Translations under genes and position numbers: made by a program
The notes under the pieces: generated by a model
Seen by the model: the letters and a program-made list of their open reading frames with translations, nothing else
What the model was told of the DNA's origin: nothing
Databases searched by the model: none
Part shown: positions 1-40,967 of the stretch, piece by piece
Numbering within the stretch: position 1 is the first letter of the stretch
Layout of the letters: each line of letters starts with the position of its first letter
Virus record (IMG/VR): IMGVR_UViG_3300030385_002010
Location: 1 to 40,967 of that record
Direction: 5' to 3' (one strand)
Source of the DNA: a virus
DNA: 40,967 nt

Positions 1-1134
1 GGTATTCCAAAAACTACATACACAGAAGCAGATACAGGCAAAGCATTATCAGCAATGGATGTTTATGCGTATGGTAAATATGGTAAAGGAACTGCCAAAC
101 ATGAGGAGTGGTTTGGTGAAGAAGCTGCTCGTGAACGTGGTATGAAAGAGATTGACGTAACTCAAAAAGAGAGTATATCTACAGCTGCTGCATCTTATGG
201 GGGTAAAAAAGAACAATACGATTTAATGCAGACACAAAATAAAGAATTATTAGATAAATATGAAGAACCTCTTACATTGTCAGACCCTAATGCGATAAAA
301 TCTGATGCTAAAAAAAGAGATACTAGGTCTGTGGAATCTCAGATTAATCCTAATTATCAAGACTTTATTGTCGAATCCGATCTACAACAAGCAGCATTAC
401 CATATGACCCCACTACCTTGAAAGAAGTATATAGTTCTGAAGATGAATTGCCATATGACCCAGCTACCTTGAAAGAAGTATATAGTTCTGAAGATGAAGT
501 GCCTCCGAAAAGAATTGAACCATCAATAGGTCCAGGTAGAAAAGAACCTGAAAAAACTGGAAAATCTGAAGCATCTTATGAGAGTCCACCAGGTAGTGTA
601 ATGGATGCTCTTACTTCTCCTGATACAGATTATTTATGGCCAGGGGCAGCAAAGGGTAGTATTACTAGTAGTCTAATTGAAAGAGTTATAGGGGTGGAAT
701 CTTCTGGTGTTTCTTCAGAAGTTAATAAAAAATCAGGAGCACAGGGGTTAATGCAGATTATGCCAAATACTGCAAAGGAAATCAGGGCAAGATTAGGTGA
801 GGGAAAATGGACACAATTAGAGGGTGAGGATGCATGGTCTGATGTTGAACTCGGTGTTGATCTACTAGACCCTAAAGAGAATATTAGGCTTGGAACCGAG
901 TATCTTAATATTTTATCTGAAAAATATGGAGGAAATATTGAGAATACTTTAATGGCATATAATTGGGGTCGTGGCAATGTTGATAAATTATTAAGTGGAC
1001 AACCATTGAGAATACCAGATGAAACACATCAATATATGGACAGAGTATTGGGAACTTCAGGAATGAGAGAGACAAAAGGGGAAGAAGAAAATATTTTATC
1101 AAGAGTTAGAACAAATTATGGAGGTTGGTACTAA
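1..1134 (+). CDS. Lytic transglycosylase (SLT domain) virion protein, 5'-truncated
   Basis: The reading frame is open from base 1, so the gene begins upstream of the window; the first Met is at 55. Numbering from that Met, residues about 205-310 form an SLT/lysozyme-like lytic transglycosylase domain: the catalytic Glu in GVESSG (E215), the GAQGLMQIMP motif (228-237), NIRLGTEYL (276-284) and AYNWGRGNV (301-309). This family cleaves the MurNAc-GlcNAc bond of peptidoglycan. In podoviruses such domains sit in internal virion proteins that open the cell wall during DNA ejection. Position directly upstream of the glycine-zipper, coiled-coil and giant proteins supports that role. The N-terminal half is a low-complexity, charged linker containing a 17-residue tandem repeat. 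The domain call is firm; the ejection role is inference. Confidence 0.88.
   Translation, partial: GIPKTTYTEADTGKALSAMDVYAYGKYGKGTAKHEEWFGEEAARERGMKEIDVTQKESISTAAASYGGKKEQYDLMQTQNKELLDKYEEPLTLSDPNAIKSDAKKRDTRSVESQINPNYQDFIVESDLQQAALPYDPTTLKEVYSSEDELPYDPATLKEVYSSEDEVPPKRIEPSIGPGRKEPEKTGKSEASYESPPGSVMDALTSPDTDYLWPGAAKGSITSSLIERVIGVESSGVSSEVNKKSGAQGLMQIMPNTAKEIRARLGEGKWTQLEGEDAWSDVELGVDLLDPKENIRLGTEYLNILSEKYGGNIENTLMAYNWGRGNVDKLLSGQPLRIPDETHQYMDRVLGTSGMRETKGEEENILSRVRTNYGGWY
397..498 (+). repeat. 51-bp tandem duplication inside the transglycosylase gene
   Basis: Two adjacent 51-base units (397-447 and 448-498) encode LPYDPTTLKEVYSSEDE and LPYDPATLKEVYSSEDE. They are nearly identical at DNA level, which suggests a recent in-frame duplication in the linker before the SLT domain. 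Confidence 0.95.
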
Positions 1135-1721
1135 TGCCTGGATCGACATTATCAGGAGCTGGTGCTGGTGCAGCTGCTGGAGCCGCGATTGGCACAGCTT
1201 TTGGTCCTGGTGGCACTGCGATTGGAGCTGGAGTAGGAGCTGTCGTTGGTGGCGTATCTGGATTTGTTAGTGACGTAGCAGGATGGAGTGCAGCTGGCGA
1301 CGAAGAATCTTATCTAGGAAGTGAATTGGATACCCTTAATCAATCACTTGATGACTTAACTGGACTTGGTACAATTAGAAGAGGTATTGAACTTGAAAAG
1401 TTTGAGGAACAAAAAGAACAACTCGCTTTTGGCACCCAAACGTCACTTCAGGACATACTTGAATCTTACAATAGAGCAACACAACAAACTGGACTAGCTC
1501 AAAGTGGAGCAGTTGCTGACCAACGTAAAAGAGCAATAACTCAAGTGAAAGCTGAGCAGGATTTTGGTATGGAAAGCCTTATAGGTTCACTTGGAAGTAG
1601 CCTTATGTCAGCGGATGAGTGGCAGGGTGGCAGAGAAGCATCAATAAGAGAAACAATTGCTGATGTGGAAAGAAGAAAAAAGAAAGCTCACTCAGAAAGC
1701 ACTCCGTGGCCGTTTGATTAA
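1134..1721 (+). CDS. Glycine-zipper internal virion protein (putative ejection protein)
   Basis: A 195-residue protein. The ATG at 1134 overlaps the previous stop (TAATG) and has GGAGGT eight bases upstream, so it is preferred over the TTG at 1125. Residues about 5-50 are an almost pure Gly/Ala/Val stretch with GxxxG spacing (AGAGAAAGAAIG, GAGVGAVVGG), a glycine-zipper membrane-inserting segment. The remainder is polar and helical and ends in a basic patch (RRKKK). Size, position and membrane-active N-terminus recall the small internal core proteins of podoviruses such as T7 gp14 (196 residues), which help form the ejection conduit. This is similarity of architecture, not recognised homology. 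Confidence 0.7.
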   Translation: MPGSTLSGAGAGAAAGAAIGTAFGPGGTAIGAGVGAVVGGVSGFVSDVAGWSAAGDEESYLGSELDTLNQSLDDLTGLGTIRRGIELEKFEEQKEQLAFGTQTSLQDILESYNRATQQTGLAQSGAVADQRKRAITQVKAEQDFGMESLIGSLGSSLMSADEWQGGREASIRETIADVERRKKKAHSESTPWPFD

Positions 1722-1730
1722 GGATATATT

Positions 1731-2900
1731 ATGGCAGGATTAGACGTAGCATTAAATATATTAAGTTCAGGTTCAGTTGGTCTGACTCAGACTAGGTTTC
1801 AAGAACTACAACTTTCTCTTGCGAAGATGGAACTTGAGACTAAGAGAGATACAATGCGTGAGGAAGTCCTCATGCGTAAGGAACAGAGACAACGTGAAAA
1901 TACATTATATGCTCTCGATACTAGTGAAAAATATCTCAAGGAAGAGAAATTTAATGCAGCTAACTCAGTCATTAGTAATCTCGTTGGTATTCTACCAAAT
2001 TTTGAATTAGATATGTCAATGAAGCAGATAAAAAAGCAGCTCAAGGACAAGGTTCCCAATGAACTATTACAGAATAAGATTGCCAGTATAGTATTTAATT
2101 ATTATAGTGAGAGTGAGGCTTCACAGTTAGCAGCCGTTGAATCAGCAACAAATTTATCTGAGTATATTAATTCTGAGTATAGTGTATCAAAATCAACAGC
2201 AGCGGCGACACCTGGATTAAATAGACTGATAAAAGCAGGTCTCATTGATAAGCCAAGATTGCCAGATAATAAAACTCCTAATCCTAATTTTGAAGCGTCG
2301 GTTCTACCATATTCTTTACTTAGTAAAACAAAAGATATAAAACGTAATATCGCACAAGAGAGAGCTGAGATTGGTGCTGGTGATTATACAATACAAGAAG
2401 ATATTCTATTGCCAACGCAAATGGAAGCAGCTTTTGAGGCATTAGCTGTAGGTACTTTTGATCAGGCTGGTTTTGATAAAGCTCTAGATAATCTTGGTGG
2501 CGTAATAGATGGAGAGACAATACAGTTCGCTGAGGGCTCAGCTGCTGAAGCTAAAAATGAATATAGTTCAGCAATTAACAGGCGTAAAGAACTACAAAAA
2601 CAAAAATCAAATCTTGAGGGGCTTATAGAGGAAGGGTTCACAGGTCAGACATCTGCTGGATTGACTATTCTTAATGAACAAATAGCAGAACAACAAGAGG
2701 AATATATAACAAAATTAAACAATTTAAGGAAAGCAAACCGAAAAGAATATGATGCTAACTTGGAAGCTGATGCAAAACAACATTTAGCTGGGTCTGGATT
2801 AAGAGAAACTGCTGAAAATATTGAAGCGATGAAGAAACGATTAGAAAAGATAAGAACTTCACCAATTACATTAGCAGTTGAGGATGCTCCAGGATTTTAA
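1731..2900 (+). CDS. Coiled-coil internal virion protein, unknown family
   Basis: A 389-residue protein I do not recognise. AAGGAT precedes the ATG by about six bases. Residues about 15-75 and 280-375 are highly charged and heptad-like (many E, K, Q and R), predicting two coiled-coil regions around a more mixed centre. There is no signal peptide, membrane segment or catalytic motif. It lies nine bases after the glycine-zipper gene and 14 bases before the giant gene, in the same cotranscribed block. An internal virion or ejection-complex component is the best guess. Confidence 0.6.
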   Translation: MAGLDVALNILSSGSVGLTQTRFQELQLSLAKMELETKRDTMREEVLMRKEQRQRENTLYALDTSEKYLKEEKFNAANSVISNLVGILPNFELDMSMKQIKKQLKDKVPNELLQNKIASIVFNYYSESEASQLAAVESATNLSEYINSEYSVSKSTAAATPGLNRLIKAGLIDKPRLPDNKTPNPNFEASVLPYSLLSKTKDIKRNIAQERAEIGAGDYTIQEDILLPTQMEAAFEALAVGTFDQAGFDKALDNLGGVIDGETIQFAEGSAAEAKNEYSSAINRRKELQKQKSNLEGLIEEGFTGQTSAGLTILNEQIAEQQEEYITKLNNLRKANRKEYDANLEADAKQHLAGSGLRETAENIEAMKKRLEKIRTSPITLAVEDAPGF

Positions 2901-2914
2901 TAAAGATATAATAA

Positions 2915-5900
2915 ATGCCTGATAATTTAACAGAGCGATTCAAGAAGCAACTTGAAAAACAAGGTGTAGCCGCTACTGACGCTCAGATAACTTCCTACCT
3001 TCAACAAAAGGGATTAATGGAACCAGAGCAAAATCAGTTAATGCCTTTATCAAATGCCATTCAACAACGAACAATGTCATATGATGCAACACCTGAAACT
3101 GATGATAAAATTGATTTATTGCAAGGAGTTGCAGCTGGTGCATGGAGTTTATTTGATGTAGCAGCTCTAGGAATACCTGGGTTGGCTGGACTTACACCTG
3201 AGTATGTGCAATATGAAAAACTTGGTTCTGCAGGTAAGGTTGGTAGGGTTCTTGGTGAAGCTTTGGGTTTCTTAGTCCCACTAAAAGGTATCAGCGCAGT
3301 TACAAGAGGAGCTGCTAGTCTTGCTAGGGGAAGTAAAGCTGGTATTAGTCGGGCTGCTAAGATAGCTGAAAAGACAGCGGGGCAAGCCGGTGTATCTGGA
3401 GTTGCAGCTGCACGTGTGATACGTAATGTTGGAGCAGACAAACACGTAAGACTTAATGTATTACCTAGATATGCTCTAAAAGGAGAGAACCTTGATGATG
3501 TTGGAAAGGTCATGAAGGAACAGTTTGAAATTGGATTAAAAAAAGAATTCCCTACATTGCAACCAAGGCAACTTGAATCAATAGCTGATAATGCTGTTAA
3601 TGCAGTTCGTGGAGAAGCAAGACATATTAATTCTGTTGGTCAGTGGCTTGAATCTCGTTTGGCTACAAGGTTTCCTGACAAGGGTAAGATAACAAGATAT
3701 GCTGCTGATGCTGCAGATATGTCACTAAATTTTGGTTTGTATAATGTTCTAGCTGATGCTACAAGAAGCGTAATTAGTGGTTCTGAGTTTACCCCTGGAC
3801 ATGATGTATGGGATGCAATGAAGTTCTCTGCGTTTTTACCAGCTGTCCATGCAATACCTGGTGGAGGTAGGGCGTTGTTAGCTACTCGAAAACATATGAA
3901 TGAGATGTTAAAAAGTTTCAAAGCAAGAGGCCCTGAATATTATGATACTTTAGCTAGACAGGGAAAGAAAGAACAGTTGAATGGATTGCTTCGGTTTATT
4001 TCTAGAGGTACAAAGTATGATGCTGCTGTTAGTGCCGCAGCTGCGCCTTATAGGAGAGCAGATTTACCAGCTAAAGAAGCTGCTGCAATGATAAATAAGA
4101 TTGTAAAGAAAGGTAATCTTGATAGGACTGCAAGAGAATTTATATCAGAAGCGGGTAGTGATATAGTAGGTTCACTTCCACGTATGCTTGTTGGTGCATT
4201 ATACTTTAATTCAAATGTATTACTAGACAGAGATTTACTTAGAAATATACCAAAGGAAGAAATGTGGACACACCTATTGGTTGGAGCATTATTTACAAAG
4301 AGACATAAGCCATTATACCAAGAGAAATTTCCAACATTAAAGAATTTAGATAGAAAGCTTGAGTTACTTAGAACTTTAGGTATTGACGCTGATGCTTTTG
4401 GCGACTACGCTACTGGTCTGAGCAGGTTTGATGAGATTGGAATGGCTAGTGCTGGTATAAAAGATAACACTGAAGCTATGGAGATGGTGAGGATATTCGA
4501 TACAGATAAGGTAGTCAAAGAATCCACTGACCCAAAGAAGGCGGTTGGAGAACAGGGTCTTTCTAATTATGATTTGGTTAGACAGGCTCATGATATACAT
4601 AATCTACATCAAATATCAGCTAATAGCCTTGGTGACGCAGGTAAGAAGAGAATTGATATAAAGAATTTAAGTCATGATACACTAAAAGAAATTGAAGCAC
4701 AACTTAGGTCTATAAAAATTAATGCAGAAGGTGAAACATTAACTGAATCTAATTTTCCTGAGTGGAAGGAGGCATTTCAAAGGTCATTAAGTGAAGGCCC
4801 CGCTGAAGTATATCTAGAAGCTATTGCTGCTGTTGCAGATATTTTACAGATACCAACTGATGGTTCTCCAACTATTGACGGAAAGTTAAGGGTTGGTAGG
4901 ATAGAGAACTGGTTAAATACAGATTTAGTATTAGACAGTACTGAGTTATCTCAATGGATTGAATTGAGAGATAGGTTTGAACGATGGGGATACTTGGAGA
5001 CATTTGAGGAGGTTACCCCAACTAAAGCAAACGATATTGCTGGTGCGACTAATACAAAAGCAGTACTAGATAGGATTGCGGCTGTAATCAATAGTGTGCC
5101 AAAGATTTTAGAGAAAGCAAATTATGAGGAGGGAGTTGTTAGTGATATATCTATAACAGATAATGGTTTCCTTGATACGATACGACATTATAAAAATGAG
5201 AAAAGAAAAGATTCACTCTTTAGAATTATATCAGGTGATAAAAATATGACTGAAGAGGAGTCGAAAATTCGTAGGTCTTTAGATGAAACTCTTGGTGAAA
5301 CGATACCTTCACAGCTTGGAAAGATTCAAGACCTTATAAGAATTAAGCTAACCAAGGAAGAGAAAAGAGACCCAGCAAAAAAAGATACAAAGGCATTAAT
5401 AGAGGATAAACTTCATGATATTGCTCATATGTGGAGTATATCAAAGTCCGATGGTAGGAAGAGAATAGATTTAACATTAGAGCAGGCAGGCTCATTAGTC
5501 GGTTCTATGGAAGCTGAGGGTCTTTTATATGATAACAATCTATATCGTCACGATGGATATGAAACTGTTAATAAACATTTTTGGCAGAGAATATTACAGT
5601 CTTCTGATATTGGGGCAAAAGAATTAGGTATTGTAAGAATAGGTATCGACAGTGGACTTGTTGGTGTTTCGACTGGTGGAGGTGGAAGACCTAGGCTTGA
5701 ATGGCCAGATAGAGAAGTAATGGCTCAGGCTTTAGCAAGGGAAAGAGAAACTACTATTGATGACCCTGGTGTTGTAGAGGATTTAAAAAAGTATGATACG
5801 ATACTGAATAATATTCTGAGTATTAAAGGTAAATTTATTGATACTGGCAAAAGGATGATTGATCCAAGTTCAATGGCTGAGCAAGGATATTCTGCATTTA

Positions 5901-8900
5901 TACATGATGCTTTTATAATGTCAGAGAAATATGACAAGATGGTTACCGATAAAGTAAGGCAGTTGGAAGAAGTTTATAGTAAGAATGATACAATTAATAT
6001 TCAAATAAAGAGTCTCGTTGAAATGTTTAAAGACGAGAAGGGCGAGTTTAAAGATATTGAAGCAGCTGATATAGAAGAGATAATGACAAAGCTCGAGATT
6101 ATTACTAAAGACCCTGAAATAATAAAGACACTCACTGACGAGCAGATGGGATTAGTAAAAGCGTTAAAGTCTAAGTTTGGTATTGATAAAGCTATGGGAG
6201 CAGAGGCTGCTAGTTATAGTTCTGCCGCAAAAGGTATCGAAGCAATGATAGAATCACTGTTCAATGACAACTCAAGGTTTAGACGAGTAGCTAATGAATT
6301 GATATATAGTATTAGCTCAGGTTCATCAGCTCGTGTACGTGGGCCTGAAAGATTAGATCAATTAACAAAGTTGTTGGTGGATGATTTAAAGAGCATGAGG
6401 GTGGAACTAGATCAGGAGAAGAAGCTTGGTCTTGGAGATATACACGAAGAGTTTGTTAAAGCCGGTAATCTAGAAAAGTATATGAAACATCTTGAGATAG
6501 CAGCCAGTGCTTGGGCTAAAGATTATACAGAAGAACAGTGGATGGAGTATTCCAGGGAGATAAGGCAACGTGAAAATGATGCATCGTCTATGGATATTGA
6601 TGCTCCAGAAAGATTTGGAGTACAGTATATACCATCAAAGTATGGTGTTCATAATGAAAAATTAAAAGAGGATAATTTTAGAGGGATACTTGACCATCTT
6701 AGAATGATGAGAGATGAAGCTGCTGCTACACAAGAAGCCACTGGTAGTACAAGGCTATGGAAATCTTTTGATGAGGCAGGTCAGGAGCTCATTAATGAAG
6801 TAAGAAAAGCAATTGATAAAAAGAATAAGGACAAACCTGAAGAAGCTGACGCAGAATACAGTAAGTTTTTAGCACAAGCTTTACATCCTCTTCTAGCAAA
6901 CGTAGCTGGCATGGAAAAGATACCAACAATGAGCCTCGAGCAGGGTTCAAATGGTAAGCTCATGCTTATGTTAGGTGAGAGTCTTTCAGGTTCAGGTGAA
7001 CTATCTAGATTTATGAAGGAAGCCATAAAATTAGAGGATACGATAGGGATATTCAGGTTAAGGAAGAGTGGAGTATATAATAATCGTAAGGTAAATATAC
7101 GAGAGTCACTTGATAATTTTGATTCTATTATAAATGGCATTGAGGGTAATAATATTCAGCCTGATGTTAGGCTTATTCCACGTGAGACATCAGAAAGAGA
7201 TGCCCCTGTTGTATATGCTGGTGCAAAGGAGAAGCCTACTAAGGGTATATCAGTATCCACTGGTCTTAGCAATCAACTGTGGGTAAGAACAGATAACTTA
7301 ACTGATGGTAGGCTCAACCGATGGTTTAAAGAATGGTATGATAATAAGATATCTTCTCTTGATAACATTGTTGAGACTGGGTCAAGTAAGGATGCAAGTA
7401 ATGCTAGAATAATACGTACTCGTATGGAGACTTTATATAGAGATTTTGCTAGTACCAGGGAAGGTATGGATTCATATGATTCTACAGACCCAGCAGTGAG
7501 GAACATGGTAAGAGCAATGTACTGGGATAGAGTTTCCCCAGATTTATTCAACGAAATGGTACGAGCCATGGACACTCGTGACCAGGCTGACGCTGCTGGA
7601 GCGGCCTTTATGAAATATATGTCCTTAGCTGAAGCAACTGGAGCTAAAGTACAAGGTAAATATGAAGTTGTTAGGGCAATATTAAATCTTAACCCCGAAC
7701 TAAAGCCAGAACAGAGGGCAAGTTTACAGAGTTATGTCGATAGACCTGAGTTAAGAATTTCAGTTATCGCTGATGAAGCAATGAAACAGTTGGATGCAGG
7801 TGAAATATCCAAGAGTCAATTAAAGAAATTAAAGAAGAAGTATCCTGAATCAGCTGCGATGATTGAGGCAATGACTGGTGAGCTAGGAGAATATTTAAGA
7901 AGTGTTAAGGGCTCATCAATAAATGCACAGTCATGGTTAAGTACAAGAGCAGCTCATATATTATATGCAATAAAGGGTAGAAGTCTTGATGATAATCTTG
8001 CTGGTATAAAGCCGTCAGGAGCATTTAGCGGACCTGAGGGCTCAATGTTATTGAAGACTAATTTTGTTTATGACCCATATATTGCAAGTAAGATGGATAA
8101 ATTAGGTCTTGATATACTATCAACAGAGTCAGCTGCGAAGGTATTTACTATAGCTAATAAGGTTAATATTGAAGGTAAGATGGGTTCGACTGATGAAATG
8201 TCTGATAGATTTTACGATAGGTACGGTAGTAAGGAAAGTTTTCTTGACAGTGGAGAGTTTGGGTCGATAGCATTAGAGAATATATACTTAGGTAAGGTGA
8301 CTGATAGAAAGGGTGCTACCAGTGTATCTTATGCATTGATGGATTTTCTTGATTCAGTTAACATGAATAGTTTAGTTGAAAAAGGTGGGTATTTTGACTA
8401 TGCAAGCTTAGCTGCTGAAGGTATAAAAAAGTTATATAGTATTACCACTGGAGATTCTAAGAGTTTGGGTCTTGCATTGAGTCTTATTCATGAATCAAGA
8501 GAGTCTGGCGAAATATTTGATCGGAGCAAAGCAGGCCTTGTGGAGTATTTATTAAATAATGGTATGGATCCTGATGCTTCTGTTATAAATCCATCGTTAC
8601 AGAGGATGGCTGTAAAAAGTCTGATGAAAGAATTTAAATCACCACAAACAGATGGCTCATCTTATTCTATATTAAAACCATTTATAGAGGGACAACCTTC
8701 AGTCTATGCTGAAGTTGCGGGACCAAGGGGTAGCTTTCACCGTCAGATAATATATGGAGAGAAGAGACTACCTTATGAGGATAGAAATATTCCCATTAGT
8801 AACTGGAATAAAATAAAATATATTGTTACTATTGGTGGAAGAGATATACAGGTAGGCGTAAATAATAAAGGCAAGTACGAATTTATTGACAATCTTGAGG

Positions 8901-11752
8901 GTGATAGATTATATAAAGATAAAGAGAGGCCAGATAAAATTATTGGTACTATTGAAAAAATAAAAAGTAAGGTAATCAATGACATCAGTGGTACTCCATC
9001 TATGCATCATCTTCATCAGTATTTAAAACAGGGAAATCTTATACAAGAGTTCATGCCTGGAAAGTATGAGCCAATGGATATTAGTATTTCATCACTTACT
9101 CTAAGGATGCCTAATCTTGGTGGTGATGTTGCTGTTCATAAGATTGAAGGATTTTATAAATCAATCGAGGGGAATGTTGTTGGTATTAATCCGTTAGATT
9201 TAGCAGCTGTGCATCAGGGTGACTTTGATGTTGATGCTGCAATGAATTATCATGATGTGCCTTGGGAGTTGAACAAGGCTCACTCAAAGAATCTTGGATT
9301 AGCAGTTGACGCTATAACTTATCCAGGTGACTCATATGACATGGATATATTTGAGAACGGTTATAGAACTGATAAGCCTGCTGGTTACGGAGGGGCTGGT
9401 TTATCTGATGGTATGCAGAATCATATAAAAAACTATGAAAATTCAAAGAAAGTATTTGGTTCTATAAAGAGATTGTCAAGTGCAATATCTTCTTTAGAGA
9501 GACTCAATTTTAGCGCAACTAAGTTTAGTACAATACAGAAAGATAGTCCTGAATATGCTCAGTGGCTACAGAGATATAAAAATACTCTTCAAAGTATTAT
9601 TGATGCAACAAAGAGACCCAATTTTGTTTCAAGAGCCAATGCTGATGACATACTTGAGTGGGTACTATTTGGTGAGATGTCTAGGTTGGGAGATGATTAT
9701 ATTCCTCAAGAATTAAGAGTAGGCACAGAAAAATGGCATGAGCAGGGTATTGGTGAAGGATATTTTAAACTGGGTGAAATGTCAGCTAATGAACGATTTA
9801 TGTATAAGGAAGCTGTCATCGAAATGGTTAAGACTCTAGGCGCTCCACAGAGAATACTCAGTGGTATCTTTGATGAGTCTGGTAGAAGAGCTCCTGAAAT
9901 AAAAGATATAAATACAATGTATTCAGACATGGAGAAGTTCTTTAAGAGACCGCAAGCAACTATAGCAAGTAGACTATTAATAAAACACCGTGGCGAAGAA
10001 GGTTTTAGAAATGCAGTACTGAAAGAATTTTATGGTATAAGTGAAGCGGGTGAATACAGGGATACACAATCGTTCTTTGCTGACTATTTTTCTAAGAAGA
10101 AAAGGACACCAGAATCATTAGCAGAAGTGTTTTCATTTGGAGTTAAACCAGAGATAGCTATTATGTCTACACCAGGGGGTAGAATAGCAAGTGAAATTGT
10201 TGGTCAACAGAATAGTTTAAATATGTTGAGTGAGAGATATGGTGATTTTAAGACATCTTCATTGCAAGACAAGGTAGGATCGGCTTTAGGTGACTTAGAA
10301 GAATACGCTGCTATTGTAGGAGAGAAAGAATTTAGAAATACTCTAACAGAAATGGTGGCTGGTGGTGACTTAGCTGCTGAGGCAGTTGCTGGTGATAAAT
10401 TACGTTCACTTACAACATTGTTTGGTAGAAAAGGTAACCAAGGTGAAAGGCTTTTAACTAGTCACAAAAGTGTTCAAGAGTATTCTGTTATTGCTCATAT
10501 GTTAGAGAATGAGATTTCATCTTTGCAAGGATTTATAAATAGAAACAGTAGCCCTAGAGGCACAACTGATGCAGTCGATAGAGCTACATTTAGAATGAAA
10601 TTATTTAAATCTGTGGTAGATGGTATAGACAGGAAAGAACATAGAATCATTGGAGGTCTAGGCAGTAAGAAGAAAGGCAATGAACTTAGAAAGCATTTCT
10701 ATTTTGTTGATAAAAATTGGAGCAAGGAAAAGAAGAGTAGAGCGTATAAGAATGATACTAAAAATCCACATTATGTATATCGTGAGGTAGATAGGTCTGG
10801 TAGGAAAAGTTTTAAGCTAGCTAAAGTGGTTAGACCAAATGGTACAAATTGGTTAAGACCAGGTAAGTATGTTATTCTCAAAAATCCAATAAGATATACT
10901 CCAGTAAATAAGAAAGAAATTATTGATGCTTACTCTTTACTTGAGGCTGTTGGTGAAACTATCCCAAGATTTATTCAAGGTATGGAAGAGCATATGATAC
11001 CTGAATTTTATCATGACACTGGGGAGATGCGTAAGGAACTTGGTACTTTGGCTAAAGATGTTTACGAACAGTCAAATAAAAGTCCATACTCAAGAGAGAA
11101 TTGGATGTTGGAAGGTAAACTTGAAGATAACATTGTTAATGAGTTCTTTGAAAAATGGTTACCTCGTTTAACTAAATCTGTTGACGGCCACTTGCGCGAT
11201 TACGAACCAAGCGATATAGTTGTTTGGCAGCTAGCAGCTGAGCTTATGAAACCAAGACCTATAGCCGGCTTAGTAGCATATACAAAAGGTACTGCAAAAA
11301 TACATTTACCAGAGTTCAGAATAAATAAAAGATTAGTTTCTGCTACATTCAGGTATTTAAGAGATGGCGGATATGGGGAAGTTGCAAAGGATATAGCAGG
11401 TAAATACGGTAGGGCATATAGAAGGAGGCAACATAGTGTACTTCCAATAGAGGAACAAAGTATGTATGTGAGCAATCTTTATAATGAGAAATCAATACTT
11501 AAAGACCGTAATCCATTGGTTGAATTAACTTTTGGAAAAGGTTACTTATATTCACCAGCCTTAAGACATCGTATAAGAGATGATATAAGGAGTAGAGACC
11601 CGAAAGAGTATTGGAAACGTGATATAAATGGTAACTTCTCACGTATTGTTGATTATGGTAACTGGCGAGATATTGATTCAGAATTCGAATATTATTTAGA
11701 TAGGAATAAGTTGTTTGATAATAAAGAGAATAAAAAGAGGGAGTGTGAATAG
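2915..11752 (+). CDS. Giant virion protein; candidate two-barrel (multisubunit-type) RNA polymerase
   Basis: A 2945-residue protein, more than a fifth of the window. Residues about 70-150 are hydrophobic and Gly/Ala-rich, possibly membrane-active. Residues 2064-2107 read R2064-M-P, then H2075-K, E2085-G, NPL (2092-2094), AA (2097-2098) and DFDVD (2103-2107). This follows the beta-prime order R-Q-P...H-R...EG...PL...AA...DFDGD, whose three aspartates bind catalytic Mg. Upstream, K1714 (LLKTNF) and K1742 (ESAAKVF) are spaced like the two conserved lysines of the beta-type barrel in QDE-1/YonO-like single-chain polymerases. Lys-pair barrel first and Asp barrel second is the order of such enzymes. 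Giant polymerases packaged in virions are known in N4 (T7-type) and crAss-like phages (two-barrel gp66). I infer a virion RNA polymerase injected with the DNA. No search could be run; alternatives are a catalytically dead relative or a large polyvalent ejection protein. Confidence 0.72.
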   Translation: MPDNLTERFKKQLEKQGVAATDAQITSYLQQKGLMEPEQNQLMPLSNAIQQRTMSYDATPETDDKIDLLQGVAAGAWSLFDVAALGIPGLAGLTPEYVQYEKLGSAGKVGRVLGEALGFLVPLKGISAVTRGAASLARGSKAGISRAAKIAEKTAGQAGVSGVAAARVIRNVGADKHVRLNVLPRYALKGENLDDVGKVMKEQFEIGLKKEFPTLQPRQLESIADNAVNAVRGEARHINSVGQWLESRLATRFPDKGKITRYAADAADMSLNFGLYNVLADATRSVISGSEFTPGHDVWDAMKFSAFLPAVHAIPGGGRALLATRKHMNEMLKSFKARGPEYYDTLARQGKKEQLNGLLRFISRGTKYDAAVSAAAAPYRRADLPAKEAAAMINKIVKKGNLDRTAREFISEAGSDIVGSLPRMLVGALYFNSNVLLDRDLLRNIPKEEMWTHLLVGALFTKRHKPLYQEKFPTLKNLDRKLELLRTLGIDADAFGDYATGLSRFDEIGMASAGIKDNTEAMEMVRIFDTDKVVKESTDPKKAVGEQGLSNYDLVRQAHDIHNLHQISANSLGDAGKKRIDIKNLSHDTLKEIEAQLRSIKINAEGETLTESNFPEWKEAFQRSLSEGPAEVYLEAIAAVADILQIPTDGSPTIDGKLRVGRIENWLNTDLVLDSTELSQWIELRDRFERWGYLETFEEVTPTKANDIAGATNTKAVLDRIAAVINSVPKILEKANYEEGVVSDISITDNGFLDTIRHYKNEKRKDSLFRIISGDKNMTEEESKIRRSLDETLGETIPSQLGKIQDLIRIKLTKEEKRDPAKKDTKALIEDKLHDIAHMWSISKSDGRKRIDLTLEQAGSLVGSMEAEGLLYDNNLYRHDGYETVNKHFWQRILQSSDIGAKELGIVRIGIDSGLVGVSTGGGGRPRLEWPDREVMAQALARERETTIDDPGVVEDLKKYDTILNNILSIKGKFIDTGKRMIDPSSMAEQGYSAFIHDAFIMSEKYDKMVTDKVRQLEEVYSKNDTINIQIKSLVEMFKDEKGEFKDIEAADIEEIMTKLEIITKDPEIIKTLTDEQMGLVKALKSKFGIDKAMGAEAASYSSAAKGIEAMIESLFNDNSRFRRVANELIYSISSGSSARVRGPERLDQLTKLLVDDLKSMRVELDQEKKLGLGDIHEEFVKAGNLEKYMKHLEIAASAWAKDYTEEQWMEYSREIRQRENDASSMDIDAPERFGVQYIPSKYGVHNEKLKEDNFRGILDHLRMMRDEAAATQEATGSTRLWKSFDEAGQELINEVRKAIDKKNKDKPEEADAEYSKFLAQALHPLLANVAGMEKIPTMSLEQGSNGKLMLMLGESLSGSGELSRFMKEAIKLEDTIGIFRLRKSGVYNNRKVNIRESLDNFDSIINGIEGNNIQPDVRLIPRETSERDAPVVYAGAKEKPTKGISVSTGLSNQLWVRTDNLTDGRLNRWFKEWYDNKISSLDNIVETGSSKDASNARIIRTRMETLYRDFASTREGMDSYDSTDPAVRNMVRAMYWDRVSPDLFNEMVRAMDTRDQADAAGAAFMKYMSLAEATGAKVQGKYEVVRAILNLNPELKPEQRASLQSYVDRPELRISVIADEAMKQLDAGEISKSQLKKLKKKYPESAAMIEAMTGELGEYLRSVKGSSINAQSWLSTRAAHILYAIKGRSLDDNLAGIKPSGAFSGPEGSMLLKTNFVYDPYIASKMDKLGLDILSTESAAKVFTIANKVNIEGKMGSTDEMSDRFYDRYGSKESFLDSGEFGSIALENIYLGKVTDRKGATSVSYALMDFLDSVNMNSLVEKGGYFDYASLAAEGIKKLYSITTGDSKSLGLALSLIHESRESGEIFDRSKAGLVEYLLNNGMDPDASVINPSLQRMAVKSLMKEFKSPQTDGSSYSILKPFIEGQPSVYAEVAGPRGSFHRQIIYGEKRLPYEDRNIPISNWNKIKYIVTIGGRDIQVGVNNKGKYEFIDNLEGDRLYKDKERPDKIIGTIEKIKSKVINDISGTPSMHHLHQYLKQGNLIQEFMPGKYEPMDISISSLTLRMPNLGGDVAVHKIEGFYKSIEGNVVGINPLDLAAVHQGDFDVDAAMNYHDVPWELNKAHSKNLGLAVDAITYPGDSYDMDIFENGYRTDKPAGYGGAGLSDGMQNHIKNYENSKKVFGSIKRLSSAISSLERLNFSATKFSTIQKDSPEYAQWLQRYKNTLQSIIDATKRPNFVSRANADDILEWVLFGEMSRLGDDYIPQELRVGTEKWHEQGIGEGYFKLGEMSANERFMYKEAVIEMVKTLGAPQRILSGIFDESGRRAPEIKDINTMYSDMEKFFKRPQATIASRLLIKHRGEEGFRNAVLKEFYGISEAGEYRDTQSFFADYFSKKKRTPESLAEVFSFGVKPEIAIMSTPGGRIASEIVGQQNSLNMLSERYGDFKTSSLQDKVGSALGDLEEYAAIVGEKEFRNTLTEMVAGGDLAAEAVAGDKLRSLTTLFGRKGNQGERLLTSHKSVQEYSVIAHMLENEISSLQGFINRNSSPRGTTDAVDRATFRMKLFKSVVDGIDRKEHRIIGGLGSKKKGNELRKHFYFVDKNWSKEKKSRAYKNDTKNPHYVYREVDRSGRKSFKLAKVVRPNGTNWLRPGKYVILKNPIRYTPVNKKEIIDAYSLLEAVGETIPRFIQGMEEHMIPEFYHDTGEMRKELGTLAKDVYEQSNKSPYSRENWMLEGKLEDNIVNEFFEKWLPRLTKSVDGHLRDYEPSDIVVWQLAAELMKPRPIAGLVAYTKGTAKIHLPEFRINKRLVSATFRYLRDGGYGEVAKDIAGKYGRAYRRRQHSVLPIEEQSMYVSNLYNEKSILKDRNPLVELTFGKGYLYSPALRHRIRDDIRSRDPKEYWKRDINGNFSRIVDYGNWRDIDSEFEYYLDRNKLFDNKENKKRECE

Positions 11753-14418
11753 TGAGCTGTTTAGAGCCATCTGAAAAAAGATTAGAAGTACGGGATAATC
11801 TGCAGAAGCTGCGAAGATTATTTAACGGAGAGAAGATACTTGACGTTGATAATAAGAGCAGGAGTATAGGCAATGTAATAAAAGATACCTATGGTGATAT
11901 CAGGGAAGGGTTCTCTAGTACAATGTTTGATGAGTTAGTGTTTAACTCGACTTATAAGCCTGCTACTGAAGACTATTTAAATTTTAAGAAATCTGACTAC
12001 AGACGTATAGCGAATGAGATTGAAAAGGAAGCTAAGGCCCTCAGCAATAAAAAGATTAATTGGTTTGAACGTCTGTTTTTTGTAAAACGAGGTACAATGA
12101 GTAAGTACACCGTTACACGTTGGATGAATAAACAGATAAACGGTCAGATAAACTATGAACGTAGCAAATATAGTAATTATGTTAATTGGAATAAGAATAT
12201 ATCTGATTTATTAAGGGAAGAAGTAGTCGACAGGGGCTCTCCCAGGAGTCTTTGGTGGAAGCAGGCAGGTAATCTACAAAAGCTTGAAAGAGATTTACAG
12301 ATGGAGCTTTCTAACCCAAAGTCTGAAGAATCATTTGATAGGGCACAGTCTATTCGTAATAGGATTACTGATTTAATGGCGACAGAATCTGGTGAGGTAA
12401 TATCTCAATTTATAGAGTTTATGGAGACTGAGCCAGCTACAAATGGTAGAAAGTATAGATTAGTTGATGGAAAGAAAGAACTTTTTTCACCAAGGATTGA
12501 AGTTGCTGGTAAAGCTGCTAGGGATTTACTTGATGATATGGGTTCAGTTCAGATAAACGGATTGGAATATCACAAGGAGGTTATGCGACTGGCTACATTT
12601 AATAGTAAGAGTTTATCTGATGCTCAAAAATCAACCAGGCTTGGAAAAAAGTTTCTAAAATTTGAGGAGAAAGTTGATAAGATTAGAAAAGATATTACAA
12701 AAGGTATTAGTAGGGGCAATTATTTTCCTCATATTATGATGGAAGTTGGTATGCAGAATATCGAAAAAGTCATGGAAAAAATGGATAAGGAAAAGACGCC
12801 TGAAGATTTAAGAAGAAATGCTCCAACATATATGGGTGAGATTGGTGATATAATGTCTAGAATGAGAGATGGTATGGGTCTTACCACTCAACAGGTGAAG
12901 GCAAGAGGAGCAAGGGATTATCATCAGTGGGTACATAATCCTTTAGCTGCTATTCGTAAATATTCACTTGATGCATTAGCATTTAATAAACACAATAAAT
13001 TAAAGACCATTTACTTGAGGGGCATAAAGCGATTGCCTAAAGACGCTGAATCAGCCAGGGTATTAAAGAACTATATTGATGATGTATTTACTTTAGCATC
13101 TCATGGATTCAAGGATAGACCAGGATGGATAAATAAAACTGTTAGAACATTAACAGGTTTTGAGTTTTTATCAAAGATTGGTTTTGGGGTAGCTACTGCA
13201 GCTCGTAACATGATGTCAGGTGTATATTATATGCAGGGACTCGGCAACAGAGCATTTTATAATTATATAAAGGAATGGAATTCTAACGAACATCTTGCTA
13301 CTGATATTATTAAGTTAGAACGAGAAGCTGGATTTAGATTTGAAGATATAGCTCAGGAATATGCATTAGAAGGATTATTGCCGACTGAAGGCACAAGAGT
13401 GTCTGATATGGATATAAAGATAGACAATGCGGGAAAGCCATACTTTGCATATAAAGACAATGTTGGTTGGCATAATTTTGACTCTGGACTTGCTTGGGCT
13501 ACTAATAAGGGAGCAATATTTCAGAAGTACACTGAAAATATATTGCGTAAGCATATGTTCCGTTCATCTTACTTGACTAAATGGAAAGAACTTGAACTCG
13601 CTGGCATGAAGGGTGGAGAAAAGCAAAAAGATAGAGTTAAGATGAGAAACATTTCTAAAACATATGCTCTTGATATGGTAAACAAGTATGCATTTGAATA
13701 TGCGGCCTCACAGAAAGCACCAATCACAGGTGGTACTTCAAGTAATTTAGGAGCAGTTGGTCAGGTGGTTGCTCAGTTCTTTCATTTCCCTTTTTCATTT
13801 TTACAACTGCAATCAGAAGTATTGAGAAACTCAAAGGATGCTGCTATTGCTAGACAGTGGGATAATCCTGACTTATTAATACCAATGAAGTTTGCTGGTA
13901 TGTATGCTTTTACTCATTTAATGTCAGGTATAACAAATCTTGATTTTCACAGGCTGATAGAAAATGATACAGTAGAAAGAATAAAAGATTTAAAGGCAGT
14001 AGCTGAGGGCAAAGAGGATGTTAAAGGTAGGGGATTCGTTGGACCTGCTGTTGGTGACTTGTTTTTCTTAGCTACTCTAAAAGAATTTATTGAATTACCT
14101 GACTCTGAAGTTAGCAATCTTATCTTAGGATACAATAATGCATACACTTTAACTGATCCACAAAAGCAACAGCGACTTTTATCTACACTCAATGTCGAAT
14201 TATCCAAAGCAGTTTATCGTGGATACCCGGCGCTACAGACAGGAACCGGCTGGAACTGGTTGATGCACGAATTTGGTTTATACCCAAGAGCATGGACAAG
14301 TGAATTACATGAGCAAATAGGTTTTAAAAAGCCAAGGAAAAGAAAGACTGGTCGAAAGGTAAGACCTAGAAAGTCAGAAACAGAACTTGATAGATTATAC
14401 AGGGCAATGGGCATATAG
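11752..14418 (+). CDS. Large internal virion protein with hydrophobic C-terminal half
   Basis: An 888-residue protein with a GTG start overlapping the giant gene's TAG (TAGTG) and AGAGGGAG upstream; the two are translationally coupled. The N-terminal half is charged and helical. The C-terminal half has amphipathic or hydrophobic stretches: around residue 470-495 with AARNMMSGVYY, around 674-690 with QFFHFPFSFLQLQSEVL, and further segments near 705-720 and 770-790. The extreme C-terminus is very basic (KKPRKRKTGRKVRPRK). The layout resembles the C-terminal parts of large polyvalent or ejection proteins of tailed phages, but I cannot name the family. It is probably packaged with, and acts beside, the candidate polymerase. 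It is the last plus-strand gene before the convergent minus-strand block. Confidence 0.62.
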   Translation: MSCLEPSEKRLEVRDNLQKLRRLFNGEKILDVDNKSRSIGNVIKDTYGDIREGFSSTMFDELVFNSTYKPATEDYLNFKKSDYRRIANEIEKEAKALSNKKINWFERLFFVKRGTMSKYTVTRWMNKQINGQINYERSKYSNYVNWNKNISDLLREEVVDRGSPRSLWWKQAGNLQKLERDLQMELSNPKSEESFDRAQSIRNRITDLMATESGEVISQFIEFMETEPATNGRKYRLVDGKKELFSPRIEVAGKAARDLLDDMGSVQINGLEYHKEVMRLATFNSKSLSDAQKSTRLGKKFLKFEEKVDKIRKDITKGISRGNYFPHIMMEVGMQNIEKVMEKMDKEKTPEDLRRNAPTYMGEIGDIMSRMRDGMGLTTQQVKARGARDYHQWVHNPLAAIRKYSLDALAFNKHNKLKTIYLRGIKRLPKDAESARVLKNYIDDVFTLASHGFKDRPGWINKTVRTLTGFEFLSKIGFGVATAARNMMSGVYYMQGLGNRAFYNYIKEWNSNEHLATDIIKLEREAGFRFEDIAQEYALEGLLPTEGTRVSDMDIKIDNAGKPYFAYKDNVGWHNFDSGLAWATNKGAIFQKYTENILRKHMFRSSYLTKWKELELAGMKGGEKQKDRVKMRNISKTYALDMVNKYAFEYAASQKAPITGGTSSNLGAVGQVVAQFFHFPFSFLQLQSEVLRNSKDAAIARQWDNPDLLIPMKFAGMYAFTHLMSGITNLDFHRLIENDTVERIKDLKAVAEGKEDVKGRGFVGPAVGDLFFLATLKEFIELPDSEVSNLILGYNNAYTLTDPQKQQRLLSTLNVELSKAVYRGYPALQTGTGWNWLMHEFGLYPRAWTSELHEQIGFKKPRKRKTGRKVRPRKSETELDRLYRAMGI

Positions 14419-14450
14419 CCCACTACCCTGTTCATATAAGAAAGAGTATC

Positions 14451-14669
14451 CTATATGCTGTTGTTATTAACCCCATTTGTCCAGGAGTCAAAACTAAACC
14501 TTAGAGCTATTTCCAGTTTATATATAGTTAATGATAATGACAAGAATCTGTCCATACGAAAAATGTTTACTGCAAACTTAAATGGGAACAATGATAAACT
14601 ACAAGTCTCCACCCAATCTTTCTTAAAATAAATTACTCCGAAGTTTTCACTTCCCATTGCTCTCGTCAT
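14451..14669 (-). CDS. Small protein, promoter-distal gene of the minus-strand block
   Basis: 72 residues, unknown family. GGAGG lies five bases before the ATG, and the gene overlaps the end of the resolvase gene by 23 bases. The middle is hydrophobic-aromatic (SLFPFKFAVNIF), followed by SLTIYKLEIALRFSF, suggesting a compact beta-rich fold. It faces the plus-strand 888-residue gene tail to tail across 32 bases. Confidence 0.6.
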   Translation of the reverse strand: MTRAMGSENFGVIYFKKDWVETCSLSLFPFKFAVNIFRMDRFLSLSLTIYKLEIALRFSFDSWTNGVNNNSI

Positions 14670-15144
14670 TATTTCCTCCGTTTTTTAGCCAGCTACATAT
14701 CATTATTGCATCGGCATTTTTTAGTGTTACTTTTATTTTCTGTTCGTCCATTACTTGATTTACAAGTTTGGCAGCTTTGTCTCTAAGTTCTCTTTTTCTA
14801 GACGGTTTATCTTTTGGCAGTTTATGTTCCTTTTGCCATTTAGATGGTAATACTTCTATATAGGGAATATCAGCGAATGATAAAGCAGCAATCCAAGCTC
14901 CATAATTTGTACCAAATTTAAATGCTGACCTTACTGCGTTATTAGGTTGAGCCCATACTCTTTCAATTGCAATAACTGGATCGAAATTACCATTTTTAAT
15001 AACTTCTCCCATAATCATAACAATGTCTGATATCTCTGGTATTGTTTTTGGACAGTTCATTACTTTCCATGTATCAATATCTTCCCTGTACATTGCGACT
15101 GCTCCACTGAACCCTGGATCAATTCCTGCGTATAATTTCTTCAA
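14647..15144 (-). CDS. RuvC-like Holliday junction resolvase
   Basis: 165 residues, close to the usual RuvC length. The RNase-H-fold acidic residues are visible: D9 in AGIDPGFSGAVA, E61 in VIAIERVWAQP and D145 in KNADAIMI. The family cuts branched DNA with two metal ions. In phages it resolves recombination and replication intermediates before packaging. The start is TTG, overlapping the helicase stop (TTGA), so translation is probably coupled to the helicase. The last third is Lys/Arg-rich, as expected for DNA contact. Confidence 0.87.
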   Translation of the reverse strand: MKKLYAGIDPGFSGAVAMYREDIDTWKVMNCPKTIPEISDIVMIMGEVIKNGNFDPVIAIERVWAQPNNAVRSAFKFGTNYGAWIAALSFADIPYIEVLPSKWQKEHKLPKDKPSRKRELRDKAAKLVNQVMDEQKIKVTLKNADAIMICSWLKNGGNNDESNGK

Positions 15145-16505
15145 TTTTGATTTTTACTACTAGCCAAAGCAGCCTCCTCTTGTGTGTAGAAGAATTTACA
15201 TCTGTTTCCATTGAATCCACATTCATATTTACCAATCTTACCATACCTTGTTTTAGCTGTTATGATTTCTGATGCATACCTACTACTTTCTTCAGGGTTA
15301 AATGTATATGGATAATATACAAATAGAGCAGATTCAGCAGTCTGTTCGATGACACCACTTTCAGCATAGTCACTCATAAATGGTCTTGGGTTGTATCTCT
15401 TTTCGATCTCTCTGTTTAATTGAGATACTAATATGGCATGACAATTATGTTCCTTACACGCCCATTTATATTGCATAAGTATTTCTTCAATTTCAAAGCG
15501 TCTGTCTTTATTCTTTATACTAGCAACCTTAATTAATTGAATATAATCATCTATGATTACATCAGGTTTATGTCTGCCTATCTCTATCAGTGTATCTTCT
15601 AATGTTCTAATATGGTCTACAACAATACAGTTATCATCAGTATACTTACCGTAACACTTCTGTATTACCTTACCTAAGTCACGTTTTTCATCTTTAGTTA
15701 AATCAGAGTGTCTTATTTTACCATATGTAACAGATGGGTACTCAGGATACGCTTCCATAGCAAATATTCTTTTGAATGTTTCTTCACAAGTCATTTCCCT
15801 ATTTATCATCATTACTTTAGCTCCATCATCAATTAAATCTCTTAATATATTGATTGCTAGCACTGATTTTCCATGACCGGGCCTGCCACCAATGACAGTG
15901 AGTTCTTTCCTGGTCATTCCACCAGCAAATGAATCTAATATTTTATTATTAAATTTAATTATATTTGCCGCTGTTAAGACTGCTTCTTCTGACCTGTCTA
16001 TTATATCAGCTATTGGTTTTACCGCTGTTGGTTGTAAGTTTTCTAATTCGTTTATTAAAACTTTATGTTTTTGTAATACTTCGGTGGTTTTGTTGAATTC
16101 CTGTGTAGTTACTCCGTATAATTTCTGTGCTGATTTAGCAGCTTCTCTTTGAATGTATTTTTCCCATACAATTTTAGAATATTCTTCAACTGATTGTGCT
16201 GCTGGTAAGTCTTCTGATAGACTAGATAACCAGTACGCTGATATCTTTTCTCTACCATACTCATCTTTAGCAAGAGCAGATACTGTAACTAAGTCAATTG
16301 CTTCTCTGTTTTTATATAGTTTTTCAATTACTTTCCATACCTTTTTATGGTCATCACTATAAAATGCATTATCTTCTCTAATCCACCCTTTTGCTTTTTC
16401 AAATGCGTCTTTTCCACCTAGTAAACAACATCCCAATACTGTGCTTTCAGCCATTATATTCGTTGGCAAAGCTGTGATGTCATCCCAGTTTATTGCTTTT
16501 GTCAT
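15141..16505 (-). CDS. DnaB-like replicative helicase
   Basis: 454 residues, typical DnaB size. An N-terminal helical domain (about 14-110; ESTVLGCCLL, DDHKKVWKVIEKLY) is followed by the RecA-like ATPase. The Walker A motif is GRPGHGKS (207-214), Walker B is DVIIDDYIQL (315-324), the sensor region is ILVSQLNRE (358-366), and SDYAESGVIEQTAE follows. The enzyme unwinds the replication fork as a hexamer using ATP or dGTP. AAGGAG lies five bases before the ATG, inside the end of the methyltransferase gene two bases upstream. No primase domain is fused to it, so priming must come from the host or another phage gene. Confidence 0.93.
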   Translation of the reverse strand: MTKAINWDDITALPTNIMAESTVLGCCLLGGKDAFEKAKGWIREDNAFYSDDHKKVWKVIEKLYKNREAIDLVTVSALAKDEYGREKISAYWLSSLSEDLPAAQSVEEYSKIVWEKYIQREAAKSAQKLYGVTTQEFNKTTEVLQKHKVLINELENLQPTAVKPIADIIDRSEEAVLTAANIIKFNNKILDSFAGGMTRKELTVIGGRPGHGKSVLAINILRDLIDDGAKVMMINREMTCEETFKRIFAMEAYPEYPSVTYGKIRHSDLTKDEKRDLGKVIQKCYGKYTDDNCIVVDHIRTLEDTLIEIGRHKPDVIIDDYIQLIKVASIKNKDRRFEIEEILMQYKWACKEHNCHAILVSQLNREIEKRYNPRPFMSDYAESGVIEQTAESALFVYYPYTFNPEESSRYASEIITAKTRYGKIGKYECGFNGNRCKFFYTQEEAALASSKNQN

Positions 16506-16507
16506 AT

Positions 16508-17392
16508 TTACTCCTTAAACATTGTAATTTGGTTATTCATTTCTGGCTTATAGTTAGTTATTACTAATTCTTCATGTTCAATCCTATTTTTATGTTTTGA
16601 ACTGCCAGCATAGTAGATTGGAATTGATGTAACAGTATAGTTTTTATATAGCTGTTTGATCAAATCAACCCCATCATAGGATAACATGAACTTTCCTCCT
16701 TCAGAGTCTATATTATTACATAATTTGAGTAGTCTGGCGTGACAGTCATCCTTAAATGTATGACGGTAATACTCTTTTCTTTTAGTAGCAATCATATAAG
16801 GTGGGTCCAAGTAGACAAAATCATCTTCATCAATTACATATTTATCAAATAATTTAAATATATCCATGTTCTCAAGTATTGAACCATCCAGTTGTTTCCT
16901 AGATAGTCTCAAGTCTGCTAACATTGATATTTTCCAGCTTTTATGGCTCATACCAAATGTACCAAATGCTTGCTTGTTAAAAGCGTTCTTTATCATGTAA
17001 TAATATAATGCGGCACGTTTGTAGTTTGGCAGTTCTTTCTTCTTCAGTTTCTTTCTGCACTCTTCTTTTGCCATTTCGAAGATGAGTCTAGATTTAGGTA
17101 ACCAGAAGGCTCTTTCGGTTAATTTTTCTAGGTTTTGGGACACACAAATATACAAATTTATTATGTCTCGATCAATATCATTTAGTATATTCTCGTCAGC
17201 TTTATGCTTCCGGAAGAATACACTAAGTCCTCCTGCGAATGGTTCAAAATAACGCCTGTGGGGTGGCATCATTGGAACTAAGACTCTGCTTAATTCGTAT
17301 TTACCACCCCAATAAGGTATTACTGTCGGGCATTCTAGCTTCGAGCCCTTAAAGCCCACGATTTCACTGTTGGATATACCTTGGATTCCCAT
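16508..17392 (-). CDS. D12-class (Dam-like) DNA adenine N6-methyltransferase
   Basis: The ATG at 17392 gives 294 residues; an in-frame TTG at 17410 is possible. The SAM-binding motif is FEPFAGGLSVF (49-59), preceded by the family's IPYWGGKYEL near residue 25. The catalytic motif is DPPY (196-199, YLDPPYMIATKRKEYY). Dam-type enzymes methylate adenine, often in GATC. In phages they protect DNA from restriction or control packaging and transcription. Target sequence cannot be read from this protein. The 5' end overlaps the DUF932 gene by 58 bases, with GGGAG inside that gene as a plausible ribosome site. Confidence 0.9.
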   Translation of the reverse strand: MGIQGISNSEIVGFKGSKLECPTVIPYWGGKYELSRVLVPMMPPHRRYFEPFAGGLSVFFRKHKADENILNDIDRDIINLYICVSQNLEKLTERAFWLPKSRLIFEMAKEECRKKLKKKELPNYKRAALYYYMIKNAFNKQAFGTFGMSHKSWKISMLADLRLSRKQLDGSILENMDIFKLFDKYVIDEDDFVYLDPPYMIATKRKEYYRHTFKDDCHARLLKLCNNIDSEGGKFMLSYDGVDLIKQLYKNYTVTSIPIYYAGSSKHKNRIEHEELVITNYKPEMNNQITMFKE

Positions 17393-18135
17393 TTGTGTGT
17401 GCTCTCCCAATTTCTATTCATAACATGACTTGCTAAATAAGTAGCTATATTTATCAGGTCCCAATATGTATTCATTGTATGACCTGCTAACATACGAGAT
17501 ACTGCAGCTTCCCCAGTGTATTCTGGTAACATCTTAATAAATTTGGCTTTATCTGATGCTCTTGCCTTTGTTTCTATAAGCAACGGAAAGTCCTTGTCAA
17601 ATATATCAAGAGTCTTATCTATTGACCTTTGAACTGCTTTGGCAAAATTCTCAGGATTTAGATTTTGATTACTAACAAGATGTCTAAAATTGTAATTAGA
17701 AATCATATGCCCTATTACCATGCCATTACTGCATACTAATCTGAAGCAACCGGCAATCATATTAACTTGATGCGTACCATCATAACTATTCCACATATCA
17801 ATATGCGGATTAAGATGGTCGTTCTCTGTTATTTTAACATCAACATCTGGGAATGTGAACTTGTATTTAGTTCTTGCACCGTTTCCAAATTGTCTGACCT
17901 CTGTTAATAATCCACCCTTTTCTTTTACTATTGGCTGGGCAATATTAAATATATCCTTATTCTGTACAAGCTTATAATCAGTAGTCATACAACTAAGAAC
18001 TTCACCGCTGTCCTCTCTAACTATGAACTTATATCCTGTTGAATCTATTTCTTTTTCATCTATTCCTTCAGGAGCTCCTATCGCAGGAACTTCTATCACT
18101 GGAAAGAATGTGTGGTCTGGTTTGTAAGTTTCCAT
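17335..18135 (-). CDS. DUF932 (phage/plasmid-like TIGR03299-type) protein
   Basis: 266 residues. The family signature is present: ...SGEVLSCMTTDYKLVQN near residue 43-60 and GCFRLVCSNGMVIG near the middle, followed by IDKTLDIF. The molecular function of DUF932 proteins is not established. They are common in phages and plasmids beside replication and recombination genes, as here. AAAGGAG lies five bases before the ATG, and the start overlaps the previous stop as TAATG. The C-terminus runs 58 bases into the methyltransferase gene. Confidence 0.82.
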   Translation of the reverse strand: METYKPDHTFFPVIEVPAIGAPEGIDEKEIDSTGYKFIVREDSGEVLSCMTTDYKLVQNKDIFNIAQPIVKEKGGLLTEVRQFGNGARTKYKFTFPDVDVKITENDHLNPHIDMWNSYDGTHQVNMIAGCFRLVCSNGMVIGHMISNYNFRHLVSNQNLNPENFAKAVQRSIDKTLDIFDKDFPLLIETKARASDKAKFIKMLPEYTGEAAVSRMLAGHTMNTYWDLINIATYLASHVMNRNWESTHKWESKVYPTVKSWALRARS

Positions 18136-18518
18136 TATAACTCCTTTACTGTTATTGGGTTAGTACCCATTATTGCTTTTTCATTTTTTTTAGCGTTTTC
18201 TATATCTCGAGATTCACTGCTAATCATTTTAACGAGATAATCAAATCCGTATCCTTTTAAATGAAGATTTCTACTCATAAATCTTTTAATACATCTATAA
18301 ACATATTGGTCATTTACATCAATAATTCTTGTAAGAAATTTTATCTCTTTCTCATCACTGTTATCATTTGTTCTATTATTTCTAATATATTTACTGACTG
18401 TAGCAATTGACATTCTTACTTCAATATGTCTTCTGCTTAATAATTCTGATTTCGATCTGGTATGTTCTTTATTTTCTCTTGATGTATATCCACATACTGG
18501 ACATTTACCTATCATCAT
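18135..18518 (-). CDS. Small protein with N-terminal CPVCG zinc knuckle
   Basis: 127 residues, unrecognised. It begins MMIGKCPVCGYTSRENKEHTRSK. The single CxxC is half of a zinc ribbon, and a nearby His might complete the site. The rest is basic and helical (KSELLSRRHIEVRMS, VYRCIKRFMSRNLHLKG), compatible with nucleic-acid binding. The ATG follows the upstream TGA directly. Role unknown, within the replication operon. Confidence 0.6.
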   Translation of the reverse strand: MMIGKCPVCGYTSRENKEHTRSKSELLSRRHIEVRMSIATVSKYIRNNRTNDNSDEKEIKFLTRIIDVNDQYVYRCIKRFMSRNLHLKGYGFDYLVKMISSESRDIENAKKNEKAIMGTNPITVKEL

Positions 18519-18737
18519 TCAATCGTTCTCCGTTTCTTTTTTAAATTCTAGCCATTCTTCTTTGTATTTCCAAGGTTTCTCAACTATACTTATTATTTTA
18601 TGAGCACCGTCATATTCATCAACAAAACCACCTATTTTATAGTCTGCCATCCAACGTAAAAATGAACAGTATTCATCTGCTTCCCACCAATGATCAATTT
18701 TAGATATATTCATTGTATTTTGATCGTATACACTCAT
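18519..18737 (-). CDS. Small acidic protein, unknown
   Basis: 72 residues, rich in Trp, Asp and Glu (DHWWEADEYCSFLRWMAD). The TAATG overlap with the upstream gene and AAAGGA upstream support it as real. No motif recognised; a small acidic aromatic protein could be a host-interaction or DNA-mimic protein, but nothing shows this directly. Confidence 0.55.
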   Translation of the reverse strand: MSVYDQNTMNISKIDHWWEADEYCSFLRWMADYKIGGFVDEYDGAHKIISIVEKPWKYKEEWLEFKKETEND

Positions 18738-19018
18738 TATATTTCCTTTACTTCAGTTTTACCACCCCACTGATGCTTGCCAAGGTAATAATCTTTAAAT
18801 TTTAAGAATGTAACATCGTATACTATTACAGTTGATGAACTTTGAGTATGTAGTAAAACTAATGCTTTCTGTGCCTTGCCTTGTGTAATTATCTTAGTAC
18901 CTGGCTTGACATTCTCTAAAAACTTATATCCCTTAGCTGCTTTATATTTTGGTTTATCTTTTAGAGCTTTTTTTACTAGTTGCTTAATCGTTGTATTCAT
19001 CGTTTGGCGACTGGGCAT
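18737..19018 (-). CDS. Small basic protein, unknown
   Basis: The likely start is ATG at 19018 (94 residues) or 19000 (88 residues); the longer frame back to 19066 lies deep inside the upstream gene. The N-terminus is Lys-rich (IKQLVKKALKDKPKYKAAKG). The C-terminal part alternates hydrophobic residues (KALVLLHTQSSSTVIVYDV), suggesting a beta-sheet domain. It overlaps the upstream gene by 35 bases. Function unknown. Confidence 0.5.
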   Translation of the reverse strand: MPSRQTMNTTIKQLVKKALKDKPKYKAAKGYKFLENVKPGTKIITQGKAQKALVLLHTQSSSTVIVYDVTFLKFKDYYLGKHQWGGKTEVKEI

Positions 19019-19247
19019 AGTACGTTTCTTCTTTTGTGTCAATATTTTCCTCCCTTTCTCTTTCATTTATTTCTTTTAATATTCTTTTAAAATCATTATT
19101 TAACTTCATCCATATATTTGCAGTATTATATTCACCAATAGCTAGCTTTTCTATTGCATTTTCTGTTAAGCTTAATGATGTTATACAATTTTGCACTTCT
19201 GCTTTAGTAAGCTTAATTGTAACTGTTTGAAATTTTATTTTATTCAT
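18984..19247 (-). CDS. Small helical protein, unknown
   Basis: 87 residues. A strong AAGGAGATAAA precedes the ATG. A beta-like N-terminus (KFQTVTIKLTKAEVQNCI) is followed by charged helices (DFKRILKEINEREREE). It is the first gene after the inverted-repeat-rich gap at 19248-19425, so its expression may depend on that element. No family recognised. Confidence 0.58.
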   Translation of the reverse strand: MNKIKFQTVTIKLTKAEVQNCITSLSLTENAIEKLAIGEYNTANIWMKLNNDFKRILKEINEREREENIDTKEETYYAQSPNDEYND

Positions 19248-19425
19248 TTTATCTCCTTAAAATATTAAGGGGCATGGTAGCTGCCACCAGCCTTTCACAT
19301 TTCACACAACCGTATGTATTTAATGTTAGCATTTTTGCCCCTTAAATAAAGGGGTGAAAGAGAGAGCCAGAGATAAGATAAACCAGACTCATTCACCCCA
19401 ATTACAGAAATTCCGGTTTATCTTG
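19248..19425 (-). other. Structured intergenic element with interleaved inverted repeats
   Basis: A 178-base gap in an otherwise gapless operon. The perfect inverted repeats are 19265-19274 with 19336-19345 (10 bp), the hairpin 19338-19354 (CCCCTT, 5-base loop, AAGGGG), 19351-19358 with 19392-19399 (GGGGTGAA/TTCACCCC) and 19375-19384 with 19415-19424 (10 bp). The last two pairs are interleaved in a pseudoknot-like order, and the first two compete for the same bases. I saw no open frame with a ribosome site. It could be a regulatory RNA, a processing site, an attenuator or a protein-binding DNA site. The strand is assumed from the surrounding operon. Confidence 0.6.
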
Positions 19426-19950
19426 TTAGAATGGTACGTCTGAATTTAATTCGTCTTCTGACAATGGCTTTCCATCTTCCCACGGTAATACTGCAGAAAC
19501 TTCCACCTTTTGTTTCTCTTCTCCATCTCTATCAGTGTAAGTTGCTTTGCCTAACTTAGCAAATATAGGCTTACCAAGAATATCGTTTTCCTCTACCTGG
19601 TCTACTTTGATATTACCATCGGTGTTAGCAGATTCAAAATCCACTCCACAGTTAGTAAACCATTCCAAGTATCGTTTATTTTTCCATTCCTGTCCTTCTG
19701 CTGGGTTTGGATTTAACCATATTCCTTTACTTACATATTCTCTTCCACTCATCCATCCAACATTATCTCCGTCAACCTTCATTTTCTTTGCTTCATCAGC
19801 AATCCTTACTGAAGTATTGAACACATAACTACCATTGTATTCATGTGTTCTGAGATTAGTAATGTGAGCTGGATAGACACCTGGTACTACTGTTTGTGAA
19901 CCTTTATCAGATATACTAGCATCTAATTCTAATCCAGTTGGTTTCATCAT
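19426..19950 (-). CDS. Single-stranded-DNA-binding-like protein
   Basis: 174 residues. A beta-rich core (GVYPAHITNLRTHEYNGSYVFN...) is followed by ENDILGKPIFAKLGKATYTD and a C-terminus SEDELNSDVPF. The acidic tail ending in a Pro-Phe dipeptide is the hallmark of bacterial and phage SSBs, which use it to recruit partner proteins. The central region recalls DUF669-type phage proteins. It sits between small recombination-associated genes and the helicase/resolvase genes. The ATGA overlap with the upstream gene suggests coupling. The fold is inferred from pattern only. Confidence 0.68.
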   Translation of the reverse strand: MMKPTGLELDASISDKGSQTVVPGVYPAHITNLRTHEYNGSYVFNTSVRIADEAKKMKVDGDNVGWMSGREYVSKGIWLNPNPAEGQEWKNKRYLEWFTNCGVDFESANTDGNIKVDQVEENDILGKPIFAKLGKATYTDRDGEEKQKVEVSAVLPWEDGKPLSEDELNSDVPF

Positions 19951-20234
19951 TTAACCCTCTTAGTATTGTTTGGTTTTGAAGTTGCTACTTTTTCAATTAG
20001 AGAATCAATCTCGGTTTTCAATGATGTCATATCTTTACTATATATAGCACCTTTTAAACCTTGAAAGTAAAACTGAGGACTAACCCAAGTTTTGTCACCA
20101 GTCTTCATAAAGCGTTTACTGCTTGTACGCCTTGATGCAACTAGTCCTTCCGTTTGAAGCTTTGCAACTTCATCAGTTGTAAGAGCACCAGCATCTATTA
20201 ATGCTTGTGTATCTTTTTGACTTATTTTAGCCAT
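19947..20234 (-). CDS. Small protein between SSB-like and annealing-type genes
   Basis: 95 residues. The N-terminal part looks helical (SQKDTQALIDAGALTTDEVAKLQTEG), the middle is basic-aromatic (RRTSSKRFMKTGDKTWVSPQFYFQG), and the C-terminus is basic. It overlaps both neighbours. Its position in the SSB/recombination cluster suggests a recombination accessory role, but there is no recognised domain. Confidence 0.5.
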   Translation of the reverse strand: MAKISQKDTQALIDAGALTTDEVAKLQTEGLVASRRTSSKRFMKTGDKTWVSPQFYFQGLKGAIYSKDMTSLKTEIDSLIEKVATSKPNNTKRVK

Positions 20235-20469
20235 TTTCTTCTCCTTCGTTATATTCTAATATGAAAGTATGAAAACTTAAATTTACTATTAGTTTTTGAT
20301 TTTCAACGGTGGAGAATCTTAATACCTTTTTACCAAATATTTGAGCACTGCCCAAGTATTTAACTTTATCAAAGGTAACTCCATCATTTGTTCCGATAGT
20401 ATATTTAATACCCTCAGTTAGAACGTTGTCATTGTATGAGCTTTGACTGCTCAATTCTTCTAATTTCAT
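20227..20469 (-). CDS. Small beta-rich protein, possible Sm-like fold
   Basis: 80 residues. The core (GTNDGVTFDKVKYLGSAQIF...KKVLRFSTV...IVNLSFHTFILE) reads as five short strands with a Gly turn, as in small Sm/LSm barrels, but sequence similarity is too weak to claim. It starts on an ATGA overlap with the annealing-type gene. Function unknown. Confidence 0.5.
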   Translation of the reverse strand: MKLEELSSQSSYNDNVLTEGIKYTIGTNDGVTFDKVKYLGSAQIFGKKVLRFSTVENQKLIVNLSFHTFILEYNEGEENG

Positions 20470-20993
20470 TTGTCTGTCTTTCCTGTTGTTACGTGACTTG
20501 TTTCGAATAATCTTGTTAATTTAGATAGTGATGCATTATAATTTGATGTGGTTATCTTATTGTTCTTTATACTTGCTTCAACTTCTTTAGACATTCCTAC
20601 ATCAGCAGCAGCATCTTCAAGATTAGTAATTTGTTCTTTTGTTAAGTCGGTCTTTTTAGTAGATTGCTGTTTCATTGCATTTGCAACTTCCTCAGCACTG
20701 GCAAATTCACTACCTGCATAACCAGCACTTGCTAAAGCTCTACCTATTGCACTGGTTTCACAGTTCTCAACATGAGATGTTTTGTTTATGTATCCAGCAT
20801 TTTCTCTTTCAAAAGCATGACCTGTAAATATTCCACGCTCTGGTAGAGTCAATGTTGCCTTCATTAATACTGTACCATTTACATCTTCTAGCACTTTAGT
20901 AGTTAAAGTATATTTGCCATCGGTATCAGCATACATATCATTTAATCGTTCTACTACTGTTCTATACATAGTACCTTTAATATTAACTGGCAT
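20466..20993 (-). CDS. Erf/Rad52-like single-strand annealing protein (candidate)
   Basis: 175 residues. Residues about 75-107 read VENCETSAIGRALASAGY...ASAEEVANA, the layout of the conserved 'GSAITYARRYAL...' segment in Erf-type phage annealing proteins; related sequences occur in phage recombination genes. The C-terminal third is a flexible Lys/Thr-rich tail. Its neighbours (an exonuclease-like PD-(D/E)XK protein just upstream, SSB-like downstream) match a two-component phage recombination system. AAGGAG lies within the nuclease gene end. Family assignment is moderate. Confidence 0.6.
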   Translation of the reverse strand: MPVNIKGTMYRTVVERLNDMYADTDGKYTLTTKVLEDVNGTVLMKATLTLPERGIFTGHAFERENAGYINKTSHVENCETSAIGRALASAGYAGSEFASAEEVANAMKQQSTKKTDLTKEQITNLEDAAADVGMSKEVEASIKNNKITTSNYNASLSKLTRLFETSHVTTGKTDK

Positions 20994-21759
20994 ATTCTTT
21001 CTCCTTTATTTTTGTTCCTTTTATTTGTTCATGACATATTGTTTTCCAATTACAGTAATTGCACTCCCAACTTTTAAACGGTATGCCTTCATTTACTTTT
21101 GCCTTTATCTCTGTTTCATCTTTTATTTCCGTCACAAATCTTAATGTATCATCCCAATAATTATGTGCTTCAAATAAAAAGTTTTCAGGGATTGTCTGTT
21201 CACGCATAGAACTATCATCTTTCTTATACCATATGAGTCCCATTTCAATATCAAAATAAGATTTAATTGTACTTTCTGTGTCACATAGTCCCATTGCATA
21301 TGTAGCCACTTGTAAACCATAATTTATATGATGAAATTCATTGGAATGTCTACCAAAAGTCTTCTTCCAAGAAAATGCTGCTGCAGTCTTATAGTCCCAT
21401 ATCCAAGCTTTATTTTCACTTTTATGAACCATTGCAACGTCAATGTGTCCTGTTATAGGGTATTCTTCAAGATTTACTTCATGCTCCGTTTTTATATTAT
21501 AGTCACCACGATAAATCCTATCAATATAGAATTTAACTGCATTTTCAAAGTCCTTATGAACTAATGTACCAAGTCTCATTTTTCTCATATCTTGTTTTTT
21601 CGGTACGTTAGATTCTTCGATATTATGATATCTGTACCATTGTTTCTTTAGACATGAGCCTGCGCTTGATGCTGAGAAACGTCCTGGCTGATAATTAGTT
21701 TCTTTGTATTCTCTACTTTCGTTATTTAGATATTGGGAATATATGTTTTCTAAGTCCAT
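20983..21759 (-). CDS. Cas4/RecB-like PD-(D/E)XK nuclease with Fe-S-type cysteines
   Basis: 258 residues. The order of motifs is complete: C36 (SAGSCLKKQWY), H68 (GTLVHKDFE), D107 (TGHIDVAM), D122-x-K124 (WIWDYKTAA), Q150xxxY154 (LQVATY), then C233, C236 and C242. One N-terminal and three C-terminal cysteines are typical of Cas4/AddB-type 4Fe-4S nucleases. The likely role is an exonuclease that resects DNA ends for the annealing protein next door. It starts with AAAAGGAG before ATG, after a 56-base gap. Confidence 0.88.
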   Translation of the reverse strand: MDLENIYSQYLNNESREYKETNYQPGRFSASSAGSCLKKQWYRYHNIEESNVPKKQDMRKMRLGTLVHKDFENAVKFYIDRIYRGDYNIKTEHEVNLEEYPITGHIDVAMVHKSENKAWIWDYKTAAAFSWKKTFGRHSNEFHHINYGLQVATYAMGLCDTESTIKSYFDIEMGLIWYKKDDSSMREQTIPENFLFEAHNYWDDTLRFVTEIKDETEIKAKVNEGIPFKSWECNYCNWKTICHEQIKGTKIKEKEYAS

Positions 21760-21815
21760 ATATTTTCTCCTTTTATTTCCTATAAATTTAACAATTGTTT
21801 AACTTATAGTCAAGT

Positions 21816-22079
21816 TCATTCTTCTCCTCTGTAACCTATACAGCTAACCATATCAATAGCCATCTGAGAATATTTATGTGTACCAGTAAAATACATTTTG
21901 TATATTGAATAAGTACCATTATTACCTTTTACATTCTCACTTTCTATTATATGTCCTTCTCTTTTTAATGTATGAACTACTGCTGCTAATCTTGTAACTT
22001 TATACAGTTCAATTGCTTCCATTGATGTTATGGTTTTACCTGACTTTAGATGATTTAATATTTCTTGTTTCTTAGTCAT
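21816..22079 (-). CDS. Small winged-helix DNA-binding protein
   Basis: 87 residues. MTKKQEILNHLKSGKTITSMEAIELYKVTRLAAVVHTLKREGHII is the phage winged-helix pattern (helix, turn, recognition helix RLAAVVHTLKREG, then a beta wing with NGTYSIYKM). Likely a transcription or replication regulator of the phage. AAGGAG lies inside the end of the upstream small gene, with ATGA overlap. Confidence 0.75.
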   Translation of the reverse strand: MTKKQEILNHLKSGKTITSMEAIELYKVTRLAAVVHTLKREGHIIESENVKGNNGTYSIYKMYFTGTHKYSQMAIDMVSCIGYRGEE

Positions 22080-22234
22080 TTTTTCTCCTTAAATGGGCTT
22101 TCAAGAAATTTCTTAAAACCAGAGATTACATTGTCCCAAAATACATTCTCCTGCTTCTTTTTCTTATTATATTTCCTCATATAGTTTCTCATATAAATAG
22201 ATTTCTTAGATAGATTTTTCTTTTTTGCTGGCAT
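22076..22234 (-). CDS. Short basic protein (52 residues)
   Basis: The translation starts MPAKKKNLSKKSIYMRNYMR, then lysine-rich, then NVFWDNVISGFKKFLESPF. GGAG lies upstream of the ATG at 22234. The gene overlaps its upstream neighbour by 29 bases, and its stop is shared (ATGA) with the winged-helix gene. It is strongly positively charged, so it may bind nucleic acid. Role unknown. Confidence 0.55.
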   Translation of the reverse strand: MPAKKKNLSKKSIYMRNYMRKYNKKKKQENVFWDNVISGFKKFLESPFKEKK

Positions 22235-22424
22235 TTGACTGCTCCTTTATTTCACTGGTTATTGCTTCAATCATTAACATTATCTCCCTTGTTGAATGTT
22301 TTTCTCTTGCTTCAAGGTTTATAATCTTCTGTTCGATATCATCAACTTTATTAATAAGCTTTAATATATCTTTCATCATCATTACTTTTGACACTTGTTC
22401 ATAGCTGCCATTTTCTTCTGACAT
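22206..22424 (-). CDS. Small coiled-coil protein
   Basis: 72 residues. From residue about 14 the sequence is a long heptad-like helix (MMMKDILKLINKVDDIEQKI and onward) ending in a basic tail. A TAATG overlap with the previous gene and AAGGAAAA upstream support it. Probably an oligomeric accessory protein; function unknown. Confidence 0.58.
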   Translation of the reverse strand: MSEENGSYEQVSKVMMMKDILKLINKVDDIEQKIINLEAREKHSTREIMLMIEAITSEIKEQSNASKKEKSI

Positions 22425-22600
22425 TATATTTTCCTTTCAATCATTTTCATTATATCAAATGCTTCAGTTACTCTGTCATTTAATAATACATATTCATCAC
22501 TATGCTTGATTTCAATCTTTCTCATTCTCTCTGTTAGGATGCTTACTAATCTTAAAACGTGTTCGTACTGAATCTGGTCAATGCTCTTGTTTTCTTCCAT
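22424..22600 (-). CDS. Small helical protein
   Basis: 58 residues from ATG 22600, just after the stop of the previous gene; the longer frame to 22672 would sit inside that gene with no ribosome site. Sequence is charged and helical (RLVSILTERMRKIEIKHSDE). It overlaps the next gene as TAATG. No known family. Confidence 0.52.
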   Translation of the reverse strand: MEENKSIDQIQYEHVLRLVSILTERMRKIEIKHSDEYVLLNDRVTEAFDIMKMIERKI

Positions 22601-22601
22601 T

Positions 22602-22817
22602 TTATGTTTTAAGAGCATAGTAATTACTACCACCACCAGTACCAACCGCATCTTTAGCAAAATTATTGTCAATGAGCATTTGATTAAATCTTTTCAAATC
22701 GTCAAGATTACCATATTCACACACATCAATGGTTCTCATCATTATTTTATGACGCTCTGATTCAAATTTATGTAATACTTCAATATTAACAATACCTGCT
22801 GCTTCTTTAAGTTTCAT
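22602..22817 (-). CDS. Small protein, unknown
   Basis: 71 residues, with AGGAGAAAAAA before the ATG. The N-terminus is helical (LHKFESERHKIMMRTIDVC) and the C-terminus has a Gly-rich turn (GTGGGSNYYALKT). It overlaps the end of the upstream gene by 11 bases. No motif recognised. Confidence 0.55.
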   Translation of the reverse strand: MKLKEAAGIVNIEVLHKFESERHKIMMRTIDVCEYGNLDDLKRFNQMLIDNNFAKDAVGTGGGSNYYALKT

Positions 22818-23049
22818 TTTTTTCTCCTATTAATTCTAAATCATTATGTAATCCAAATTTCTTACCATTCCATAAATCAATTGGTCTTCTGTCAGGTCTC
22901 ATAAGATGCCATCCTAACCACCATCCATTACCACTCTTTCTAAACAATTCATCTCTGTCTTTTATATATTGTGGGTCTCTTTCAGGATGTTCATTACCTT
23001 TATACGGCCATTCATGTTTTGTTCTCCAATCATAATCTTTACTTGCCAT
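22807..23049 (-). CDS. Small Trp-rich protein
   Basis: The ATG at 23049 gives 80 residues with AAGGAAGAG upstream; the longer frame to 23073 lies within the neighbour. It is rich in Trp, Asp, Arg and Gly (GNGWWLGWHLMRPDRRPIDLW). Function unknown. Confidence 0.55.
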   Translation of the reverse strand: MASKDYDWRTKHEWPYKGNEHPERDPQYIKDRDELFRKSGNGWWLGWHLMRPDRRPIDLWNGKKFGLHNDLELIGEKNET

Positions 23050-23251
23050 AACTGCTCTTCCTTTCTTGTGCAAATGCTTGTTGATCTATATCTTCTACAT
23101 ATTCTAACATATCACCTCCAAATGCATTAAAGCATGACTTACATACCCATCTGCCTTTGGACATAAAATTAGAACAAGTATTACCATATAAACCTTTTTT
23201 AGTAAACGGTATCATTTTATCACATGACGGACATTTAAATTCATTCATCAT
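23039..23251 (-). CDS. Small zinc-ribbon protein
   Basis: 70 residues (69 if the second ATG is used). Two CxxC knuckles are visible: CPSC at residues 7-10 and CKSC at 37-40, with an intervening Cys, a typical four-Cys zinc ribbon. GGAGG lies upstream, inside the end of the preceding gene. Possibly a nucleic-acid or protein-binding module in the early gene block. Confidence 0.65.
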   Translation of the reverse strand: MMNEFKCPSCDKMIPFTKKGLYGNTCSNFMSKGRWVCKSCFNAFGGDMLEYVEDIDQQAFAQERKSSYGK

Positions 23252-23441
23252 CTTCCTCCATTATCCAACATTTTCTGTCTAAACAATAACTATGTCCTTT
23301 TGGACATTTACCAGTTAGTTGTGAGTATTGTACAATTGCAATGTCTTTCAACATTCTCTCTACATCACCTGTTAGCTTATTCTTAAATAGGCTTGGATTG
23401 ATATTCTTACCACCTTTTGCCACTTCAGAAATCCATATCAT
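23241..23441 (-). CDS. Small Cys/His metal-binding-like protein
   Basis: 66 residues from ATG 23441. The C-terminal part has C-x3-H-x2-C-x4-C (CPKGHSYCLDRKC), a likely zinc site. It overlaps the upstream gene by 17 bases and the downstream zinc-ribbon gene by 11 bases. The start is uncertain because no strong ribosome site precedes it. Confidence 0.52.
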   Translation of the reverse strand: MIWISEVAKGGKNINPSLFKNKLTGDVERMLKDIAIVQYSQLTGKCPKGHSYCLDRKCWIMEEDDE

Positions 23442-23607
23442 TATATTCGTCAGCAGTCGTAGGCTCAGGTGGATAATATTCTTTACAAAAGTCATTGTAT
23501 ACTTTATCTGCTATATCCTTTTTAAATATATCAGATATAAATATTGGATATGTATGTTCTCCAAAAGCATCAACTACAATCTGATGTAGATTTCTTTTTC
23601 CCTTCAT
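23425..23607 (-). CDS. Small acidic protein
   Basis: 60 residues, with AAGGAGATAAAAG before the ATG. The sequence is a compact helical N-terminus (HQIVVDAFGEHTYPIFISDI) followed by an acidic, Pro-rich tail (YYPPEPTTADEYNDMDF). Function unknown. Confidence 0.55.
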   Translation of the reverse strand: MKGKRNLHQIVVDAFGEHTYPIFISDIFKKDIADKVYNDFCKEYYPPEPTTADEYNDMDF

Positions 23608-23743
23608 CTTTTATCTCCTTTTCATTTTTGTAATTTACAATTTTCTTTAGCTCTTCCATTTCTTGTTTAATGGGTTGTCTATGAACAAATGGCATATTCT
23701 CATACTGTTTAATGAGTTCCCATATTTTCTTTACTTGCCCCAT
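23570..23743 (-). CDS. Short charged helical protein (57 residues)
   Basis: The frame starts at ATG 23743 with GAGGAAAG upstream. The protein begins MGQVKKIWELIKQYENMPFV and continues as a Lys/Glu-rich helix. It overlaps the previous membrane-protein gene by 13 bases and the next gene by 38. No family recognised. Confidence 0.5.
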   Translation of the reverse strand: MGQVKKIWELIKQYENMPFVHRQPIKQEMEELKKIVNYKNEKEIKDEGKKKSTSDCS

Positions 23744-23874
23744 AATTCTTTCCTCTTTCCTTCTTTATACAATTCACTTAATACTACCCACAATATGAAT
23801 GCTGCAATTGCTATCATTAGCAATGACAACGCAAATACAAATAGATGTATTATTAATTCTGCTAAACATAACAT
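23731..23874 (-). CDS. Tiny membrane protein (47 residues)
   Basis: ATG at 23874 with AAAAGGAG six bases upstream. Residues about 7-33 form one hydrophobic segment (LIIHLFVFALSLLMIAIAAF and onward), followed by a short charged tail (ELYKEGKRKELWGK). Likely an inner-membrane peptide. Small early membrane proteins of phages often act on host envelope or lysis timing; here that is only a possibility. Confidence 0.58.
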   Translation of the reverse strand: MLCLAELIIHLFVFALSLLMIAIAAFILWVVLSELYKEGKRKELWGK

Positions 23875-23901
23875 AATGTTCTCCTTTTCTGTTAATGAGA
23901 G

Positions 23902-23965
23902 TGAGCCACTAAGAGAGCACGGTCATTATCCCCTATTAGTCGTAATTACTAGTGCAAGTGGCTCA
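23902..23965 (-). other. Long-range hairpin in an intergenic gap
   Basis: A 9-bp perfect inverted repeat (TGAGCCACT at 23902-23910 and AGTGGCTCA at 23957-23965) encloses a 46-base loop in which smaller complementary pieces (GCAC/GTGC, TAGT/ACTA) occur. It lies in the 88-base gap after the gene ending at 23963. There is no T-run, so it is not a classical terminator. RNA processing or stability is possible. Confidence 0.5.
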
Positions 23966-24106
23966 TCTCAATCTCAATTTCTTTAATAATCTATAAATCC
24001 AAAACTCATTACAGTACTCATTCATTACGCTGTATACTAAGTGCTGTCTAACACGGGCTTGGCTTTCAATATTGCTTTTCGTTAAATGATTCGTTACTGC
24101 TATCAT
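23963..24106 (-). CDS. Short protein (47 residues), unknown
   Basis: ATG at 24106 with AAGGAA eight bases upstream, inside the preceding small gene (41-base overlap). The protein is helical with a basic end (FWIYRLLKKLRLR). Its stop overlaps the 23957-23965 arm of the hairpin. Function unknown. Confidence 0.48.
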   Translation of the reverse strand: MIAVTNHLTKSNIESQARVRQHLVYSVMNEYCNEFWIYRLLKKLRLR

Positions 24107-24200
24107 TATACTGTTTCCTTTTTATTTTAAATATCTCCTGAATTATTAATATTCCTGCATATACTGACATAAGAGCCATAAATAATAATAAATACGGCAT
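24066..24200 (-). CDS. Tiny membrane protein (44 residues)
   Basis: ATG at 24200 with GGAGGA five bases upstream. Residues 1-20 (MPYLLLFMALMSVYAGILII) form a single membrane segment, then a charged tail (QEIFKIKRKQYNDSSNESFN). It follows the stop of the upstream gene by one base. Function unknown. Confidence 0.55.
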   Translation of the reverse strand: MPYLLLFMALMSVYAGILIIQEIFKIKRKQYNDSSNESFNEKQY

Positions 24201-24201
24201 A

Positions 24202-24474
24202 TCATTCCTCCATCTTCTTTATTTCTTCTGGATACCATATTTCTCTTTCATGCAATCTGTACAGTGGAAATGCATCTAATAAATATTCCATATCTTCTCT
24301 GTTACTTGGTTCTGCCCTCATTATACTATGCATTGGTGAATCTTTATCTTCATATTTCTTTAGCTTTTCAATACCAAATACTAATGCTTGTGATAAAATA
24401 TACTGTCCACGTATTGAATTGGCAAACTCGCTGGATTCTTCTGTGTTAATGATTCTTTTCCCTTTAATTTTCAT
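24202..24474 (-). CDS. Small conserved-looking phage protein
   Basis: 90 residues from the ATG at 24474, which has GGAG nine bases upstream; the ATG at 24483 is less likely. The middle (GQYILSQALVFGIEKL) and end (NREDMEYLLDAFPLY) follow a pattern I associate with small uncharacterised phage early proteins. No enzymatic motif. Confidence 0.55.
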   Translation of the reverse strand: MKIKGKRIINTEESSEFANSIRGQYILSQALVFGIEKLKKYEDKDSPMHSIMRAEPSNREDMEYLLDAFPLYRLHEREIWYPEEIKKMEE

Positions 24475-24622
24475 AATTTTCATCTCCGGTAAATAAGTGT
24501 TCTATTAACTGTTCTTTATGATTAGCAAAGATATGGTCAAATATTCTTATATCTTTGGTCATAAGTATTTCACAAAATGGACATTTCTCTCCATTCCCTA
24601 TTGGTAACATTCCCATTATCAT
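24464..24622 (-). CDS. Mini C2H2-type zinc-finger protein (52 residues)
   Basis: ATG at 24622 with AAGGAG five bases upstream. The sequence contains CPFC (14-17), then H30 and H35, a C-x2-C-x12-H-x4-H layout (FDHIFANH) like a classical C2H2 finger. A tiny DNA- or protein-binding factor is likely. It is the first gene after the GC-rich structured gap and overlaps the next gene by 11 bases. Confidence 0.6.
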   Translation of the reverse strand: MIMGMLPIGNGEKCPFCEILMTKDIRIFDHIFANHKEQLIEHLFTGDENYEN

Positions 24623-24639
24623 AATTTCTCCTTATTAAA

Positions 24640-24937
24640 TAAATCTTAAGATAATTGTTTTCCAGCAGGGCATTGAATATTCTCTTTAGTTTCCCCTTGT
24701 TTTCCAATCTTAAGATTAAAGTTATGAGCTGACAACGCCCTCTTTGGAGCCATACAGTACTATACCAGGTTGCGAACCATGAAGTCAGCTCAATGAAGAG
24801 GATAGGTTGGTGCCCCTGCGGTATTGTACCAACATTTGCGGTCGACCTAGGTGCTACTATCCTCTCAATAAATGATGTCCTGCCTACTCACCTGTGGAAG
24901 GGAGGAGGGTGTAATATTAGCTTTCAGCAGGACCGCG
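24640..24937 (-). ncRNA. GC-rich structured non-coding locus with three stem-closed elements
   Basis: About 300 bases without a credible gene. By hand count, 24721-24900 holds 88 G+C in 180 bases, clearly above the AT-rich surroundings. Three successive elements are closed by perfect stems: 24725-24733 with 24784-24792 (9 bp), 24797-24805 with 24857-24865 (9 bp, enclosing 24806-24811 with 24828-24833), and 24877-24883 with 24927-24933 (7 bp). Spans are 68, 69 and 57 bases. To the left, the palindrome AATCTTAAGATT (24706-24717) and a near copy (24642-24652) flank two copies of TTGTTTTCC. None folds as a canonical tRNA. Transcribed strand unknown; minus assumed from the operon. Confidence 0.5.
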
Positions 24938-25264
24938 TTAGTTCAAGAACCAAGCGCTAAGTAGTTTTTTATGAAATACATTCCTTAATCGTATATCCTG
25001 TTTAGATATCCATTTTACATCAGCTTCTAATGATTTAATTAATGCTTTCTTTGACATCCTCCACAATGTACTCTTTGAATAAGCTGCATTAACTTTAAAT
25101 ACTAATTCAACCAGTTGAAACTTTCTCTTAAATGGACATATCTTGTATGTTTCAAAAAACCATATTGACTCTGATTTCCATTTTCTGTCAAGCTCAGTTG
25201 CTATAATCATTGCAACTCCTAATATTATTGTAGTAATTAATATTGTAAATAATACTGATATCAT
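24938..25264 (-). CDS. Single-pass membrane protein
   Basis: 108 residues. Residues 1-22 are a strong hydrophobic segment (VLFTILITTIILGVAMII); the remainder is very basic (KWKSES, CPFKRKFQ, WRMSKKALIKS) and probably cytoplasmic. It overlaps the upstream gene as ATGA. Its end lies against the GC-rich structured locus. Function unknown. Confidence 0.6.
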   Translation of the reverse strand: MISVLFTILITTIILGVAMIIATELDRKWKSESIWFFETYKICPFKRKFQLVELVFKVNAAYSKSTLWRMSKKALIKSLEADVKWISKQDIRLRNVFHKKLLSAWFLN

Positions 25265-25551
25265 CTGTTTTCCACTCCTCTCATAAATATTGCTGAGTCT
25301 CTAAATTTATTTACTCTTTTATTAACTATATATTCAGTACAGTCAAGAGTTTTATTTCTATCAGCAGTTACTATTCGTTTTGTTTTTTTCTTTACTTCAC
25401 CGTCCTCGACAGTAATATATCTACGACAGTCTTCACAAAAGCAGTCAAAACCATGAAACCTTCCGACTGGTGGCGGTAGACCACCTTCTTTCTGTCCTTT
25501 GATTGTTTGCTCTTGAGCAATACCTACCGTTTGTTCTAATGATGACTTCAT
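25261..25551 (-). CDS. Small Cys-containing protein
   Basis: 96 residues, with AAGGAAGGATAG before the ATG. A C-x-C-x2-C cluster (DCFCEDCRRYI) near residue 36-46 suggests metal binding; a further Cys at about 70 (TLDCTEY) could complete a site. The C-terminal half is basic. Function unknown. Confidence 0.55.
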   Translation of the reverse strand: MKSSLEQTVGIAQEQTIKGQKEGGLPPPVGRFHGFDCFCEDCRRYITVEDGEVKKKTKRIVTADRNKTLDCTEYIVNKRVNKFRDSAIFMRGVENR

Positions 25552-25571
25552 CTATCCTTCCTTCCTATCAG

Positions 25572-25874
25572 TTAATCAGCTTCTGTGTTGAAGAACCCTC
25601 CTCGCCATAGAAACCATTGTTTTTCACCAGTTGTTACACTATCCTTTAGTGCTTCTCTAGCATATACCTTTGCTAAAGACAATGTTGAACATTTACTTAC
25701 TGGAACTATCATATAGATACTTGGACTATTTCCATCTAGTGCTTCTTCTATAATTGGTTCATATTCAATTATTATATCTGATGGATCAACTGTGTTCCAA
25801 CTATTTACTAATGTTGCTAACAATCCAGCAAATATTACAAATCCAATGCTGGGTAATATCTTTACATATTCCAT
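25572..25874 (-). CDS. Membrane-anchored small protein
   Basis: 100 residues from ATG 25874, with AGAGAGAAAGAT upstream; a longer frame to 25934 lies within the neighbour. An N-terminal anchor (ILPSIGFVIFAGLLATLVNSW) precedes a soluble domain of about 75 residues (SIYMIVPVSKCSTLSLAKVY). Envelope-directed; function unknown. Confidence 0.57.
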   Translation of the reverse strand: MEYVKILPSIGFVIFAGLLATLVNSWNTVDPSDIIIEYEPIIEEALDGNSPSIYMIVPVSKCSTLSLAKVYAREALKDSVTTGEKQWFLWRGGFFNTEAD

Positions 25875-26071
25875 ATCTTTCTCTCTTTCAGTATTGATAA
25901 AGTTAATATTAATGTTATTGCAAACAATGACCAATATATTCTTGACATTGAATCAACTACATGACCATTGAACATCAGATACTCGATTACCTGATTATTT
26001 CCTTCACTGCCGCTACCAACAATCCATATGTCAAACATTTCAATACCTTTTACTTCATCAATCCCATTCAT
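25862..26071 (-). CDS. Small protein with C-terminal membrane segment
   Basis: 69 residues from ATG 26071 (a GTG at 26080 is possible). A polar N-terminal half is followed by RIYWSLFAITLILTLSILKE, one membrane span near the C-terminus. It overlaps both neighbours by 13-14 bases. Together with the two adjacent anchored proteins it forms a small membrane-protein group. Confidence 0.52.
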   Translation of the reverse strand: MNGIDEVKGIEMFDIWIVGSGSEGNNQVIEYLMFNGHVVDSMSRIYWSLFAITLILTLSILKERKIWNM

Positions 26072-26246
26072 AGTAATCACTCATTCTACCAGTATATTTA
26101 ATGCGACAGGTATCCATCACTATAACAGGATACTTACCTGGTATGATTTCAGCAATCTTATCTTCATACTTATCACATATTTCTTTAATGTTCAGTGACT
26201 CTAGCCTCCAATATTCATTCTCTTTGAGCTTCGGTTTCTTATTCAT
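26058..26246 (-). CDS. Small protein, unknown
   Basis: 62 residues. ATG at 26246 is chosen because it overlaps the upstream stop (TAATG) and has AAAGGA eight bases before. Mixed charged sequence (EICDKYEDKIAEIIPGKYPV); no motif recognised. Confidence 0.53.
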   Translation of the reverse strand: MNKKPKLKENEYWRLESLNIKEICDKYEDKIAEIIPGKYPVIVMDTCRIKYTGRMSDYYEWD

Positions 26247-26404
26247 TATATACATCCTTTCAAATATCTCTCTGGTTTGATTAGTACAGGATATTGATTT
26301 CTCTTATCACTGTTATTAAATCTAGTGGCAGCAATTTTATTATTCTTACGCTTACGCCACTCTTTATCGGTGATGTTCTTCTTATGATGTTTAGTTCTAG
26401 GCAT
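26246..26404 (-). CDS. Short basic protein (52 residues)
   Basis: ATG at 26404, GAGGAG upstream, and TAATG overlaps at both ends, which argues strongly for a real gene. The protein is highly basic (MPRTKHHKKNITDKEWRKRK), suggesting nucleic-acid binding. No known family. Confidence 0.58.
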   Translation of the reverse strand: MPRTKHHKKNITDKEWRKRKNNKIAATRFNNSDKRNQYPVLIKPERYLKGCI

Positions 26405-26673
26405 TAGTTCTTCTCCTCTAAATGTCTATCGAGCTGTGAATATGGTAAATGAACACCGTGATAGTAATGACCTATAGAATGAGTACAGTCTCTTTCATTA
26501 CCTTTCTGATTAATAAACTTATGCTCGACGGTATAATCACCCAGTTTAGCACCAGCATCATACACTCCTTGTAGATAACCAGTTATTCTATCAATGCCTT
26601 GTGCTATTGTACCTTTATGATACATTATTCTTTGTTTACCTGACTTCTTATTTGTAATTGTTACTATATTCAT
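26404..26673 (-). CDS. First gene of the main minus-strand operon, unknown
   Basis: 89 residues, with GGGAG seven bases before the ATG. Sequence includes RIMYHKGTIAQGIDRITGYL and a His-rich end (CTHSIGHYYHGVHLPYSQL), possibly a metal site. Being closest to the control region, it would be among the earliest expressed genes. Early phage proteins often target host functions; nothing here shows which. Confidence 0.55.
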   Translation of the reverse strand: MNIVTITNKKSGKQRIMYHKGTIAQGIDRITGYLQGVYDAGAKLGDYTVEHKFINQKGNERDCTHSIGHYYHGVHLPYSQLDRHLEEKN

Positions 26674-26803
26674 TAATGAACTCCCTTCACTGTTAAATGT
26701 TTACGACCAAGTTATTAAATAAATGGTACTTATACTATATATTAGTAAGTACGTGCATATGTATCGTTTACCTATTGTGTAGCTGTGTGTACTGTGTGTG
26801 TAC
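26674..26803 (-). promoter_or_regulatory. Leader/promoter region of the minus-strand early operon
   Basis: AT-rich gap upstream of the gene starting at 26673. It holds a near-perfect palindrome at 26726-26752 (GTACTT...TACTA-TATAT-TAGTA...AAGTAC) and the direct repeat TGTGTGTAC at 26784-26792 and 26795-26803, 11 bases apart. No convincing sigma70 -35/-10 pair was found. A hairpin promoter for the phage's own polymerase or an operator pair are both possible. Confidence 0.45.
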
Positions 26804-26837
26804 AAAAGGGAGCACGGTATACATAATGCTCCCCTTT
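26804..26837 (-). terminator. Rho-independent terminator-like hairpin
   Basis: AAAGGGAGCA (26805-26814) pairs with TGCTCCC-C-TTT (26827-26837; one bulged C) around a 12-base loop. On the minus strand the stem is followed by TTTT. It lies 15 bases after the stop of the 95-residue gene, so it would separate that gene from the main early operon. Confidence 0.65.
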
Positions 26838-26851
26838 GCTGATGGTAACTC

Positions 26852-27139
26852 CTAGAACTGCACTGCTCCTGGCCCTTGTACTACAAAGCGCAGGTTGGTT
26901 GCGATGCGGTTATATACACGTGCTTCGCTTCTATCCATGAATGCGGCTCTTGTTCTGAGTATAGCTGCTTTAGTAGTAGCTTCCCTTTTAATCTCAGATA
27001 CAGACTTATCACTTAGACTGTTAAGCCATGATTCTACCTTATCCTCCTCATCCTTGAGTACTAAGGCTGACTCCATTGCAATGACCTCTGTTTCAGTGAA
27101 GCCTGCTGCCAGTAGTTGCTTTCGTTTCGTTGGGTCCAT
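26852..27139 (-). CDS. Small protein transcribed separately from the early operon
   Basis: 95 residues, with AAAGGAG five bases before the ATG. Helical sequence (RKQLLAAGFTETEVIAMESAL, SVSEIKREATTKAAILRTRA). It stands alone between the divergent control region and a terminator, so it is probably a separate, strongly expressed early transcript. No family recognised. Confidence 0.6.
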   Translation of the reverse strand: MDPTKRKQLLAAGFTETEVIAMESALVLKDEEDKVESWLNSLSDKSVSEIKREATTKAAILRTRAAFMDRSEARVYNRIATNLRFVVQGPGAVQF

Positions 27140-27437
27140 GTGGACTCCTTTCTATTAGATTAATAACAACATAAGTTTATAAAAATGAAATATAACGGTT
27201 TTCCGTATATAGGAAATCTCCCCGATAGGGGGTAGGAGCGATAATAACCTTGCTTATCAAAATGGTACAAATTTTAAGTGAAAACACTATATATAGGGTA
27301 TACTACTACTGCTGTACTGTTATACTATTATTATATATATAATATATATAGTAAATTAAAATAAGACAATTAGGGAAAAAGTCAAGTAAAAAATAATGCT
27401 TGATATAACTTGGTCAAATTATTAGATTGGAGATGAG
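27140..27437. promoter_or_regulatory. Divergent control region between early and late blocks
   Basis: A 298-base gap separating the minus-strand block from the plus-strand head operon. It contains hairpins ACGG-TTTT-CCGT (27195-27206) and CTCCCC-GATA-GGGG (27218-27231, continuing to GGAG at 27238), and an extremely AT-rich run (about 27280-27360). Candidate promoter pieces are an extended -10 like TGTTATACT near 27318-27326 on the plus strand and TTGACT (27385-27380) with TATTTT 16 bases on for the minus strand. No gene is seen inside. Promoter assignments are weak; the location is the natural one for both promoters. Confidence 0.5.
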
Positions 27438-27650
27438 ATGGCAAAAGCTATCAATGAATTGGCTCAATTAGGGCTCAGTGAACAAATTGAAGTACTATCT
27501 TCTCTGTCAAAGAATAGAACAATAATTGAGATTGATGGTGTTATGTACCCAATACAACAGAGAGTTTTTGACCTGATTGAGTCACTAAATAGTGAACTAC
27601 TCGAATTAAAGGAGCAACCTTTTGGAGTATCGGAAAATAAAGAAGGTTAG
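27438..27650 (+). CDS. Small protein at the head of the packaging operon
   Basis: 70 residues. GGAGATGAG precedes the ATG closely. Helical, acidic sequence (LAQLGLSEQIEVLSSLSKN, RVFDLIESLNSELLELKEQ). It overlaps the small-terminase gene by 29 bases. Function unknown. Confidence 0.57.
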   Translation: MAKAINELAQLGLSEQIEVLSSLSKNRTIIEIDGVMYPIQQRVFDLIESLNSELLELKEQPFGVSENKEG

Positions 27651-28470
27651 ACATTATGTATATGACAATATCCAAGAATTCAACATTTCAAATCAGGATG
27701 TCGAGGTATCTGAAAATTGGCGTACCGCTAATGAAGGTGATTGGGTTCATTCTGATGATGGTCGCATTGTCCAGTTACTTAGGGTAAAAAATGAAATCAA
27801 ACATCCCAACGACAGAAAAAATTACAAGTTTGCCAAAGGTTACGTACGGACAGTTGTCGGCACGTTCCTTAAGCGCAAAACAAATACAATGGACACGGAC
27901 TTTTCTCAACACGCCAACAGGTATACGTTTTCAAAAACGATAAAAAATCCTGCCGACCGCGTTTATAAACGTGAAAAAACAACAAATAAAGAGAAAATTT
28001 TCGCAACAAATGTTGCGGTGGGGATGGGTCCTGTTAAAGCGTATATGGATGCGTTCAATGAGGACAAGGAAGACACAGCTAAGAAAAAAGCTGTCATACT
28101 ACTAAAACAAAGAAGGGTAATTAGAGAAGTGGAAAAAAGTGTAATGGATGTTGCCAAGGAGCTGGGGATTGACCATACATATGTACTACAGTCACTGAAA
28201 CTATTAGCTGAAAGTACCGATGATGAAAATATTGCATTGCAGTCGCTAAAGGAGATGGGTAAGGCAATTGGAACACTGAGCGGCGGTGTGAAGAAGATTG
28301 AGACAGGTGTAATGGGTCTATTTAAGGGCTTTTCGCCTGGCCAATTGGAAGGTGCTGATACTAGAAACTTACTAAAGGAGAAAACAAATGATATGTCCGA
28401 GTTGCACGAGTCACCTGGTGATAAAAAACGGAAAGAAGATACAAAGAACGGGGGAGAAGCAGGAATATAA
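27622..28470 (+). CDS. Terminase small subunit-like protein
   Basis: 282 residues from a TTG start at 27622, which has AAAGGAG (27609-27615) at normal spacing. An N-terminal beta-type domain (GDWVHSDDGRIVQLLRV, GYVRTVVGTFLKRK) precedes a helical region FATNVAVGMGPVKAYMDAF, then VILLKQRRVIREVEKSVMDV. The pattern 'mobile residue stretch, A-x-x-A-Y, repeated short helices' is that of small terminases, which recognise the packaging site and recruit the large subunit. The MPE gene begins inside its last 83 bases. Position two-to-four genes before the large terminase supports the call. Confidence 0.7.
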   Translation: MEYRKIKKVRHYVYDNIQEFNISNQDVEVSENWRTANEGDWVHSDDGRIVQLLRVKNEIKHPNDRKNYKFAKGYVRTVVGTFLKRKTNTMDTDFSQHANRYTFSKTIKNPADRVYKREKTTNKEKIFATNVAVGMGPVKAYMDAFNEDKEDTAKKKAVILLKQRRVIREVEKSVMDVAKELGIDHTYVLQSLKLLAESTDDENIALQSLKEMGKAIGTLSGGVKKIETGVMGLFKGFSPGQLEGADTRNLLKEKTNDMSELHESPGDKKRKEDTKNGGEAGI

Positions 28471-29272
28471 ATGCAAATCATGTGCCCGTAGATTCTTAAC
28501 CCCGATAGAGTCAGTCGTCAATGAAAGGACTGACAACATTGAGCCAGGTCGTATATTTTCAGCAGAGTTCGATGATACAATACGTATCCATGCATTAACT
28601 GATATACACGTTGGTGCTGTTGAACACGATTTTAAAAAGTTTGATGAAGCGATAAAATCAATTAAAAAGGATGATAATGCCCGTTGGTTTGCCAATGGCG
28701 ACATTCTCGAACTAATACCACCTAACTATAAAATCAATCAGCGTGGACAAAATATACCACCAGAAGACCAGTACATGGAATTCGTTGAGAGAGTTCAATC
28801 AATACGTGATAAGTGCTTATTTATTCGTGGTGGAAATCATGATTATTTGCGTAGTTTCAATATACTTGATTTTGATGTTTGTAAGGTAATGGCAAAGGAA
28901 CTGAGTGTTCCATATTATAGATTACCAGGATATTCAAAGATATCAGTAAATGGAAAGGTTTGGTATTTGGTTAGTGGTCATGGAAAGTCAGGGGGTAAAA
29001 ACGGTGATTTGGAACTTGATAAAATGGCAGCTGTCTATCCCTGGGGGGATGTATTCTTTCTTGGTCACAATCACCAGTTGTATGCAAAACCTGTGGATTC
29101 GATTGTTATTGATGACTCTGAAGAGGAGACTCTAAGCCGCAGATGGTACGTACGTGGTGGTTCTTTTCTAAGGTATGCAGACTATGCCAGATATTCGTTC
29201 TATCAACTTGTTAGGACTGGCTGGGTAACAATTGAATTTTCAGATAGTAGAATAAGATGCCTGGAGAACTAA
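28388..29272 (+). CDS. Metallophosphoesterase with N-terminal zinc ribbon
   Basis: 294 residues. The ATG at 28388 has a perfect AAAGGAG eight bases upstream. The zinc ribbon (C3, C6, C29, C32: ICPSC...YKCKSC) resembles the transposase-type InsA ribbon. The calcineurin-like domain follows with D72-x-H74 (TDIHVGA), G104-D105 (ANGDILE), GNHD (149-152), H198 (SGHGKSG) and GHNH (226-229). Such enzymes hydrolyse phosphoesters with two metals. In phages the substrate could be DNA, RNA or nucleotides. The zinc ribbon suggests a nucleic-acid substrate. Setting between the terminase subunits suggests a packaging- or DNA-end-related role, which is inference. Confidence 0.86.
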   Translation: MICPSCTSHLVIKNGKKIQRTGEKQEYKCKSCARRFLTPIESVVNERTDNIEPGRIFSAEFDDTIRIHALTDIHVGAVEHDFKKFDEAIKSIKKDDNARWFANGDILELIPPNYKINQRGQNIPPEDQYMEFVERVQSIRDKCLFIRGGNHDYLRSFNILDFDVCKVMAKELSVPYYRLPGYSKISVNGKVWYLVSGHGKSGGKNGDLELDKMAAVYPWGDVFFLGHNHQLYAKPVDSIVIDDSEEETLSRRWYVRGGSFLRYADYARYSFYQLVRTGWVTIEFSDSRIRCLEN

Positions 29273-29273
29273 T

Positions 29274-29456
29274 ATGAAAATTGAGTTAGGTAAACTAGTG
29301 TCGAATACAACAATAATAAAAGATGGTGTTGATTTAAAAAAAAGATTTATTGATGTCTTCGAAAATCATCCCCTTACATACGCATGGTCAGATGGTGTGA
29401 AGAAAATGATTTCAATGAAGTTGTATGATGAGGTTATGAAAGATGTTAATAAGTGA
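29274..29456 (+). CDS. Small protein, unknown
   Basis: 60 residues, with GGAG seven bases before the ATG, one base after the phosphoesterase stop. Sequence DVFENHPLTYAWSDGVKKMIS is unfamiliar. It overlaps the next small gene by 14 bases. Function unknown. Confidence 0.52.
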   Translation: MKIELGKLVSNTTIIKDGVDLKKRFIDVFENHPLTYAWSDGVKKMISMKLYDEVMKDVNK

Positions 29457-29646
29457 TTCTACAAAAACATTTGAACGCAAATCTCTTGAGAAGATACGAA
29501 TCGAGACTCCAATGGGAGCAATTGAATCTGATTCGGGCAATCATATAATGGATGGTCTTACAATAGTAATACTTATTTTAGCGTTATATACAGGCAAGAA
29601 AATAGTCGATAGATATTTCAAGAAGAAATGTTGTTGCAGAAGATGA
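29443..29646 (+). CDS. Small membrane protein upstream of the large terminase
   Basis: 67 residues. One membrane span (GLTIVILILALYTGKKIV) with a short Cys/Lys/Arg-rich end (RYFKKKCCCRR). It overlaps the neighbours on both sides. A holin-like or anchoring role is conceivable but unsupported. Confidence 0.55.
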   Translation: MLISDSTKTFERKSLEKIRIETPMGAIESDSGNHIMDGLTIVILILALYTGKKIVDRYFKKKCCCRR

Positions 29647-31211
29647 ACATTAATACTGAAAATGTAAGCGAAGCTGAGAGTGTTCTACAACTAGCCAAGA
29701 ATGACCTGATATCATTCGGTAAATTGTTTCTACCACAGGATTTTATGCGTAGTGAAACTCCTCCATTCCATTACGAGGTTGCTGATTGTATTGATAACGA
29801 GGATATTCGACAATTGGCAGTTATTCTACCACGTGGACATGGTAAAACTGTATTGACCAAGGCAGGAATCCTTAAAGACTTCTTGTTTTGTCCAGAGGAT
29901 GACCACTTATTCTATGCTTGGGTTTCAGCCACTTATAAGCTATCAGTCGGTAATATGGATTATATAAAACATCATTTGACTCATAATGAAAAAATATTGT
30001 ATTATTTTGGTACAATGAAGGGTAGCAAATGGACTGAGGAAGATATTGAGCTAACTAATGGTTGTAAATTAATTTCAAAATCAAATGTTGCAGGAATACG
30101 TGGTGGTAGTAAATTACACAAGAGATACGATTTAATTATACTGGATGACTTCGAACATGAAGCCAATACTATCACAAAAGATGCACGTGATAAAAATGCG
30201 AATCTTGTTACTGCTGTTGTTTTTCCTGCCCTCGAGCCTCATACTGGGCGTTTACGAATTAATGGTACTCCTGTGCATTATGATTCTTTCATTAATAATC
30301 TACTTACTAGTTTCTATAAGGCAAAAAAGAATGGGAAAGCAGACGAATTTGCCTGGAAAGTAATGACATATAAGGCTCGTAATGAAAGTGGTTCACTTCT
30401 TTGGCCTAGTTTCTTTACTGATAAAGTTCTTAAACAACGCAAGAAGTTTTATATTGATTCTGGTCAACCTTCTAAATATTGGCAGGAATATTTCATGGAG
30501 GTACAGAGCGAAGAAGATGCAATATGGATTCGAGATGATATAAAGTATTGGTCTGGTTACTACCATTATGAGGACAATCAGGGTAACCTAATAATTAATG
30601 GGGAACAAACGCCAGTTAACACGTTTATAGGATGTGACCCAGCTACAGACATTGATACGAAAGAGTCAGACTTTTCTGTAATAATGGTCATTGCAATCGA
30701 CCCCGATAACAACGCTTATGTTGTAGAATACGAGAGACATCGTAGTATTCCAACAATCGGGGGTAAATCATTTGATGGCAGTATCCGAGGCAAGAAAGGA
30801 GTTGTTGATTATATAATGGATTTATACGAAAAGTATCATTGTAATTCAGCGACCGTAGAAGATGTGGCTATGAACCGTAGTATATTTCAGGCCCTGAACG
30901 AAGAAAGAAGATTAAGAAATAAGTTCAATGTATCAGTTATTCCGCAAAAGCCAGGGGGGACAAATAAGAGAAATAGAATTTATAGCGGGTTATCGGCGCG
31001 TTTCAGTATGAAGACAGTGCATTTAAAGGAAAATATGTTTGATTTAGTTACAGAAGTGCTTACTTTCGGGCCAAGAATGGCTCATGACGATACAATTGAG
31101 ACCCTATACTATGCTTTATTGCACGCGTTCCCACCTGGGATGCATAAAGACGATAAGGGTAAATTTGTTGTGAGAAAAAGAAAACAAGCAAAAAGTTGGG
31201 TAGTAGCATAA
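29628..31211 (+). CDS. terL: Terminase large subunit
   Basis: 527 residues (522 if the second Met at 29643 is used). The ATPase has Walker A PRGHGKT (68-74), Walker B LIILDDFE (169-176) and coupling motif INGTP (211-215). The nuclease has D337 (GCDPATD), E411 (ATVEDVA) and D487/D488 (MAHDDTIE). It cleaves concatemeric DNA and pumps it into the procapsid through the portal. The gene overlaps its small membrane-protein neighbour by 19 bases, and its TAA overlaps the next ATG. Confidence 0.95.
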   Translation: MLLQKMNINTENVSEAESVLQLAKNDLISFGKLFLPQDFMRSETPPFHYEVADCIDNEDIRQLAVILPRGHGKTVLTKAGILKDFLFCPEDDHLFYAWVSATYKLSVGNMDYIKHHLTHNEKILYYFGTMKGSKWTEEDIELTNGCKLISKSNVAGIRGGSKLHKRYDLIILDDFEHEANTITKDARDKNANLVTAVVFPALEPHTGRLRINGTPVHYDSFINNLLTSFYKAKKNGKADEFAWKVMTYKARNESGSLLWPSFFTDKVLKQRKKFYIDSGQPSKYWQEYFMEVQSEEDAIWIRDDIKYWSGYYHYEDNQGNLIINGEQTPVNTFIGCDPATDIDTKESDFSVIMVIAIDPDNNAYVVEYERHRSIPTIGGKSFDGSIRGKKGVVDYIMDLYEKYHCNSATVEDVAMNRSIFQALNEERRLRNKFNVSVIPQKPGGTNKRNRIYSGLSARFSMKTVHLKENMFDLVTEVLTFGPRMAHDDTIETLYYALLHAFPPGMHKDDKGKFVVRKRKQAKSWVVA

Positions 31212-31543
31212 TGAGTGACGTTCTTTTTAGCGATAAAGGAATTGCCATATTACCTCATAAGATGGGGGCCGAGTTAAAAGAGGTTAGCGCCTTGGATAAC
31301 TTCGGTAAAAATGTTCTTGGATTTGGCGTTGACGAGTATAACGAATCAATCGGATCCAATGAAACCCCGTCAGATTTGCCTTGGTCATCGACTGAGATGA
31401 TTAATAAGTATAGAAGGCTTATACTTGACAGATTGATGGCTGTGCCTCCAAAAAGTACATTGTACGGTTCAAGGGGTCAGGCGTTAATGCGCAGTAGGCA
31501 ACTCTACAATGATGGGGAAGGCGGACAACCTTCAGGATTCTAG
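31211..31543 (+). CDS. Small protein between terminase and portal
   Basis: 110 residues from the ATG at 31211 (TAATG overlap with the terminase). Sequence is mixed (DNFGKNVLGFGVDEYNE, INKYRRLILDRLMAVPPKS). No known motif. It ends ten bases before the portal gene; possibly a packaging or connector accessory. Confidence 0.57.
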   Translation: MSDVLFSDKGIAILPHKMGAELKEVSALDNFGKNVLGFGVDEYNESIGSNETPSDLPWSSTEMINKYRRLILDRLMAVPPKSTLYGSRGQALMRSRQLYNDGEGGQPSGF

Positions 31544-31552
31544 GAGGCCTAG

Positions 31553-33817
31553 ATGGCAAGAAAAAATAAGGGGGCTGTAAATAAACAACTTTGGGATAGA
31601 GCTAATAGCACCCACCGCCGTAAATGGCAGTTTACAAGTCAAAAAGGATTTGATTTTTACCTCGATGAGCAACTAACAAAAGAAGAATCGGATTCTCTAA
31701 AAGAATCTGGTATGCCAAGTTTCACGATTAATAGGGTATTGCCTATTGTCGAGATAATGAAATACTTTGTTACAGCGCAGAATCCAAGATGGAAAGCTGT
31801 TGGTGTAACTGGTGATGATACTGATATTGCTCAAGTCCATTCCGATATATCAGAATATTGTTGGTATATATCAAATGGTAAATCTTTATATAGTCAGGTA
31901 ATTCTAGACTCTCTAACGAAAGGAGTTGGATACTTCTTAGTCGATGTTGAACAGGATATGGACATTGGTAAGGGTGAGGTAATCTTCAAGAGAATTGAAC
32001 CATACGATGTCTTTGTTGACCCAATGAGCCGTGACTTTCTATTCAGAGATGCAGGATTTATAACTGTTCGTAAAAATGTAACACGTACCCAGTTGAAGAA
32101 TCTATTCCCTGAATTTTCTAGAAAAATACAAAGGGCAAGTCCTGGTTCAGGGTCTGGTGTCACAGAAACCCTTTCATTGAGAGATAGGGACGAATCGAAG
32201 ATTATACAGCAGGAAGATATCAGTCTTGGTATCGGTAGTGACGGTGATGACGATGATATAATTGCCTATTATGAAACCTATCAAAAGGTGAAGAAGCCAT
32301 TCATCAATGCATATATTAAATCACCTCCTGATGAAGTTGAAATGAGGGATATTCAAAAGGCAATTGATGTTGAGATAAAAGAATTTGCTGCTGAAATGAA
32401 TGTTCAACTTGAAGAGAAAAAGTTACAGATTCAGCAGGCATTACAGTCAGGTGAGATTATTCCCGATAGAGCTCAACTGGAACTTGAAAAAGCTGAAAAA
32501 GAAACGGCAGAGTCCATTCAACGTCAGAAACAGGTTCTAAGGTCACAAGCAGAAGAGATACGTTCCAAGATTGAGCAGACAATAATTCCAGAGGAAGACT
32601 TCAAAGAATTAATGAAGGAACCTGAATTCGCCAATAAGGTGGTTGATTCAGTCAAGTTCTATGAGTATCGAGTTGACCTTGTATGCAGTGTTGGTGAGGA
32701 TACCTTCTTATACGAATATGAATTGCCTATAAATGAGTATCCAATAATACCAATTCCATATATTTACACTGGAACTCCATATCCGATGTCAGCCGTGATG
32801 CCACTAATTGGTAAACAACAGGAAATCAATAAGGCTCATCAGATTATGATTCATAATGCAAATCTTGCATCGAATCTTAGGTGGATATACGAGGAAGGTT
32901 CAGTTGATGAAGAAGAATGGGAAAGATATTCATCATCCCCAGGGGCATTATTAAAGTATCGTCAGGGATTTAATCCCCCAACTCCTGTATTACCAGCTCC
33001 AATCAACAATGCTTTCTATACAATAACTCAAGAAGGTAAATCTGATGCTGAGTACATATCTGGTGTACCATCTGCGATGATGGGATTCACCCAGGACCAG
33101 CCAGAGACTTACAGGGGTCTTCTTGCTAACGATGAATTTGGTACTAGAAGATTAAAGGCGTGGATGGGTAGTATTGTTGAACCTGCACTTGAACAACTAG
33201 GTAAGTGTTTTCAAATGGTATCACAGAGTCACTATACAATCGACAAGATATTTAGACTAGTACAACCTGAGGCTGGTCAAAAAGAAGGCGGAGAAGAGAA
33301 AGAGTCAAGAATTAATATACCAATCTACAATGATTATGGCGAGGCAGTCGGTAAATGGAATGACTACGCAGCGGGTAAGTTTGATGTACGTATTGTAGCT
33401 GGGGCAACGATGCCATTAAATAGATGGGCATTACTTGAGGAATATTTCAGATGGTTCCAGGCTGGTCTAATTGATGACATAGCCATGATTGGTGAAACTG
33501 ATATAAGAAATAAAGAAAGAATTATTGAGCGTAAGTCGTTATATGCACAATTGCAATCACAACTACAACAAATGGAAGAAGCAGTAAAAGATAAAGATGG
33601 GACAATAGAAACCTTGAGCCGTCAACTAGTACAGGCCGGTATAAAAGACAAGGTAAAAAGTGGTGAAGTAGAAGTAAGAAAAGATGTGATACAGACAGAA
33701 GCTCAACAAAAACTTCTTAGGGGACTGCTCAAGGGTGAGTTTGATACCGCTAAGAAAGACCTGAAGCGGGAGGTAAAATCCGCTGTAGATAGTGCAAAAC
33801 AAACTGTTGGAAAATAG
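31553..33817 (+). CDS. Portal (head-tail connector) protein, P22-type size
   Basis: 754 residues, close to P22 gp1 (725). A perfect AGGAGG lies five bases before the ATG. The N-terminal part follows the portal pattern: WDRANSTHRRKWQF, GMPSFTINRVLPIVEIMKYF, then KRIEPYDVFVDPMSRDF. A charged coiled-coil insertion spans about residues 255-350 (EIKEFAAEMNVQLEEKKLQI). Later VPSAMMGFTQDQPETYRGLLA precedes the helical end. Twelve copies would form the ring through which DNA is packaged and ejected. A second charged region forms the C-terminus. Placement between terminase and scaffold is classical. Confidence 0.87.
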   Translation: MARKNKGAVNKQLWDRANSTHRRKWQFTSQKGFDFYLDEQLTKEESDSLKESGMPSFTINRVLPIVEIMKYFVTAQNPRWKAVGVTGDDTDIAQVHSDISEYCWYISNGKSLYSQVILDSLTKGVGYFLVDVEQDMDIGKGEVIFKRIEPYDVFVDPMSRDFLFRDAGFITVRKNVTRTQLKNLFPEFSRKIQRASPGSGSGVTETLSLRDRDESKIIQQEDISLGIGSDGDDDDIIAYYETYQKVKKPFINAYIKSPPDEVEMRDIQKAIDVEIKEFAAEMNVQLEEKKLQIQQALQSGEIIPDRAQLELEKAEKETAESIQRQKQVLRSQAEEIRSKIEQTIIPEEDFKELMKEPEFANKVVDSVKFYEYRVDLVCSVGEDTFLYEYELPINEYPIIPIPYIYTGTPYPMSAVMPLIGKQQEINKAHQIMIHNANLASNLRWIYEEGSVDEEEWERYSSSPGALLKYRQGFNPPTPVLPAPINNAFYTITQEGKSDAEYISGVPSAMMGFTQDQPETYRGLLANDEFGTRRLKAWMGSIVEPALEQLGKCFQMVSQSHYTIDKIFRLVQPEAGQKEGGEEKESRINIPIYNDYGEAVGKWNDYAAGKFDVRIVAGATMPLNRWALLEEYFRWFQAGLIDDIAMIGETDIRNKERIIERKSLYAQLQSQLQQMEEAVKDKDGTIETLSRQLVQAGIKDKVKSGEVEVRKDVIQTEAQQKLLRGLLKGEFDTAKKDLKREVKSAVDSAKQTVGK

Positions 33818-33862
33818 TGAAAATATTTTGTAAATTAATATAAATGAAAAGGAGTTCATAAT

Positions 33863-34714
33863 ATGGAAGAACAAGTAGGTAACGCTTTGAATGATATTGA
33901 TTTCAATCAAGCCCCCGAAGCAGAACTTCCTGCCAACGACAGTAAGTCAAGTGAAGATTTTTTCGAGGCACTTGATAGAAATGTTAACGGTTTAATACAA
34001 GATGAGGTTCAGACAACTTCTGCTCCACAGCAGGACCCTGACCCACAAATAAGCCAAGAGGATTTAGGTTCTCTTGAAAAAAGATATTCGGATTCAAGTA
34101 GAGAAGCAAAACGGCTAAACTCCCGTTTGAAGGAACTTGAGCCATATCTTCCAGTCCTCGATGCAATGAGAGAAGACCCCAATTTAATTTCTCATGTGAG
34201 GAATTATTTTGAGGGTGGCGGTCAAGCCCCTGAAAGTATGAAGGATAAATTCGAACTGGATGAAGATTTCGTGTTCGACCCTGATGAGGCTATGTCTGAC
34301 ACAGGTTCTGACTCTGCTAAAGTTCTGAACGCTACGATTGATGGTGTTGTTCAACGAAGGTTGAATGAAACTCTTTCAAAGCAGCAAATGGAGAACAGTC
34401 GACTCAGTGATGAAGCGTCATTTCGTGCTCAGCATGATTTATCGCAGGATCAATGGGTGGACTTTACAAAGTTTGCCAAAAACAAAACTTTAGAACTGGA
34501 AGATATTCTCTATTTAAAAAATAGGGAAACTCGTGAACAAAACATAGCAAAGGAAGCAAGTAAAGGTGTGGCAGCTCATATGAGAGACACTCAGAGTCGC
34601 CCACGTTCATTAGCTACGTCAGGTAGCGCACAAGTCGATAAGTCAGCAGACGATCAAATCTTTGATACTATCTTAGGCTCAGACCGTGAGTTTGATAACA
34701 TCTTCGGACAATAA
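33863..34714 (+). CDS. Scaffolding protein
   Basis: 283 residues, acidic and helical, with AAGGAG eight bases before the ATG. The N-terminus is disordered (PEAELPANDSKSSEDFFEAL), the middle is coiled-coil (EKRYSDSSREAKRLNSRLKE) and the C-terminus ends SDREFDNIFGQ. No catalytic motif. Location between portal and major capsid and composition fit an internal scaffold that guides procapsid assembly. Confidence 0.78.
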   Translation: MEEQVGNALNDIDFNQAPEAELPANDSKSSEDFFEALDRNVNGLIQDEVQTTSAPQQDPDPQISQEDLGSLEKRYSDSSREAKRLNSRLKELEPYLPVLDAMREDPNLISHVRNYFEGGGQAPESMKDKFELDEDFVFDPDEAMSDTGSDSAKVLNATIDGVVQRRLNETLSKQQMENSRLSDEASFRAQHDLSQDQWVDFTKFAKNKTLELEDILYLKNRETREQNIAKEASKGVAAHMRDTQSRPRSLATSGSAQVDKSADDQIFDTILGSDREFDNIFGQ

Positions 34715-34753
34715 TGTTCGGAGATTAACTTAGGTAAAAGATAGGAGTTAAAC

Positions 34754-36325
34754 ATGGCTGATGTATTCGGTTTAAGTACATATAGTGATGTTGCTACTTG
34801 GTCTGATGGAACCAGTAAAGATACTGGTGACTTAAGGCGACGATATAATTTTGGAGATAGAGTTTCTGAACTAGCAATAGCTCAGGATCCATTTTTCCGT
34901 TTTGTATCTAAAGTAGCAAAGAGACCTACTGATGACCCTGAATTCAAGTTCACAGAACGCAGACCCTCTTATCATAAACGATATGCATATGTATCCGGAT
35001 GGATTGAACAGGATAACACCGATGTTGTTGGTGGAACGGGCGGCGATGCCGACCTGACTGCTTATAATGATGGTGGAGCTCCAGCTTCAATGTCAACCGG
35101 CGACACTGTTAAGGTTTATATGTCAACTGACTATGAATCAGCAGGCAATATGCAATCTGTTTATGGGCAAACACAAGGCAAGGTAGATGTTGGCGCAAGT
35201 GGTACAAGACCTGAATTCTTTTTACCCGACCAGGTAGTTAGAATTCCGTTGTCAAGTACTGATGGCGGTGGCGATGCTGGAAGTGAGATTCTGATACGTG
35301 TTAAAAGCGTAACAGGCTCACTTACTAAAGACAGCCGTGAATGTGTTTTGTTAGAAGGTGAAGTAATTAAAGTTGCTGCAAGTGGCTATAATTACTTAGC
35401 TGGGTGGACAAGCGATAATATTGGTTGGGGTGGCTCAGCAGATGATGCCACTGTTCACGATCAAAGTATTGCAAGTGAACTTGAAGGAAGACGGTCTCAT
35501 GTAGTAGGTAGTGCTCATGGCCAAGGTTCTGGTTATCCGGAAACCTGGAAAGACCAACCCTTTACAACGGGTTTTGGTCTTACACAGATTTTCAAAACCA
35601 CCATGGCTATGAATAATACGACTCGTGCGACGGTTCTGAAATATGAACCAAACGAGTTCGCGAGAATATGGCGTGAAAAACTGATTGAACATAAGTGGGA
35701 TATCGAACAAGCAATGCTTTTCGGTTCTCAAGGTTCAGTTAGCAGCGTTCAATATACGCAGGGTGCAATTGATTTCATTTCCAGTTATGGTAATGTTTTC
35801 GGTTTGACGTTGGCAAGTAAAACTCAAGATGATTTTCTTGACGACTTGTCGAACTTCCTTGACCCGCGTTATAATAACGCAAATGCGTCAGTATTCTTCT
35901 GTGATACGCAAACATATAACTGGTTGCATAAACTCAGTGGATATTTTGCAAACAACATCGGCATGGTTGAGCCTGGTGCAAGTTCTCCGGCAGCGGATGG
36001 ACAGGCATATGGTCGTTATGACTTTTCCAGAGGCGGCAAACAGAATATGTTTGGCGTGGCTGTAAATATCATTTCAACACCTTATGGTGATATGAGAGTT
36101 GTTCGCAATGTTCACTTAGATAAAAGTCCTATTAAACTATTAGCAATCAATATGAGGCATTGCTCTATGCGGCCTCTGGTTGGTAATGGTATTAATCGTG
36201 ACACTGCAATCTATGTTGGCGTTCAAACGCTTGAAAACAGTGGTGTTGACCGTAGAGTCGACTTAATCCAAAGTGAAATAGGTATGGAATGGCAGATGCC
36301 AGAAGCCCATGCTTATTGGTCGTAG
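34754..36325 (+). CDS. Major capsid protein
   Basis: 523 residues, with GATAGGAG before the ATG. The large, Gly/Asp-rich product lies immediately after the scaffold. Features include DRVSELAIAQDPFFRFVSKV near the N-terminus, VDVGASGTRPEFFLPDQVVR with a beta-rich segment in the middle, and EFARIWREKLIEHKWDIEQA in the helical spine-like part. The C-terminus is NSGVDRRVDLIQSEIGMEWQ. I read this as an HK97-fold capsid subunit, perhaps of the N4/DUF4043-like type; family name uncertain, role confident from context. Confidence 0.85.
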   Translation: MADVFGLSTYSDVATWSDGTSKDTGDLRRRYNFGDRVSELAIAQDPFFRFVSKVAKRPTDDPEFKFTERRPSYHKRYAYVSGWIEQDNTDVVGGTGGDADLTAYNDGGAPASMSTGDTVKVYMSTDYESAGNMQSVYGQTQGKVDVGASGTRPEFFLPDQVVRIPLSSTDGGGDAGSEILIRVKSVTGSLTKDSRECVLLEGEVIKVAASGYNYLAGWTSDNIGWGGSADDATVHDQSIASELEGRRSHVVGSAHGQGSGYPETWKDQPFTTGFGLTQIFKTTMAMNNTTRATVLKYEPNEFARIWREKLIEHKWDIEQAMLFGSQGSVSSVQYTQGAIDFISSYGNVFGLTLASKTQDDFLDDLSNFLDPRYNNANASVFFCDTQTYNWLHKLSGYFANNIGMVEPGASSPAADGQAYGRYDFSRGGKQNMFGVAVNIISTPYGDMRVVRNVHLDKSPIKLLAINMRHCSMRPLVGNGINRDTAIYVGVQTLENSGVDRRVDLIQSEIGMEWQMPEAHAYWS

Positions 36326-36336
36326 GAGGTTAGATT

Positions 36337-36912
36337 ATGTCTATACCCCTATATGGTCAAAATAAAGATGGTGATGCTCTAAATTCAGCAGCAGAAAATA
36401 ATGCTGGTGGATATAGAGATATTTCAATCATTACCGCTGGTGACGCTTCACATACGTTAACTACTGCTGATGCTGGTGTTATTAATATATCAGCTGCTCT
36501 CGCGAGTGGAGCAGTAATTAAACTGCCTGCAGCAACCAAAGCAAGAGTAGGACTGAGATACAGAATACTCTTCTCTGGAACGATGGCAGCAGCTGCAACG
36601 ATTGACCTTCCCGATTCTGGGACAGCAGTCTTTGTAGGAGTTGTTACACAAAATAGAAGTGGTAATGGTGCAGGAGTGGCAGATGCCGCTGCTGTAAACA
36701 GGACTACAGTTGTGACTACTTTAGCTCAAGGTGAGAAGTCGATAGAACTTGACGAGAATGACGTAACATTTGGAGGTGCTATTGGAACTGATTTAGAGTT
36801 CTACTATGCATCAAAACATGAAGTTATTGTCTCAGGTAGTATTCTTGTAAATGTAGCATCTACAGCTCTTGATGGGCTTCAAGCTACTATGTTCACAGGA
36901 ACAGGTTACTAG
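36337..36912 (+). CDS. Capsid decoration or head-fibre-like protein
   Basis: 191 residues, with GTAGGAGG before the ATG. Composition is Ala/Gly/Thr/Val-rich and beta-type (DASHTLTTADAGVINISAAL, IKLPAATKARVGLRYRILFS). It has the look of trimeric head-decoration or fibre-base proteins encoded after the capsid gene. It is followed by a terminator-like hairpin, as expected after the most highly expressed head genes. Confidence 0.65.
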   Translation: MSIPLYGQNKDGDALNSAAENNAGGYRDISIITAGDASHTLTTADAGVINISAALASGAVIKLPAATKARVGLRYRILFSGTMAAAATIDLPDSGTAVFVGVVTQNRSGNGAGVADAAAVNRTTVVTTLAQGEKSIELDENDVTFGGAIGTDLEFYYASKHEVIVSGSILVNVASTALDGLQATMFTGTGY

Positions 36913-36969
36913 ATTATAGTACAAAAGTCTTAAATTCGAGAGGTAATAGCTCGATATAGAGATAAATTT

Positions 36970-37022
36970 GGAGGCCGGTCATGCTAGGTTTGACCTCCTT
37001 TTTCCTAGTGTAACTGGCCTCC
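36970..37022 (+). terminator. Terminator with competing alternative stems (possible attenuator)
   Basis: GGAGG (36970-36974) pairs with CCTCC (36994-36998), helped by the inner pair GGTCA/TGACC, and is followed by TTTTT (36999-37003). Two other stems compete: GGAGGCC (36970-36976) with GGCCTCC (37016-37022), and CTAGG (36984-36988) with CCTAG (37004-37008). The layout allows a terminator/antiterminator switch after the capsid genes; only base-pairing is seen. Confidence 0.68.
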
Positions 37023-37046
37023 TTATTACAAAAGTAAAGATTTGAT

Positions 37047-39002
37047 ATGGCAACAACAAACATAGAACTAGATATTGAAAATATAACTGGAGTATCTGAT
37101 GCAAATGCTCAGTTTCTTATCTCTGGTCAGAAATTTGTGGTTGCCAGTGTCCCAAAAAATTTATTGAAGTGGGCAGCCACTCTCACATCTGCAAGTAGTC
37201 ATGGTGGAAATACTTCACAAGGAATTAATATAGTTATGCCCACTGCCACTGATAGCATATTAGATGTATCAAGAAATGGATTTAGTGCATCTGAAGTTCC
37301 ATATAGTATGAAAGGATTTATAGCAAATACAGCAAGTCTTCACTTAGCTACTGATACGTACCCAAAGTATTATCTTGATAATGCAGTCACTGACAAGGGT
37401 GTAATAGTTATAGTTAAACCTATTCCAACTGATTCTGAAACTGCCAGAGTTTTATATGTAGATTCTACTAAAATAGATGATGACTGTGATTTAAGAAATG
37501 CAGTCGTATTCCATGCCAGTGCTCAGGAGTTCGAGAAATTATCATCAAGTAAAATTACTGATTGGGCTGATTTGAGTTTACCAGTCTCTCCATCCTCTCC
37601 AACATTATCAAGTAGTTCAGTTTCATTCAGTACAAGTGCTCCAGTTTATATAAAACCATCACTTACCACAAAGGTTGCCTTCAGTTCGTTCACAAGTGGA
37701 TTAAGTGAAACAGACCCTGGATCTATATCGCTTACTGCGGTGGCTCCATCTACACCATCAAATCCATCAATATCTTATTCAAACGCATCATTGGGTGATG
37801 AGGTCATTGGAGCTCAGGATGCTGTTTCAAGTGCTCAGGATTCAATTGCGGCAGCTCAAGATGCAATAACAACTGCGGTTGATGGATACACAGGCGAGTT
37901 AAATACAACAGCGGATACTGATGCGTCAGGCGATGACACATCTGTATATACAACTCCACCGATTACCACAGGCACAATTCTAACAGCAATGGCTAGTGAT
38001 TCTGACGTAACGGTTGGAGAAGATGCTGAGTTCGATAATTTTTCACAGTGGTTTAATGTAGCTGGTGAGTATATTGAAGACCAGGAAGATTTTGAGTTAG
38101 CAGGAGCTCAGGTACAAAAGATACAAACATTTATTAATGCTTTTCAAGCAGAGGTACAAAGTGCAACATCGGCAATGCAAGCCACAATTCAGGATGCACA
38201 AAATGCAACACAGGCATCAATAACGAATTCAAGGAATGATGTAAGTGTATTAACAGCAGGAATAAGTAGTAAAACTTCATCGAGTGTCGCAAAAATGCAG
38301 GCCTCGACAAATGCATCAGTAACAAAGATGCAACAATCAACATCTGCATCTATTGCCAAGATGCAACAATCCACTTCAGCGGCTGTTCAAAAGATGTCAC
38401 AATCAACGACCGCGGCAATTCAGAAAATGCAACAGTCAACAAATGTTAATATACAAAATGCATCAAAAACATTGGAAGCATCCATACAAGATTATGCAAT
38501 GGAGTTACAGAAGTATCAAGCAGATATTGGTAAGTATCAGGCTGATGTAGCAAAGGAGATACAGGAATATCAACAGAAACTTGCATTGTATTCTGCTGAA
38601 TTGAATGTTTCATTACAAGCATGGCAAAAAGAAGAGTCAGATAAAATTGATGTATTCAGGGCAAATATTGAGGATTCATTGAATAGTTTCAACGATGCTA
38701 ACGCTGAATATCAGGCTCAATTGCAAATAAGTATTCAGGATGCTCAACTTGATTCACAGGATGATGCACAAAAATTACAGAAATATGCTTCTGAATTGCA
38801 GGCTTACCAAGTCGATATAAGTGAGAAGGCACAAAAATTTACTTCTACTACTCAAAATGCTACTTTTTATTCAAATGAGTCAAAGAAGTATTATGACTGG
38901 GCATTGGCTGAGGTTAATATGTATATACAGAACAATAGTAAAATGATTAATCAAACAATGGCGGCTAAACAATCAGCCGACCAACAACAATATAGGAGAT
39001 AA
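37047..39002 (+). CDS. Long virion structural protein with hendecad coiled coil
   Basis: 651 residues. The N-terminal 160 residues are beta-rich (FLISGQKFVVASVPKNLLKW). Residues about 165-330 are a Ser/Thr/Pro-rich linker (SPSSPTLSSSSVSFSTSAPV). The C-terminal half is one long alpha-helical coiled coil containing exact 11-residue repeats (412-466) and Gln/Ala/Lys-rich continuation (YQADIGKYQADVAKEIQEYQ). This suits an elongated trimeric fibre or tail appendage, or an internal rod. Ribosome site is weak (AAAG), fitting lower expression after the terminator. Function not assigned by family. Confidence 0.65.
   Translation: MATTNIELDIENITGVSDANAQFLISGQKFVVASVPKNLLKWAATLTSASSHGGNTSQGINIVMPTATDSILDVSRNGFSASEVPYSMKGFIANTASLHLATDTYPKYYLDNAVTDKGVIVIVKPIPTDSETARVLYVDSTKIDDDCDLRNAVVFHASAQEFEKLSSSKITDWADLSLPVSPSSPTLSSSSVSFSTSAPVYIKPSLTTKVAFSSFTSGLSETDPGSISLTAVAPSTPSNPSISYSNASLGDEVIGAQDAVSSAQDSIAAAQDAITTAVDGYTGELNTTADTDASGDDTSVYTTPPITTGTILTAMASDSDVTVGEDAEFDNFSQWFNVAGEYIEDQEDFELAGAQVQKIQTFINAFQAEVQSATSAMQATIQDAQNATQASITNSRNDVSVLTAGISSKTSSSVAKMQASTNASVTKMQQSTSASIAKMQQSTSAAVQKMSQSTTAAIQKMQQSTNVNIQNASKTLEASIQDYAMELQKYQADIGKYQADVAKEIQEYQQKLALYSAELNVSLQAWQKEESDKIDVFRANIEDSLNSFNDANAEYQAQLQISIQDAQLDSQDDAQKLQKYASELQAYQVDISEKAQKFTSTTQNATFYSNESKKYYDWALAEVNMYIQNNSKMINQTMAAKQSADQQQYRR
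38280..38444 (+). repeat. Five tandem 11-residue coding repeats (hendecads)
   Basis: Five consecutive 33-base units encode an 11-residue motif centred on KMQQST (Lys at residues 416, 427, 438, 449 and 460). Hendecads make straight or right-handed coiled coils. DNA units are diverged, so the repeat is kept at protein level. Confidence 0.92.
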
Positions 39003-39005
39003 AAT

Positions 39006-39509
39006 ATGGCAAATGCGACCAGAATGAGAATCAATAATAATGCTCAGGTGTTTCATAGAGTTCCAGCAGCAGGTGATATGGCTGTACATGATGTAGGAAC
39101 AACTGATACTGCTGTTGCTTCTCTTGGAGGCTCTGGAGATTTCCAGCTTGAAGCTGACGCAACTGTTGCTTATGGGACATTAAATTTTGTTCAAGATGCA
39201 GCTGAACAAACATTGTATGCAGCTAATAGTAATGCTGAAATAACTATAGGAGCTACTGGTTTTATTCATATAAAAAATACAGGTTTTACAAGTTCTGATA
39301 AGGATACAGCAGTGGCATCTGGTTCTAAGATTACAATAGGTATGGCGGCTAGTCCTGCTTTTGCTACTGCAGGATTTTCGTTATTTGCTGGAGAAGCAAT
39401 ATGTCTTCACGGATTAGGTGCTGGTTCAGACCAGTTTACACAACTTTCTTGTGATTCTAGTGTAGCAGCTACTTATGTAGAAATAGTGTATTTAGCATCA
39501 TCAGCATAA
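39006..39509 (+). CDS. Virion structural protein, beta-rich
   Basis: 167 residues, with TATAGGAG before the ATG. The sequence is Ala/Gly/Thr-rich and beta-type (FIHIKNTGFTSSDKDTAVAS, FSLFAGEAICLHGLGAG), as in small tail or decoration proteins. It is the second gene of the post-terminator group and ends in a TAATG overlap with the adaptor gene. No family recognised. Confidence 0.6.
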   Translation: MANATRMRINNNAQVFHRVPAAGDMAVHDVGTTDTAVASLGGSGDFQLEADATVAYGTLNFVQDAAEQTLYAANSNAEITIGATGFIHIKNTGFTSSDKDTAVASGSKITIGMAASPAFATAGFSLFAGEAICLHGLGAGSDQFTQLSCDSSVAATYVEIVYLASSA

Positions 39510-39787
39510 TGACAGTTTTAGAAATAATGGAAAGAGCTGGTATTTCTCAAACAACCCTGTCTCTTGCATGGATTAAGGATGCAGTGCATCACTTAAAATC
39601 CAATACCAAGGAAAGCTTAAAAGTAAATAAGCAGAATATCATCAGCGGCGAGAAGGAATATGAATTCCCCTCCGACATGATTGCAATTGATTCAATCAGT
39701 ATTTTGGATACAAAAGATGATAATAAATATAAAAGAATTAGAAGAATATCAGGTAATATAATTGTTTCAGAGGATACAAATCCATGA
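39509..39787 (+). CDS. Head-tail adaptor-like protein, N-terminal part
   Basis: 92 residues starting on TAATG. MTVLEIMERAGISQTTLSLAW and EYEFPSDMIAIDSISIL recall connector/adaptor proteins of podoviruses, where '(Y/F)-x-L/F-P-x-D' segments are common. Its end overlaps the next gene as ATGA. The two products look like halves of one adaptor (see findings). Confidence 0.55.
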   Translation: MTVLEIMERAGISQTTLSLAWIKDAVHHLKSNTKESLKVNKQNIISGEKEYEFPSDMIAIDSISILDTKDDNKYKRIRRISGNIIVSEDTNP

Positions 39788-40494
39788 GTAGTTATGTTGA
39801 TTCAACTTGGTTTTACCAGTTAAAGGGTAGAAAGATATGTCTTTATCTTTATAAGGACTACCCGACTGGTTACCCTGACCAACTAGGTCGTATAACATCA
39901 ACGTATTCAGGCAAAACAATTGAATATCCCGATGAGGATATCACCAATGGATTACGTATTGAATACACAGGATTTGATGAAACATTTGTTAAGGAAGCTA
40001 TTGAGGATACTTCTGCTATAGCATCAGGGACTGGTATTTCATTCGACCCTGGTCCTGCCGCTACTATAAGTGATTCTAATGATGGGTTTACCGATACGGG
40101 TAAAGCATTTGCTCAGGGAGATAAAATAAGAGTTATAGGTTCTGCGAGCAATGATGGTGATTATACATTATCGTCTAGTGGAACGGTAGATGAAGATACA
40201 CTTACTATTACTGGTACATTTACAACTGAAGCCGCAGGGGAAAGTATAACAGTATATCAAATACCCAATTCAGTGTCTGACTCAAGTGCAGATGAGACAT
40301 CTCATGTAAATTTAAATAGGCTACTATCCTTAGCGGTGGTAGATTACCTAAAGTCAAAAACGGCAGAAAACGAAGGTAATATAGAATTAAAGGAGTATTA
40401 TTTAAAACAATTCTATAAAAAAATTGGTGATAATGACAGTAACAAAAGAAAAATTGTTATGCAAATGTCATCTTCACCCTATGCATTAATGTAA
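39784..40494 (+). CDS. Head-tail adaptor-like protein, C-terminal part, with inserted beta domain
   Basis: 236 residues. GRKICLYLYKDYPTGYPDQ and LRIEYTGFDETFVKEAI fit the second half of an adaptor. Residues about 90-160 form an inserted beta-sandwich-like domain (FAQGDKIRVIGSASNDGDYT, DTLTITGTFTTEAAGESITV) of a kind found in phage tail proteins. The C-terminus is helical (LNRLLSLAVVDYLKSKT). It starts on an ATGA overlap. Role inferred from location after the head genes. Confidence 0.55.
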   Translation: MSSYVDSTWFYQLKGRKICLYLYKDYPTGYPDQLGRITSTYSGKTIEYPDEDITNGLRIEYTGFDETFVKEAIEDTSAIASGTGISFDPGPAATISDSNDGFTDTGKAFAQGDKIRVIGSASNDGDYTLSSSGTVDEDTLTITGTFTTEAAGESITVYQIPNSVSDSSADETSHVNLNRLLSLAVVDYLKSKTAENEGNIELKEYYLKQFYKKIGDNDSNKRKIVMQMSSSPYALM

Positions 40495-40553
40495 CCAAGA
40501 TGCCCATGAGACAAGTCAGGCTCGGTAAGGTATCGTAACACAGGAGAAAAAAC

Positions 40554-40862
40554 ATGGCTATTAAAGGACTACAAAGCTGGAGCGTCAAAGAATCTGGTGC
40601 ACCAGTAACCAGGGCCGAAATACTCACCGCAACAAGTGCAACCGCAGTATCAACAAGCGCACCCACAAGAGCATTGATGGGTGTTGTTGTACCTGCAGGT
40701 TCAGAGGACTTAACACTGACAATGGCGGATGAGAATACACTTGTTATACCAGGGGCTGCAGTGGCTGCGATATTTGCAGTTGGTTCAGTATTACCTCTTT
40801 CAGTAACAAAGTTCGCATTTGGCGGCTCTGAAACTGCCTTTAAGGTTATTGCTCTCTACTAA
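40554..40862 (+). CDS. Small virion-type protein, unknown
   Basis: 102 residues, with ACAGGAG before the ATG. Composition is Ala/Thr/Val-rich (TSATAVSTSAPTRALMGVVV, FAVGSVLPLSVTKFAFGGSE). Similar small beta proteins are often fibre-associated or structural. It lies 16 bases before the tail-fibre start. Confidence 0.55.
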   Translation: MAIKGLQSWSVKESGAPVTRAEILTATSATAVSTSAPTRALMGVVVPAGSEDLTLTMADENTLVIPGAAVAAIFAVGSVLPLSVTKFAFGGSETAFKVIALY

Positions 40863-40878
40863 GCGAAAGGAATAAAAA

Positions 40879-40967
40879 ATGCCATTCGGACTATCGAGAG
40901 CGGCTTCCTTCTCAGGAGGCGGTACAATATCAGGCAGTCTTACCATTAATGGAGACCTCACAGTAAA
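40879..40967 (+). CDS. Tail-fibre-like protein, 3'-truncated by window end
   Basis: Only 29 codons are present: an ATG after AAAGG, then MPFGLSRAASFSGGG and SGSLTINGDLTV. The 'G-x-L-T-I-N-G-D-L-T-V' pattern is the N-terminal beta-strand repeat of many tail fibres and tailspikes that end in an intramolecular chaperone or receptor-binding domain. The gene continues beyond the window. Confidence 0.65.
   Translation, partial: MPFGLSRAASFSGGGTISGSLTINGDLTV

Follow-up and report, generated by a model that had tools for sequence, protein, structure and literature searches.

The two-barrel polymerase superfamily includes PolD and QDE-1, and some regard its single-chain members as similar to an early form of the cellular transcription enzyme. 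A related strategy is known from the podovirus N4, whose virion RNA polymerase (RNAP), a protein of about 3 kaa (thousand amino acids), is injected and transcribes the early genes; this enzyme of the Schitoviridae is, however, of the T7 single-subunit type. To our knowledge, virion-packaged two-barrel RNAPs have been studied in only a few viral lineages. In the crAss-like phage phi14:2, the RNAP gp66 (gp077 in KC821624; PDB 6VR4) is a virion component that transcribes early genes and is described as active, and crAss RNAPs in general are described as unusually fast-evolving (PMC7886860). The Thermus phage P23-45 carries gp96, a virion RNAP fused to the tape measure and believed to accompany the DNA into the cell, and two-barrel RNAPs of the non-virion type are also known from P23-45 and jumbo phages (PMC10770324).

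Here we describe a giant protein of 2945 aa encoded on a linear record from IMG/VR, 40,967 bases long, the whole of which is referred to as the window. We consider it very probable that this protein is a single-chain two-barrel RNAP, most likely packaged, ejected and transcribing early genes, with packaging, ejection, promoter choice and activity being inferred, while the homologous family, its invariant catalytic residues and its profile and structural similarity to the crAss-like virion RNAP are shown here. Enzymes in which a single-chain two-barrel RNAP is joined to a giant virion protein are of a known kind; the window family, its small-genome phages and its spread lack annotation in the libraries searched.

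Giant gene and genomic context

The giant gene is part of a cluster at 0-14.4 kb encoding a transglycosylase-type internal protein, two smaller proteins and the 2945-aa and 888-aa proteins. The features discussed below are as follows.

55..1134, + strand: upstream gene for a transglycosylase/internal virion protein-like product (PHROG matches)
1731..2900, + strand: upstream gene in the cluster for a 389-aa protein without assigned function, syntenic in the relative G001
2915..11752, + strand: giant-protein gene (2945 aa), proposed virion two-barrel RNAP
2915..4474, + strand: N-terminal ~520 residues, proposed packaging/ejection part (BLAST between giant proteins and hydropathy; function inferred)
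7916..8149, + strand: first-barrel (beta-like, DPBB-B) signature, residues 1668-1745 (lysine invariance, crAss match)
8657..9250, + strand: second-barrel (beta-prime-like, DPBB-A) region, residues ~1915-2112 (strands in the AF2 model, crAss profile match)
9104..9235, + strand: catalytic signature R2064-x-P...G2086...D2095...D2103-F-D2105-V-D2107 (conservation in homologues, profile match)
9560..9682, + strand: bridge-helix-like segment FLQxYKNTLQSIIDAxKxPN, residues ~2216-2256 (kept in the window branch; inferred)
11752..14418, + strand: gene for the 888-aa protein, overlapping the stop of the giant gene by one base

The syntenic relative G001 is 51 kb long and holds about 10 kb more genes between the window's ends, and the window therefore represents about four fifths of a ~50-kb genome. 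Its genes are podovirus-like, with terminase, portal and capsid at 29.6-36.3 kb, and a minus-strand block encodes a helicase, a Holliday junction resolvase, a methyltransferase and a Cas4-like nuclease. Neither the window nor the wider relative G001 has a gene recognisable as a DNA polymerase. A conserved divergent region lies at 27142-27440, but neither the search for a repeated early promoter motif nor the sigma-70 promoter counts (80 vs 71 expected) gave anything usable. Homologues of the 888-aa protein adjoin the giant gene in relatives, and this protein is probably a co-conserved partner, another ejected protein. Neither the 888-aa nor the giant protein had a PHROG match or a significant Pfam match. 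NAD_binding_9 appeared in the Pfam search of the whole giant protein (E 0.02, below its cut-off) and was rejected as spurious, being matched by only two of 22 family members.

Single-sequence searches with the giant protein returned no relatives, none was found in annotated phage records, and a scan of host genome contigs revealed no contig with one. Relatives were reached via the terminase and capsid genes, for which the viral contigs contained 378 and 569 related stretches; the long related contigs, searched or read directly, encode giant proteins with the motif at the matching place, and further scans added more loci. Altogether, more than 20 related IMG/VR contigs encode homologous giant proteins, mostly 2.7-3.2 kaa in size, at the corresponding genome position. 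Their N-terminal ~520 residues are conserved between branches as judged by BLAST, and in the window protein hydropathy points to hydrophobic segments at residues 68-90 and 112-130.

Catalytic residues and their conservation

In frame, window positions 9104-9235 (+ strand) encode RMPNLGGDVAVHKIEGFYKSIEGNVVGINPLDLAAVHQGDFDVD, corresponding to residues 2064-2107 of the 2945-aa protein. On the minus strand, the matching frame of this interval contains several stops. A preceding sequence-only reading had recognised here R2064-M-P, H2075-K, E2085-G, NPL at 2092-2094, A2097-A and D2103-F-D-V-D as the signature of a beta-prime barrel, and frame, numbering and motif all proved exact. Its statement that the spacing is nearly that of the cellular enzyme holds from E-G onward, where the sequence fits E. 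coli RpoC with one additional residue before the first Asp, but less well further upstream, the distances from R to E and from R to H being longer by three and six residues, respectively.

Which of these residues matter was apparent from a joint alignment of 22 sequences covering window residues 1652-2275, in which mean column identity is 29% and identity between branches only 15-20%. Invariant columns are G1688, K1699, K1714, K1742, P2066, D2095, D2103, D2105 and D2107, followed by R2064, G2086, G2182 and L2251 at 95%; the Arg is missing from the pair L227/L228. The signature thus exceeds chance in that its R, P, G and three Asp persist in homologues down to 15-20% identity, and the DxDxD triad is universal (22/22 aligned homologues and the further giant proteins inspected), so that the lack of conservation of the three Asp, which would have refuted the polymerase assignment, was not encountered among the homologues found. 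H2075-K, E2085, P2093-L2094 and A2098 must be dropped from the family signature, as they are not conserved even among relatives, and their cellular matches are therefore coincidental or lineage-specific. D2095 and the three lysines further upstream, all of them invariant, had been overlooked.

The homologues fall into several branches. Members of the window-like branch carry DFDVD, their identity with the window protein ranging from 75% down to ~30%, whereas other branches read DYDADK or similar, DHDGD (L227-like), and, in one case, GDFDGD or GDWDGD, the latter with R-[QN]-P ahead of the Asp motif. BLAST links the window protein to the DYDADK branch (E 1.4e-7, residues 1657-2107) and to the L227 branch (E 4e-9); GDFDGD members are linked among themselves (3e-33) and weakly to the DYDADK branch (6e-4 to 2e-3). 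The position of Val in DFDVD is occupied by Val, Ala, Gly or Ile in the family and by Ile in phi14:2 gp66. Since sister branches read GDFDGD or GDWDGD, the replacement of Gly by Val, which had been raised as a concern for activity, is no objection. Furthermore, comparison of the window with G001 gave a dN/dS of 0.14 over the core and 0.10 over the motif block, showing that both are under strong purifying selection.

Upstream, the first-barrel signature comprises NAQS..., K1699-P, L-L-K1714, D1733 and S-A-A-K1742. Downstream, the LQSIIDAxKxPN stretch of the bridge-helix-like segment resembles FVDNAKDP of gp66 and QAAVDNPKE of a sister branch, a likeness noted by eye without statistics.

Relation to known polymerases

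Nine crAss-like RNAPs (phi14:2 gp66 and relatives) served as comparison set, and the D-x-D-x-D motif previously ascribed to crAss-like polymerases is indeed present and invariant in all of them, their invariants including gp66 K1012, K1027, K1065, R1322, P1324, G1345 and D1361/1363/1365. K1699, K1714 and K1742 of the window protein match the invariant crAss lysines, whose role is inferred, with a spacing of 15 between the first two in both groups, and the distance from Arg to the first Asp is 39 residues in both the window protein and gp66. In hhalign, the 22-sequence profile matched the nine crAss RNAPs with P 1.1e-5 and a score of 57.9, with R-x-P to DFDxD in register, well above the controls (maximum 16.9 in 60 column shuffles; 14.8 and 16.8 for reversed alignments), so that, as far as the crAss enzymes are concerned, the profile-profile comparison proposed by the sequence-only reading came out in favour of a polymerase. 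The profile of the ten close sequences alone reached P 0.012 against the crAss profile, as did the lysine region alone, which also aligned in register. The match is significant only over the catalytic motif, and it is therefore not settled whether the family belongs to the gp66 clade or only to the superfamily. Against single sequences of RpoC, RpoB, YonO, gp66 or gp96 the profile was not significant, with the top alignments to RpoC, YonO and gp96 falling on the Asp motif, and no match of the window protein to crAss families in PHROGs was found.

Two AlphaFold runs without templates, one on the ten close sequences and one on a wider alignment, gave low-confidence models (pLDDT 51.8 and 56.3; pTM 0.36 and 0.44), and for this reason we do not call the barrels resolved. 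The first model had no PDB match. The second (pLDDT 56), which shows strands around the motif, was searched blindly against 350,542 PDB chains and retrieved 6VR4, the phi14:2 virion RNAP, as best match (E 2.2e-4, probability 0.99), followed by the PhiKZ non-virion RNAP (probability 0.97); most of the further top matches were two-barrel RNAPs, with vaccinia, ASFV, P74-26 gp62 and E. coli RNAPs appearing later with weak E-values. Within the low confidence of this model, the other outcome that would have refuted the assignment, a predicted fold lacking a double-psi beta barrel around the motif, was thus not encountered either. In BFVD, a collection of viral predicted structures, the best matches were unnamed proteins (E 1e-13), and next came proteins of crAss phages, one of which bears the name putative RNA polymerase. 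As AlphaFold may have learned 6VR4, we regard the structural match as supporting and not as independent proof.

Of the described enzymes, gp66 is the closest. It holds both barrels in one chain, as proposed for the window protein, shares with it RxPN.G ... G ... DFD[IV]D and three equivalent lysines, is likewise a giant protein encoded among structural genes, and is the best match by profile as well as by structure. However, sequence identity is too low for BLAST, the RNAP lies in the last third to half of the 2.9-kaa window protein, and the phage has a ~50-kb genome compared to ~100 kb in Crassvirales, its TerL, portal and MCP matching other PHROGs or phages and not the signature structural genes of that group. 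P23-45 gp96 is likewise an RNAP fused to a giant virion protein, with DFDGD in gp96/gp64, but in that siphovirus the RNAP forms the N-terminal part of a tape measure, and gp96 did not match the window-family profile significantly (P 0.078). The RpoC beta-prime barrel shares the order R-x-P ... EG ... DFDxD at near spacing (four residues more between Arg and Asp in the window protein), whereas its H-R, PL and AA elements are unconserved in the window family, RpoC alone gives no significant match to the profile (P 0.088), and the cellular barrels reside in two subunits instead of one chain. N4 is similar in the size of the giant protein (~3 kaa), and the TerL of the window phage is distantly N4-like, but no T7-type domain was detected: PF00940 had no match in the window, G001, G009 or the other related records searched, while the T7 control matched.

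Interpretation, alternatives and divergence

The central idea of a two-barrel RNAP core is supported by the conservation of the catalytic residues and the crAss profile match, together with the lysine motifs of a second barrel and the blind matches to 6VR4 and other two-barrel RNAPs. Such a core could also belong to a non-virion enzyme, made from the structural operon and acting only inside the cell. Virion location has not been shown, and the non-virion two-barrel RNAPs of P23-45 and jumbo phages provide a precedent (PMC10770324). We nevertheless hold this to be unlikely, because the gene lies within the late structural/ejection cluster in the same orientation, adjoining the transglycosylase protein, because in its fusion to a giant conserved N-terminal part the polymerase agrees with the virion RNAPs of crAss phages and P23-45, and because an RNAP that is expressed late can initiate early transcription only if it has been packaged.

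The replacement of Gly by Val in DFDGD and the extreme divergence of the motif from cellular enzymes would also suit a catalytically dead relic, in which the barrel serves the ejected protein only as a structural element. We give this very little weight, as the invariant positions of the family are mainly those that bind metal and substrate, as purifying selection is strong, and as Ile stands at the Val position in the RNAP of phi14:2, an enzyme described as active. Even less can be said for a different chemistry, i.e., a PolD-like DNA polymerase or an RNA-templated polymerase: the superfamily takes in PolD and QDE-1, and a DNA polymerase gene was recognised neither in the window nor in G001, but the closest profile and structural match is a DNA-dependent virion RNAP, that of phi14:2, and the gene lies in the ejection cluster instead of the replication block. 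An unrelated structural protein from which scattered residues were picked out is barely conceivable. The pattern PL..AA....DFDxD, searched as degenerate DNA, had seven matches in 2.9 million viral contigs, none of them related, and some residues of the sequence-only reading are unconserved, yet the conserved catalytic set, a profile match that is significant with shuffled controls and the blind structural matches make chance very unlikely.

We thus favour a packaged single-chain RNAP, whose polymerase part would span about residues 1450-2300 and beyond in the C-terminal part of the chain, in the order beta-like barrel with the three conserved lysines, beta-prime-like barrel, with the DFDVD loop predicted to bind the catalytic Mg ions, and bridge-helix-like segment. 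Because the gene sits in the ejection-protein cluster, the protein is most likely packaged, an inference from this neighbourhood and the crAss and P23-45 precedents without proteomics; catalytic activity is inferred as well, there being no transcription data. Most likely, the protein then enters the cell with the DNA via its N-terminal part and transcribes the early genes, putatively the minus-strand block at 27.1-14.6 kb, leaving the remaining genes to the host RNAP. With a polymerase core in a probably particle-borne protein, the phage probably starts reading its genes without the host enzyme, and host-independent early transcription is predicted for a large group of environmental viruses.

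On the best reading, the window family consists of new, unannotated and fast-evolving single-chain two-barrel RNAPs; no description of it was found in the open-access literature, as far as this was accessible (supplementary surveys, e.g., that of the P23-45 paper, are not covered). It adds a very diverse polymerase group in small phages and a residue set by which the group can be recognised. We lean, by a modest degree, towards the broader view that a whole family of widespread uncultured podovirus-like phages of ~50 kb carries a packaged RNAP, in several branches with little or no BLAST connection between them although the neighbouring capsid and terminase genes are still mostly 60-75% identical; the divergence or replacement of this RNAP would far outpace that of the particle, in which case early promoters probably co-diversify. 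Exchange of whole RNAP modules is an alternative to fast evolution. Over the best aligned stretch, TerL, portal and capsid mostly show 63-78% identity between the relatives and the window, with the portal down to 45% in one relative, whereas the RNAP core is 20-38% identical or undetectable by BLAST. Capsid genes so conserved beside a polymerase so divergent provide a natural series in which enzyme and promoter evolution can be studied.

Divergence of the proposed giant polymerase gene and the particle genes

To compare the giant RNA polymerase gene with genes of the particle, two regions of the window were set against five related contigs (G002, G003, G005, G007 and G009):
2915-11752 (+), proposed giant RNA polymerase gene
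29628-36325, terminase, portal and capsid genes

Between these phages, terminase, portal and capsid identity was mostly 63-78%, whereas that of the giant polymerase gene fell to 20-38%, or the gene was beyond BLAST recognition. Judged from sequence comparison alone, this contrast may reflect either very fast evolution or module exchange.

Replication genes and a candidate regulatory region

Outside these regions, the following features were recognised:
14647-29272, DnaB-type helicase, Holliday junction resolvase, DNA methyltransferase and Cas4-like nuclease genes, also in the syntenic relative G001
27142-27440, divergent intergenic AT-rich region between the early and late blocks

No DNA polymerase was recognised in 14647-29272 or in G001, suggesting that the phage relies on host replication enzymes. 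The intergenic region, 91% identical to that of G001, is a candidate early promoter or regulatory region.

Unusual relatives and public annotations

In G001, the closest relative, a separate ORF (29800-30063, minus strand) holds the final ~90 residues of the giant protein; the reading frame is broken close to its 3' end by either a stop or a frameshift, perhaps due to sequencing error. The 111-kb contig G004 (loci L034, L045, L176 and L177) carries two terminase genes and two differing giant polymerases, one of the DFDID and one of the DWDGD type; it is probably an assembly join of two ~55-kb phage genomes, or otherwise a double phage.

In the giant proteins of the DHDGD branch (L227 and L228), Ala replaces the otherwise near-invariant Arg of the R-x-P motif, while its Pro, the Asp triad and the three upstream lysines are retained. 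Polymerase regions of crAss-like phages in public records (NC_055868.1, L203; NC_055900.1; MT774394.1) are labelled either as a DNA helicase or as a nuclear pore complex-like protein, apparently a misnaming.
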